Assembly: GCA_947650285.1 (NCBI GenBank) | Contig: CANTFL010000090.1 | Location: 496,001-560,000, forward strand | Reading direction: 5' to 3' | Source of the DNA: Hyaloperonospora brassicae | Lineage: Eukaryota; Oomycota; Peronosporomycetes; Peronosporales; Peronosporaceae | Length of the DNA: 64,000 nucleotides | Shown: positions 1-64,000 of the stretch, in pieces | Layout of the letters: each line of letters starts with the position of its first letter | Position numbering within the stretch: the first letter of the stretch is position 1 | Translations under genes and position numbers: made by a program | Notes under the pieces: model-generated | Seen by the model: the letters and a program-made list of their open reading frames with translations, nothing else | Told to the model about the DNA's origin: nothing | Database searches by the model: none

Positions 1-1840
1 TATAAATTATATTAGTCGTTTTTGGGTCGTAATTTGTGTTCGTTTTGACAGATGGCAGAACGACGGGACCGGATTAATACACCGGACATTACTGCTGAAC
101 ACACCAGTGCATTTTCATTACACGTGATTATTTCATGGCAGCAATGGTGACGCAGCCAGGCCACGTCAATTTGAATAGTACAGAATTAGCCGATCTGAAA
201 GGCATCCGTAACGAAGCTACTTCACGCTAAATTAGATTAATATTATTATAGGGGCAATTATAAATGTACCTGCGGATTATTACCTAAACCTTGGATAAAT
301 CATTCTGGTCCTCCATGTGCTGTAGCAGAGCTTCCGCTTGTAATTTGCTACCAAGTGCCTTCCTGTTTGCCGTTTAACGATATTGTGACTATCTTTGGCT
401 ATATTAAGGACAACCGCCTCCTCAAACTCGTTAACAATACAACAAAACAATCACATACGGAGAAAAAAAGATATCGACCCGCTGTATATTATTTCAACAC
501 GTACACATACCTGTAGAGCAGCTCCATCTTGATGCTTATGGACGACATTAAATTAAGATCGTTAATTTCACACGTCCCATTTCGCGCCGCCGGTAGCGCT
601 GATAGCATGGTATTGATGATACAACGAGAGTAGTTGGCGCATCAGTTGTCCACTGCAACGTTGACCAGGCAATTTCTTCGGGGGCGTGCTTGTCATACAT
701 GGTCACGAAATCGTATGAACAGCCGAACTTTTTTGTTCCGCGATATTGCATAGACGTGTGACGACTGTGGGATCTCCCAAGATGTTTTTTCTGCCAATAT
801 GTGAAAAATCTGCGCCTAGGACCAATCTAATAGCCGCGGGATACACTAATAGCAAATTCTTGGCGTACAGCGTCCTGCTTCAAAGCTTCGATCGTCGTCT
901 TTTGATTGTCAAGAGGCCCGACCGATGGAAGCTCTTGACAGATCCATGGGAGATCAACGGTGGCAGAAATCGGCTTAGCATCAACATGGAAAGTAAGTTG
1001 GTTGTTAGCGACGAAAGAATTAGTATCATCGTTACATTTTGTAGCATTGGCAGCAGCAGTAGTGGAGGCGGGTAAAGGAATCATCCTCATGCGTTAGAAA
1101 ACGAAGGATTTCTTATTATTTGACGTGTCTATGTTACCGGTGTATTTCTACTCAGCTTAACCTGTAATGTTCGAGTTGACATGGCATGAATATGATACAA
1201 CCAATTCCATATAAACATCTTGTTTAATGGATAAATGCAGGTGTATTAGGCAATGATTCCAGATATATTTATTATCCCCCAAAGAGACAGTGGTGTAGCA
1301 CCGCGTTCCGCGTCTCGCAATAAATATGAACGTATCATATGTACTTGAAAGTGACAATCCTCTCCCCTGCACCATTTCTAAACGCTCCGCCTAAGCGTTT
1401 GGAAATACACATCAAGATATTCCGATTTAAAGTACTGCGCTGACGTAAAAAAGTTCGATTAAGGTGCATCACAGACGTAAGCCAGATTCGAGTCAAGGAC
1501 CTGCCCTGACCTGATACTAGGGATGTAAGTGACCGACCGATGTCAATTGATCAGGTCTATTTACCATTTAATTGACCTGGTCACTTATCATAAGTGACCG
1601 AAAATGACCCTATATTATACAAAGCATTAAAACGAAAGCGACCAATGCAACCGACGTTCAAATGTCAATTTATACGACTGTTTTGATTTAAACATTTAAA
1701 ATCGAATCTCTGATTCTTCATAAATAAGAATTTATATCAAATTTAGTCTACGTCGTTATCATGTTTCTAATAATTAGGGGCGTTTGAGAGTCTTCTTCCG
1801 CAATTAGTGCTTCTGTCCTGTAGGGTAATCGCACATCTAA
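1..1840. other. AT-rich intergenic DNA, no gene recognised
   Basis: I see no recognisable gene here. Short overlapping reading frames on both strands (548-1090) have no family signature. At about 1519 the sequence TAGGGATGTAAG resembles the first bases of many hAT transposons, and a hAT transposase relic follows downstream. I could not find a matching inverted terminus further right. Confidence 0.4.
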
Positions 1841-2119
1841 CATATTTGTGACTCTCTCTAGAGGATGGGTCTGGACATATTTCATACCAATGTCATCTAG
1901 TTTTCGAAATGGCACTTATACCTTCTGCGGGATTGTTTACACGGGTAAAAAGGCTAATCGCACGCTTGTGCACCTCGCCAACGCCTGCGATAAATTTCTG
2001 CTGAGGGTAAGAGAGAGTCTCTGTCACGTCTACCTGCTACTAAAATATTACCCAACGAGTCAGCTGCTTCAGAATGTTGTGTCGATGAATTCGACACGAG
2101 CACTATTTGTAATAGTGGA

Positions 2120-2959
2120 GTTGGTCGTGGTGGACAACCATTCTTATCGAGAAGACCGCGCGGTGATGACTTTGATTCAGCTGATGACAGAAAAATGAAA
2201 AACCCTTTTGGAATTTTACATAGGCCGCATGGACAGCGGACACTAAGCGTACATGGAGGCAGAGCACAATTATTATCTTCGGGTGACACGAAAAAGCTAG
2301 ATGGCCATTTTGCTTCAGCAGTACAAGCCAGCGGTTTACCGTTGACGACATTCTGGTCTGAAGAATGAAAGGAATCTTACAGAGCTATTTGCCCGGCGTA
2401 TGAGATGCCATCTCGATGTGCTCTCTCTGATAGCCTCTTGGATGATGAATGTGCAAGGATCAAGCAGATTGTGGAGCATTACCTGAAAAGTAGCCCTGTA
2501 GGATCATTTACTATAACTTGTGCCGGCTGGACGAACATCAATAAGGATCCTGTTATTAATATTATGATTGCCACTCCAACGCCGATATTCTATAAGGCTG
2601 TGGAGACTGGAGATAATTCTCATACTGGAGAATACATGGCCGATATCATAAAGGAAGGCATTATTGCCGTGGGCGGGATGGTCGACTACACCGATTTTAC
2701 GAGCCGTGGGGTATCAGCTGTCGTAACAGATAACGCCTCCGCAATGAAAAAGGCATGGAGAATTCTTAAAATTGATTATCCAACTTTGATTAACCTACCA
2801 TGTCTGGCGCACACATTGCATCTGATAATTAAGGACGTTTTACGGTATGACCCATTTACCTTAGAGGTCGACAATTGTATAAAAGTGACCAAGCACTTTA
2901 TATTTCATCATCACCGGAAGGCAATACTTAAAAAGTGCATGACAGCAACCAACTTTTAA
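2120..2959 (+). pseudogene. hAT-family transposase fragment (DUF659-type), degenerate
   Basis: A reading frame stays in phase from about 2120 to 2959 with one stop (TGA at 2366-2368), probably a former Trp codon inside a conserved FWSEE-KESY stretch. It holds the central part of a hAT transposase as found in plants and oomycetes: a GWTN motif followed by the VVTDNASAMKKAW and LPCLAHTLHLIIKDV blocks. These surround the first catalytic Asp residues and the Cys/His insertion region. The N-terminal BED finger and the C-terminal dimerisation domain are not joined to it. The frame ends at 2959. This is a dead DNA transposon remnant that would have worked by cut-and-paste. The family call is firm; the extent of the original element is unknown. 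Confidence 0.8.
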
Positions 2960-4889
2960 TCAATTTACACCTAAGAAATTATAGGTTATTTTAAATGGGG
3001 ATTACACTTTCGGATGGTTAATGCTTTTTGTAATGCAAGGCTAGTACACTTTTGAATGCTTAATGCTGTCTCTAATGCAAGGCTACCCTTCCATAACCTT
3101 TTAATTATCGCCAGTGAAGAAGTACGGGAAAGGAATGGTTACCCGTGGGACAAGACCATTTTTAAATTTTATAGTCTGGCGAGATATAGATGTGACTTGC
3201 CATTCATCCATCAAGTATTACAAGTATATATCAAGTTCTTAAATAGGTTTAAAGCGATTAACCACGTAGGTAGATGTTTTATCTGATATTAAGAGGATCC
3301 GTACCAGAATTATAAAGGACCTTTTTGCATGAAAGAAAGGGTTATAAGAGACATAATACTAATATACTCTTATAATTCACCGAAAGATTAAAGGATGATA
3401 CTACGAACCGGGCTCGATGGTTATCTAATAATAACGCATAGCGACGATTTTTTCTTTTAGATTTGTTGGATCCCAGACACAGGGGTCAGAACTTCTCGTC
3501 AAACCAGTATATGCGTGCATAAGACATCTTAATAAGCTTATGAATGAAAAAGAAGCTTTGAACGACAACGTCACAAATTAGTAAAATTGTTTTCGGAGCC
3601 AACGTGAAGAATATTCCGCTCCTAAAATATTACTTCATTTCAGTTACTCTCTTCCAGATATGAAAGTTTCTGTAGCTTATTGGTGGATTTATTTGCTGCC
3701 GATATTTAATTTCATTAAACAGGCCTAGACGTGTCATGAAGGTTTCATTATGTATTGATTTATATAACCGAAACTTATTCTTTTTTAACGCAAATCGACA
3801 TGGAGCGTTTGTCCAAACCATCGTCATACGCCTTTGCTGAACGATGTTGGAGAAAGTTAAACTTCATTCACTCTGAGAGAGGAATTTTCTTACTTGGATA
3901 GAAAGCAATAAGATTGAAATAGAATTGAATACACACGCAAAGCATTAATTGCACACAAATATTCAGTAGGGCTAAACTCGGCTATCTACGACCGCGAAAA
4001 AAAGAGAAGTGTCGTCGTATCATTTGTAGAGATTCTTATCATTGCCGGTAATGGATATAGAAATCAGACCGCTGTCGAAGCTCAAGATCTCGTATAAATT
4101 GACGGGGGATTAAACTATAGATAGTCAGCGATTTATATTACAAATATGAAGAGCTATTCGAAGAAGACGTTGATGTCGTATTCAGTACTCAGACCGCAGC
4201 TTCTATTTTAGCCGACGCGGTCGCAGAATTTTTTATGCGTGCTAGTCATGCTTCTATAGAAGAGGATAGCGATTGTGATGACGAAAGCAGCAAAATCAGT
4301 GTGGTTGGCATACAAAAATAGCTAGTGTACCACATCCATCATTTTAACAAAGTATACTTGTCCACCATATAGCAATGCTTTAAAAATGTAGATAATATAA
4401 ATGAGTAATGATCATTGTTGCCATGCTAAAATGCAGAAGATAGCGATTACCGTTATTGTCTGCTATTGATAATGCAAATTAATCAAAGGTTTTTGTATCC
4501 AGCTTGTATCTTAACTTGGGCCCTGGAATGCATTGATTATATCACAGTGAAACACATTAATTACTTAGCGTCCAACAACATAAAATCATAACTTATATTT
4601 GCGGTATATCCCAACAGCACTTGTTCTCTCATAAGCTTGATGCAAAAAAATTCAGGCTAACCTGCTTAAATGGTCTTCATGTGCGCAGCCATCGGATATT
4701 TAAGCTTATCACACAAGATATTTTCGGACGGAATTGATGACAATGGCAGCAACAGTAGTTGAACAATGGGTAGATGCGCTTGCTTCATAGGACTTATTAC
4801 TTTATGATTACTTGTGGGGATTATGCGGGCCAGGTCCGGCTTAGATCACTCCTTGTTGACCGATAGACAAGCATCTTCTATATCGACCG
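2960..4889. other. Decayed AT-rich DNA downstream of the hAT relic
   Basis: No intact gene is visible. Two stretches may be further hAT debris on the + strand: 3056-3286 (76 codons) and about 4141-4321, an acidic tract rich in Asp, Glu and Ser that ends in a stop. Neither carries a diagnostic motif. The rest shows nothing I can name. Confidence 0.3.
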
Positions 4890-6302
4890 ACGCTATGGCA
4901 AACCCGGCCCGACATTTAAAAAATATTTCCGGCTCGAAATTATCGACAAGGTACGGTCAGGGAGGTCTATAGACGTGTCATCTCTTTTAGTTCGAGCGCT
5001 GCAGTCGCCTATACTGACGACAAAAGTGTCACACTTGATGCTCGGCGAATTCTTGATGATCGACTGCGCGCCGGGATGCGTGCTGAAGTTGCGGCGTCGG
5101 GGCGATTTGATCACCTATGACTTGTCAACGCCACGCTCACCGATATGTCGTGGCTGCTAGATCGAATGGGTAAGGCTTGTACTAATCGGACCCGACTTCT
5201 TCATGGGTTAGAAATACTTTAGCGAGGCAATGTCTTGGACGACCCTGCAGACTGGCATTATCATGTTCACTCCCACGCGTGATTTGTCAACCCAGTCTAT
5301 GGCGCAGAGACGGCAGTTTGGGTCTTTCTGCCTCGCTCTTCTTTACAACTTCCCATCTCTGGTCCATCGCGCGCTGTAACCTGGGTCCCTCATTTCGTAT
5401 TCGACGAAAATTACACCAATTGCATGCGTGACTTCTCGCTAGTGACGGTACGTCTCTCCGGCATTTTAGTATCGGCATGGTATGTGGGACGCAACCATTC
5501 TCGTCAATGGCGGCGAGAGATATCGCCGCTTCCTCAATTAGTGGGAATCCTGTCTACTTTGGCGCCCATCCGATGTTCACGCGGGTTGCCCAACTATTGG
5601 TTGGCCGTCGCCGGTAGCGGACACACCGACATTAATTAAATAAATTATCACCCGCCGGAGCCATATTAAAGATACTAGACTTCTCGAGAAACGGTTTGTA
5701 AAGGCGGAATTTCACGTGATATCGGAAGGTTTACCATTGATCACGTGGAGAGAGATCAAACGAATTCGTGCGTCTTCTCCGACAAACGCTCAGACGCCGT
5801 ATCGACTAAAACCTACAATTTCCCACTCTGGAATCGGGCGAGGTAAGATCTGCCGTGCCCCGTCCAAGGGTGTGTGAATGCTGGTCCGGATCGAGAAAGC
5901 CGTATCTTTGGGCGTACCCTAGCGCGCGTCAACATTGGGAATACCTCCTTCATCGGTGGCGATGGCGTCGTAGTTTCCACGAGGGTGAATTGCATGTCCA
6001 AGTTTTCAGATTGGACCTACCAGGTATTCTGCTCAACGCCTGAAACGTTGTCAAGCAATCTCTGAACACAGGCGCTGATTTGTTCAAAGCGCAGGCTGCG
6101 GTATTCCCGGCAGCTTGAGAACTGTGGCATTTTGTCTCATCGACGACACTTCATGCCATCTGGGTCGAGCGCCTCCGCCACATTTAAGACCCGTCTCAAT
6201 CACCGACTGCTCACACAGCTAGGGACAAGACTATCTCATTATGGTCTGTTCGAAGTTTTCGCGGATCAATCTACCGACCGATATGGGTAGACAAACAACT
6301 GT
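4890..6302 (+). other. GC-richer decayed sequence, possibly upstream part of the RNase H-bearing retroelement
   Basis: Base composition rises at about 4.85 kb and short broken open frames run on the + strand (for example 4975-5160, 5424-5639, 5855-6065). None gave a recognisable domain. Because an RNase H domain follows in the same orientation, this may be the eroded body of one non-LTR element. That is inference from position and composition only. Confidence 0.25.
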
Positions 6303-6887
6303 TTGCACAGGTACGGTAGACCTTGGCTTACACAATCCTCTGCGACGACGATCCTCCCGTCGTTGCACGTACGACGTATTGAACGGTGCCCAGGAGTGCT
6401 ATACCTCCTCGTTTTTGATGGAAATTCCCCCGGAAATCCGAGTCCAGGCGGACATGGATCTGTTCTTGTCCGACTTCAAGTTACTACACACGCCACATGC
6501 GCATTGTGAGTATCGAGCGTGGCCTATGGTTCTACCGATCTTTCTAACACTATCGCTGAATATCAGGGGCTCGTGCACGGTCTTCGGCGAGCAAAGAACA
6601 GCGACTACTTATCCCTAAATGTCATTGGGGACAATGCGCTTGGGCTTTCGAATCAGCGACACTCTCCGCGCAAGCAGCTTTTGGTGCAGTTATTCACCGA
6701 AGCAATCGCCGTCGCTAACGATATCACTGTCTCCGGCTGGGGCCATCATTATCGCGCTTACAACAAAATGGTGGAACGACTGGTGAGTATCGCTATGGAC
6801 ACAGGAGCTTCGGTTCGAGCGCACACTTCTTCAAACCCAGGTCTAGTTCAGGAGGCTACGACCTTCCTTGCTTCTGATATCAATTAA
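6303..6887 (+). pseudogene. Retroelement-type RNase H domain, disrupted
   Basis: One frame runs through this interval with a single stop at 6507-6509. It reads like a type I RNase H as found at the C-terminus of some LINE polyproteins: a FDGNSPGNPSPGGHG start carrying the first Asp, then STDLSNTIAEYQGLVHGL with the catalytic Glu, then LNVIGDNALGLSNQ with the second Asp. The final carboxylate block reads NKMVERLVSIAMD, so the expected Asp is Glu. RNase H would remove template RNA during reverse transcription. The stop and the altered residue mark it as a relic. It could instead be a captured cellular RNase H-like gene. Confidence 0.6.
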
Positions 6888-7106
6888 TGGTTAGAGACCT
6901 CTTGAACCGACCAATACGTCATACAGGGCCCCATTTTGACACCGAGTAATTACAAAATCTGGCGCCAGGAGGATGTGCGCACGCTCTCTCTGCTGTCCGA
7001 GACCTAGTGCTGCCAAGTATAAGAAGTAACAGTCATCCCGGTAACTTTGTTTACGGATGACAGTATTTAGCTGATCGTACGCGTACCTAGATATACCTCT
7101 CTTTCT
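6888..7106. other. Left flank of the inverted duplication
   Basis: A minus-strand frame of 173 codons (6891-7412) crosses this stretch into the repeat, but its 3' part is absent from the right arm and I see no domain. Identity with the right arm begins at 7107. Confidence 0.3.
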
Positions 7107-8079
7107 CACTCGATCCGCTGACAACCACTCTTGAACCTCACTGCCGTTGCTTAATGGCATCGCGACAGGATTCCCTCTGTGACTCGGCATTTCACGTGCA
7201 AACGACGTGATATGTGCCCGTGTAGCTCTCTCTAATGCCTCGCAGATAACCCAGATCCACACATGACGACAACAGCTCAACTCGACCAGAAAGTTGCGCA
7301 TGCCGCGGTGCAACACGTCTAGACCCGAATACGCTCGGACAGCATACAGACGACACTGGTGTCTTGTGCGTGCGAGATTAGGGTGGCACCAAGACTTGGT
7401 CGACTTCAGCAAGACAGATTACCGCGAGTTCGGTCGCATACGAAGTGAGCAGCTGTACTTGCCCAGAGCAGCGCGCATGGCGATATACAGCACATGTGCA
7501 CCCCACACTTCGACTCAGGATAGATGTGGTGCGCAATCTCTAGCTCCATGGACCTCGCAGACCTTCGATCAATCATATACCTGTCCCATCAGTTCATCGA
7601 GAATGGCTGTTTTACCTCACGAATGCACAATCTCCCAACAGGCTGCAAGCTGCAGCTGTCTCGTGCCCGTCGCTGCTGATCACTCATCAACGAACACCTT
7701 CGTCTCGTGACGTGTGGAGGACTCCCAGTGGTTCACATTCGCAGCTGCTGCGACGTCAAAAGAGCCAGCGCCTCCAGGAGATCGTCGAGACCATATTAAA
7801 AGCCAAACAGCCCCACGTAGCGCGTGGACTGCAACTTCGAGCACAGACTGTGTGCTGTTCGGAACGGACTGTCCACTGGACGTCGCAGGTCACTGAGGTA
7901 CCAAACTTCACCTTGTAAAAGGACCACTTGAGCTGACGAACGATCAGCGATCGCCACAGACTTCGAATCGCGTGAAGCCCCAAGAAATGCGCCGCGTGCC
8001 GCACCACAGCTGTTCGCCATCGCAGACGCTGCGGTCAAAACTACGGCACTTTGTTGTCGAGTCCTTTTTTTAGACCTGT

Positions 8080-8253
8080 GAGCGACACGTCAGCCAATGG
8101 TTCACCGAAGAGCTCGTCGTCCTGCAGCAATCGATCGACTGGTTCGGAAGATCGTACGCAGTGGATGTCAATGCATGGAACGGGCACAACGCGGTCGTCG
8201 GCTGTTTCGAACGGAGGGATTGGGCTCGAGCAGCTGCAGAGCGTGCGGAGTGA
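8080..8253 (+). pseudogene. Coding relic in repeat unit R (unknown family)
   Basis: In this frame the + strand reads about 57 sensible codons (ERHVSQWFTEELVVLQQSID, then WFGRSYAVDVNAW and further) before a TGA, and the frame stays broken after it. The composition looks like protein rather than random sequence. I do not recognise the family. Identical copies lie at about 18826-18999 (+) and 28618-28791 (-), because the whole R segment is repeated. The competing minus-strand frame of 158 codons (8041-8517) is also open in all three copies, so strand assignment is uncertain. Confidence 0.25.
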
Positions 8254-8559
8254 CAGGGCGAGTGAGTGGCTGTAAACCACAAAGAGGGGCACGTAATTCG
8301 ACGGTGTTGAAAAAGGAGCAACAGCGATCGAGGATGAGGTCGACAGTATAGTCGAGAGAGTGTGTGGACGGCTCGCCGCATGTAGGACGATGCGCCTGAC
8401 ATGTTTTGTCACTTGTAGAACAAGTGAGGCTTTGGCCGTCGAATTGCACAGTGGGAGGAGGGATATTGTTTTATCGCTAGTGGATGGTCGAAATGTGGAT
8501 TTCGTTGCTAGGTTCATTGTTGCGGTAAAAGAAATAGGAAGAGTGGGAAGTGGGTAGTG

Positions 8560-8765
8560 GCATTGGTAGTAGTAGTAGTGCTTGAAGTAGTTGTAGTAGT
8601 AGCAGCGATAGTCGTAATAGTAGTAGTCGTAATTCTAGTAGTAGCAAAATTGGTAGTAGTAAAGTAGTAGTCGTAGTCGTGATTGTTGTAGTAGACGTAA
8701 AGGTCTTGTAATAATTGTTGTAGTAGAAATAGTCGAAGAATTTGTAGTACTCAAAGTCGTTTATT

Positions 8766-8798
<33 letters not shown>

Positions 8799-8822
8799 AT
8801 CGAAGTTGTAGTATTAGTAGTA
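8560..8822 (+). repeat. TAG/GTA-type trinucleotide microsatellite in unit R
   Basis: About 260 bp of impure GTA repeats, with a pure run of 11 units at about 8766-8798. The right-arm partner (about 28049-28311) has the same run of 11. The third R copy (about 19310-19585) has about 24 units in a row. Confidence 0.9.
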
Positions 8823-8843
8823 ATCTTACCACGTTGGCGACCA

Positions 8844-9074
8844 GTGAGCAGATCTACATGCGGCTGTCATGCCACGAAAATTGCTTCGGTGGCACCTGGG
8901 GAGAGAAGATCTTTTGTATGCGATTTTTGTCGCATAGTGCAGGCGGGGCGTACGAAGAGACTCATCTTTCACTTTGCAACGTCAGATGGCCCAATTGCTG
9001 GAAAATCTCGGCGCACCACGCTCCTGCTTCATCCTTCCCCGGCCTCATTTTTCAGATACTTTTCACACAAGTGA
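8844..9074 (+). pseudogene. Possible BED-like zinc-finger relic of a DNA transposon
   Basis: One frame reads ...RRSFVCDFCRIVQAGRTKRL followed by IFHFAT, with the spacing Cys-x2-Cys then Lys-Arg-Leu-x2-His. That resembles the BED finger at the N-terminus of hAT transposases, which binds transposon DNA. The frame ends at 9074 with no transposase core behind it. An identical copy lies on the minus strand at 27797-28027 in the right arm. The resemblance is weak and the match rests on a handful of residues. Confidence 0.25.
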
Positions 9075-9163
9075 AGCCGATACATCGTGACATTGCAGCA
9101 GCATCACAACCGATTACGCACGTTCTCACTACAGTACCGTCCACCAGTTCAAACGACTGCTAG

Positions 9164-9433
9164 CAATGGCCTTCGACGCTCGCCAGCTGGCAAAGAAATA
9201 GCCCATGTGTGAATACGAAGTAAGCACTCACTTCAGATAATTAGATCTTCGCATATGTCCGTTTCGTTCGAGCTACATGTTTGTTGCGCGCCGCTCTCAT
9301 TTTCCTGTAATATCTGTGGCGTAAGAGTTACATCATACTTCTAGACTCGGCGCTGTTCACTTCCCAGACGAGGGAAGTCTGTCCGATTTATCGTTTGGCG
9401 GTTTTTATAACAGATAAGCTCTCGATGGGTAGC
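9164..9433. other. Non-coding 3' part of unit R next to the GypA-1 LTR
   Basis: No reading frame of note. The five bases before the LTR are GTAGC. They do not match the five after the 3' LTR (GTGGA), so GypA-1 lacks a visible target-site duplication. Confidence 0.5.
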
Positions 9434-9875
9434 TGTAACGGGGTAGCCCGTTACATGAGATTGTCATTTAAAACAATCTGACAATGAAGAATATTACGTC
9501 GAGCATTTTTTTAACAATATCACAAGACATGGTGATATTGTTGAGATGACCGAAGGGTCTACTTTTTGGCTGATATCGTGATGATATCAACCCACCATTC
9601 GCTGCTAGACGCGCGCAATGGGTGGTGAGTAGACGTCATCATACATACAGTTATATTAGTATAATTAAGTCAGGACAACAGAGATACAAGGAGTTATAGG
9701 ACTTAATTATATTAATATAGTTTACTTTTACCAACAGACTAGTCTAAATACTTAGTCTCCTTTCCTTCCGCTGTGCTTTCCCTAAACACCTAGCAGGGCA
9801 CTGTCGACCACTGTCGTCAGTGGAAGTATACTCTGTACTGGTCAACCAGTACGTAGTCAAAAGTGCCCCGTTACA
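9434..9875 (+). repeat. 5' LTR of GypA-1
   Basis: Begins TGTAACGGGG and ends CCCCGTTACA. It contains several dyads: 9435-9454 (8-bp stem), 9513-9542 (11-bp stem, 8-nt loop), 9590-9626 (10-bp stem, 17-nt loop) and 9835-9852 (8-bp stem). The core GCGCGCAATGGGTGGTGA at about 9611-9628 recurs in the GypC LTR. Confidence 0.95.
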
Positions 9876-9877
9876 CC

Positions 9878-9893
9878 TGGCAGCACTTTGTAG
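9878..9893 (+). promoter_or_regulatory. Primer binding site of GypA-1
   Basis: TGGCAGCACTTTGTAG starts two bases after the LTR, the expected place for tRNA-primed minus-strand synthesis. GypC has TGGCGGCACTTCGTCG at the same place (56560-56575). I cannot name the tRNA. Confidence 0.75.
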
Positions 9894-9931
9894 TCCGTCC
9901 AAGGAACACAACTTCATCGCCCAACAGGAAC

Positions 9932-11047
9932 ATGTTGGACGATGTAGACGGCGACAGCTTTCACGGAACCCGTGAAAGCTACTCCTATTTGAGTGACATC
10001 GAATGGAGTACGATAGAACGAATGAGTTCGACCGTTGGCGAGGAAGCCATGTGGGCCATGCTATCCTCAAGGGATAGGGACCAGCAACGTGCCGTCATTA
10101 GAAAGTTCTTGCAACGAGAACTTGATGAGTCGCGAGCTCAGGTGACCTTGTTACAACAACAAGATCACCAGCGGACCGAAGCACTGAGACAACAACAGTC
10201 TCAGTCCGCAGAGTCGACGCGTGAGCGTCGACGGGAGTCTCTAAAACTAGAGGTCTTCAAGTATCAGGGAGTCGAGGAAGACTCCCTGTTGAGGTGGTTC
10301 GTCGAGCTGGACGATGCCATCGATGCTCGTCGCATCAACGATGAGCGAATGCAAGTCTCATTCACTCAGTCTGGCCTGGCAGGAGAAGCCAGAGCTTGGG
10401 ACCTGAACCTCAAGTTGCACGACCCACACGTGTTTGGGTCGTTGAGAATCTTCAAGACCTTGCTCAGTGAGACGTTCGAGCCGCCAAGAGCATAGTTCAG
10501 AACACTATCTGAACTCCTCGGAATCAAACAGGGTAAGCGTAAGGTTCACGCTTACGCTCAGCACGTACGCTACCTTGCAAGCTGCATGGTAGTGAACCCT
10601 GTGAGTGAGTTTGTTTTGATCACAATCTTCATTCAAGGGCTTTCAGACGGTCCCGTTAGGTACCACCTGTTCCGCGGAGAGCTAAAGACGCTCTCAGAGG
10701 CAATCTTCGCAGCGGAGAAAGAAAATTATAGCGTGAGACAGTCTCACGCTACGTTGACCCCGCATCGTCCACAAAGACAATTAGCCGTCGGAGGTTCAGA
10801 ACCAATGGATCTCTGCAATGTCGAGGTCGAGAAACCTCGCCCTGCGAGTGACAAGCGAATGGTGAGATGCCGTCTCTGTCATAAACTGGGACACTATGCA
10901 TATGGTTGCAGTATCCCCCGCTCAGGACCTCGCGGTGCTGATCGCAGTGTTCACCTACCAGCAAGAAGAACTGGAGGGAGAGGGTCCGTTGCTGTTGCGA
11001 AGTCGCGACAGCGTGGTGGAACATCAAAAAAAGGTCGGGATCAGTAG
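9932..11047 (+). pseudogene. gag: GypA-1 gag (capsid plus CCHC nucleocapsid), one internal stop
   Basis: ATG at 9932 opens a frame that runs to TAG at 11045-11047, interrupted only by TAG at 10493-10495. GypC has GAG at the matching codon, so this stop is a point mutation. The N-terminal half is charged and Gln-rich with heptad-like character (ESRAQVTLLQQQ region), followed by a retrotransposon capsid-like helical part. Near the end is a zinc knuckle, CRLCHKLGHYAYGC (Cys-x2-Cys-x4-His-x4-Cys), and then a basic Arg/Gly/Lys tail typical of RNA-binding nucleocapsid. Gag would form the particle and package element RNA. The stop codon lies five codons after a slippery A-run, so pol is probably made by -1 frameshifting. 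Confidence 0.85.
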
Positions 11048-11069
11048 GGTCGGAGCGCCCTACTGATCC
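11026..11069 (+). promoter_or_regulatory. Programmed -1 ribosomal frameshift signal between gag and pol (GypA-1)
   Basis: In gag phase the heptamer is A AAA AAA (11026-11032). A 5-nt spacer follows, then a perfect 12-bp stem: GGATCAGTAGGG (11038-11049) pairs with CCCTACTGATCC (11058-11069) around an 8-nt loop. Pol lies in the -1 frame. GypC keeps the same layout with heptamer A AAA AAT and one G-U pair in the stem. This is a textbook arrangement, not tested here. Confidence 0.8.
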
Positions 11070-12093
11070 ATCAACATCAAGAGAATTCGCAAATCTCCTG
11101 AAGAAGGTGGCTCCCGACACACAATTTCTGTGTATCTCTGCACCTGGTGATGGGGTGTCTCTCATCACCTTGAAGTTAGTAGTGACAAAAGACTTGTCAC
11201 TTCGCGCCCTAGATGACTGTGGGGCGTCGAACAATTTTGTTCGTCGCCAGTCGCCAGAGGCAGGAAGTTTTAACTCCGTGGAGCGGGAGATCCCTCCAAC
11301 GAAGATGACGGTGCGCCTAGCGACAGGTGCATCGATCACTGTGAAGAAACGTGTAGTCGGAATCCACTACACGTTAAAAGGCGAACAGTACGATGATTAT
11401 TTCATCGTGCTTGACCTAGATGACAAGTTCGACGTCATCTTAGGGTTGCCTTGGCTCAAGAGATACGAGCCAAGGGTGAGTTGGCAGTATCGATCGTTTA
11501 CGATACCTGCTATTTGTTCCTCAGATAATCACCTGAAGAATATCTTGGAACGCCCACACTCACATGGGTGTACTACGAGCGAGTGCGATGGCCTCATTTG
11601 TGGTACGGTCATTAGCACGACTGTACAAGGACTAAGTGTAGATGATCACTACATCGTGGAGAAAGCTCACCCAGATCCTGTGGGAGTGATTTCCCAGGAG
11701 GTAATCGAGACACTGAATGTCTTGGTTAATGATGGATCAAGCGTAGGCGCTTACACGCTTGATCTGGTTGCGCCTCCGAAGTTAACTTCGGAGATAATTC
11801 AACTGCCGACGCCAGAACCGAAACGGTTCTTACGTGATCTGCGTAGTGGCAAAGTCAAGCAGATCTGTGTACTCGTCGCGGAGGACGAGTACGTTACCGA
11901 TATTCGATCGGCAACGGTGTTTACTGAGACCGAGAGGGTTCTCAGCAGTTCATCGATGGACGAAAGCGTCATCGATGAGAAGACTCGGATTGAGAGATAT
12001 GAATCTCAATCCTGGAAGTCGCTTCAGTCAAATCCTTTGTTTGAGGATTTGATCGAATTCAAGGATTTGTTCCCTGAATCCGTGCCTTGCTAG
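11033..12093 (+). CDS. GypA-1 aspartic protease region of pol
   Basis: This is the -1 frame relative to gag, open from before the slippery site to a TAG at 12091-12093. Near the start it has LRALDDCGASNNFVRR, the retropepsin active-site motif (Asp-Cys-Gly-Ala-Ser), and about 70 residues on the hydrophobic FDVILGLPWLKRY block that follows the flap in Gypsy proteases. A linker of about 200 residues leads towards RT. The protease would cleave Gag-Pol after assembly. The terminal TAG, just before LHKDKGTRHEIEL of the RT region, is present at the same place in GypA-2 and GypC. It is therefore either an old shared mutation (from CAG) or a readthrough codon. Confidence 0.85.
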
Positions 12094-13471
12094 TTGCATA
12101 AGGACAAAGGCACTCGACACGAGATCGAGCTCAAACCGGGCTCGAAATATTGTGTCATGAAGCAGTGGCCACTGCCTCGTGAACAAGTACTAGCGATCGA
12201 CAAGTTCTTTGCCGATCGCTTAGCAGCGGGCCATGTGAGGGAATCGACTTCCCCTCACAGCTCTCCGACCTTCTGTGTGCGAAAGGCCACAGGAGGATGG
12301 CGGATAGTGCACGCGTTCAACAAGTTGAATGCTGCAACGGTACCGGCTCAGACGCCGATACCGAGAAAGGACGTAATCATAGATGGTATGTCAAAGACAA
12401 ACCATTTTCTCGTCCATGGATCTGATGGATGGGTTCTATCAGATCCTCATGCGTGAACGGGACATCCAGTCCACAGCAGTAAGCACCCCCAGAGGGATGC
12501 TGTGGGAGTGGATAGTGATGCCACAGGGGCTGAGCAATGCCCCTGCAACATTCAACAGATGTGTCACAAATCTGTTGAGACCGGTGCGAGACCTCGCACC
12601 GAGTTACTTCGACGATGTGTTCATCCATAGTCAGGCTATGGACGGAAGGACGGACGTTGAAATTCATAGAACTCACGTTCGTCAAGTCCTTTAACTTATG
12701 CGCAAGCAAAAGTTTTATGCCAACCTCAAGAAGCGTACATTCGCGGCTAGCGAAATTTTACTTCTTGGGTGCATCGTGCGTGAACACGGCGTCCGCCCTG
12801 ATCCCGAAAAGATCAAGGTGATCACCAACTGGCCAGTGCCAGTCGATGTCAAGGGACTAAGGAAGTTCCTTGGCTTAGCGGCGTACTTGCATAAGTACTC
12901 GCGCGACTACGCCGAGATGACTGTTCATCTTTCTTGCTTGCTCAAGAAAAATGTTAAGTGGTTATGGAACGCTGAGTGCCAGCGTTCCTTTGAGGGTATA
13001 AAGCAAATCTCGATGTAATCGCCGATCTTGGCGATTGCAGATCAGGACAGACCATTTCATGTGGTCGGTGACGCCAGCGATTTTGCTATCGGCTGTGCGT
13101 TAATGCAGTTCGATGCAGATGGCGTGGAGAGCGTCATATGTTATCAGTCGCGTCAGCTGCAAGCAGCTGAGCGTAATTACCCAGTGCATGACAAGGAACT
13201 CATTGCCATGAAGTATGCACTGGTTAAGTTCCGGGTCTATCTCTTGGGAGATAGACCGTTTGTTGTCTATACGGACCATGCGTCATTACGCACGGCCGTA
13301 AACAGCCTACACCTCTCGCAAAGAATGGCGAGGTGGCTTTCTTTCTTCGTGGAATACGACTTCTCCGTGGAGTAGAAACCAGGACGACTCAATGTCGTCG
13401 CTGATGCGCTTTCGCGCCGGCCCGATTTCGAGCCGATCGCACAATCCAAAAGTGAGGATAAACCCACTGTT
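12094..13471 (+). pseudogene. GypA-1 reverse transcriptase and RNase H, broken
   Basis: Reading on from the protease: the RT fingers (WPLPREQVLAIDKFFADRL, then SPTFCVRKATGGWRIVHAFN), a 1-nt insertion near 12394 relative to GypC, motif A with Asp (FSSMDLMDGFYQI), motif B (MPQGLSNAPATF) and the catalytic YFDD box at about 12606. Stops follow at 12692 (TAA) and 13016 (TAA), where GypC has CAA. RNase H starts near 13040 with VVGDASDFAIGCALMQF and includes YPVHDKELIAMKYAL and YTDHASLRT. A TAG at 13373-13375 is shared with GypC. Together these domains would copy element RNA into DNA. This copy cannot do so by itself. Confidence 0.9.
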
Positions 13472-15260
13472 GTGACACTGACAGCCAGTGTTCCGTCGTC
13501 AAGCTTAATTGACGACGTACGAAACGCATACGCAGAAGATAAGGATCTTCTGCGATTAATGGATCATCTGGTGAATCCATCCAGTAAATCCATGAGGGAT
13601 TTACCAGCTTTGTACCGATCCTCATCGGATAGGTACACAACGCGTAACGGACTGTTATATTATACAGCCGTTGACGGTGACACGCCTCGTGTCGTCGTAC
13701 CCGCTCATCATGATCTGCGTTTACGCATCATGTATGAGTGTCACGATGCCCCAACAGGCGGCCATCGTGGTAGAGAAAATACTTACCTCACGGTTAGTCG
13801 TGACTTTACTGGCCACGCCAGTATCAGTTTGTCCGCAAGTACATACGTGCTTGCGAGGTCTGTCAACGGGTGAAGCCTAGTCCTTTATCCCGTGCGCCAT
13901 CGCAGCCTCTGCCTGTTCCGACAGAGTGCTGGCAGTCCGTTTCAATGGACTTCGTCTTCGGTTTTCCCGAAGACGCTCACAAGAATAATGGTATTCTTGT
14001 GTATGTGGATCGTTTAAGCAAGATGGTACATCTTGCTGCAGTCCCAGAATCGATCAACGCCCACGGCTGTGCGCGTGTCTTTCTAGACACGGTCTTTAGA
14101 CCCCACGGGTTACCCCATGAACTCGTATCCGACCGGGACCCTCGGTTCACGGCGGCGTTTTGGCAATCCGTGTTCCGCACATCGGAAAACAGTTGAAGAT
14201 GAAAACCTCTGATCATCCTGAAACAGATGGTCAGACTGAACGGGCTAACCGTGTCCTCGAATAAATTCTTTTTGGATACGTCCACTCCTTTTCACATTGG
14301 AGTGAGTTCTTGCCGATGGTTGAGTTTGCCTTCAACAACTCCGTGCATGCGTCCACAACGCATACACCGTTCCAAGTGAATGGCTAACGCCACCCACGTA
14401 TTCCCGCCCTCATACAGAGTTACTCTGAGTTAAGATGGGGGAGGGACTCGCTCGAGCAAAAACCGTTTGGCTCTTGCTCATCACGTATCACCGCTCACGT
14501 CGATACGTTTGATGCCGATGTCGACAACGTCGACATCGAGGAAATCGAGCTTAGCAGTAGCGATGAGGCTGCTGCTACATCAGACAACGATGACGATGCT
14601 GGTATATTCAGCATCGTCAATGATTATTCCAGCGAGGAAGAAGACACCCTCGTTGAAGAAGAGAACAATCTCTTAGCAGTGCGTACGAAGCGCACTGTAA
14701 TTAGAAAAAAAGAGTCAGCAGAGAACTTTCTGCTGACTCGAGAAGCGGTAGTCCGTTTTGTTCAGGACGCCATCGCAAATGCGGTGGACCGCCAGAAACG
14801 GAACGCAGACAAGAATGGAAGAGCAAATGTTCTTTTATTTAAAGTGAACGACCTAGTACTACTGTCTACGGTAAACTTACCTGGACATGCAGTCACTAGT
14901 GTCGGCAGTAGTAAACTACTACCGAAGTACATTGGTCCCTTTCGTGTGTTGCATCGCAAGGGCAATGCATACACACTTCAATTGCCACGTAAGATGCGCA
15001 CGCATCCTACGTTGTACGTGGGGCGACTCAGGCCGTACTGTCAGTACGAGCCTTCTTCTTCCGATGAAGATAGCCCCCACGTTCAAGAACATCCATCAAG
15101 TTCTTGCGTTCGCGCTCCAGACGATCCGTCTGGTCGCGCAGATACGATACCTCGGAACTTAACCGAGATATCTCCCCGCGGGCTGTTGCCAGCTTGCCAA
15201 AGAAGGAGCGGACGTCGCTCTCCAACCGGTCCGTCTGGTCGCGTAAATAAGAGAACTTAG
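13472..15260 (+). pseudogene. GypA-1 integrase with acidic insert and GPF module, broken
   Basis: The zinc-binding N-terminus (YECHDAPTGGHRG, later ACEVCQRVK) is split by a frameshift near 13.8 kb. The catalytic core then reads SMDFVFGFPED, LVSDRDPRFTAAFW and, after a second break near 14.19 kb, DGQTERANRVLE. These supply the D, D and E of the DDE triad, followed by TAA. After about 14.48 kb comes an acidic Asp/Glu/Ser-rich stretch, and then (14679-15260) a C-terminal domain with SSKLLPKYIGPFRVL, the GPY/F module of Gypsy integrases, ending in PTLYVGRLRPYCQYE. The frame stops at 15258. Integrase would insert the cDNA into the host genome. Confidence 0.88.
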
Positions 15261-15558
15261 AACGCAACTGAGAGATCTCTCCGCAAGATGTCGCCAGCTC
15301 GCCAAAGAAGGAGCGGACGTCGCGCTCGACCTGCAGCTGTGCGACCGAATACTCATCGCGGTCCTTCGCACGGTTCACCTCGTTATCTTTGCGGTACTTT
15401 CGCCAATAGTCAGTCAGAGCATAACGTCTGTCCATCTCGTTCTCTAAATCATCGCGCAATTCAATAATTGCGCGTTCCATCTCGTAAGGGTCGAGATGGT
15501 GAGCAGAATTATCTGGAGGAGGTCTTTCCTCCTCCGCCACATCCTTTGGTGGACTCAC
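15028..15558 (-). CDS. Antisense ORF B of GypA-1: coiled-coil protein
   Basis: An open frame of 176 codons lies on the strand opposite pol, between the integrase end and the chromodomain. From the GTG at 15558 it reads PDNSAHHLDPYEMERAIIEL and continues into a long charged heptad region. An internal duplication of about 34 residues is visible, beginning VRSFFGELATSCGEISQL and VRSFFGKLATARGEISRL. The first ATG is at about 15481. The same protein is encoded antisense in GypC (62095-62447), recognisable despite three stops (HHLDPYEM, RDRRY, ERDVRS, ELATS, LLERERK), and intact in GypA-2. I know no family for it. Conservation across diverged elements argues that it is, or recently was, a real gene, perhaps an exon of antisense ORF A. 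Transcription would have to start in or near the 3' LTR. Confidence 0.6.
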   Translation of the reverse strand: MSPPKDVAEEERPPPDNSAHHLDPYEMERAIIELRDDLENEMDRRYALTDYWRKYRKDNEVNRAKDRDEYSVAQLQVERDVRSFFGELATSCGEISQLRSKFSYLRDQTDRLESDVRSFFGKLATARGEISRLSSEVSYLRDQTDRLERERKNLMDVLERGGYLHRKKKARTDSTA

Positions 15559-15776
15559 ACGGTGGTCAACGCTTTCTAGTGGAGCTTATCTTGAACCACA
15601 GTGACGATTCAGGATCAAGGACGAGTTACCTCGTCCAGTGGAGGGGGTATCCGCCCTCGAGGAACAGCTGGGAGTCCTGCTCCCAGCTGATGATGGATGT
15701 TGAAGGTCTCGTTCACCAATATGACGAGACTCATCCGATTGGTCCGAGAAACCCATCGGTAAATACACTCTTTTAG
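15468..15776 (+). CDS. Chromodomain ORF of GypA-1
   Basis: Within this frame, from about 15560, the sequence GGQRFLVELILNHSDDSGSR continues as TSYLVQWRGYPPSRNSWES, the layout of a chromodomain (beta strand, then YLVQWRGY and the NSWES helix start). In chromoviruses such a domain sits at the integrase C-terminus and steers insertion to marked chromatin. Here it is cut off from integrase by about 300 bp that are closed in the sense frame but open on the antisense strand. GypC has the same domain (62466-62642) with one stop. Joining to integrase would need splicing or another expression route; I cannot show which. Confidence 0.75.
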   Translation: MRVPSRKGRDGEQNYLEEVFPPPPHPLVDSHGGQRFLVELILNHSDDSGSRTSYLVQWRGYPPSRNSWESCSQLMMDVEGLVHQYDETHPIGPRNPSVNTLF

Positions 15777-16735
15777 CGTTTGTAGACGGATTGCAAGTTT
15801 GCAATAGCGTCCCGCATCTCAGCCGAGATGTGCGCCCTTCCCCAGGGCGAACTTAGGAAATACACGTCCCTATGTGCACGCTGCGAGTTGTCAACACAGC
15901 TCGGCTAAGGATCTCCCGAAGTGAGGCAAGGAATGTCCGACTCACTTGAAAAACGATGCAACCGGTACCTGGCACCGGTTGGCGTTCGCTTTTCGAACCT
16001 GAGGCGTGTCGCCTCAAGTTTTTGGAGCCATCCTTCTCGTCCAAAATTGTTGACATTTTGGACGAACGCATTCCACGCAGCCAAAAGCGAGGCTTTGTCA
16101 CGCTTTTAGTTACCATTATACCATCGATGCCTAAGGAAGGTATCGAGATAGAAGTCTTCTTCAGCGCGAAAGTTGCTCGCGCTGGGATTCAAGCCGTGAA
16201 GCTTAGTGGCATCGAATAAGGGTATTCGATGGTGTTGGCTTGTCTCGTGAGACAAGCTATTGATGAGCCGTCTGGGCAAACGCCACGGCTTCAGCTCATC
16301 ACGCTTCAATGTGGTACCTGTTTTGGTACCACGGCTTTCAGAATGACGATGGCTCTCGCCATCGTCATTGCGCTCGTGCGGGGAAGCACGAGTTGATGCT
16401 GGTGAGGCATAGTATTCCTCACAATAAACTTCATCATCACTGCAGAACAGACTATGCTGCAACTCACGAGTCCGTTCGTTCGACAGTGCACTTGACGAGC
16501 GATGATGCACCGCTGGTTATCGGGATGCCTCTGGAAGATGCGCGAGTCATGCACGTCTGACTCGTCAGAAATGATGACCTCATTTACAAGGTCATCATGT
16601 GCACGTGGTGCGATAACGCGTGCGTCTGCAGAACCTTCTGCTGCAGACGGAGGCCAAGCAGCAGATGACAAAGCTTCTGCCGCAGAGGCTGGTACAGCAG
16701 CAGGCTGTGTGTTCTTCGAATCACCTCGCATATAT
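15773..16735 (-). pseudogene. Antisense ORF A of GypA-1: unknown conserved protein, interrupted
   Basis: The antisense strand, starting at an ATG near 16735 just inside the 3' LTR, encodes an Ala-rich N-terminus (MRGDSKN...), an acidic patch, a basic patch (KRDELKPWRLPRRLINSL) and a conserved core: IPLF-x3-K-x-x-GL-x2-SA, then E-x-DFYLDTFLRHRWY, AWNAFVQN and GARYRLHR. Breaks are a frameshift near 16.49 kb and stops after the core. GypC encodes the same core on its antisense strand: 20 of 37 aligned residues are identical around IPLF to RHRW. The sense-strand frame over the same stretch is less similar. I do not recognise a family. Its position suggests expression from antisense promoter activity of the 3' LTR. 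Confidence 0.6.
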
Positions 16736-16856
16736 ATGTTAACTATGCAAGGCAAGGTCAGGAGTGAGTGGGTCTGACCAAACAAGTGCTCCCTGTACCT
16801 CTGGTATACAACGGGTGGCCACCAAGTTTTCGATAGTCACACGGTTACTGTCAGAT

Positions 16857-16869
16857 AAGGAAGGGGTGA
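16857..16869 (+). promoter_or_regulatory. Polypurine tract of GypA-1
   Basis: The purine-rich run AAGGAAGGGGTGA directly abuts the 3' LTR, as expected for the plus-strand primer. The same place holds GAGGGAGGAGTGA in GypC and AAGGTGGGGGTGA in GypA-2. Confidence 0.75.
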
Positions 16870-17312
16870 TGTCACGGGGTAGCCCGTTACATGAGATTGT
16901 CATTTAAAACAATCTGACAATGAAGAATATTACGTCGAGCATTTTTTTAACAATATCACAAGACATGGTGATATTGTTTTGATGACCGAAGGGTCTACTT
17001 TTTGGCTGATATCGTGATGATATCAACCCACCATTCGCTGCTAGACGCGCGCAATGGGTGGTGAGTAGACGTCATCATACATACAGTTATATTAGTATAA
17101 TTAAGTCAGGACAACAGAGATACAAGGAGTTATAGGACTTAATTATATTAATATAGTTTACTTTTACCAACAGACTAGTCTAAATACTTAGTCTCCTTTC
17201 CTTCCGCTGTGTTTTATCTAAAACACCTAGCAGGGCACTGTCGACCACTGTCGTCAGTGGAAGTATACTCCGTACTGGTCAACCAGTACGTAGTCAACAG
17301 TGCCCCGTTACA
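16870..17312 (+). repeat. 3' LTR of GypA-1
   Basis: 443 bp, close copy of 9434-9875. It starts TGTCACGGGG rather than TGTAACGGGG and carries a few substitutions, including a short block near 17.2 kb (GTTTTATCTAAAAC) that is shared with the 5' LTR of GypA-2. Confidence 0.95.
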
Positions 17313-18187
17313 GTGGAGCAGCAAGGACCGTTCATAATCAACAATTGGGGTGGCAACGGTGGTCAGGGCGGTGCGCCTGGGTTCGGCGGTTTTACTAAAC
17401 CAGACCATGTCGGAGGCTTTGGTTCTATAAAGTGCGGTTTGGTCAAGAACGTATATGGCCCTGTGGGTCTGAATACGCCCGTAACCTCGCACCTTCTCCG
17501 ACGGGAGCTAACATACCTGTGGGCACTAGTTCGCCCAATGCCAAACCAGGTAGCCACGTTATTTACATGGGGACAAGGTCGCTACAGTACGCACCCACCT
17601 TGTGCCGCTATAGGCGGCCAATACCGTACCTTCCCCAATCTTTCCAACAATCACCGCAGTAAGAGTACTCTAGCCCGATCAAGTACGAGAACGACGAGCC
17701 CCCGAGTGACGACGAATGAAATGGAACCGTCGACGAGCGACAGATGTTAGCTTCGGCTAATTTTGATGGCATTCCCGGGTCACCAGCTCAATGCCTGGGG
17801 CTCGACGCGTCTAGCCAAAAGCACGATACACGATTACTGCTACTTGTCGATCAAGTTGTACTTCCACTCGTCGTGCATCGGGCCAGAGAGACTACAGCAG
17901 CAGCAGACTCCTCCAGCCCAATCCTCAGTGGATAAAGCACCGCAATATCAACAAATTTGCGCGAATGTCAAAATGGATCTGCTTAAGGTCTCAATTAGCG
18001 CGCCCGCAGCTTCAAAAGGCCCCTTTGCGTTCCAGTAGCCACTGTCGTCACTACAACACCAACACCAGCAGCCAATGGCACCGCTTAAGACGAAACAAAT
18101 GCAACAGCCAAGGTTTAACGCAGAACTCTTTGGAATGGGCCCACCGCCTTCACCCGCGCGTATCCCCGAAGCCATAATGCCAGCTGC
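17313..18187 (+). pseudogene. Fragment of a Gln/Pro-rich host-like gene, disrupted
   Basis: This spacer-only DNA has no copy in either arm. The first frame (about 17313-17540) is Gly/Asn-rich (NNWGGNGGQGGAPGFGGFTK). After frame changes, a second block from about 17880 is Gln/Pro/Ser-rich (LQQQQTPPAQSSVDKAPQYQ), contains one TAG at 18036 where CAG is likely, and continues (MAPLKTKQMQQPRFNAELFG) to a TAA near 18201. Low-complexity composition of this kind is common in transcription or RNA-processing proteins, but I cannot name the gene. It looks like a cellular coding sequence trapped and broken between the repeats. Confidence 0.35.
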
Positions 18188-18549
18188 TTCTATCGATCCC
18201 TAACAGTATAATGCCAGCCTTTATTAAGGTTGCAAAACAAGATGATCTAAGAGATGCAAGACGGGAGCTAATAGCTATTTCGTAAGTAAACATTATGCAA
18301 AAATAGAGCCAAAAATATGTAACAAAACCCACTTGCTGTCTTACTTGCTGCCTCACTTGCTGCCATTGTCTGATTTATTTGCTGTTGTCTCGTCTCTCCC
18401 TAGCAATCAAGCAGATTCCTATTCCATGTTGCGGTTAATTAGAATGAGGCTAACACTATTTCGTGTGTTCTTATACTTGAGTTAAGTATAGTACTGGTTT
18501 ATGGGACTGTTGTACATTTTTGGTACTGGTATTGAGATTTAAGCAAAGA
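18188..18549. other. Non-coding DNA in the spacer
   Basis: Nothing recognisable between the pseudogene and the third R copy. Confidence 0.4.
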
Positions 18550-19511
18550 CAAACAGGCCCACGTAGCGCGTGGACTGCAACTTCGAGCACAGACTGTGTG
18601 CTGTTCGGAACGGACTGTCCACTGGACGTCGCAGGTCACTGAGGTACCAAACTTCACCTTGTAAAAGGACCACTTGAGCTGACGAACGATCAGCGATCGC
18701 CACAGACTTCGAATCGCGTGAAGCTCCAAGAAATGCGCCGCGTGCCGCACCACAGCTGTTCGCCATCGCAGACGCTGCGGTCAAAACTACGGCACTTTGT
18801 TGTCGAGTCCTTTTTTTAGACCTGTGAGCGACACGTCAGCCAATGGTTCACCGAAGAGCTCGTCGTCCTGCAGCAATCGATCGACTGGTTCGGAAGATCG
18901 TACGCAGTGGATGTCAATGCATGGAACGGGCACAACGCGGTCGTCGGCTGTTTCGAACGGAGGGATTGGGCTCGAGCAGCTGCAGAGCGTGCGGAGTGAC
19001 AGGGCGAGTGAGTGGCTGTAAACCACAAAGAGGGGCACGTAATTCGACGGTGTTGAAAAAGGAGCAACAGCGATCGAGGATGAGGTCGACAGTATAGTCG
19101 AGAGAGTGTGTGGACGGCTCGCCGCATGTAGGACGATGCGCCTGACATGTTTTGTCACTTGTAGAACAAGTGAGGCTTTGGCCGTCGAATTGCACAGTGG
19201 GAGGAGGGATATTGTTTTATCGCTAGTGGACGGTCGAAATGTGGATTTCGTTGCTAGGTTCATTGTTGCGGTAAAAGAAATAGGAAGAGTGGGAAGTGGG
19301 TAGTGGCATTGGTAGTAGTAGTAGTGCTTGAAGTAGTTGTAGTAGTAGCAGCGATAGTCGTAATAGTAGTAGTCGTAATTCTAGTAGTAGCAAAATTGGT
19401 AGTAGTAAAGTAGTAGTCGTAGTCGTGATTGTTGTAGTAGACGTAAAGGTCTTGTAATAATTGTTGTAGTAGAAGTAGTCGAAGAATTTGTAGTACTCAA
19501 AGTCATTTATT

Positions 19512-19583
<72 letters not shown>

Positions 19584-19598
19584 ATCTTACCACGTTGG
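18550..19598 (+). repeat. Third, partial copy of unit R (direct)
   Basis: Matches 7804-8837 at an offset of 10746, with few differences (for example AGCTCCAAG against AGCCCCAAG), up to the expanded microsatellite. It ends with CACGTTGG; the next bases, AGATC, abut the divergent LTR. Unit R reads AGATCT a little further on, so the LTR probably inserted into this copy. Confidence 0.92.
19310..19585 (+). repeat. Expanded GTA microsatellite in the third R copy
   Basis: The terminal pure run is about 24 units (about 19512-19583) against 11 in both arms. Confidence 0.9.
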
Positions 19599-19603
19599 AG
19601 ATC

Positions 19604-19997
19604 TGTAACGGAGTAGACCCTTGCGTGAACTTAACGCAAGGGTTCGGGTGTCCGACAGATGTACACGAGGCGAACGAGGAAGCTTAGGATAAGGAGAATT
19701 TTAAAAACTGTTTAATTAATGTGATTAAGTCTTTTTGCTACTGTCTCTTTGTTTAACTTAACTTAATTATGCTAATATAACCGAGTGTATGGTGACTTCT
19801 CGTCACCACTCATTGCGCGAGTCCTGCGGCGATTGGTGGGTTGATCTCATCACGATATCAACCAATGAGCAGACCCTTTGTTCGCTTCACCAATATCACC
19901 ATTATCGGTGAGATTGTTCAAAGAATATTCACTTAATATTCTGTGTTGTCACTTTTTTTTGAAGTGACACTTCCAAGTAACGGGCTGCCCCTATAAA
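19604..19997 (-). repeat. 3' LTR of GypA-2 (divergent GypB type)
   Basis: 394 bp. In element orientation it begins TTTATAGGGGCAGCCCGTTAC, related to the GypA start, and ends in a CCCTTGCG...CGCAAGGG hairpin and CTCCGTTACA. That end resembles the GypC LTR more than GypA. A purine tract abuts it at 19998-20010. Confidence 0.85.
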
Positions 19998-20131
19998 TCA
20001 CCCCCACCTTAAGTGATAGTCACCGTGTGACTATCGATAATTATGGCGACCATTCTTTGGGCGTCATTGGGACAGGGAGCACTTGTTGGGTCAGTTCCGT
20101 GTATATCTCAACCTGACCTCGCATAGTTAAC

Positions 20132-21097
20132 ATGTCTATGCGGGGTGACTCAAGGCACACAGAGTCTGTGCCTGTGCCAGATTCTGCGGCAGACGATTCT
20201 TCGTCTGCTGCTCGTTCTTCACAGGCAGCAAGAGGTGCTGCAGGTGCAAGCGGTACAGCACCGCGGGCGCATGATAACCCCGACTTTGAGGTCATCTACT
20301 CTGGCGAGTAAGACGTGTCTGACTCGGGGAATGCTGCAGAGGCGTCTCGCTCACCGGCGATGTCTCAGTGTTCGCCAAAGCCACTGTCGAACGAACGGAC
20401 TCGTGAGTTGCAGCATAGTCTGTTCTGCAGTGATGATGAAGTTTATTGTGAGGAATACTATGCCTCACCAGCATCAACTCGTGCTTCCCCGCACGAGCGC
20501 AATGACGATGGCGAGAGCCATCGTCATTCTGAAAGCCGTGGTACCAAAACAGGTACCACATTGAAGCGTGATGAGCTGAAGGCGTGGCGTTTGCCCAGAC
20601 GGCTCATCAATAGCTTGTCTCACGAGACAAGCCAACACCATCGAATACCCTTATTCGGTGCCACTAAGCTTCACGGCTTGACTCCCAGCGCGAGCAACTT
20701 TCGCGCTGAAGAAGACTTCTATCTCGATACCTTCCTTAGGCATCGATGGTATAATGGTAACTAAAAGCGTGACAAAGCCTCGCTTTTGGCTGCGTGGAAT
20801 GCGTTCGTCCAAAATGTCAACAATTTTGGACGAGAAGGATGGCTCCAAAAACTTGAGGCGACACGCCTCAGGTTCGAAAAGCGAACGCCAACCGGTGCCA
20901 GGTACCGGTTGCATCGTTTTTCAAGTGAGTCGGACATTCCTTGCCTCACTTCGGGAGATCCTTAGCCGAGTTGTGTTGACAACTCGCAGCGTGCACATAG
21001 GGACGTGTATTTCCTAAGTTCGCCCTGGGGAAGGGCGCACATCTCGGCTGAGATGCGGGACGCTATTGCAAACTTGCAATCCGTCTACAAACGCTAA
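20132..21097 (+). pseudogene. Antisense ORF A of GypA-2, in one frame with three stops
   Basis: From ATG 20132 (or 20138) a single frame runs to TAA at 21095-21097, broken only by stops at 20309, 20762 and near 20964. Segments: Ser/Ala-rich N-terminus, acidic patch, then the conserved core found in GypA-1 and GypC (RIPLFGATKLHGL, EEDFYLDTFLRHRWY, AWNAFVQNVNNFGREGW, GARYRLHRF), ending IANLQSVYKR. The intact length would be about 320 residues. The first 0.25 kb is GypB-type sequence and still keeps the frame. The ORF is on the + strand because the element is inverted. Function unknown. Confidence 0.6.
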
Positions 21098-21402
21098 AAG
21101 AGTGTATTTACCGATGGGTTTCTCGGACCAATCGGATGAGTCTCGTCATATTGGTGAACGAGACCTTCAACATCCATCATCAGCTGGGAGCAGGACTCCC
21201 AGCTGTTCCTCGAGGGCGGATACCCCCTCCACTGGACGAGGTAACTCGTCCTTGATCCTGAATCGTCACTGTGGTTCAAGATAAGCTCCACTAGAAAGCG
21301 TTGACCACCGTGTGAGTCCACCAAAGGATGTGGCGGAGGAGGAAAGACCTCCTCCAGATAATTCTGCTCACCATCTCGACCCTTACGAGATGGAACGCGC
21401 AA
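21094..21402 (-). CDS. Chromodomain ORF of GypA-2
   Basis: Identical in protein to the GypA-1 chromodomain ORF (LVQWRGYPPSRNSWES core) and likewise separated from integrase by the antisense coiled-coil ORF. Confidence 0.75.
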   Translation of the reverse strand: MRVPSRKGRDGEQNYLEEVFPPPPHPLVDSHGGQRFLVELILNHSDDSGSRTSYLVQWRGYPPSRNSWESCSQLMMDVEGLVHQYDETHPIGPRNPSVNTLF

Positions 21403-21842
21403 TTATTGAATTGCGCGATGATTTAGAGAACGAGATGGACAGACGTTACGCTCTGACTGACTCTTGGCGAAAGTACCGCAAAGATAACGAGGTGAACCGT
21501 GCGAAGGACCGCGATGAGTATTCGGTCGCACAGCTGCAGGTCGAGCGCGACGTCCGCTCCTTCTTTGGCGAGCTGGCGACATCTTGCGGAGAGATCTCTC
21601 AGTTGCGTTCTAAGTTCTCTTATTTACGCGACCAGACGGACCGGTTGGAGAGCGACGTCCGCTCCTTCTTTGGCAAGATGGCAACAGCCCGCGGGGAGAT
21701 ATCTCGGTTAAGTTCCGAGGTATCGTATCTGCGCGACCAGACGGATCGTCTGGAGCGCGAACGCAAGAACTTGATGGATGTTCTTGAACGTGGGGGCTAT
21801 CTTCATCGGAAGAAGAAGGCTCGTACTGACAGTACGGCCTGA
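21312..21842 (+). CDS. Antisense ORF B of GypA-2: coiled-coil protein, intact
   Basis: 176 codons, same protein as at 15028-15558 with only Tyr-to-Ser and Leu-to-Met type changes. It keeps the two copies of the VRSFFG...EIS repeat and a Lys/Arg-rich end (YLHRKKKART). It lies between chromodomain and integrase on the strand opposite pol. Unknown family. Confidence 0.6.
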   Translation: MSPPKDVAEEERPPPDNSAHHLDPYEMERAIIELRDDLENEMDRRYALTDSWRKYRKDNEVNRAKDRDEYSVAQLQVERDVRSFFGELATSCGEISQLRSKFSYLRDQTDRLESDVRSFFGKMATARGEISRLSSEVSYLRDQTDRLERERKNLMDVLERGGYLHRKKKARTDSTA

Positions 21843-23398
21843 GTCGCCCCACGTACAACGTAGGATGCGTGCGCATCTTACGTGGCAATTGAAGTGTGTA
21901 TGCATTGCCCTTGCGATGCAACACACGAAAGGGACCAATGTACTTCGGTAGTAGTTTACTACTGCCGACACTAGTGACTGCATGTCCAGGTAAGTTTACC
22001 GTAGACAGTAGTACTAGGTCGTTCACTTTAAATAAAAGAACATTTGCTCTTCCATTCTTGTCTGCGTTCCGTTTCTGGCGGTCCACCGCATTTGCGATGG
22101 CGTCCTGAACAAAACGGACTACCGCTTCTCGAGTCAGCAGAAAGTTCTCTGCTGACTCTTTTTTTCTAATTACAGTGCGCTTCGTGCGCACTGCTAAGAG
22201 ATTGTTCTCTTCTTCAACGAGGGTGTCTTCTTCCTCGCTGGAATAATCATTGACGATGCTGAATATACCAGCATCGTCATCGTTGTCTGATGTAGCAGCA
22301 GCTTCATCGCTACTGCTAAGCTCGATTTCCTCGATGTCGACGTTGTCGACATCGGCATCAAACGTATCGACGTGAGCGGTGATACGTGATGAGCAAGAGC
22401 CAAACGGTTTTTGCTCGAGCGAGTCCCTCCCCCATCTTAACTCAGAGTAACTCTGTATGAGGGCGGGAATACGTGGGTGGCGTTAGCCATTCACTTGGAA
22501 CGGTGTATGCGTTGTGGACGCATGCACGGAGTTGTTGAAGGCAAACTCAACCATCGGCAAGAACTCACTCCAATGTGAAAAGGAGTGGACGTATCCAAAA
22601 AGAATTTATTCGAGGACACGGTTAGCCCGTTCAGTCTGACCATCTGTTTCAGGATGATCAGAGGTTTTCATCTTCAACTGTTTTCCTATGTGCGGAACAC
22701 GGATTGCCAAAACGCCGCCGTGAACCGAGGGTCCCGGTCGGATACGAGTTCATGGGGTAACCCGTGGGGTCTAAAGACCGTGTCTAGAAAGACACGCGCA
22801 CAGCCGTGGGCGTTGATCGATTCTGGGACTGCAGCAAGATGTACCATCTTGCTTAAACGATCCACATACACAAGAATACCATTATTCTTGTGAGCGTCTT
22901 CGGGAAAACCGAAGACGAAGTCCATTGAAACGGACTGCCAGCACTCTGTCGGAACAGGCAGAGGCTGCGATGGCGCACGGGATAAAGGACTAGGCTTCAC
23001 CCGTTGACAGACCTCGCAAGCACGTATGTACTTGCGGACAAACTGATACTGGCGTGGCCAGTAAAGTAACGACTAACCGTGAGGTAAGTATTTTCTCTAC
23101 CACGATGGCCGCCTGTTGGGGCATCGTGACACTCATACATGATGCGTAAACGCAGATCATGATGAGCGGGTACGACGACACGAGGCGTGTCACCGTCAAC
23201 GGCTGTATAATATAACAGTCCGTTACGCGTTGTGTACCTATCCGATGAGGATCGGTACAAAGCTGGTAAATCCCTCATGGATTTACTGGATGGATTCACC
23301 AGATGATCCATTAATCGCAGAAGATCCTTATCTTCTGCGTATGCGTTTCGTACGTCGTCAATTAAGCTTGACGACGGAACACTGGCTGTCAGTGTCAC
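21610..23398 (-). pseudogene. GypA-2 integrase, broken
   Basis: Mirror of GypA-1 13472-15260 with the same breaks. The zinc-binding start, DDE core residues, acidic stretch and KYIGPFRVL module are recognisable. One extra difference is YFTGHA for DFTGHA in the N-terminal part. Confidence 0.88.
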
Positions 23399-24776
23399 AA
23401 CAGTGGGTTTATCCTCACTTTTGGATTGTGCGATCGGCTCGAAATCGGGCCGGCGCGAAAGCGCATCAGCGACGACATTGAGTCGTCCTGGTTTCTACTC
23501 CACGGAGAAGTCGTATTCCACGAAGAAAGAAAGCCACCTCGCCATTCTTTGCGAGAGGTGTAGGCTGTTTACGGCCGTGCGTAATGACGCATGGTCCGTA
23601 TAGACAACAAACGGTCTATCTCCCAAGAGATAGACCCGGAACTTAACCAGTGCATACTTCATGGCAATGAGTTCCTTGTCATGCACTGGGTAATTACGCT
23701 CAGCTGCTTGCAGCTGACGCGACTGATAACATATGACGCTCTCCACGCCATCTGCATCGAACTGCATTAACGCACAGCCGATAGCAAAATCGCTGGCGTC
23801 ACCGACCACATGAAATGGTCTGTCCTGATCTGCAATCGCCAAGATCGGCGATTACATCGAGATTTGCTTTATACCCTCAAAGGAACGCTGGCACTCAGCG
23901 TTCCATAACCACTTAACATTTTTCTTGAGCAAGCAAGAAAGATGAACAGTCATCTCGGCGTAGTCGCGCGAGTACTTATGCAAGTACGCCGCTAAGCCAA
24001 GGAACTTCCTTAGTCCCTTGACATCGACTGGCACTGGCCAGTTGGTGATCACCTTGATCTTTTCGGGATCAGGGCGGACGCCGTGTTCACGCACGATGCA
24101 CCCAAGAAGTAAAATTTCGCTAGCCGCGAATGTACGCTTCTTGAGGTTGGCATAAAACTTTTGCTTGCGCATAAGTTAAAGGACTTGACGAACGTGAGTT
24201 CTATGAATTTCAACGTCCGTCCTTCCGTCCATAGCCTGACTATGGATGAACACATCGTCGAAGTAACTCGGTGCGAGGTCTCGCACCGGTCTCAACAGAT
24301 TTGTGACACATCTGTTGAATGTTGCAGGGGCATTGCTCAGCCCCTGTGGCATCACTATCCACTCCCACAGCATCCCTCTGGGGGTGCTTACTGCTGTGGA
24401 CTGGATGTCCCGTTCACGCATGAGGATCTGATAGAACCCATCCATCAGATCCATGGACGAGAAAATGGTTTGTCTTTGACATACCATCTATGATTACGTC
24501 CTTTCTCGGTATCGGCGTCTGAGCCGGTACCGTTGCAGCATTCAACTTGTTGAACGCGTGCACTATCCGCCATCCTCCTGTGGCCTTTCGCACACAGAAG
24601 GTCGGAGAGCTGTGAGGGGAAGTCGATTCCCTCACATGGCCCGCTGCTAAGCGATCGGCAAAGAACTTGTCGATCGCTAGTACTTGTTCACGAGGCAGTG
24701 GCCACTGCTTCATGACACAATATTTCGAGCCCGGTTTGAGCTCGATCTCGTGTCGAGTGCCTTTGTCCTTATGCAA
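23399..24776 (-). pseudogene. GypA-2 RT and RNase H, broken
   Basis: Same domains and the same lesions as GypA-1: the 1-nt insertion in RT, TAA codons and the TAG after RNase H. The YFDD box and VVGDASDFAIG are intact. Sharing of all lesions shows that both arms descend from one already dead copy. Confidence 0.9.
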
Positions 24777-25837
24777 CTAGCAAGGCACGGATTCAGGGAA
24801 CAAATCCTTGAATTCGATCAAATCCTCAAAAAAAGGATTTGCCTGAAGCGACTTCCAGGATTGAGATTCATATCTCTCAATCCGAGTCTTCTCATCGATG
24901 ACGCTTTCGTCCATCGATGAACTGCTGAGAACCCTCTCGGTCTCAGTAAACACCGTTGCCGATCGAATATCGGTAACGTACTCGTCCTCCGCGACGAGTA
25001 CACAGATCTGCTTGACTTTGCCACTACGCAGATCACGTAAGAACCGTTTCGGTTCTGGCGTCGGCAGTTGAATTATCTCCGAAGTTAACTTCGGAGGAGC
25101 AACCAGATCAAGCGTGTAAGCGCCTACGCTTGATCCATCATTAACCAAGACATTCAGTGTCTCGATTACCTCCTGGGAAATCACTCCCACAGGATCTGGG
25201 TGAGCTTTCTCCACGATGTAGTGATCATCTACACTTAGTCCTTGTACAGTCGTGCTAACGACCGTACCACAAATGAGGCCATCGCACTCGCTCGTAGTAC
25301 ACCCATGTGAGTGTGGGCGTTCCAAGATATTCTTCAGGTGATTATCTGAGGAACAAATAGCAGGTATCGTAAACGATCGATACTGCCAACTCACCCTTGG
25401 CTTGTATCTCTTGAGCCAAGGCAACCCTAAGATGACGTCGAACTTGTCATCTAGGTCAAGCACGATGAAATAATCATCGTACTGTTCGCCTTTTAACGTG
25501 TAGTGGATTCCGACTACACGTTTCTTCACAGTGATCGATGCACCTGTCGCTAGGCGCACCGTCATCTTCGTTGGAGGGATCTCCCGCTCCACGGAGTTAA
25601 AACTTCCTACCTCTGGCGACTGGCGACGAACAAAATTGTTCGACGCCCCACAGTCATCTAGGGCGCGAAGTGACAAGTCTTTTGTCACTACTAACTTCAA
25701 GGTGATGAGAGACACCCCATCACCAGGTGCAGAGATACACAGAAATTGTGTGTCGGGAGCCACCTTCTTCAGGAGATTTGCGAATTCTCTTGATGTTGAT
25801 GGATCAGTAGGGCGCTCCGACCCTACTGATCCCGACC
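24777..25837 (-). CDS. GypA-2 aspartic protease region of pol
   Basis: Mirror of GypA-1 11033-12093; the active-site DDCGASNNF and FDVILGLPWL blocks are intact. Replacements include Ala-to-Val, Glu-to-Lys, Ile-to-Val and a Leu-to-Phe change near the end. It ends in the same TAG before the RT region. Confidence 0.85.
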
Positions 25838-25844
25838 TTTTTTT
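25801..25844 (-). promoter_or_regulatory. -1 frameshift signal of GypA-2
   Basis: Mirror of 11026-11069: A-run heptamer, 5-nt spacer, 12-bp stem. Confidence 0.8.
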
Positions 25845-26938
25845 GATGTTCCACCACGCTGTCGCGACTTCGCAACAGCAACGGACCCTCTCCCTCCAGT
25901 TCTTCTTGCTGGTAGGTGAACACTGCGATCAGCACCGCGAGGTCCTGAGCGGGGGATACTGCAACCATATGCATAGTGTCCCAGTTTATGACAGAGACGG
26001 CATCTCACCATTCGCTTGTCACTCGCAGGGCGAGGTTTCTCGACCTCGACATTGCAGAGATCCATTGGTTCTGAACCTCCGACGGCTAATTGTCTTTGTG
26101 GACGATGCGGGGTCAACGTAGCGTGAGACTGTCTCACGCTATAATTTTCTTTCTCCGCTGCGAAGATTGCCTCTGAGAGCGTCTTTAGCTCTCCGCGGAA
26201 CAGGTGGTACCTAACGGGACCGTCTGAAAGCCCTTGAATGAAGATTGTGATCAAAACAAACTCACTCACAGGGTTCACTACCATGCAGCTTGCAAGGTAG
26301 CGTACGTGCTGAGCGTAAGCGTGAACCTTACGCTTACCCTGTTTGATTCCGAGGAGTTCAGATAGTGTTCTGAACTATGCTCTTGGCGGCTCGAACGTCT
26401 CACTGAGCAAGGTCTTGAAGATTCTCAACGACCCAAACACGTGTGGGTCGTGCAACTTGAGGTTCAGGTCCCAAGCTCTGGCTTCTCCTGCCAGGCCAGA
26501 CTGAGTGAATGAGACTTGCATTCGCTCATCGTTGATGCGACGAGCATCGATGGCATCGTCCAGCTCGACGAACCACCTCAACAGGGAGTCTTCCTCGACT
26601 CCCTGATACTTGAAGACCTCTAGTTTTAGAGACTCCCGTCGACGCTCACGCGTCGACTCTGCGGACTGAGACTGTTGTTGTCTCAGTGCTTCGGTCCGCT
26701 GGTGATCTTGTTGTTGTAACAAGGTCACCTGAGCTCGCGACTCATCAAGTTCTCGTTGCAAGAACTTTCTAATGACGGCACGTTGCTGGTCCCTATCCCT
26801 TGAGGATAGCATGGCCCACATGGCTTCCTCGCCAACGGTCGAACTCATTCGTTCTATCGTACTCCATTCGATGTCACTCAAATAGGAGTAGCTTTCACGG
26901 GTTCCGTGAAAGCTGTCGCCGTCTACATCGTCCAACAT
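25823..26938 (-). pseudogene. gag: GypA-2 gag, one internal stop
   Basis: Mirror of GypA-1 gag from its ATG (26938) to the terminal TAG, with the same internal TAG (26375-26377) and the intact CCHC knuckle. Confidence 0.85.
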
Positions 26939-26994
26939 GTTCCTGTTGGGCGACGAAGTTGTGGTCCTTGGACGGACTACAAAGTGCTGCCAGG

Positions 26995-27437
26995 TGTAAC
27001 GGGGCACTTTTGACTACGTACTGGTTGACCAGTACAGAGTATACTTCCACTGACGACAGTGGTCGACAGTGCCCTGCTAGTTGTTTTAGATAAAACACAG
27101 CGGAAGGAAAGGAGACTAAGTATTTAGACTAGTCTCTTGGTAAAAGTAAACTATATTAATATAATTAAGTCCTATAACTCCTTGTATCTCTGTTGTCCTG
27201 ACTTAATTATACTAATATAACTGTATGTATGATGACGTCTACTCACCACCCATTGCGCGCGTCTAGCAGCGAATGGTGGGTTGATATCATCACGATATCA
27301 GCCAAAAAGTAGACCCTTCGGTCATCTCAACAATATCACCATGTCTTGTGATATTGTTAAAAAAATGCTCGACGTAATATTCTTCATTGTCAGATTGTTT
27401 TAAATGACAATCTCATGTAACGGGCTACCCCGTTACA
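26995..27437 (-). repeat. 5' LTR of GypA-2
   Basis: 443 bp, partner of 9434-9875. A cluster of differences near 27.08-27.13 kb matches the 3' LTR of GypA-1 instead, a likely short gene-conversion tract. The PBS (TGGCAGCACTTTGTAG, minus strand) lies at 26977-26992. Confidence 0.93.
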
Positions 27438-28048
27438 GCTACCCATCGAGAGCTTATCTGTTATAAAAACCGCCAAACGATAAATCGGACAGACTTCCCT
27501 CGTCTGGGAAGTGAACAGCGCCGAGTCTAGAAGTATGATGTAACTCTTACGCCACAGATATTACAGGAAAATGAGAGCGGCGCGCAACAAACATGTAGCT
27601 CGAACGAAACGGACATATGCGAAGATCTAATTATCTGAAGTGAGTGCTTACTTCGTATTCACACATGGGCTATTTCTTTGCCAGCTGGCGAGCGTCGAAG
27701 GCCATTGCTAGCAGTCGTTTGAACTGGTGGACGGTACTGTAGTGAGAACGTGCGTAATCGGTTGTGATGCTGCTGCAATGCCACGATGTATCGGCTTCAC
27801 TTGTGTGAAAAGTATCTGAAAAATGAGGCCGGGGAAGGATGAAGCAGGAGCGTGGTGCGCCGAGATTTTCCAGCAATTGGGCCATCTGACGTTGCAAAGT
27901 GAAAGATGAGTCTCTTCGTACGCCCCGCCTGCACTATGCGACAAAAATCGCATACAAAAGATCTTCTCTCCCCAGGTGCCACCGAAGCAATTTTCGTGGC
28001 ATGACAGCCGCATGTAGATCTGCTCACTGGTCGCCAACGTGGTAAGAT

Positions 28049-28072
28049 TACTACTAATACTACAACTTCGAT

Positions 28073-28105
<33 letters not shown>

Positions 28106-28311
28106 AATAAACGACTTTGAGTACTACAAATTCTTCGACTATTTCTACTACAACAATTATTACAAGACCTTTACGTCTACTACAACAATCACGACTACGA
28201 CTACTACTTTACTACTACCAATTTTGCTACTACTAGAATTACGACTACTACTATTACGACTATCGCTGCTACTACTACAACTACTTCAAGCACTACTACT
28301 ACTACCAATGC
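28049..28311 (-). repeat. Microsatellite of the right-arm R unit
   Basis: TAC/TAG-type repeats, same interruptions and same 11-unit run as the left arm. Confidence 0.9.
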
Positions 28312-29457
28312 CACTACCCACTTCCCACTCTTCCTATTTCTTTTACCGCAACAATGAACCTAGCAACGAAATCCACATTTCGACCATCCACTAGCGATAA
28401 AACAATATCCCTCCTCCCACTGTGCAATTCGACGGCCAAAGCCTCACTTGTTCTACAAGTGACAAAACATGTCAGGCGCATCGTCCTACATGCGGCGAGC
28501 CGTCCACACACTCTCTCGACTATACTGTCGACCTCATCCTCGATCGCTGTTGCTCCTTTTTCAACACCGTCGAATTACGTGCCCCTCTTTGTGGTTTACA
28601 GCCACTCACTCGCCCTGTCACTCCGCACGCTCTGCAGCTGCTCGAGCCCAATCCCTCCGTTCGAAACAGCCGACGACCGCGTTGTGCCCGTTCCATGCAT
28701 TGACATCCACTGCGTACGATCTTCCGAACCAGTCGATCGATTGCTGCAGGACGACGAGCTCTTCGGTGAACCATTGGCTGACGTGTCGCTCACAGGTCTA
28801 AAAAAAGGACTCGACAACAAAGTGCCGTAGTTTTGACCGCAGCGTCTGCGATGGCGAACAGCTGTGGTGCGGCACGCGGCGCATTTCTTGGGGCTTCACG
28901 CGATTCGAAGTCTGTGGCGATCGCTGATCGTTCGTCAGCTCAAGTGGTCCTTTTACAAGGTGAAGTTTGGTACCTCAGTGACCTGCGACGTCCAGTGGAC
29001 AGTCCGTTCCGAACAGCACACAGTCTGTGCTCGAAGTTGCAGTCCACGCGCTACGTGGGGCTGTTTGGCTTTTAATATGGTCTCGACGATCTCCTGGAGG
29101 CGCTGGCTCTTTTGACGTCGCAGCAGCTGCGAATGTGAACCACTGGGAGTCCTCCACACGTCACGAGACGAAGGTGTTCGTTGATGAGTGATCAGCAGCG
29201 ACGGGCACGAGACAGCTGCAGCTTGCAGCCTGTTGGGAGATTGTGCATTCGTGAGGTAAAACAGCCATTCTCGATGAACTGATGGGACAGGTATATGATT
29301 GATCGAAGGTCTGCGAGGTCCATGGAGCTAGAGATTGCGCACCACATCTATCCTGAGTCGAAGTGTGGGGTGCACATGTGCTGTATATCGCCATGCGCGC
29401 TGCTCTGGGCAAGTACAGCTGCTCACTTCGTATGCGACCGAACTCGCGGTAATCTGT

Positions 29458-29474
29458 CTTGCTGAAGTCGACCA
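29458..29474 (+). repeat. Left target-site duplication of the LINE
   Basis: CTTGCTGAAGTCGACCA, repeated exactly at 38275-38291. The unoccupied site is 7397-7413 (reverse complement) in the left arm. Confidence 0.97.
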
Positions 29475-29633
29475 CTCTTCAATTTTATCGGTTTTGAAGA
29501 GGAACAAATTTAAGATACACCTGGCCAGCCACGGCTCTCAGCGCACGACGGACGCCGAGTCTCGTCCGTGTCTTCCCCCCGACGCGGGGGGGGGGGTCTG
29601 CCGGTGGCTGCCGCCGAGCCCCTACTCACGGGG

Positions 29634-32600
29634 ATGGAGACGGACATGGGGCCGGGACCGCGGCCTACGTCCGCCCCGTCCTCACCCGCCACGAGCTTTG
29701 AACTCCCTGGCGTAGGCGATTCAACCTCTCCCAGGTTGCTATCTCCCTCCGTGAACACGCCCGGAGCTATCGACGGTGTGGGGACCTGTTCCGGCGGCTC
29801 TGATACACCGGAGGTATCTGCGGCAGCGGCGGCGACGACCGACACAGCATCTACCTCCGTCGCTCCATTCGCTATGTTTCGTGCATTGATCGCGGAGATG
29901 AAGGGTTCCACAGGGACTTGTCACATGGACGTATGGAAGACGACACTTTGTGAGCTCTTTGCAGTGGAATATTCTAAATTGCCGATACGGGTGGAGGCGC
30001 TTCCGCCCCACAAAAAGCGCTTTCCCCAGTTAAAAGACGTGGAAGCGTCTAGCCTGTTACGTCTGTTCGAGCAGGTGTTTATTTCAAGCTCGGGCACGTT
30101 CAAGGAGTGGCAACGGATCGCTCGGTCTTTGGGTAACGGCGTTCTCACGACAAAATGGGCGTTTACCGAGCTCATTCGGAAACTATCGAGTCAGCACAAG
30201 TGGGCGAAGGCACCGATTCTTAACCACTGGGCGAGCGTGGTTCGTCATGGAACAGCTTCCACTGCATCGACAGCGGCATCCACTACCACCGAGTACGAAG
30301 ATTTTATGTTTGACCCTTCCAGGTTTCCGCCGGGGGACATCGAGCATTTAACACAGCTGTGTGCGGATCGCTCGTCCGCGGGTCGGAAGGTGCAGCTGCG
30401 GGAAGGGACTGATCACGAATGGAAAATCATTGTCGGAATAGCGGAAGGGTCCGTGGCGTGTAGACGTATGCCAGACTTTCTCAGGGCTGTACTGGACAGC
30501 AAGGAGCGACTGCGGCTTTACAGTACGGTCCAGGCTCAAGTCGAAGGTCATCTTGTGCTACACCTCGCTCACACCCGTGGGATTCCTGTAGGTCGGCAAA
30601 CGACACGTGCTATCACCGAGTCTATTCTGGAATCTGCTGAAATTGCTAAGGTGAACCTTCAAGAAGTGCACAAGCTGCTAGGCTTGACAAAGACCATCAA
30701 TTATGACCGCTCGACCAAGTCTATCCACTTCTTCTTTTTCTCTCGAAGTGCGGCCATGGGCCTTCAGGACGTGCGCATTCCATTTCAAGGCCGTGTCTAC
30801 ATGCTTACTAACGAGCACCATCCGGAGCGCGGCTCCGTTTGGAACCGTCAACAAGGTCCGAGTGGAAGGGCCGGGCTTCTTCGAGCCGAGTACTCGATTA
30901 TTCTTCATAATCTCACTCGTTTTAATGAAATTGGCCGCGTCGCGGCGTACCTCAAGTCGAAGATACCGACGGAATTCGACTTTGAAGATATGGATACTAA
31001 TTGTCCAACGTCCCGTACGTCTACTTCGTGGTTGGTCACATTTCGGCTTTCTGGATGTCCCCTCTTTCTGCAAGGAATCGTTCGTATCCTCTGGTTTGGT
31101 ACTTCAATCATTCTTCGTCATCCCGACGTGGGTCGTCGCCTACAGTGCCTTCAGTGTGGTAATCTCGGTCACCCAGCCTCTCGGTGTCAATTTACGGATG
31201 ACCAACTCCGGGGAGTAGGTGGCATTGAGGTTACGGAGGGAGACCTCCAAGTCGTGGAGGACCTGGCAAAACCTTTCGGCAGTGCCGCCGAGATTCGCAC
31301 AATGGCGGATCGACGTCTTCAAGTCCAGCGGTCGGCAGATGCTGCGGCCCAAGCCGCCGTCACACCCAGCGAGGTGCCAGTGAGCCCACCGTTAGTATTC
31401 GACCTTCCTAATGTAGGTCCCAGTGTGAGGTCTCAATCAATCTACACTCCCGCTCGACCAAGCTCTAGTGACTCGGTCCCTGCCCCCAAGCCCCCACTTG
31501 ACCAACCGTGGATAACGAAACCAGTCCGTGGATCCAACAATCCCTGGACCTCTCGTCAGCCCGTCCGTTCCCCAACACAGCTCAGCTCGGGACGGTTTTC
31601 AGTGCTTTCCTCCACGGGTAGATCGGACAACCCAAGCACGGTGTCAGCTACTGAGCCGCTGGTCACTAATCTGACGGATGCTGACGGGCCGCAAGGGGTG
31701 CAAATTCCCCGCCCACCTCTACGATTGTCAACACAGGAACAAACTCGGCGGAAACAGGCGCTATCGCGTGGAAAGGCGCAGACCCACTCGAGCCCACTGT
31801 TGCTGACTTTGAAGAGTCAGGCGCGAGACACATGTCTGAAGTTACTCAGCCGCATGCATGACGCACCGACGCACGCCATTTCGTTGGCACCGCGCCCGAT
31901 AGACGTACCAACAGACTTGAAGGCTCTCATTCCACTACTGGGGTTACAAGAAGCGATTACGCCCGTAACCGGTAACTGTTTGGCTATGGCTGTCGCTCAA
32001 GCACTGGCCGACGCTGCTCTGGACGGGCCTAATGACAAATTGGAACGACTCACGGCTATCATCAAGAAAGGTGTTCTTTACACCGGATTATTGCACCTCG
32101 AGGAGCACTATGCGCACGATCTTCGGGTCGATGCTCTCCTTAAAGTTCAACGGGGTTGGGCGTCCCTGACGAAACGGGAGTCGGCCAATCAATATCGCTG
32201 GTACTTACACGACTATGCCGCAACACCATCGGCGAGAGACTCCGATATTGCCGAAACGGAATGGGGAGGACGTGACATCCTTGGGTTAGCGGCCAATTTC
32301 CTCAGCCGGGACATCTATGTGCTTCACGAGGAGGCTGCGAATATGGTCAGCCAGGTATGTCACAAATACAGTCCGTCTGTCGAGACGCGGAATAATAAGG
32401 CTGTGGAAACAGTGCGGGAGACTTCATTATCTCTCTCTACGTGCGCAGACGCGATTATAGCTGCGAAACTGGAGCCTGGAACCGGTCTTCCTCTCGTTCT
32501 CTGTCTCTCTGGACGACATTACTCAGCTCTTCTTCATTCCGATCGAGGGGCAGGACTCTCGGACCTGTCGGATTCCCCACTCATTCACGCGAAGCTTACA

Positions 32601-33662
32601 GGGACCTCTCAGCTTGCGTCCGACGCACCCGAAGGGCCTCAAACTCCTACGGATTCTGTGCCTCCCTCGGGCGAATCTGGATCGCAACTGCGTCTCTATG
32701 ACTCCCAGTTCGCTAAGCGGTCCAATGTAGCGGATGTCCAGTCTGTCGGCGGTGCGTCTCACGCTTTATTGTTGGACGGTAGCCCGTCATCTGTTGCGTA
32801 TCCGCCTCCACCAGTGGAGACACGGAAACGGGCACACGCCTCCTGTGCTGATGATCAACCCACCGAGGACGCCAGCCTGCGAAAAAAGGCGCTAGCGCCA
32901 CCCATGTCGGCTGTCGGACATAGCTACGCGCGCGGTCAGCTCGACTTTGAGAACTTGGACGGCCGTATTGATCGTGACGACTGGCCGGGTCTTTGGTTAT
33001 CTTTAATCCCGGAATGGCCACCTTCAGCATTGACGGCTTGTCCGCGTGTCGACAGCACGACTGCGGAGTGGGTGCTAACAGCTCGACAGGATCCTATCGC
33101 ACTCCTTCATCATCTCCGGCGATTTGTTTTCCCCTGCGAGCTGCTCGCAAGTCTGGACGTTCAAGTTCTGGTCCACTTGGCAGCCCGTTGGCGACAGGAT
33201 AGCCTCCTATCTGGGCTGCACTCATTTCGTACAAAGGTGGCGTCAGCGCCTCTACAAGATTGGCTTGGTGGCTGGATTGATCGCGCAACTTCTACAGCCG
33301 CTCGGTCAGGCCTATCTCCGCTTATTGATAACGGGGACGACTGGCACAAATTACGTGAGCTGAAGTACGCTGCGGATGATATTTTAAAACTATGCGATCC
33401 GTGCCGCAAGGTTCGGTATAGTCAGCACCTGATATGCGCTCTTCTCTTCGAGCACGAGATAGGGGTGCTAACTGAGGGGGTGGCGGTGCCGTCATCACCT
33501 GATCTACAAATTCGACGGCATCTGCAGCTTCTAAAGCAAAATACCGCCTACAAGTCTGCCTTCTACCAAGCTGACCGTCAATACGTGGACTGGAGGGCAG
33601 TCGAGAGTTTTTTCTACTGTGCTCTGACGCCTGCAGCAGAGACGGCGCTCGTCTGTTACTAA
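29634..33662 (+). CDS. LINE ORF1 protein with CCHC zinc knuckle and OTU-like cysteine protease domain
   Basis: 1342 residues from ATG 29634 (the frame is open from a GTG at 29568). The N-terminus is Pro/Ser/Thr-rich. Around residues 505-518 is a zinc knuckle (CLQCGNLGHPASRC), preceded by a region like other LINE ORF1 proteins, which bind element RNA. Around 775-965 lies a segment with the plan of an OTU deubiquitinase: TGNCLAMAVAQAL with candidate nucleophile Cys782, WGGRDILGLAANFLSRDIYV at 877-896, and LVLCLSGRHYSALL with candidate His962. OTU enzymes remove ubiquitin; why a LINE would carry one is unknown, though protein-processing or host-defence roles are possible. ORF1 of most LINEs is several-fold shorter. 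The domain call rests on motif order, not on a search. Confidence 0.8.
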   Translation: METDMGPGPRPTSAPSSPATSFELPGVGDSTSPRLLSPSVNTPGAIDGVGTCSGGSDTPEVSAAAAATTDTASTSVAPFAMFRALIAEMKGSTGTCHMDVWKTTLCELFAVEYSKLPIRVEALPPHKKRFPQLKDVEASSLLRLFEQVFISSSGTFKEWQRIARSLGNGVLTTKWAFTELIRKLSSQHKWAKAPILNHWASVVRHGTASTASTAASTTTEYEDFMFDPSRFPPGDIEHLTQLCADRSSAGRKVQLREGTDHEWKIIVGIAEGSVACRRMPDFLRAVLDSKERLRLYSTVQAQVEGHLVLHLAHTRGIPVGRQTTRAITESILESAEIAKVNLQEVHKLLGLTKTINYDRSTKSIHFFFFSRSAAMGLQDVRIPFQGRVYMLTNEHHPERGSVWNRQQGPSGRAGLLRAEYSIILHNLTRFNEIGRVAAYLKSKIPTEFDFEDMDTNCPTSRTSTSWLVTFRLSGCPLFLQGIVRILWFGTSIILRHPDVGRRLQCLQCGNLGHPASRCQFTDDQLRGVGGIEVTEGDLQVVEDLAKPFGSAAEIRTMADRRLQVQRSADAAAQAAVTPSEVPVSPPLVFDLPNVGPSVRSQSIYTPARPSSSDSVPAPKPPLDQPWITKPVRGSNNPWTSRQPVRSPTQLSSGRFSVLSSTGRSDNPSTVSATEPLVTNLTDADGPQGVQIPRPPLRLSTQEQTRRKQALSRGKAQTHSSPLLLTLKSQARDTCLKLLSRMHDAPTHAISLAPRPIDVPTDLKALIPLLGLQEAITPVTGNCLAMAVAQALADAALDGPNDKLERLTAIIKKGVLYTGLLHLEEHYAHDLRVDALLKVQRGWASLTKRESANQYRWYLHDYAATPSARDSDIAETEWGGRDILGLAANFLSRDIYVLHEEAANMVSQVCHKYSPSVETRNNKAVETVRETSLSLSTCADAIIAAKLEPGTGLPLVLCLSGRHYSALLHSDRGAGLSDLSDSPLIHAKLTGTSQLASDAPEGPQTPTDSVPPSGESGSQLRLYDSQFAKRSNVADVQSVGGASHALLLDGSPSSVAYPPPPVETRKRAHASCADDQPTEDASLRKKALAPPMSAVGHSYARGQLDFENLDGRIDRDDWPGLWLSLIPEWPPSALTACPRVDSTTAEWVLTARQDPIALLHHLRRFVFPCELLASLDVQVLVHLAARWRQDSLLSGLHSFRTKVASAPLQDWLGGWIDRATSTAARSGLSPLIDNGDDWHKLRELKYAADDILKLCDPCRKVRYSQHLICALLFEHEIGVLTEGVAVPSSPDLQIRRHLQLLKQNTAYKSAFYQADRQYVDWRAVESFFYCALTPAAETALVCY

Positions 33663-33693
33663 AGGCACTTTACGCGATTCGCTAGCAACGCAT

Positions 33694-36600
33694 TTGCGTC
33701 AGTACAATCTCGACGACGCGGATGCCTTCGGAAGACACGCATTACTGTCTGAGTGGTCCGGCAGTGATACTGAACGATCTCATTTTTTCTCAAAGCATCC
33801 AAGTACTACCTATATCACACAGAACGTACGTGGGTTTAAAAAAAGTGTACGGATCGGCTGGATGTCAGCCTGGCGAAGCCGTCCTGCCTGTGCTCGACCT
33901 CAAGCGTGGTGCATCCAGGAAACACATGTTAAAACATCCGAGGAAGCTCAAGAGTTGTGCTCGACCTGGGCACGTATGTGGGGCAAGCACCGAGATGGCG
34001 GTCACCCGCCGCTTTCGTACTGGAGCGTAGGGTCGTCTCGTCTTGGGGGAGTGGCCATTTTGCTTACACCCTCTTCATCTGTGAAGGCTTCACCCTGGCG
34101 GCAAGATTTGTGGAATACCAGGACGATTGCTGTCGCATTAGACGATGTGGTCCTCGTTAATGTGTACGCTCCGTCGCTCAGACCCGAGCGCGAAGCCTAC
34201 TACGTTTCTCTCGCCCGTTGGAACTTTCCACGGGACAGCTCTATCGTGACAGGTGACTTTAACTGCGTCCAAAGCCCTCTCCTCGATCGGCTGGGTCATC
34301 ATCGGTCGTGCCGACCGGAAAGCCCAAGTCTTCAAGCTCTTCTAGATCTCCACGGACTAGAAGATGCTCGGCTCCTTCGCTCCCACGCCGAAGATGAGGA
34401 AGCGGACGACTGTGTGGATCATTTTACATACTGGGAGGGGGAATCGGCAAGTCGCATTGATCGTTTCTATGTTTCTCAGCGGTGGGCTGATTTGGTGCAG
34501 TGGTTAGCCGTCCGAACACCTCCCCAGGCGTCGGACCATCAAGAAGTGGAGTTACACTTATGCGTGCGGCAGCGTCCTACCTCCTCCCTCTACCGACGTC
34601 CGGTATCATACCCCATTCAGACACACCAACCCGAACGCGTGCGCTCCGATCTCATTGCGGAAATGGATGGGTGGGCGGTATCCCCAACTACGACGGTCAG
34701 GCAATGGGATTCAGCTGTGGAAGCATGCAAACAGTGCATCACAACCGTCCGCAAGCGCGAGCGTCAAAGACGTGCCCGTTTTAAGAAGAGGGTAAGCCGA
34801 CGCGACCGGCGCCAGCTCTTGACCCGTCCTCAGTGGATCAGCGCTAATATGGAAGATCACCGCCTCGAGCATCTCGTTCGATTAGGGCAGAGCCTCGAAC
34901 GGACCACTGCGCGCCTCCGATGGTCGTTTAAGCGAGTCGCAGATTGGGAGCGCGTACAAACAGTTACGAATATCGCTCGCATTCATGGTCCGCCCTTTAG
35001 GCGACACCTATCCATTGCTGACAAATTCGCTTCGGAATGGTCACCAGTTCTTAGTGCCGTGCATCGGGTGGAACCCTTGGCAGCTTTACCAAGAGCGTTG
35101 CTTGACTTTGTGTCAGTGCCTGACGATCGCTTGATTTCTCCCGCTGCTAATAATGGGCTGATGGTTGACGTCACTGAGACTGAAGTCCTTCACGCCATCA
35201 CCGAGCTTAGCCGCCACAAAGCTTCAGGGCCGGACGGTCTTAACAATGACTTCTACAAAGATACGTCCGCTTTACTGGCTCCGGCGCTGGTGCACGTGTG
35301 CAATCAAATATTGCACGGTTCTCCTATGCCACCTTCCTTTCTAGAAGCGATGATTATCCCTCTTCGGAAAAAGGGTGATTCGCCGGACGCACTTGACTAC
35401 AGGCCGATCTCTCTGCTCCAAACCAGCTACAAAATTTTTGCGAAAGTGCTGGCCTCCCGACTACAGCGCGTCTTACCTACACTCATCGGGGAATCGCAAC
35501 AAGGTTTTGTTCGAGGTAGACAAATGCAAAAACTGGTCATGATGATGACTGCCCAACTCGCTTCAGCGGAGGAGAGGGCGGATCTATCAGCCGACTTAAG
35601 CCGATCTATTCTCTTACTAGACTTTCGCAAGGCGTACGACACTGTGGACCGAGATTTTCTATACGCGGCATTACGAAGCTTTCAGTTTGACGAAGTGTTT
35701 ATTACGCTCGTCACCCGGATGCATACCGGGACAACCGCTCGGTTTCTGGTGAATGGGGAACTTTCTGAACCAGTTCCTGTCCGGTCCGGAATACGTCAGG
35801 GGTGTCCTCTCGCACCGCTTTTATTTCTACTTGTGGTGGAATTACTTGGGCTGGCTATTCACCAGGCGCCCTCCATCCGGGGTATTCCGGTGCCCGGGGC
35901 CTGCGAGGTGGTGCATACATTCTCCGCGTTTGTGGACGACTCCACCATATTCCTTGAGCATGCCAATCAGTTGGCGCCTGCGTTGGAGCTCGTCTCTAGA
36001 TTTGGACAACTCTCGGGCCTTCATGTCCAGCCTGCCAAGAGCAAATTGATTTTTTTAAACACGGCTATCAGGCTACACCAGTATGGTGGCATCTCAGTCT
36101 TACAACACAGAGAGACAACGCGATACCTGGGGTACGAAGTGGGGACAGGGGCATTATTCGATCGAAACTGGGCGCTTCGGCTTCAGAAAATCCGTCGGCG
36201 GCTTCTCACTGCAGCGAAAGTAGCGACTAGTGTGCAAAATCGTGTCCTCATTCTCAACGCGATCATTTTACCGGCTATCCTGTTCACCGCGGCCGTCTTC
36301 GATGTGCCGAGCTGGGCGAGAACGGAGATATCTCGGCTGTACCGCCAATTCCTGTGGGCGCACGCTTCTGTGCCTGCCGTACGTCGGCACAAAATTAACC
36401 CGGGTCTCCTCTTTACGCCCCAGAAGGCAGGCGGGGTTGGTCTGGCCTCGTTCGAAGTAGCCGTCAAAACTCAGCGGACGAAGCACGCGTTGCGTTGGCT
36501 AACGCAGCCGCATGACAAATATTTTACAGCGTGGCGGCGCTGGACATATAGCGTGGGAGGTTCCACATCGGCTCTTGTCCCGGCGCTCCATCCGTCTGCT

Positions 36601-38244
36601 TCAACAACGTTTGACATCAGGCGAGGACCTGGTCGTTCCTCTCTGGCGCAGGATCTCGAACGGCTCCTAGCACCCTCCCCTGAACAAGTGCTGTCGATTC
36701 GGGCCAGATTGGACGCGCATCACGCTCGTATGTCTGTCGGGGCGAGCAGTCAGTGGAACGGTGACGAATGGTTAATTTCATACCATCAAACGTTTCCTGA
36801 CCATCCCGCTGTTGCTGATCACCGGATGGATACATTAGCCGCTTTCTGGGGCCGCTTTCACTGGGATGGCAATCCTTGGATTCAAGGGCCAGACGGCAAG
36901 CCCCTAGAGCGGGCCAAATATGCCCGGATACCTCCATGTTCACTGCGCAGTCTGTGCATTCGGCGACTGGGGTCACATGAATTTCAATTTACGTTCCCGT
37001 CTCTCGGCGGTACTCCGTCTCGGCATATGCATTGTAAATTACAACGTTGGGTGACTTCGATCCTGCTCTCGTCACCCCACCTTGCTGTCGGTGCGGGACC
37101 GGTAGAGCCCGGGCTCGTCTTACGTCATCCACCGCCGTTTCGGCGCGCTTATAAATGGTCCCGGGTGCGAGCTGATTTAATTGTCGGGTCCTGTCGGGAC
37201 CCTGTCGAGTCCGCGAACTCGGCGATTCGCCTCCGCCAAGATGTCAATGGAATCCATTGGTCGATTGACGGGAATTTACCAGAATTACGGGGGTCGCCTC
37301 AGCAAGTGTCTAACTACTGGGAGCATTCGTACCATCGTACCTTGGTGTTTCATGCCCACCCGGAGCTTCACCGTTTCCCTTGGAGTGTGCCAGAGACGGT
37401 GGCCAATGTAGATGTGTGGACAACGCTTATGAAGCAAGCGTTTCACGTTCATAAACGCCTTCTGCACCCTGGCCTCCAGTCCTGGTTGAAGGCCTATGAC
37501 GCGCAGGCGGTATCGAATAGTTGGCAGTCAGCTGCATCAAATCAAACGCCTTCCCAAGTTTGGAAACACGCAAACGGGCTAACGGAGTATCAAGTCTGGA
37601 CATGCTATCGTATCGCGACAAAGCAGCTAAATCTATACCATGCCGGTCGCACGCTGGACAACAGTTGTCGTACGGTGCTGCACTGCCGGGGACGCAAAGA
37701 GACAGCGGCGCACATTTTCTGGGAGTGCCCAATCGCGCAAGCGTGTTGGTGTCACTTGATAGGACACTGGACCGGTGGGGGTGCGACGAACGCAGTTCTT
37801 TCCACCTTCTTTCAGCACTGCGCCAATCGCAAAGCCCCGCCCATTCCACGTCAGCTGAGTTTGCGGTTGCAAAGCCGTTTTCAAGATGACTCTGACGCCG
37901 CAGCAACAGAATTCGAACGGATCTGGTTCATATTAAGCTCCATCTGCCAAGAACATTTGTGGACCGAGCGGAACTCGGCGGTCTTTCGAGGAGCCGTGAC
38001 TACTCCATCCGCAAGTGTCCAAATGTACTGGACACGCGGTGTTCGCCAGCTACGGGCAATTGCAATACGCGAGCATCGAGCCGCGGCTACGGCCGTACGA
38101 GGGGCCCGACTTCATGCCTGTCTTGAACTTCTGCTTCAAGAGCCCCGTGGACACCCGCCCTACGCGGGTGTCAGCCACGATCCGCTGCCGCGACCGGCGC
38201 TCATATCCTGGCTCAGGATTTTTCAGACCTCTTGTCCACATTAA
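33694..38244 (+). CDS. LINE ORF2: APE-type endonuclease and reverse transcriptase
   Basis: 1516 residues counted from TTG 33694; the frame is open from 33628, overlapping ORF1 by 35 nt in the +1 frame. Endonuclease (about 38-300): QNVRGFKK with metal-binding Asn44, WCIQETH with Glu76, TGDFNC, ASRIDRFYVS and SDHQEV. RT (about 500-850): LLDFRKAYDTVDRDF with Asp643, RQGCPLAPLLFLLVVE and FVDDSTIF at 746-753 (FVDD instead of the usual FADD). Near 1325-1345 a Cys/His cluster (CRTVLHC...HIFWEC) matches the zinc-binding region after RT in plant-type LINEs. No RNase H is seen. The first ATG (33862) falls after Asn44, so normal initiation there would lose part of the endonuclease. Confidence 0.93.
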   Translation: MRQYNLDDADAFGRHALLSEWSGSDTERSHFFSKHPSTTYITQNVRGFKKSVRIGWMSAWRSRPACARPQAWCIQETHVKTSEEAQELCSTWARMWGKHRDGGHPPLSYWSVGSSRLGGVAILLTPSSSVKASPWRQDLWNTRTIAVALDDVVLVNVYAPSLRPEREAYYVSLARWNFPRDSSIVTGDFNCVQSPLLDRLGHHRSCRPESPSLQALLDLHGLEDARLLRSHAEDEEADDCVDHFTYWEGESASRIDRFYVSQRWADLVQWLAVRTPPQASDHQEVELHLCVRQRPTSSLYRRPVSYPIQTHQPERVRSDLIAEMDGWAVSPTTTVRQWDSAVEACKQCITTVRKRERQRRARFKKRVSRRDRRQLLTRPQWISANMEDHRLEHLVRLGQSLERTTARLRWSFKRVADWERVQTVTNIARIHGPPFRRHLSIADKFASEWSPVLSAVHRVEPLAALPRALLDFVSVPDDRLISPAANNGLMVDVTETEVLHAITELSRHKASGPDGLNNDFYKDTSALLAPALVHVCNQILHGSPMPPSFLEAMIIPLRKKGDSPDALDYRPISLLQTSYKIFAKVLASRLQRVLPTLIGESQQGFVRGRQMQKLVMMMTAQLASAEERADLSADLSRSILLLDFRKAYDTVDRDFLYAALRSFQFDEVFITLVTRMHTGTTARFLVNGELSEPVPVRSGIRQGCPLAPLLFLLVVELLGLAIHQAPSIRGIPVPGACEVVHTFSAFVDDSTIFLEHANQLAPALELVSRFGQLSGLHVQPAKSKLIFLNTAIRLHQYGGISVLQHRETTRYLGYEVGTGALFDRNWALRLQKIRRRLLTAAKVATSVQNRVLILNAIILPAILFTAAVFDVPSWARTEISRLYRQFLWAHASVPAVRRHKINPGLLFTPQKAGGVGLASFEVAVKTQRTKHALRWLTQPHDKYFTAWRRWTYSVGGSTSALVPALHPSASTTFDIRRGPGRSSLAQDLERLLAPSPEQVLSIRARLDAHHARMSVGASSQWNGDEWLISYHQTFPDHPAVADHRMDTLAAFWGRFHWDGNPWIQGPDGKPLERAKYARIPPCSLRSLCIRRLGSHEFQFTFPSLGGTPSRHMHCKLQRWVTSILLSSPHLAVGAGPVEPGLVLRHPPPFRRAYKWSRVRADLIVGSCRDPVESANSAIRLRQDVNGIHWSIDGNLPELRGSPQQVSNYWEHSYHRTLVFHAHPELHRFPWSVPETVANVDVWTTLMKQAFHVHKRLLHPGLQSWLKAYDAQAVSNSWQSAASNQTPSQVWKHANGLTEYQVWTCYRIATKQLNLYHAGRTLDNSCRTVLHCRGRKETAAHIFWECPIAQACWCHLIGHWTGGGATNAVLSTFFQHCANRKAPPIPRQLSLRLQSRFQDDSDAAATEFERIWFILSSICQEHLWTERNSAVFRGAVTTPSASVQMYWTRGVRQLRAIAIREHRAAATAVRGARLHACLELLLQEPRGHPPYAGVSHDPLPRPALISWLRIFQTSCPH

Positions 38245-38274
38245 ATATGTCAATAGATGATCATGAAACTCCTC

Positions 38275-38581
38275 CTTGCTGAAGTCGACCAAGTCTTGGT
38301 GCCACCCTAATCTCGCACGCACAAGACACCAGTGTCGTCTGTATGCTGTCCGAGCGTATTCGGGTCTAGACGTGTTGTACCGCGGCATGCGCAACTTTCT
38401 GGTCGAGTTGAGCTGTTGTCGTCATGTGTGGATCTGGGTTATCTGCGAGGCATTAGAGAGAGCTACACGGGCACATATCACGTCGTTTGCACGTGAAATG
38501 CCGAGTCACAGAGGGAATCCTGTCGCGATGCCATGAAGCAACGGCAGTGAGGTTCAAGAGTGGTTGTCAGCGGATCGAGTG
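38275..38581 (-). repeat. Right arm, outer remnant, with right target-site duplication
   Basis: Begins with the 17-bp duplication (38275-38291) and continues as reverse complement of left-arm 7107-7413. Identity ends at 38581, where the left side continues with AGAAAGAG and the right with CGAAGTGC. Confidence 0.93.
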
Positions 38582-39690
38582 CGAAGTGCGCCAGTAAGAG
38601 GAGCAAGAGCTGGTGCATATCGGGATGTAGGTTTGGACTACATGCTGCCGGTCAACTGGAGGGGTTTTGCTGAGTCGACGTCTTGCAACGCAATGGACCG
38701 AAGGATATCACTCCAGTCCAGGTGGCTGAAGCAAACGCTCGCGAAAGTACGAACGACACCTGGTGATCGATTCACCTTGATGCGAGTCAGATCGGGTTCT
38801 GCGTTGTGGAGATGCAGCTGACTTTGCAGACGACGCTGACGTGACAGCTGATTCCAGCGTCTTTTTGTCTCGAGCGCATAATGACGACAGCCCGTCATTG
38901 TCGCCTGCGGATCGCCGTGACGCAGTGACGTGTTTCGTTAGCAGGATGAACAAGGAGACGCCATGGATCAACAGCAGCTGAGTGAGCGTTGCGAAGTTAG
39001 CGGTTCGTAGATATTTAGCTGGAGTACTTCACCGCCCCTGATCTTTTGTCGTCAGGAGCGAGGGGGGAAGCAGATGCATCTGGAGCTGCCTAATCGTATA
39101 GGGGCGTGCAATAGCACTAAATGGAGGGGACCAATGCGCAACGCCTACTAATCGTCGACGCTATCGAATAAATGGGACTCTTTCGTTTTCAGAGTGGAGC
39201 TCACACACCAACACGCGTTCTGCACGCAGTTGTTGAATGGCACTCTGGGGCTTATTTTAATGTAGGAGAGGGGTTGTGCTACCAGTGAGGCGTACGACGA
39301 CGAGTCGGCGGGTGACTCGAGTCATGTAGAGTGGAATGCCCTGGTCAGTGGCAGCAGTACGCAAATATTGATGTGGTCAATTGCAGCGACGTCTTACGCA
39401 AACAGCCGACGTCCTTCAGTTACTCACGCGCTCACTATGCGATCTAAAAATGACGACGATAACGTTTGACCACTTGACTGTAACAACGGCGTGACTCAAT
39501 GAAGAGGCTACCGACAGCATTAGAGGGTCGCGCTTCTATCTGCGTGTGAAGTGTATCGCGTACTCAAAACATGAGGCCGCCTCATTCCACTTTTTCTTCC
39601 AGCGAGTGAGCTCCAGACCGTGACAACACTGTTGCTTTTTTCAATCTCGGAGTGGCTACAAAGTATGTGACGACGTAGAAAGTGGGGAGA
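38582..39690. other. DNA beyond the duplication, no firm gene
   Basis: A frame at about 38785-38980 on the + strand reads sensibly (CGDAADFADDADVTADSSVF then LSRAHNDDSPSLSPADRRDA) before a stop, perhaps an exon or relic. The rest up to 39690 shows nothing recognisable. Confidence 0.25.
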
Positions 39691-39698
39691 ATCCACAC

Positions 39699-39905
39699 GT
39701 GGTGCCCTACCCGCCCATCTCTGAGCACGTTCGCCTGGCTGTGTCGCATGGCACAGAAAGGGGCCCGTTGAGCTGGATTGTAGCCAATCGCGACATTTCC
39801 CCGGAGCTCGCGTGGGCTGTGCATGCAAAAGAAATGGTCGCCTGTCTCTACTATGACTCAATCGACGGCAGGAAAGACGTGTCTGGCAAAAGCACATGGC
39901 GATGA
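39699..39905 (+). pseudogene. Short coding-like relic, unknown
   Basis: A 68-codon frame reading VPYPPISEHVRLAVSHGTER then WIVANRDISPELAWAVHAKE. The composition is protein-like but there is no motif I can assign and no upstream context. It could be chance. Confidence 0.2.
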
Positions 39906-39969
39906 GGATGACAAAAATGAAGCATTGAGTGAAGCGGAATTAAAGTTCGGATGCGAGGAAAGGTTTTTT

Positions 39970-40085
39970 TTGTGGGAAAGGCGAGACGGCAGCAAGTGAA
40001 ACAGACACGGGCAGCACGTGAGGAAGCTAGTGCGTTAAATATACATGTTTGGCCCTTTTGCGCCCAATGGTAACATACTAAATAG
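39970..40085 (-). repeat. Left copy of a ~115-bp inverted repeat pair
   Basis: Reverse-complemented it matches 40977-41092 with roughly a dozen differences; the shared core includes TTACCATTGGGC and ATATTTAACGCACTAGCT. The copies flank about 890 bp. Confidence 0.8.
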
Positions 40086-40147
40086 CTACTAGCTCCCACT
40101 GAGTCTCTATTGAATCGTCATGTTTTGAAGCTACTCTTACTCGCAAA

Positions 40148-40582
40148 TTGACATACACATGTAAGTCGTATGCATATACATTCGTTGGAGCAAATGCAAT
40201 TCGCGTCGCCGTTTCGAGGCCGCAGTTGGAGTCTGACTATGGCGGGTCACCGAGGGGGGGCCGCTCGCGCTCACCGGGATTTATGCGTCGACGTGGCCCG
40301 TCGCCGTACCACAGCGGACGTCGTAGCATTCCCGTGTCGGCGACAGTGTACGTGTGCGTATGCGTAGCTATAAGTGGACGAGTGTGGTGCTACTTCCACC
40401 GAGCTGCGTTTAAGACTAATGACACGGGGTTTTATAACGATGGGATTAAAGCAACTTGCACTATGAATTGCCAGCACCTACTGTGTGGCGTTAGAGTAGG
40501 CTGCATTGTGCTCATACAAATTGCATTGGGAATCATTATGACCAGAACCAGAACTTGTATCGGTCTGCTGCGCTTGACTTAA
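40148..40582 (+). CDS. Hypothetical ORF with an Arg/Ser-rich segment
   Basis: 144 codons without a known domain. Residues about 28-60 read like the tail of an SR-type RNA-binding protein (GGSPRGGRSRSPGFMRRRGP then SPYHSGRR). The rest is Cys- and Val-rich and not convincing. It lies between the two inverted repeat copies. Perhaps a fragment of a splicing-factor gene or a chance frame. Confidence 0.15.
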   Translation: MTYTCKSYAYTFVGANAIRVAVSRPQLESDYGGSPRGGRSRSPGFMRRRGPSPYHSGRRSIPVSATVYVCVCVAISGRVWCYFHRAAFKTNDTGFYNDGIKATCTMNCQHLLCGVRVGCIVLIQIALGIIMTRTRTCIGLLRLT

Positions 40583-40976
40583 TTGAAGTGGCTGCATCAT
40601 GATTGCCGACATGAGAGGCACTTATCAGTAGTAGCGCGGCGGGCACAGGATGCAGCTGAAGTGGCCTTGTATACTGTGCAACTTGTCTTTAAGGTTCGTA
40701 CGTCACATTTGGAGCAGCATCCTCTGAATCGCGTAATCTTGCTGGTAGCATCGGCGCCAAAGCTATTGTCCGTATAGGGTCAACCGCAAATGTAGGTTGC
40801 TTTTGCATGGGCGGCAAACGTGACGTGATTGTTGAATGACCACTGTGCTGCGTCAGAGCATTGTCTGCGAAGACATCCGACACACTGCTATACTGCCAAG
40901 CTGCCAATTTGACTGCTATTGACGTTGCAGATGGTTCTTACGATCTTTCTTTCAAAGGCACAAAAGGGGATGGTTG

Positions 40977-41092
40977 CTATTTAGGATGTTACCATTGGGC
41001 ACAAAAGGGTCAAACATGCATATTTAACGCACTAGCTCCCTCACGCGCTGCCCACGTCTGTATCGCTTGCTGCCGTCTCGCCTCTCCCCTTT
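40977..41092 (+). repeat. Right copy of the ~115-bp inverted repeat pair
   Basis: See 39970-40085. Short open frames begin right after this copy (41111-41347 and 41124-41525), so it could be a duplicated promoter region as well as a transposon end. Confidence 0.8.
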
Positions 41093-41110
41093 TTCGCATG
41101 GCCCGCAGAT

Positions 41111-41347
41111 ATGAACCGCAGAGTTGCCCCGCTATATGGGATTGAGGAAGCGGTCGCGCAGTATTGGGATACCTTTGGGTCTGTGGTCGCTTTTACACAC
41201 CGGTCGACCAGATCAAATCGAGCGGCTGTATTTGCTGCACATGAACTTGGGGGTGTGGGTGCGCGCACAGTATACACATCAGCGAGCTCATTGTCATTGC
41301 CAACCGGTGTTGGGACATCCCCGACGGCTGTTTTTAAGGACCATTGA
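41111..41347 (+). CDS. Hypothetical 78-aa ORF
   Basis: Starts with ATG 19 bases after the repeat copy and reads MNRRVAPLYGIEEAVAQYWD then TFGSVVAFTHRSTRSNRAAV. No signal peptide and no known motif. An overlapping frame (41124-41525, 133 codons) is longer, so a real gene here, if any, is uncertain. Confidence 0.15.
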   Translation: MNRRVAPLYGIEEAVAQYWDTFGSVVAFTHRSTRSNRAAVFAAHELGGVGARTVYTSASSLSLPTGVGTSPTAVFKDH

Positions 41348-41760
41348 CTTCCGCGAACATGGGTCCACGCTGGCTCTAACAAAAGAAGCCTCCGGATCAC
41401 TTCTGCCTGGCTATCTCCTGACGATGAAGACGCGAGTGGAAGAATGTGGACAGGTTGTCGAGCTCAAGACAATGGTTGATACGTGTGGAGACCTCGCGCT
41501 GCCTCTTGGCTCTGTGTCCGTGTAAGGTCGGCTTTGCTGCGTCAATGTGTCTGCTGCAACAATAGCCAACAGGTCTCATCGATCGGTACCACCGCATCAC
41601 GGCGCCATCGTCGTGCTTCTAGCTGGACAGTGCACGTGCGACTCAACGAGCGCATGTCGCGTCGTCGTCGTCGTAGCCGGTCCATGAGCTAAATTTGGGA
41701 TCGGAGCTGCTCATCCAATCGCTCGACCTGGTCGGGGACTAACAGACGCTGCCCAGAGCG

Positions 41761-41779
41761 CCTCAATTTCCAATTCGAC
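41761..41779 (+). promoter_or_regulatory. Oomycete Inr/FPR-like core promoter of the effector gene
   Basis: CCTCAATTTCCAATTCGAC lies about 55-73 bases before the effector ATG. It fits the oomycete initiator (CTCA-NTT-type) followed by the flanking promoter region (CAWTTT-type), the known 16-19-base core element, with one or two mismatches. Confidence 0.55.
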
Positions 41780-41833
41780 GTCATCGCACACCACGACCTG
41801 CCCACCCCCACTCTACCTGAACACCGGCCAGCC

Positions 41834-42916
41834 ATGCGCCTCGCGGTCATCGCAATGTCAGCTCTGGCCGCTGTCTTCGCTTTTAGCGACGCACTCCCCA
41901 CAGTCGCCGGGGATCCGAGAGCTGTCCTCGAGCCCAACGCCGCTGCCGTGGCCCGCGTGACGGATGGCGCCTTCAACGATGCAGAAGTGGAGAGGTTCTT
42001 GAGGGCCGCTCCGGACGGAGACGACTTGGTGCAGAAAGACGAGCTTTTTCCTGAGGAGAGGGGTCCTGGCACGACGCTCACTGAAAAAGTGGGGGGAGTT
42101 TTTAGTAGATTGGGACAGAGGCCCGTTGTGCTCAAGGCCGCGGAAACTCAAAAGACGGCGATGAAAGCGACCATAACGGCCTGGGAACGGTTCAACATGT
42201 GGCGCCAGAAGGCCGTCGAGAAGTTCACGACGACGTTGAAGTCGGCCTTTAAGAACACGCGCGACAACGTGAAGATCACAGCCCTCAAAGAGAAGTTCTC
42301 GGCGTTTGTTAAGAAGATGAAAACCAAGTTTTTCAGCTCGGTCAAGAGTACCCCAGAGGAAGCCGCTGCTAGACAAGCAACTGGGGCCGTGGATGATGCA
42401 GCCGCCCCATCGCTGCTGACGCGTTTGGATAGGTATGGCGGAAAGGTCGTCGACGAAGCCACAGATGCGTTATCGAAGGCCGCGGGCAAACTGGCCAATA
42501 ACGACCAGTTTAAAGCGGTCAAGGGCGGAGTCGATGGTATCGTTGAGAAACTCAATAACCTGAGGACCAAACTCAAGCAGAAACCCGCAGCAGCGGACGA
42601 TGCGGTTCCGGCCCAATCGGCATGGGCGACGTTCGATGCGTGGCGTCCGGATTTCCTCAAAACCGTCGATCAAACGGTGAAAGGGGCTTTCCAGACAGTG
42701 AAGGGTAACAAGCAGGTCCAAGCACTCACGACCGGGGTTTCCGATATCGCTGACTCGATCAAAAAAATGAGCTCCACAATGTTCAACAAAGCCGCGGCGG
42801 TGGATGAAACCGCGGCCGGAGGTGCTGCTACGTTGAAGGCGCCTGAAAAACCTCTTCCCGATGGTCCACTTGAAACACTTGGGACGCTTAAAGACACCAG
42901 GCCTAAGGTTGAGTAG
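41834..42916 (+). CDS. Secreted RxLR-dEER effector with three internal repeats
   Basis: 360 residues, intronless. A signal peptide (MRLAVIAMSALAAVFAFSDA, about 1-20) is followed by RFLR at 54-57 and EER at 74-76, the spacing of oomycete RxLR effectors, which are secreted and act in or at host plant cells. The C-terminal part holds three loosely related helical repeats of about 65-75 residues, starting near ITAWERFNMWRQKAVEKF, LLTRLDRYGGKVVDEATD and SAWATFDAWRPDFLKTVD. Each has an aromatic-rich start, a Val/Leu heptad pattern and a Lys-rich end. The repeats do not obviously match the WY fold, though Trp and Tyr/Phe recur at their starts. The start codon is well placed after an Inr/FPR-like element. 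The host target is unknown. Confidence 0.9.
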   Translation: MRLAVIAMSALAAVFAFSDALPTVAGDPRAVLEPNAAAVARVTDGAFNDAEVERFLRAAPDGDDLVQKDELFPEERGPGTTLTEKVGGVFSRLGQRPVVLKAAETQKTAMKATITAWERFNMWRQKAVEKFTTTLKSAFKNTRDNVKITALKEKFSAFVKKMKTKFFSSVKSTPEEAAARQATGAVDDAAAPSLLTRLDRYGGKVVDEATDALSKAAGKLANNDQFKAVKGGVDGIVEKLNNLRTKLKQKPAAADDAVPAQSAWATFDAWRPDFLKTVDQTVKGAFQTVKGNKQVQALTTGVSDIADSIKKMSSTMFNKAAAVDETAAGGAATLKAPEKPLPDGPLETLGTLKDTRPKVE

Positions 42917-43693
42917 GAAGCTTCTTCGACCGTCCAAGCCTTCTTGGCGTTGGCACTTGAGCGATGGGCGCGCTGCATTTCTGCCATCCGCCCACAGCGC
43001 ATGCAGCTTCGGTACGTGTGGTCATGTCGATTGCAACTTGATTGGATGTTGTGAGACTTAGGGTGTTGCTTTGGTGTTACGCTCGACAGTTGACATGACG
43101 CACCAGTCAATGCTTAGACGTAATACAATTCTTTTGACACTATGTGTTTCGCTGTGCTCAACAAATCTAGAAAGCACGGGTTGCGTCTTACTTCTTGTCC
43201 CAGTGTCGCTATGGCCTATACGCGACTGAGCGGGATGTCGCTCACGTAAGGGGTGCCGGCGTTGTCGATCAAAACAAAGTGTCAGAGAGCAACGTGTTGC
43301 CGAAATGCATTGATCGTCGTGTCCTGGAAAGCACTTGTAAGAAGAGGTAAACTTTTTGCTTGTAGCAATCTACTGCACGACCCACTCCGGATACGGTTCA
43401 GGGTGGGTTGTAGCCACGTGTGCAATGCAATTCCTTCACTCAGGTTAGGCGGCCCTAGACAAAAACTGCTTGTCGCGACAAGTCGATGCACATCATACAG
43501 CTCCTGTCACATGAATCGCGACGTAGTTGACGTGGCTACTCTTAGTTTATCGCATAGCGATACAGTATGTTTCTTACGGCAGTGCATCAAGTTACTGTGT
43601 AGCACTGCTTCATACTTTGCAACATTCGACTCTGTGCTGATCTTGTCCGTGATGATCATGCACGCGCCCATTGACGCACGCCGCGTATCGTTG
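42917..43693. other. Downstream of the effector, no firm gene
   Basis: A 152-codon + frame (43253-43711) has scattered Cys and no motif; I regard it as chance. It overlaps the end of the candidate gene on the minus strand. Confidence 0.35.
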
Positions 43694-44066
43694 TCAGTCA
43701 CAAAGCTGTAGCTCAAGCAATACCTTCTCCATTAAGACGTAAATACCCTTTTCCTCGGTACCACACGCCACCACTGCAATGCAGAGTCTTCGCTTAGCCC
43801 CTAAATTTTGAAATGCGCCGCATTCATGCTCGACGGATTCTACCTGTACAAATTCTCCAAACAGCCACAATGTGTGCGTCTGATCATCCGCGTCTGCCGC
43901 AACTATAGCTCGTACAAGTCGAGTTGATATTTGTGGCATGCCGCGGGAAGTCAATTCGAGTCGTTGGCCTTAGACTCTTTGTCAGGTCTCGAAATGCAGT
44001 CGCGTGTTTGTACAATCCGCACAAATTACCAGGCGACCATGACGTCGAAAGTGGCGGCATAGACAT
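43694..44066 (-). CDS. Possible small two-exon gene, unknown function
   Basis: On the minus strand an ATG at 44066 opens exon 1 (44030-44066). A candidate 61-bp intron (44029-43969) has a GTAATT donor, a CTGAC branch-like motif and an AAG acceptor. Exon 2 (43968-43694) completes a 103-residue protein. After the splice it reads QRLELTSRGMPQISTRLVRA, then VAADADDQTHTLWLFGEFVQ and AKRRLCIAVVACGTEEKG. The pattern of alternating strands would suit a small beta-rich fold, but I recognise no family. The acceptor is not the usual YAG. Confidence is low without transcript data. Confidence 0.3.
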
Positions 44067-44700
44067 GCCTCGTATCGTCGATCCTCTGCTTCACATGTGC
44101 AATCAGTTTTTTCTTTATCGCCTCCGTTCATTTCAGGTGTCGATGCGTAACTACACAGCGTCGAAGCATGATGTACTTTCAGTTCGAGCTGCGCAACCCA
44201 GCACAGATGTAGCTCGTGGCAGCGGCGATTGCATTAGCAATTGTGGTCGTCCAGCACCTGACGTCTCCATGTAATTGTTTGGATGGTGCACTCACTTCGG
44301 AAGAACCTCATGTACCTGTACTTTTAAAACACCCTGCCGGTTCATTTGTGAGTGTTGGCCAGCTTATACATGTCTGCTGTATCAGCGTAGTCCGCCGTTT
44401 CACTGGACGAATTGCGAATTCGGCTGTTGCAAGACGAACAAGTGGCGATCTCGCTTGGAAAGTGTCAGGATGACAGCATTTGTAACCAAAAAAGAGTATA
44501 ATTATAAGCAAGTTGTAATGTGTGTACTTATCATATTTTCGGTTGTCATCATTCATATAACTGCTACATGTCCAACTGCTCCATGCCGTTGCCCACCGTT
44601 GTCGCACCCCACGTCGCGCTTCCTTTCTCCTGATCCCCGTTTTCTCCAAACTAGGCTCGTGTCCTTAAGTGGGGACCATCACTATCTGTACACCAGGACC
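44067..44700. other. Intergenic DNA at the composition boundary
   Basis: Short frames on both strands, none with a recognisable domain. AT content rises steadily from about 44.5 kb on. Confidence 0.35.
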
Positions 44701-47700
44701 TGAAGCTTAAATTTTGCGCCCAACGGGTACTGAAATGGTGACCAAGGAGCAAGCACTGATATTAGATCTTACTTACGCTTTGATATACGTGAGAATGTAG
44801 CCTAATCAATACATACTATGTCCGATTCTCGCACAGAGACTTACACACATACCTGAACCCTGGTACAGCTGCACGAGCCGTATCACCGTAAAAATACATG
44901 ACTGACAATTGATTTGCGGTAATTGAGTGTATGCGTTCTGTCCAGGCATGGCCGCACGTAGTGCACGATCAATATCGTGCAAACTGTAGTTCATCTCATA
45001 TCCAGGGTCTAGTCGTAGCGCAGGGAATCGCACGAAGGAACTGAGCTAAATTCTGCTGAAGCTACATAGAGCAAAACGTCGAATCCATCATTGCGAAGCA
45101 GATAGTTGCACCATTTACATTGCACACGTCACTACATACTTGAAATCCAACGTCCTCGAGCCCAACACCTTCAACTACTCTTTATACTGATTCTCAAACA
45201 GAATTTACTGTCGTACAAAAGTTGCACTATACAGGCGATAAACGAACTATCCTCACGTAATCTGACCGAGGATTATTAATATTCGCGAGTAGCAATGACT
45301 CACTTGTTGATGCCTAGGATGGATTCTGGTAAGATCATATATGTGTTGTAATGTCCGCATTCTCCTCTTTTGGCAGCATTGCTAATATCTACTCGAAATA
45401 TTCGCCATTCCTTTTACTCTTTTGTTGACTACGCCGACACAATCATAGCCTCTTCAGCGATAAAGATTTTGATATAAAACTGGAAAATGCAAGTCAATTA
45501 ACTTTGTTGCCATTGCTTGCGTCCATAGAAGGATGACTAGACTATTCGACATATGCTAATTTATGTCAAAGCAACAGCAAAATTATTAATAGTGCGACTA
45601 TGTCGAAAAAAAGAATAAATGTGCCAGCAAGCAAATTTAAATGCCACACGCTAAAATTTATAGCTTGGGATGAACTTCACAACGACGGTGATGTGCATAT
45701 AAATCAGTTCCATGTCTACATTACAACACTCGAAAACTATAAGCACTTGTTTCATTCCGTCACTGCTGTCACATCTCTGATAGACATGTTCGGAAGGGAG
45801 CGCAACTCACATTATCCCGGACAGTTTGATCATAAGGCAATCTTGTTATGGTGCGTACAACGTGAAAAGGCAAAAACAACTAACGATAGATGAAACACAA
45901 CAATAAAGTAGATAACGACTGGCGCTGATCGGTAACAAAAGTATAAAAGGTAAGAGTGGCTAGTAGATATTGCAAATACATGTAGGTGTACATTCTTGTC
46001 TTGATTAATATAGGAGTGCAAAGGTATGTGGACTCGAAAAGGAGTAGGAGTATCCCGAGTAAAACATTTTTTAACGTTATGTTTGGTTCATAAATTGCCC
46101 CAAATTAGCACAATCAGCACACTGTGTTGTCAGATACAAAGCAAAAATATTTAACATCTTGCACAAATATTGAGCATATCGTCTTTAAGTGTGGCAAGCA
46201 TTTTGAAATCATCGCAAATTTGAAGATGTGAAAAAATACATGATCGTTTTTTATACCCAAAGTTTCATGCAGCGCGTACATGTTTAAAGAAAGGGGACAC
46301 GCTGCGTTCTTGACTTACGCAAGATTGGCTTATTTAGACCATGTACATACATGCTTCATAAAATCCCGACGAAATATAGTCAAGTACTCTCCATAACTAA
46401 TTGAGCACAAACTATTTTGTATATTGTTAGTTATCAATTTTGCGTGGGTAATTTGTAACGATATGGTCTCACATAAAAATGTGCTTAATTAAGTTGTTGA
46501 ATTAGGGCAAATACACTATGGTGTACATCTTAGCCGTTTCCTGTTCGATCCGAGACTTTATACCTTTACACCTACTAAATCTTTACCTTTTTTAAGTTCC
46601 ACGAAAATATTAAGTTGCGCTAAAGGATATACGTCGACGCTCACGCACTTTCATCAGACACCTGGCTACTTATTCGTGTATCAGATTGCTATTACTTCCA
46701 GGTGGTAACAAACAACCTATAAATAGTGTAGGACATAGATTTGTGGCTGAGCAACTATTAATTAATGAACACGCGCAATCAATGATGAGGAAGATGTCCC
46801 ATACACGTGTGCATTAAAAATTAGCAAAACGTTTAAGATATATTATTTAATTTTTTGTATACGTGACATTGCTCTCGTTGCTATTAAACCAGTCGATCAT
46901 ATTTATAAGATTAGGCTTACTATCCACAATAGTTGTGCCATATTTTAAAAATATCGGTGTTGTAGCGTATTCATTCGCATCGATAGTCGTGAAAATGCAC
47001 GAATTTATATGAATGCATATATATTTAGATAAGGTGGATAATACAGGACACATCACACGTATTAAATAAGTGGGCTCTATCTCATTTGGTATAGTGCACC
47101 AGAGATATTGAAAGTGTCAACGATTATTTTTTAAATGAACGTAAATGTAAAAACAAATTGGTCCTAGTGTTGTGAAAAGTATGCGCAGGACTGCCAGTCA
47201 ATGATCCATTTACTTCATTCAATTGGTTGAATCTTTGAACATAATTCTGTGATCTGCATAAAAAATGGGACAAATATGTAGAGGGTCCAACGACGGACGG
47301 ACAACAATCAATGCTTGATCATGCGGTTAAATTCTATGCACGAAAAAAAATAATTGGCTATCACGAATATTTTGTCGTACATCAAAGGATAAAACCAATC
47401 TCAAAACTGAAGTTTTCTTTTGCTTCGACCACACAGATCTTATTCGATCAAGAAATACACGCAATTCGCGTAGAAAGACCGCAAGTAGAACTGTTGGTAC
47501 AATCTATTATGGTAAATAGAAAACCAATCAATCAAAAACTAAAATTAAGCGCTAATCTGACGAGTGAAACATCTCAATTTATTTTATCAGCAAGGTCATC
47601 ATTTATTGGAAGTGTATTATGAGAAGATGCATGAAATATGAACTTATGATATAGAATTTGGTATATTCTACTGATGGTGGCATGAATCACGCCTAACACC

Positions 47701-50700
47701 TCGCTGCCTACAATAAACCTTCGTTTACAAGCAGTTTGGAAATAGGCCCCGTATTTATTTTACCTCATATATGAACACTTTGACACTATTCGTCGCGTAA
47801 AAGCCGATGAGAGGACTTTAAAGTGCCGTATATCTAAAATTTTCGTATGTGACAAAGTGTTCGTCGTAGTATAAATCTTTTTGACCCAGCGAACTCTTAA
47901 GTCGCATTGTTGATGTGAAGATTCGAATCATTGAACTAATTACGTGCAAAACTTGGACCTGATTGGAGCTTTAATCCGAACAAAGTATAAATATAGTTAC
48001 AATTTTTATCGTACATGATGCCTTTAAACATATTGCCATGATGAAAGCTCGTTTAGTTCGAAACCTATTCCTTTGCAGAGTTAAATTTAAGCCCATTCTG
48101 CTGGTAAAGTAACATGTTTAGCGTGTGATTGTAGTTGATTAAATGCATAGCCTTTGAGCGGAACAGCACGAATCAATTAATAGACGAGGGTGAACCTATA
48201 ATAATATCCACCGGATTCCAAAATGCTATAATTGTTGCGGTCCATTGCTTAAAAAAGTGCTATAAGGATGAAATAACCGATTTTATTATCCAGGAGGATG
48301 AACTACTGTGACATCTGACATGAATAACATTAAACGCTATGGGTGTAGTGTCCTACACATAATTTGTTTTAATGCATCGATAATATACAGTTTGTCATAA
48401 GAAGATTTTTTTATTCGCTGATGCTGTGTAGTTCATGTAGCTAAGCTGGCACAGCTTCTAGTTAGAGGAAGGATTAATTTCAAATGAGCAGATCAGTTCT
48501 TTAAATTACTCGACCCCACGACCCCACAAGCTTGAAGCTACAGGTCCTTGTTCAAGAGACCTAACGATGTGATGAATTTACTGCGAAATGTGCTCAGAAG
48601 TCTATGTTTTCACAAGACTTGAATCTTCTTAACGATATGATCCGCCTTTGGAAGGCACGTATCTTTAATCGATTCAAAGAAGATCAGAGCTTAAATTTGT
48701 TTTAAATCGAGCAGATCACCTTACATTAAACGCACCTAATCTAGACACTAATGTTCTATTACGTGCCATTTTTATGATCCTGTACTTGGTGGCTTACACA
48801 CGTCAATCCCCAATTCGTGATAAGGTGTTCAATATCACTTCAATGGAATCTCATCCCTGGTGTGAACTACACATGATTTACCGGTCACCAACTGACATGT
48901 CCCTGTAACAATAATAGATGGATGTAGGGTAGAACAACGTATAGGTTGATTATAGTTGAGCCAATTATCGCGATAACATTATACATATATGAAGTCCTTC
49001 GTAAAAGGTTGGATTTTGCGAGCAATCATTGTGTAGTATTTTTGTCGGTGATAGATGATCGATAATATACTACAGAAAGTCACAATTGTATTCTATATCA
49101 TTTTAAAGAGAATGGTAAGCTCAGTTCATTTATTGTGAACTCCAATGATGTCTTACGACATTCACAGCTGTCAAAGTGAAACGCGCCGAACGACCGCTGC
49201 TTGAACATACAATGTGGTCGCTAACTATTCATCATATGAATTTTAAAGGAAGCGTCATTAGCTTTACGTTGGAGTAAGACCTCAAGCGATGGTCGTAAAA
49301 ATTTATCTATCAATATTGATCCATTATCATAGAGTAAGAATAAAACAAATAGAAGATAGAATTTCGGTTATATTAAAAGCATCGACAGATATACACGTTA
49401 TATAGTAGGATTATATGGCACATTAATGAAAGCTTACTTATATTAGAAAAAAAACAGTGTATGTGCGAAATGACGAAGTGGTCGGATCAGATTGGTTGGA
49501 GAGAAATCGCAGTGCAACAGGCTCGGGTTTTAAAATTTCGAACAAGAATTACATGAAATCAAATTACTGATATACGAAGTAGTGAGTCGTACAGATATAT
49601 TAGGTGTGCAAAATATTTGTTAATTGCTGGGCACTGCGTAATATCTTGTATATGTATCGAAAAAAGACCAGAATCTTAGCAAAAAGCTCTTTTATTAAAA
49701 TGATCGGTCTTGATACGCTATTATGGCATATGTTTGATAGCTTTTTATTTACCTTATGAGAGTACGTAATCTCACCGACGAACATTGCACTGATATGCAG
49801 CCTGAACGGTTCTCTTATACAACCAAATAGTTTAAACAGAATGTAAATAATTAATTTTTAAATAGTGTGATGGAAAGGTCTAAATGAGCTATTTAGACAA
49901 CACTTAAAGCAACATAGCTCATATCGTAGTTAGCTTCCAATGATCACAACTCTATGTTGAATTCAACAGTAAGGAAATTACATCAACAGATAAAGCTAAA
50001 TTTAATTAGGTGCGTTGAACTACGTATAATTATAAAAAACCAATACCGATTCCTGCTCAATCAGACGGCCACCAGTAATTGAGGTCTTTTAATTCTCCTA
50101 CATTACCGTGGTGTTCTAAATTAAACCCAAAATGAGATACACGCCATACGTTTCTTTAGCCTCTATTATATACGTTTTGAGTATAGCATTCTTGATGAAG
50201 ATAGGTCGTCACGATTTTGACCTGTCGACCGGTCTAACGTATTATTTGTACAATCGAAAATTGACTGTTTGGTGGTATATGAATCAACCATATAATATTA
50301 AAGTGCGGTACGTATCAAAAGTGCAATATTGTTTAAAGATGGCAATATGGCACTACAAGACATGCAGTGATTGTGTTTACATTTAGTTGATCTCATTCTA
50401 AACTAGATGGTTCTATAAATAAAAGATGGCGTTCATCCTTTGTCTAGCACGATAACCATGATGTTGTTGACGCTAATTTATGTAAACAGAAGGCGCATGC
50501 GTCATGGGATTATGTGGAAGACCTCGATATCAACTTTAAGTAATTATATATGTTCTGTAAACACTTTTTGTCGATCAAGCATTAAATATTAAATCGTAGT
50601 CATTTACATACGTTTATTTAGGTGATCAAGGCAATTAGTGTTAATGCGAAAGTTTTAAAGCAGGCCAATTAAATTACAACTGTTACATCTACGCAATGAT

Positions 50701-53700
50701 TACAATAACAAGAACTGAAACTACACAAGCTCAAGTAAATAAACGCGATTATAAAGGTGAAGTAAGGGTATGGTTTACATTTGTTCAATATGTGACAAAT
50801 ATTTCGTTGTAAGTCTATGCCTGAACAGTATAACTCACATGTTTTAATTGACGTATGGGATCGAGGATGCGAACTTTTCGATCATAGATTTCGATCAAGA
50901 CCGAAACTAGAGTTAGCTACAAAAAAGGCACACATATAGCCGGATTGAATATCACATACATGAATACTGAAAATATCTGCTATCTAAAGTACACAACTAT
51001 TGGCTAGTGTCCTACTACTCTTCAAGTACTTAAATTAAATTTAAAAATGCATTCTCATTATAGCTCAATATCTTTCATCAATTAACGAGTAAGAAACCTC
51101 ATTACATCTAACTCATAGACGTCCCTTATTCCGATATTGGTCACATTTACAAACAAACAAGTAGCACACACATTATATAATAACCATCATTATTTTGACA
51201 ATTTCTCAACGATTAATCATATCGGTTTTTCAAATAGATATAAATGCGCTCAATCCATTTTAGGCAAGTCCTAAACCAAATATGACGATTATTTTGAAGA
51301 TACAAGGCTGTCCAATTTTTTTTGCTTTTATCAATGATATTTGAGGGCAAATCAAAAACGTTTTGCAAGGATTTCCGTGAGACGGCCGATAAACCTAAGC
51401 GGCACGATATACCGATTAATTTTTTAATATTAAGGCGTAAAAAAAGCGTTTTTCCATTTTAAACAACTTAAGACAAAATTTATACATAATTTATACCACA
51501 AAACTCTAATGTATGCTTAAGAGGCGATTTTACATCTGATCATAACGTAAGGTCATATTTCAATTGATATTTTTGCGATTAAAATCTTAATAAATATGTA
51601 TAGGAGCACTAGATACGATTTAATCTATTAATGAACAACAATTTTTGGTCTCTTTTGACACAAATAGTATCCCGTGTACTGAATATTGCTATAGACAAAA
51701 TCTGTAGTCGAAATCTATTTGCATCATTTCATAATGAAGAATAACCTTGCAGCGTTTAAGTGCTCATTTCTTTATGTGTAGCCATATGATACTCCTACTG
51801 TATTATTAATGTTACGGTTGTATTAAAGTGTAAGACAGTAGTGTGCTAAAAATTAAAATATTGTAATACGTATATTACACTGAAACAGATGAGCCCAACC
51901 GATGATAAAAACTTTAACGTGATCTAAATTTAATAGGTCTCGCAAATTTAACATATTTAACCATATTATCTGTCGAAATCATCGATTATTCCAGACCTCT
52001 AAATTAGATAGCTGCTAGTTTAGCACTTAAGTTTAAACGTCATGTACTGGAACCATAGCATCAAAGGCTATTAGGTCCTTATAATTGAAGGTGTTTTGTA
52101 TAATAGGAATTATCTAAAAAAAAAGACGACATGAGTCTTCTAAGCACGAAAAATAAGGTCTTGACATTTAAGAGCAATTTGATTGGCCATATATCGACTC
52201 ATACTCCTCACAGATTTAGGTTCAAGTATGTATCGAATGAGTAAATGCATGATTCTGGCAACGTGATGGTCGCTTACAATCGAAAACAATTAATATTGCT
52301 AATATGCACAAACCCAGTTCATTTACATTGCTTTATTCAACCTTTATAAAGGTGTGCAAAATCTCGTTGTATTTGCCGTAATATTTACGACAATACGTCG
52401 AACCATTCTATAAATTAATAACTCTTATAAAATTGTTAAAAATATATAGTGACATACATTTTTGTTTGCTAAACAAATATTGTTTGGCTGAATATGATAA
52501 CAATAAAAACACATTGTAATGGCCTAGGCAAGACTTATACATTCTTAATTAACTAAATCATAACAAGTGAGGATATATAAAATAAGTTGCAATTTTTTTG
52601 TTTTTGATAGGATTTATATTATGCAATAGAGTAGACCAAATGTAGCTTCTTTAAAAAAAAACCTTATATTTGTATGTTGAAAATTTATACTTTATGATAA
52701 ATCTATTTATAATACAGATGCATTAATTTTTCGTTATCAATTATCGTGGCATGTGTATATGTAAGCATATTGTATCAATTTATAAATTTGAATTGTTTAT
52801 GACTTGCAAAAATGTTTTTTTTTGCGATCTGATTTAATTGATCTTTGTTCACACAATAAATATATTGTTTAGATAATTAATATTTGAACAATATCTATCG
52901 AAGAATCGATGTATTTAATTAAAATTTTGAATATTACGATGTTTCTTTAATCAATTAACAAGTAGTAGTCCTTAAGTCTTAACAGCAATAAACAGACAAT
53001 TGGCAACGCATCAATAAAGTGCAAAATCGAGACCATAATTCTTAAACTGAATTTTACACTTTAAGCTGCATATAATTTCGACGATTTTCGAGCGCATGAC
53101 TATCTCTACGCGCCATGATAAACTACGCACTTATAAATTCTCGATCTGTCTAATTTTTATGCATCAGATTTTGCTACGTACGTCCCCTGTCATAAGCGGT
53201 CATTAGCTGTCTTCGTAGCAAGCAAAAAGATTAACTTCGATAGATCTTTTAAAAAAGTAAAGAACTCCGTGGAGCAAAATACCGATGCAATTAAAACTTC
53301 ACTGACGCAATCAAACGCGCAATTGAATGAGCACACAATAGCGAATTATTTTGTTTGTTTGTATGAAGCTCCAGACTATTTCCATATCTCCCAACTGAGG
53401 ATTTTAAGTAGGTTAAAAGTGCTGCATAATTCTTCAAATTATCAGATCGTTGGTGTTGAGGGACATTCAACAGTATGTTGGTATTCAATCGAATTTAATA
53501 AATTCAAAGAAACATATATAACGATAGAGATCTTTCTCAATTTCTGTTTTCTACAATTGATACCGTAATTTACCTCGAAATAGGTCCTGCACAGACTGAT
53601 AATGTCGATTGTCATGATGACTAATCATTAAGACCGCGCGCAAAAAATTATTGTGAATTTTCGAGACCTATCATTCCTCACTCCTATCAGCGCGTATGCA

Positions 53701-55150
53701 AGTGCGTGTGAGTTTTCGTTTTCTGAAATAGATGTTACAACTTTTGATTATCGCCGCTCTTGCATTTGTTGTAATAGACAATTTAATAGCTCTATAAAAA
53801 GAATGCTTGAAATTTCATTAAGTTATTTTAATTCTACGTATAAAAAATTTATCGATTATCATAGCTAAAAGCTCAAACATGTTGCTATATCGAATGAGTG
53901 TTGTCGTGATTGGTTTCTGTCGTAATATGTTTCAAACACGACCTTTTGACGCCCGAACGTCATTTCGTACTTTAATTTATTCGAAATATATAGTTTAGTA
54001 CACATTCCGGCTGTTCTTCTTTAATTTACCAGACACGCGGCTGTTGATGATACATTATATCAATCAAAACTGGTGCTCTACATGCATATCTATTTATGCA
54101 TTTTTCGTAATGCATCTACAGTTTTTACAATAGTGAAAGCTGTTATAATAAATTTGGCATGTCATTATTAGTCGGTGATGTTTATGGATAGCATACATGG
54201 TCCTAACGATGACTTCCGACGCCCACTCAACTTAGTGAAATTTGTAATCTACTATTATTTCTATACAATACAACCTCTAGCCAAGGATAGATGATCTGCA
54301 TCATTTGATCTGTCGACTCTTAATATAATGCGAATACAATCAATAGTGGTGTTTTTAGCGGTACAGACATAGGTCAGTAGAGCAAGAGCTACTGCGCTCC
54401 TTCATGCCAAATGGATAGATACGAATAAATTGAATGCATAGACAGCAAATATAAATTTGGGTAAAGAGCAAAATTGTTACATTCACTAAATCACATGTAA
54501 AGTGTTCCGCATTGTAAAGCAAGCAAAATATCTCTAGATATGCATAACATCTAATGTTATCTGCAAAAAAATTCCTATAGATGTATCTTAGTTGAAACGT
54601 ATAGCATGAAAGGGAGCGGAATTTGGTTTTATATAATGATGACATATTTATGGGAAAATAGAAACATGCCCTATTTCATTACGAAAAATAATGATCCGCA
54701 TAATTGGACAATAAAAAATGCCGACCTCCTTGTATACTCAAGAAAATCAGTACAAAATATGATTTAACTACGCTGTCGTTCAATCACCTGACAAAAAACT
54801 TCGACGATTACGCTTAAGGCATCATCGTACGTTCCCTTCCTAAAATATGCCTGCAAACGAAGAATTGTGCAGATATTATATTCATCAATAAACACTTGAC
54901 AGAAAGATTGAATTTATTGCGGTCTATTGATTTAATTAGGCTTATTTTAGTATATTAGCTTTAATTATAAATGGAAAGTCGATCTCACAAGTAAAACATC
55001 ATTAACAGCAATCGCAGTACCTTCAACAACAGCACCAGCAGAAACAGCAGTAGTGTGGCAAAGTCACTAATTAATTTTTGTGACGTGGATCGGTGGACAC
55101 CCAATGGAGGCGCTACTTACTGGTGGAAAATGACACCAAGTGATATAGCG
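44700..55150. other. 10-kb AT-rich block without recognisable genes
   Basis: The block is strongly AT-rich with frequent stops on all frames. The longest frames are about 100 codons (45600-45893, 47311-47622, 53269-53568) and show no domain, signal peptide or codon pattern that would separate them from chance. I see no rRNA, tRNA or satellite array by eye. It may be old, heavily mutated repeat DNA. Confidence 0.5.
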
Positions 55151-55222
55151 ATCCTATAGGGATGGAAATTGATCCCAAGGCGATTAACAAACCGATCCAG
55201 CTGTCGTTAGAATAATGGATGT

Positions 55223-55345
55223 GGAAAAATCTGAGACGAGGAGTAGAAAGGGATGAATTCCATGGAACAATCTGGGACGAGTCGCAGGAATAGATGATTT
55301 CAATGGGGCTATCTGGGACAAAGGAAAGGACGAAGTCAAGAGATC
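55223..55345 (+). repeat. Three imperfect ~41-bp tandem repeats
   Basis: Units start at 55223, 55264 and 55305, sharing GGAACAATCTGGGACGAG-like starts. The 41-bp period is not a multiple of three and stops occur in the frames, so this is probably non-coding. Confidence 0.5.
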
Positions 55346-56112
55346 CGCTTGAAGGTTGGTCAAGGACAAGAATGTGTGTGTTGAAGCAGGTGAAGACTGA
55401 TTACTGTGGCAGAATTACTCTGGGAAAAGTGCAAATGGAACCAGGTGATGCGATGGGATCCTGTAACCAAGGTGCAACATCTTGCAGATCGGTGATACTC
55501 TTTACTTGTCCCGCAAAGGGAGTACTGATTTCTGTTATTTATAGCCCGTTCTGGAAGTGTGAACACTTATGAGAGTCCAGGGAGCTATTCAAAGACGTAT
55601 GGACAGTCCCACTGATCAGATAAACCTTAAAGGATGATATTGGAGCACACACGATGAACGGGAGAATGTCTACTGTTGAATTATACTGTGTCGATCCTCA
55701 ATTATCTCGAATTGGGCATCATATCGGTCTTGTTATCTATGGATTTTGGATATGTCGATGATGGAGCCATTGCATTTTGATAAATATGCTTGTTGAAGAT
55801 TCATGAGTGATGTATTAGAGTTCAGACCGAAAGAGCAAGTGGAAGCCGGTTGAATTGACGTCGCAAAATGGACTTAGACACATTTGGCACTTAAGTACTA
55901 TTTCGGACCTTTTGGTACCAATTGGGGGAATTTGGTACCGTATTTAATATCTAGATCACATTCGGTGTTTAAGTTCGATATCGAGATAATTAACGCTATC
56001 TGTGGATTACAGGTCATGCAAATTCGACACGTGATCAAGGGGGCGATCAAGCTTGAGGTGATATCGGTTTAGGGTTAATCCAAAGTTTGGAATAGGCGTA
56101 AGGATAGGTTAG
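55346..56112. other. Flank of GypC, no gene recognised
   Basis: Intermediate composition and a few short frames (55294-55572, 55884-56072) without motifs. The five bases before the LTR are GTTAG. Confidence 0.35.
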
Positions 56113-56557
56113 TGTAACGGGATGAGTCAGTTACATAAAAATTGGTACGGAAGTACTAATTTTTTAATATTATCTGTTTTGATAATATTTAATTAACATC
56201 ACTCGAAATGAGTGATGTTGTCGGATTATTATCGCTAAGGATAATATTCGTGGAGGGGTCCACTTCTCGGTTGATGTACGGTGTACATCAACACACTCAA
56301 CCATCAATAGCGGCTGGACGCGCGCAATGGGTGGTGATCAAGGGACCCACATAGTAGAAGATAGTTTAATATATCTAGAGTAAGTCAAAGATGATTTATT
56401 GACGCTATAACCATATTCAATAAACAGGTCTACTTTTCCCTCAAGACAGAGCTTTCGAATTCTGTTTTACCTACCGCTTTCTCGGTTGCCCTGTGTACGC
56501 TTGTCGGGCACACGTCACCCTTGCGTTAAGTTCACGCAAGGGGTGTGCCCCGTTACA
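56113..56557 (+). repeat. 5' LTR of GypC
   Basis: 445 bp, starts TGTAACGGGA and ends CCCCGTTACA. It contains the shared GCGCGCAATGGGTGGTGA core (about 56320-56337) and a CCCTTGCG...CGCAAGGG hairpin near the 3' end. The PBS follows at 56560-56575. Confidence 0.93.
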
Positions 56558-56605
56558 CCTGGCGGCACTTCGTCGTTCTTCCAGCGATCAAAAATATTAT
56601 CTATC

Positions 56606-57767
56606 ATGAACATGATGGATAAGGTAGAAAGATTTTACGTGACGCGTGAAGGCTTCGCACATTTGAGTGACCTCGAATGGGCCGCGGTAGGGCGAATGGG
56701 CTCCACCGTAAGCGAAATTGGTGTTACCGCTATGTTGAAATCTCTTAACAGAGACCAACAGAATTGCCTCCATCGCCAGGTTCAACCCATATGAACTTGC
56801 TACCGAACGGGGAAAAAATCTTGCTTTAGCAGCACGGCTCTCAACCGGGCGAGCATTTGAGAGAACTCGGTGCTCATCAGAGTGAGCTGTTGAGACAGCA
56901 GCAATTCCATGCTGCTGTGGGCGGGACGGCACATGCGCGTCGTCCCGAAGTCATGAAAGTTGGCATCTCCAAGTACAGTGGAGTCCCTAAAGACTCCCTG
57001 TTACTGTGTTTTGTTGAACTCGACCGATCCTTAAGGGCTCGTCGCGTCGACGATGCGCAAATGAAACTCACATTTGCTCAAACCCACTTGGCAGGGCGTG
57101 CCAAAACTTGGTCCCTGGGACTCGAGAGTAGCGACCCACAAGTGTTTAGATCGCTAGATGACTTCAAGTCCCGGCTCAGACAAACGTTTGAGCCGCCACG
57201 GGCTGAGTTCAGGGCTCGTTCAGAGCGCGTTCAGAGCTCCTGAAACTCAAGCAGGGTAAGCGTGATGTGCACGCTTACGCTCAATACATACGACTCCTCG
57301 CGAGTAATATAACTGCTAACCCAGTCCATGAACACACATTGATTACGGTGTTCATGCAAGGGCTCGCAGAAGGGCCCGTAAGGAGCCACCTGTTCCTCCT
57401 TGATCTGAATACGCTTGAAGAGATATCAGCCGCGTAACAGGAAGACTTTAGCATGCGACAGGCTCATGCTATCTCAAACTCTTATTGTCCACCAAGACGA
57501 CAAGAGATCGGAGGTCCAGAACCAATGGACCTCTGCTGTGTTGAGATCGAGAGACCTCGCTCTTTAAACAACAAGCGATTGCAGAAGTGCAATCGCTATC
57601 AGAAGTTAGGGCACTACGCATACGAGTGTAGTGCTCCACGCCCAGTACCAAACAGTACTGAACGAAATGGACGACCTTTTGCCAGAAAGGGCAATGGGCG
57701 TGGGTCCAGCGCTGTTGCGAAGCCGCAACAGCGAGACGGACCATCAAAAAATGGTCGGGGTCAGTAG
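56606..57767 (+). pseudogene. gag: GypC gag, frameshifted
   Basis: ATG 56606 opens a gag related to GypA (GFAHLSDLEWAAVGRMGSTV), with breaks near 56.79 and 57.24 kb and a stop at 57435. The capsid-like part is visible at 56857-57243. The zinc knuckle is damaged: it reads CNRYQKLGHYAYEC, with Tyr for the second Cys. The basic tail and terminal TAG are as in GypA. Confidence 0.8.
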
Positions 57768-57789
57768 GGGCGGAGCGCCCTACTGATCC
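57746..57789 (+). promoter_or_regulatory. -1 frameshift signal of GypC
   Basis: Heptamer A AAA AAT (57746-57752), 5-nt spacer, then a 12-bp stem (57758-57769 with 57778-57789) with one G-T(U) pair. Same geometry as GypA and pol is again in the -1 frame. Confidence 0.75.
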
Positions 57790-59094
57790 AGCAACCTCAA
57801 GAAAATTTGCAAATCTCTTGACGAAAGTTGCTCCAGATACACAATCATTGTGTGTCTCTGCACCTAGTGATGACGTTTCGCTCATCACCTTGAAGTTGGA
57901 AGCGAAAAATGATTTTTCGCTTCGTGCCTTAGTAGACTGTGGGGCGTCGAACAACTTTGTTCGTCGCCAGTCACTAGAGGGTCGTAGGCTCAAGTTCGTT
58001 GAGCGCGACATTCTCCTCACGAGGATGACGGTGCGCCTTGCAACAGGCGCATCGATTACCGTTGAGAAAAGTGTAGTAGGAATCCACTACACGTTGGAGG
58101 GCGAACAGTACGATGATGACTTCATCGTACTGGATCTGGATGACAAATTTGATGTCATCCTGGGATTACCTTGGCTCAGAAGGTACGAGCCAAGAGTGAG
58201 CTGGCAGCATCGATCCGTGAAGATGCCTTCCGCTTGTTCATCAGGTGGCCATCTGATGAACATCTTGGAGCGTCCACAAGCGTGTGGATGTTCTTCGAGT
58301 GAGTGCGATGGCCTCACTTGCGGTTCGTTCGTTCGCACGACCGCACAAGATCACAGTGTAGTTGATCACTACACTGTGGAGCAAGCTCCCGGCGGCTGTG
58401 CAGAAGTACAGGCTGCGCCGAAGGTCCACCACTCGAATAAGTCGAGTGGACCGGGACATGGATGCATGCCTAGCGGGCAGCATCTTAGACAAAGAAACCT
58501 GTTGCCTTCAAAGGGCAACATGGACATCCTAGGTCGACTGGAGAGTCGACCGTAGAGGATCGGTGCCTGACTGTGGTTGCACAGCCACAGTCAGAAGACG
58601 TCGAGGGAATAAGTCCCCACATACTTGAGGAAGGAATTCCTCAAGAGTCACTTGCTGATGGGTCAGGCCCTCATCAACCTGTGGAAGCAAGTTCCCAGGA
58701 ATTAACAGAGACGTTGAACGTCTTTGTTAATGACGGATCAAGCGTAGGCGCTTATACGCTTGATCTGATTGTGCCTCCGAAGTTAACTTCGGAGATAACT
58801 CAGTTGCCAACGCTAGAACCGAAACGGTTCTTGCGTGATCTGCGTAGTGGCAAAGTCAAGCAGATCTGCATACTCGTCACAGAGGATGAGCATGTGGCCG
58901 ATATTCGGTCGGCAACAGTATTTGCTGAGAACGAACGGGTTCTCAGCAGCTCATCGATGGACGAAAGTGTCATCGATGAGAAGACTCGGATTGAGAGATA
59001 TGAATCTCAATCCTGGAAGTCGCTTCAGAAAAATCCTTTGTTTAAGTATTTGGTCGAATTCAAGGATTTGTTCCCTGAATCCGTGCCTTGCTAG
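57753..59094 (+). pseudogene. GypC protease and linker, frameshifted
   Basis: The protease (LRALVDCGASNNFVRRQ and FDVILGLPWLRRYEP) is intact in 57818-58555. The frame is then broken, and the linker to RT continues in another frame (58573-59094). It ends in the same TAG as GypA before the RT region. The extra segment 58.38-58.70 kb falls in the linker. Confidence 0.85.
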
Positions 59095-60445
59095 TTGCAT
59101 AAGGACAAAGGCACTCGACACGAGATCGAGCTCAAACCGGGCTCGAAATATTGTGTCATGAAGCAGTGTCCACTGCCTCGTGAACAAGTACTAGCGAGCG
59201 ACAAATTCTTTGCCGATCGCTTAGCAGCGGGCCATGTGAGGGAATCGACTTCACCTCACAGATCTCCGACCTTCTGTGTGCGAAAGGCCACAGGAGAGTG
59301 GCGGATAGTGCACGCATTCAACAAATTGAATGCTACAATGGGACCGGCTCAGACGCCGATACCGAGGAAGGACGTCATCATAGATGGTATGTCAAAGAGT
59401 ACCATCTTTTCGTCCATGGTTTTGATGGATGGATTCTATCAGATCTCATTGCGTGAACGGGATATCCCGTACACGGCAGTGAGCACCCCCAGCGGTATGA
59501 TGTGGGTGTGGCTAGTGATGCCACAGGAGCTGAGCAATGCCCCTGCAACGTTCAACAGATGTGTTACAAATCTGTTGAGACCGGTGCGAGACCTCGCACC
59601 GAGTTACTTCGACGATGTGTTCGTCCATAGTCAGGCTATGGACGGAAGGACGGACGTTGAAGTTCATAGAACTCACGTTCGTCAAGTCCTTCAACTTATG
59701 CGCAAGTAAAAGTTTTATGCCAACCTCAAGAAGCGTATATTCGCGGCTAGCGAAATTTTACTTCTTGGGTGCATCGTTGGCAAACACGGCGTCCGCCCTG
59801 ATCCCGAAAAGATCAAGGTGATCACCAACTGGCCAGTGCCAGTCGATGTCAAGGGACTAAGGAAGTTCCTTGGCTTAGCGGCGTACTTGCATAAGTACTC
59901 GCGCGACTACGCCGAGATGACTGTTCATCTTTCTTGCTTGCTCGAGAAAAATGTTAAGTGGTCATGGAACGCTGAGTGCCAGCGTTCCTTTGAGGGTATC
60001 AAGCAAAGCTTTATGCAATCGCCGATCTTAGCGATTGCAGATCAGGACAGACCATTTCATGTGGTCTGTGACGACAGCGATTTTGCGATCGGTTGTGCGT
60101 TGATGCAGTATGACACATATGGCGAAGAACGAGTCATCTGATATCAGTCGCGTCAGCTGCAAGCAGCTGAGCGTAATTACCCAGTGCATGACAAGCAACT
60201 CCTTGCCATGAAATATGCACTGGCTAAGTTCCGGGTCTATCTCTTGGGAGATAGACCGTCCATTGTCGATACGGACCATGCGTCATTACGCACGGCCGTA
60301 AACAGCCTACACCTCTCGCAAAGAATGGCGAGGTGGCTTTCTTTCTTCGTGGAATACGACTTCTCCGTGGAGTAGAAACCAGGACGACTCAATGTCGTCG
60401 CTGATGCGCTTTCACGCCGACCCTATTTTGAGCCAAACGCGCAAT
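59095..60445 (+). pseudogene. GypC reverse transcriptase and RNase H, broken
   Basis: RT is one open frame to 59709 without the GypA insertion, but motif A reads FSSMVLMDGFYQI, so the first catalytic Asp is Val. YFDDVFVHS is intact. A TAA at 59707 separates the thumb/connection region. RNase H (VVCDDSDFAIGCALMQY) is broken by TGA at 60139 and ends with the TAG at 60373, which is shared with GypA. Confidence 0.88.
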
Positions 60446-60495
60446 CCAACAGTGACGATGATCCCACTGTTTTAACACTTAAAGTCACTATTTCA

Positions 60496-62079
60496 TTGTC
60501 CAGTGTACCTGACGATGTGCAGAAAGCCTACGCAGAAGATAAGGATCTTCTGATTTTAATGGATCATCTGGTAAATTTATCTCGTATATCATTTAAAAAT
60601 TTATTGGCTTTGTACCGATCCTCATCGGATCGGTATACAACACGCAACGGGCTGCTTAATTATACATACGTTGACGGCGACACGCTTCGTGTCGTCCTTC
60701 CGGCTCATAACAACTTGCGCTTGCGCATCATGTATGAGTGTCACGATGCACCATCTGGTGGTCATCGGGGTAAGGAAAAGACTTATCTTACGGTAAGTCA
60801 TAACTTTTACTGGTCCCGCCAGTAGCAGTTTACGCGCAAGTACAAACGTGCTTGCGATTTTTGCCAACGGGTGAAGCACAGTCCTTCATCCCGTGCACCT
60901 ATAAAGACTCTACCGTTCCCGGCAGAGATCTGGCAGTCCGTTTCAATGGAATTCGGCTTCGGTTTCCCCGAAGACGTTCGCGATAATAATGGTTTTCTTG
61001 TCTTTGTGGATAGTTTCAGCAATATGGTCCATCTTGCTGCTGTGTCCGAGTCGATCACAGCACACAGATGTGCTCGTGTCTTTATCGACACGATTTTTCG
61101 TCTTAACGAATTACCCCGTGAACTCGTATCCGACTGTGACCCTCGGATCACAGCTGAGTTTCGGAAATCCGTTTTCCGTTTACTCGGAGCGCGATTAAAG
61201 ATGTCAACATCTAAACATCCGGACACAGATGGTCAGACAAAACGTGCAAACCGTGTCCTCAAAGAGATGCTTCGAAGATACGTCCACTCGTTTTCAAGTT
61301 AAAGAGAATTCCTATCCATTGTGGAATTGGACATCAATAATCCGGTGCATGCTTCAACGCACACACACCGTTCTTCGTGAATGGCTTGCGCCATCCACGT
61401 CTGCCCACCCTTTCAGAGTGTAAATCTTTGATAAGGGGGGAGAGTCTCGCTCAATCAACAACCGCTCTGGATCTTGCTCATCACGTGTCGACGCTAACTT
61501 TGTCACATATGATGCCAATGTCGATCAGGTCGACATCGACGAAGAAGATCACCTCAATCATAGCGAAAACGCTATTACTATCTCAGATGATGATGACGAT
61601 GCTGGTATATTCAGCATCGGCAACGACTATCCCAGAGAGGATGACACCATCCTTGCTGATGAACAGAAAGAGGAAAGCACTCTTTCTGCAATTCGCACAA
61701 GGACATCTGAACAAAACAACGCCGGGTCAGCAGACGGATTTCTACTGACTCGCGAAGCAGCAGTCCGTTTCGTTTGGAATTTTATCGCATACGCGGCGGA
61801 CCGTCAGAAACGGAACGCTGACAAGAATGGAAGGGAAAATATACATTTATTTGTCGAAGGCGACTTAGTCTTACTATCTACGGTTTACCTACTTATACAA
61901 GTAGTGACTAACGTGTGCAGCAGTAAACTACTGCACAAGTATATCGGTCCCTTTCGTGTGCTGAACCGACAGGGTAACCCATACACGATCGAGCTGCCAC
62001 GTAGGATGCGCACGCATCCTACGTTCTACGCAAGGCGCCTCCGCCCGTACTGTCAGTACGAGCCCTCTTTCTTACGATA
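60496..62079 (+). pseudogene. GypC integrase, broken and catalytically altered
   Basis: The zinc-binding start (YECHDAPSGGHRGKEK ... ACDFCQRVK) has a stop between its halves. In the core the first Asp is Glu (SMEFGFGFP), the second is kept (LVSDCDPRIT) and the final Glu is Lys (QTKRANRVLK). The acidic insert and the KYIGPFRVL module follow, ending RLRPYCQYEPSFLR and a TAA at 62077. Confidence 0.85.
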
Positions 62080-62094
62080 AAGATAGCGCCCACG

Positions 62095-62447
62095 TTCAAA
62101 AACCTCCATCAGAATTTTGCGCTCGCGCTCCAAAAGTTCAACCTGGACGCGCACATCAGATATCTCTCCGTTTATTTAAAATATCTCTCCGCGAGATGTC
62201 GCCAGCTCACCCACGAGGGAGCGGACATCGCGCTCGGCCTGCAGCTACGCGCCCGCATACTCAGCACGGTCCTTCGCACGGTCCGTCTTGCGGTCTTTGC
62301 GGTGCTTCCGCAAAGAATTATTCATAGCGTAACGCCTGTCCCTCTCGTGCTACAAATTATCGCGCAATTGATCGATTGAGCGACCCATCTCGTAAGGATC
62401 GAGATGGTGACCAGAACGATTGGAGGAGGTCTTTCCTCCTTCTTGCA
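62095..62447 (-). pseudogene. Antisense ORF B of GypC (coiled coil), three stops
   Basis: The antisense frame matches the GypA coiled-coil ORF: GHHLDPYEMGRSIDQLRDNL, a stop, HERDRRYAM, RAKDRAEY, a stop, LQAERDVRSLVGELATSRGE, a further stop, and LLERERKILMEVFERGRYL. It has one copy of the 34-residue unit where GypA has two. Family unknown. Confidence 0.55.
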
Positions 62448-62465
62448 TCCTTTGATTGACTCACA

Positions 62466-62642
62466 CGGTGGTGAACGCTTCGTTGTGGAGAGTATCTTGA
62501 AACACCGTGACGATTCAGGATCACGGACCAGTTACCTCGTCCAGTGGCGGGGATATCCACCCTCTTAGAAAAGCTGGGAGCCCCGCTTCAATCTGATGAT
62601 GGATGTGTCCGGTTTCGTCAAGCAGTACGATGAGACGCACCC
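62466..62642 (+). pseudogene. GypC chromodomain, one stop
   Basis: GGERFVVESILKHRDDSGSR continues TSYLVQWRGYPPS, a TAG, then KSWEP, matching the GypA chromodomain. Confidence 0.7.
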
Positions 62643-63795
62643 TTTGCTAGTGGAGGGCCATCTTCGTACGAACGATCGTCGCGGCCATAATAAAATTGCA
62701 AATTTTATCCCTTCGCGCATATCAGACGAGATGCGCGCTCTCCAGTAGGACTGATTAAGGAGGTACGCCTCCTTGGGGGCGCGAACTGAGTTGTCAACAC
62801 AACTCAGACACTTGTCTCCCCACGAGAGGCAAGGTAAACCTGCCTCTCGAGACAATCGGTGTAATTCATACCTTGCACCGACATGCGACTTCTGTTCAAA
62901 CCTGCTGCGAGCAGCATCGAGTTTGTCCAGCCAAGACTGTCGACCAACAGTCAAAATGTTGGCGACAAATGCGTTCCACGCCTGCACCAACGAGTGCGGG
63001 TATTTCTTCTTGTTGAAGTGGAACCATCGATGTCTGAAAAAGACATCGATGTAGAAATCATACTCAGTACGATGATACTTTGCACTGACACCAAGACCTT
63101 GAATTTTCGACGATTGAAAGAGTGGGATCTGACAGCCCCCAGTGGTATAACTATACCACTCTCTCTGCTCTCTCTAAGATGGCATCCATGGCTTGCGCTC
63201 AGGAGCAGATCGGATAGAAACAAACCTGCTTCTTTTAAGTGGTGCCAATGTAACCGGCACCACTATCACGGATATGGCTACGATAACTCCGTACGCAGTC
63301 ACCGACACCCACATGAGTACTTACGTCCTATTGTTGCACGCTTTCATCATCCAAATACGAGCGCGATCGGTTCGATCCCGGTGACGAGTTCTCGACCCCG
63401 TCGGATGAACCGAATATATGGTACTGCAGCTCTTTGTCGAGACTACCGCGAGGCGCAGCAGTCATGGTTTCTGCGACCTTCCGGTCGGGCTTTACAGACG
63501 ATTTCGAGTCGGACGGTGCGTCCGACTCGCATGAATAGACCACGTCTATATCGAGGCCATGGTCCATCGGACTACCACCCGCAGCAGACCCTGCGGGTAA
63601 AGAAGCTGCACGTAGATGACCACGTGCACCTGCAACTACGAAAGTTGCAGGCTTTTTGTCAGAAACAGCAGGCCGATAACCACCTGCTGCTAGATCTTGT
63701 GCGGTTTGGCCTCCGGCTACACGCATTTGTGCAGCCGCTTTAGTCGCGGCCTTGCTCGTCATGGTCTGCGAAGTGGAATTGAAAAGGAAAACCAA
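62565..63795 (-). pseudogene. Antisense ORF A of GypC, two long pieces
   Basis: The N-terminal piece (63795-63328, 155 codons) is Ala/Gly-rich with an acidic patch, like the GypA protein. After a frameshift the core continues from about 63130 to 62565: IPLFQSSKIQGLGVSA, EYDFYIDVFFRHRWF, AWNAFVANILTVGRQSWLDK, GARYELHRLS and SCVDNS. These align with GypA-1 and GypA-2. The 286-codon sense frame 62883-63743 is the mirror of this gene and is less conserved. Confidence 0.6.
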
Positions 63796-63879
63796 TAAGT
63801 GCTTCTCGACCCCAGAGCGACACGACGGTTGTCACTCTGTCACAGCCAATCATATCATTCACTATAGTGAATGATGCTT

Positions 63880-64000
63880 GAGGGAGGAGTGATGTAACGG
63901 GGTGAGTCAGTTACATAAAAATTGGTACGGAAGTACTAATTTTTTAATATTATCTGTTTTGATAATATTTAATTAACATCACTCGAAATGAGTGATGTTG
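63880..64000 (+). repeat. Polypurine tract and start of the 3' LTR of GypC
   Basis: GAGGGAGGAGTGA (63880-63892) abuts the LTR starting at 63893. The 108 visible LTR bases equal the 5' LTR except for one A/G difference. Confidence 0.9.

Follow-up and report, generated by a model that had tools for sequence, protein, structure and literature searches.

Why is a retrotransposon filled with short perfect hairpins, in its LTRs as well as in its genes? The question is raised by GypA-1, a decayed Ty3/Gypsy LTR retrotransposon at 9434..17312 on the plus strand of the window (the whole 64,000-nucleotide stretch of Hyaloperonospora brassicae DNA analyzed here), in which an earlier note had listed 30 such stems. 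All 30 proved exact in position, stem and loop size, and five of them (9956, 10730, 11349, 12028, and 12583) allow one or two further pairs. An exhaustive scan of 9434-17312 for perfect stems of at least 8 bp with loops of 0 to 15 nt found 56; therefore, the earlier reading held about half of them, and the excess is real and was understated. Dinucleotide-preserving shuffles of the same interval (n = 10) gave a mean of 1.8 stems and a maximum of 5. The minus-strand element GypA-2 (19715..27437) has 55 stems against a shuffle mean of 1.7, counted in 19701-27447, and the related decayed plus-strand copy GypC (56401..64000, reaching the window end, its 5′ start approximate) has 52 against 1.5. The plus-strand element that the note had called a LINE (29568..38244; two long ORFs, RVT_1 match at 35368-36141) is hairpin-poor, with 3 stems in 8677 bp against a shuffle mean of 1.5, and codon shuffling of its two ORFs gives 0.93 and 0.82 stems where 1 and 2 are present. 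Likewise, 38.5-56 kb of the window contains 3 stems per 17.5 kb (shuffles, 4.3) and 1-7 kb a single stem (shuffles, 1.8). Thus, the claimed contrast between the Gypsy elements and both the LINE and the remaining window is borne out, as is the claim that LTR, gag, pol, and antisense region are all hairpin-dense; the entire 8-kb element is affected.

The LTRs of GypA-1 (5′, 9434..9875; 3′, 16870..17312; both plus strand) are about 98% alike and have TG...CA ends (TGTAACGGGG...CCCCGTTACA). The flanks of this copy, the only one at which a target-site duplication was sought, differ (GTAGC versus GTGGA). Minus-strand ORF pieces at 15028..16836 are the remnant of an antisense ORF region, which is hairpin-dense too. 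GypA-2 sits within an inverted repeat whose arms are 99 to 100% alike; since this repeat extends past the element ends, GypA-2 was probably duplicated from GypA-1 rather than separately inserted. The domain order of GypA-1 was taken from L001, a better-preserved copy of the related family "B", against which the GypA-1 gag-pol carries eight frameshifting indels. GypA, B, and C form one clade of Ty3/Gypsy retrotransposons.

L001, whose LTRs are 99.7% alike, contains 118 perfect stems per 7,985 bp, against about 2 by shuffle. Codon-preserving shuffles (60 per ORF) do not reproduce this density, leaving 0.8 to 1.6 stems where 16 to 64 were found: 16 in gag against 0.80, 64 in pol against 1.63, and 24 in the antisense ORF against 0.78. 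The dinucleotide and codon shuffles together rule out chance or base composition as the source. Pfam matches of L001 (Retrotrans_gag, Ty3_capsid, RVP_2, RVT_1, RT_RNaseH, Integrase_H2C2, rve, and SH3_Tf2-1) follow the Ty3/Gypsy order of gag and then PR-RT-RNaseH-INT. The antisense ORF is open over 462 aa and is the counterpart of the GypA-1 remnant; it has 25 homologues and matched no Pfam family, and a third-position excess is present in L015, L017, and L020 and absent from the near-identical L003. An Rfam search of L001 gave no family at its gathering score, and viral contigs searched with the RT piece gave no relatives. Among ten other elements sampled, three have a lesser stem excess and seven none, and the LINE has none. 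Controls were the remaining window, a few element flanks, and the loci without excess (L023-L025, L027-L030, L043, L044, and the LINE; n = 10), and all copy and family comparisons lie within one genome.

One hairpin has a probable individual role. At the gag-pol junction (11026..11069, plus strand), an A-run heptamer within 11026-11033 precedes the hairpin at 11038-11069, which probably belongs to a −1 frameshift signal. The heptamer lies 16 nt ahead of the same hairpin core in all eight sequences bearing it (L001, L020, L021, L022, L025, L026, GypA-1, and GypC). In L001, where the frames were worked out, pol is in the −1 frame and the gag stop falls inside the left arm of the hairpin, so that heptamer, short spacer, stable hairpin, and downstream −1 ORF are all present.

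The hairpins are short and of uniform stability, recurring about once per 70 bases along the element. In L001, 103 of 118 stems are of 8 to 10 bp and 114 do not exceed 11 bp, 77 have loops of 4 to 8 nt, and extension becomes less frequent at 10 to 11 bp. With RNA parameters, the mean stem ΔG is −11.5 kcal/mol in L001 and −11.6 in L021, despite the GC-richer stems of the latter, and its SD is 2.83 against 3.90 in random arms of equal lengths. Stem length and GC correlate at −0.29 in L001; this correlation is absent in GypA-1, GypC, and L021, and is not significant in L001 gag and pol alone after correction for local GC (p = 0.10). Stem GC in L001 equals background GC, which would be unexpected if selection simply maximized stability. 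In 150-nt windows (n = 53), the mean z score of the minimum free energy is −5.62 on one strand of L001 and −5.76 on the other (difference 0.14, SE 0.21), against −0.04 and −0.05 in the LINE; thus, the two strands fold equally well. G-U pairs make up 5.4% of pairs in predicted folds of the hairpin element and 12.9% in the LINE. A codon-phase bias of stems is seen in L001 pol and is absent from the remaining ORFs. The stem excess is concentrated at short loops and is small past 60 nt, which speaks against long-range structure. Regular spacing is not seen either, as the gaps look random (CV 1.08), and loops, examined for composition, vary freely among copies, which makes a common loop motif unlikely.

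Are these hairpins maintained? With stems defined in the diverged GypA-1 and GypC, variants were read in 19 B copies; a variant in at least two copies (shared) served as a proxy for change before insertion, ignoring gene conversion and mosaicism. Shared variants are about threefold rarer at stem sites (36 of 1556 columns) than at other sites (308 of 4629), whereas loops have 37 in 453; the corresponding rates are 2.3% in stems, 8.2% in loops, 7.7% in flanks, and 6.7% elsewhere. The depletion holds at third positions (odds ratio 0.30), at fourfold-degenerate sites (0.37, p = 0.018), and in noncoding and antisense sequence (0.33). Private variants are only slightly rarer in stems (odds ratio 0.79, p = 0.02), at 8.1% against 10.8% in loops, 10.8% in flanks, and 9.8% elsewhere. 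Against a baseline of unpaired element columns (444 shared to 762 private), changes that break stems are rarely shared (58 to 245; odds ratio 0.41, p = 2e-9), and changes that make pairs are over-represented among shared variants (25 to 20; odds ratio 2.15, p = 0.018). Furthermore, Watson-Crick double changes between families number 25 and 30, against about 4 and 5 expected. Hairpin positions are mostly unshared between sister families, yet shared positions exceed expectation. Since the depletion concerns shared variants in stems and leaves loops, flanks, and private variants close to normal, these data indicate that natural selection keeps the GypA/B/C hairpins paired. We put at roughly 70% the probability that selection in the active GypA/B/C lineage has maintained the folding of its nucleic acid into about 110 independent short perfect hairpins. 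Of the first cause proposed earlier, selection for structured RNA, the selection on pairing therefore stands, through stem depletion and compensated double changes, and sense RNA is one of several candidate targets. Packaging, translation control, and small-RNA production, the roles named there, are candidates too, and the one hairpin linked to any of them is that of the probable −1 frameshift signal.

Which molecule is selected bears on the two strongest alternatives. With RNA parameters, G.T mutants would be tolerated at 0.678 and A.C mutants at 0.145, a ratio of about 4.7 expected under RNA-level selection, and with DNA parameters the gap is smaller (0.328 and 0.141). The observed G.T:A.C counts are 24:21 in fixed near-stems (with different cut-offs, 31:33 and 11:13), 15:24 in shared breaks, 6:6 in a further measure, and 29:12 at outgroup-defined stems. 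The measures disagree: three show no G.T preference and one leans to sense RNA. That the genomic RNA of the virus-like particle is what is selected, dense hairpins compacting it or aiding its packaging by Gag, is rather unlikely, though it would suit hairpins throughout the 8-kb element, LTRs included, a CCHC-type Gag (whose zinc-knuckle match in L001 lies under the curated cut-off), the 29:12 count, and the A-richer, C-poorer sense-strand loops of gag and pol, a purely descriptive composition. Against it stand the freely varying loops, which leave no sequence-specific packaging motif, the remaining wobble measures and the strand-symmetric folding energy, which give sense RNA no preference, and the sister family L025, which keeps long open frames with 3 stems in 5 kb (0.9 shuffled). 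Selection on DNA hairpins, whether formed by the cDNA while single-stranded or by the double-stranded element as cruciforms, is no better placed. Strand symmetry of folding, near-equality of G.T and A.C in most measures, and the smaller mutant difference under DNA parameters agree with it; however, private variants, found in single insertions, are nearly as frequent in stems as elsewhere, so that little preserves the hairpins after integration, the 29:12 count leans to RNA, and we know of no requirement of reverse transcription for such hairpins.

The second cause proposed earlier, snap-back template switching in reverse transcription, would perfect near-palindromes with no selection at all. 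As the main cause it is disfavored and, in our judgment, improbable. Perfect Watson-Crick stems, inconsistent wobble preference, background composition, short-loop excess, and the likeness of every region agree with it, and 12 Watson-Crick double changes that each occur in a single copy (six in L020, the most divergent copy, three in L002, two in L011, one in L008) exceed our expectation for independent private hits. In contrast, at 40 of the 43 loci where a stem was gained or extended, one base separates it from the nearest stemless copy, with the left arm changed at 20 loci and the right arm at 20, although the loci overlap partly and choosing the nearest copy favors small steps. At the other three, two or more bases differ and both arms are affected every time; no gain showed a multi-base change restricted to a single arm. 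The split of stem differences, mostly decay, between the arms is close to the chance expectation (73 (0,2) versus 67 (1,1); 13 (0,3) versus 27 (1,2)). Conversion predicts paired double changes about as numerous as neutral substitutions, and only 6 shared doubles stand against 58 one-sided breaks; loops free to vary beside stems that are not fit selection better. The mechanism is described for DNA replication (PMC8794818); the RNA hairpins that template-switch mutations make and preserve there resemble ours in short perfect stems and compensated changes and differ in that our gains are mostly single-base and arm-symmetric, multi-base arm-to-arm events not being dominant. Template switching may have contributed without being the main cause.

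Just as improbable is neutral build-up through protection of paired bases from mutation in a single-stranded intermediate. This, too, would lower the number of shared stem variants without lowering that of private ones, and would give strand symmetry and weak GC preference. However, the stem depletion is as strong for transversions (shared to private, 19 to 104 in stems and 164 to 342 in unpaired sequence) as for transitions (39 to 141 in stems and 280 to 420 in unpaired sequence), which simple deamination protection would not produce; pair-making changes are enriched among shared variants; and extension drops at 10 to 11 bp, where protection ought to continue. A lower reverse-transcription mutation rate at paired sites could nevertheless mimic part of the constraint. 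Mobile palindromic insertions are rejected, as the hairpins shared with relatives, compared in codon alignments, differ from one another by base substitutions and contain no inserted unit.

What, then, would selection on pairing serve? From the free variation of loops and the equal folding of both strands, we infer that being locally closed matters rather than sequence recognition, in an array that covers LTRs, gag, pol, and antisense gene alike. Perhaps the hairpins hold the element's nucleic acids closed against silencing. As the likeliest function, we tentatively suggest that they shield the sense RNA, and probably the antisense RNA, from guide RNAs and from sense-antisense annealing; stems so rarely longer than 11 bp would be poor substrates for dsRNA enzymes. 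A fuller version, possible though doubtful, is a sequence-independent armor of both strands, more than 100 perfect hairpins near −11 kcal/mol that arose one point change at a time within coding DNA and were selected as a cis-acting anti-silencing device, in which a transcript of either polarity would stay closed to guide RNAs and annealing without becoming a dicing substrate. Two reports on oomycetes describe sense and antisense small RNAs covering two Gypsy classes of Phytophthora infestans, and inverted repeats as strong small-RNA sources, one example being 714 nt, unlike the 8 to 14 bp of the stems here (PMC3522703, PMC3804510).

The elements combine traits of known systems. Beyond the LTRs, the order of gag, protease, RT, RNase H, and integrase, and the −1 junction that they share with Ty3/Gypsy elements using −1 frameshifting, they have an extra hairpin array, which the Gypsy relative L025 almost lacks, and an antisense ORF without a Pfam family (L021-L026 stood outside the ORF search). 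Pervasive selected folding is known in RNA viruses, as the genome-scale ordered RNA structure (GORS) of positive-strand RNA viruses. As in GORS, the folding-energy excess runs throughout the coding genome, beyond a few regulatory elements and far under shuffled controls; unlike GORS, the carrier is a retrotransposon, and the structure consists of perfect local hairpins in series, with few wobbles in the predicted folds and strand-symmetric energy. Titles and abstract openings in the open-licence literature mention no retrotransposon that bears perfect hairpins at intervals of about 70 bases and preserves their density despite turnover of positions between families.

Because this genome contains many copies, preserved as well as decayed, selection before insertion can be told apart from decay after it, and the question thereby becomes testable by counting. 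If the constraint is confirmed, a second code would lie over gag, pol, and the antisense gene simultaneously, and these elements would offer a natural experiment on what local structure gives a mobile element. Scans of such genomes for small-RNA-precursor hairpins could be swamped by elements of the GypA/B/C type. If the armor reading is true, the lineage would possess an anti-silencing strategy encoded by its whole nucleotide sequence, and not by a gene.

The earlier note had listed 30 short hairpins in GypA-1, a decayed Ty3/Gypsy LTR retrotransposon copy (window 9434-17312, forward strand), and a letter-by-letter test found 30/30 to be exact. Scanning all 64 kb of the window for perfect Watson-Crick stems (at least 8 bp, loop 0-15 nt) gave 179, and 56 of these fall within 9434-17312. 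The other 123 include 55 in GypA-2 (19715-27437, reverse strand) and 52 in GypC, a related decayed copy (56401-64000, forward strand). The LINE at 29568-38244 is hairpin-poor, as had been claimed (3 stems; shuffle mean 1.5), and the 38.5-56 kb and 1-7 kb stretches hold 3 and 1 stems (shuffle means 4.3 and 1.8). The hairpin density reported for GypA-1 is confirmed. GypA-2 belongs to a very large inverted duplication (7397-16533 and 20337-29474), whose arms are 99-100% alike over ~9 kb and lie 3.8 kb apart; this is either a recent event or an assembly artefact.

Searching with a 1-kb pol segment of GypA-1 turned up 2043 first-look candidates; 40 scored matches, at 93-100%, came from these, a count that takes in the window's own copies. 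Twenty places that were fetched proved to be ~8-kb elements, here called family B; having been chosen by similarity to GypA-1, they are no random sample. Among the gag protein matches listed, those with a named organism were all from the downy mildew Peronospora matthiolae; the best listed match, outside this named set, stands at 93%. Averaged over the 20 copies, gag and pol have 13.4 and 13.1 stems per kb, the 5′ and 3′ LTRs 15.8 and 13.7, and the antisense region 15.3. Outside the element it drops to 0-2 per kb (flanks of L001, L006, L008, L017, L018 and L020); several remaining flanks are hairpin-dense and hold parts of further copies. A better-preserved copy, L001, has LTRs 99.7% alike and open gag, pol and antisense frames. 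Its 7,985 bp hold 118 stems where 1.96 are expected, and 45 of these reach at least 10 bp (0.12 expected). Relative to L001, GypA-1 has 8 frameshifting indels and about half as many hairpins, as decay would give. The hairpin phenomenon is stronger elsewhere in the genome, and the copies in the window are worn examples of it. Divergence between GypA-1 and L001 is uneven over the whole element (22-42% by codon position in gag, 8-17% in pol), which suggests that GypA-1 is a mosaic formed by recombination between families. GypA-1 also carries a tandem duplication of ~105 bp (15110-15327, halves 80% alike), an insertion relative to L001.

The excess survives codon-preserving shuffling (60 shuffles per ORF). 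In L001, 16 stems were observed in gag against 0.80, 64 in pol against 1.63 and 24 in the antisense ORF against 0.78; corresponding values for the two LINE ORFs were 1 against 0.93 and 2 against 0.82. The excess is greatest at short loops, and tandem local hairpins are the main content of the predicted folds in six L001 windows. Mean folding z per 150-nt window (folding energy relative to shuffled controls) on the two strands was -5.62 and -5.76 in L001, -3.44 and -3.89 in GypA-1, -2.05 and -2.16 in L021, -0.76 and -1.05 in L022, and -0.04 and -0.05 in the LINE. L025, a Gypsy relative, has few perfect stems, yet its mean z is about -2 on both strands (-2.19 and -1.70).

Variation was read in 19 family B copies (L020 excluded) at stems that are perfect in the diverged GypA-1 or GypC. 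Variants shared by two or more copies mostly predate the insertions, an imperfect proxy for pre-insertion change; they occupy 36/1556 stem columns, 37/453 loop, 102/1326 flank and 308/4629 other columns. Their depletion in stems has an OR of 0.15 at first and second codon positions, 0.30 at third positions and 0.37 at fourfold sites; in noncoding or antisense sequence the OR is 0.33. Private variants, found in one copy only (126 stem, 49 loop, 143 flank and 453 other columns), are slightly fewer in stems (OR 0.79, p 0.02). Over all 20 copies, shared and private changes numbered 58 and 245 for stem breaks, 444 and 762 at unpaired element sites, and 25 and 20 for pair-making changes. Furthermore, 25 (GypA-1) and 30 (GypC) between-family pairs altered on both sides are still Watson-Crick, against ~4-5 expected. 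A pure copying process would instead leave many double changes shared between copies, and would alter several bases together within a single arm. However, 40/43 stem gains lie one base from the nearest stem-less copy, 20 on each arm, in a comparison that is biased toward small steps, has partly overlapping loci and leaves out 11 more whose outgroup already had the stem. Shared stem breaks also outnumber shared double changes (58 vs 6); 12 double changes private to one copy, half of them in L020, are in line with copying. In this one genome of one species, the stem variation is the pattern that purifying and compensatory selection on pairing would leave in a transposing lineage, relaxed after insertion.

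Hairpin energies are more even than in random arms of equal lengths (SD 2.83 vs 3.90). Longer stems are AT-richer in L001 (rho -0.29, p 0.0003), L015 (-0.29), L020 (-0.19) and L022 (-0.46), a trend absent in GypA-1, GypC and L021. With local GC subtracted, it holds over all L001 stems (p 0.003) and is not significant in L001 gag and pol alone (p 0.10). L001 and L021 have equal mean hairpin energy at unlike stem GC, and stem extension drops off at 10-11 bp. Therefore, the selected target looks like a stability plateau rather than maximal stability. In L001 pol, few stems lie in the phase that pairs wobble with wobble positions (9 vs 24 and 28), as expected were stems built under protein constraint; no such bias was seen in the smaller sets (gag, antisense ORF, L021, L022, L026).

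Among other elements of the genome, stems in 5 kb numbered 31 in L021 (shuffle 1.2), 18 in L022 (1.1) and 15 in L026 (1.3). No excess was found in L023, L024, L025 and L027-L030 (0-3 stems each), nor in L043 and L044 (1 and 0 in 2.1 kb). Since the hairpin-poor L025 is no farther from L001 than L021 (amino-acid identity 0.48 and 0.47), the trait is graded and labile within one clade. Few hairpin positions are common to related families: L001 has 2/58 in common with L021 and 3/57 with L022 (slid-control means 0.12 and 0.15), and L021 and L022 have 6/27. Several of these common hairpins show paired base changes.

One shared arrangement, at fixed spacing and conserved, is the gag-pol junction (window 11026-11069; L001 1745-1785). 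The GypA-1 hairpin at 11038-11069 has an A-rich slippery heptamer at a fixed distance upstream. The left arm of the L001 hairpin contains the gag TAG, and pol there lies in the -1 frame. AAAAAAC or GGGAAAC occurs in the same arrangement in L021, L022, L026 and L025, making the probable signal common to Gypsy families ~47% identical in pol. Hairpin and heptamer probably constitute a -1 frameshift signal, as predicted from sequence, and this is the only one of the 30 hairpins to which we can assign a putative function.

If selection acted on sense RNA, survival of G.T mutants would be expected to exceed that of A.C mutants ~4.7-fold. Counts by four measures were 24:21, 15:24, 6:6 and 29:12, the folding z-scores of the two strands are equal within error, and sense-strand loops are A-richer in gag and pol. 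We read the selected molecule as strand-symmetric or mixed and make no claim for sense RNA alone. An antisense ORF of 462 aa lies near the 3′ LTR (L001 6364-7749, reverse strand; GypA-1 counterpart at window 15028-16836, reverse strand). It matched no Pfam family and has 25 homologues among 8000 candidates scored, including ones in Peronospora and Hyaloperonospora. It is probably a gene, because its third codon positions are the most variable in 3/4 family B copies compared. In Phytophthora infestans, small RNAs of both polarities are reported to cover two Gypsy classes (PMC3522703). Any function of the hairpin array as a whole is putative; a role for antisense RNA is plausible, considering the ORF with its homologues, its third-position variation and the small RNAs of P. 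infestans.
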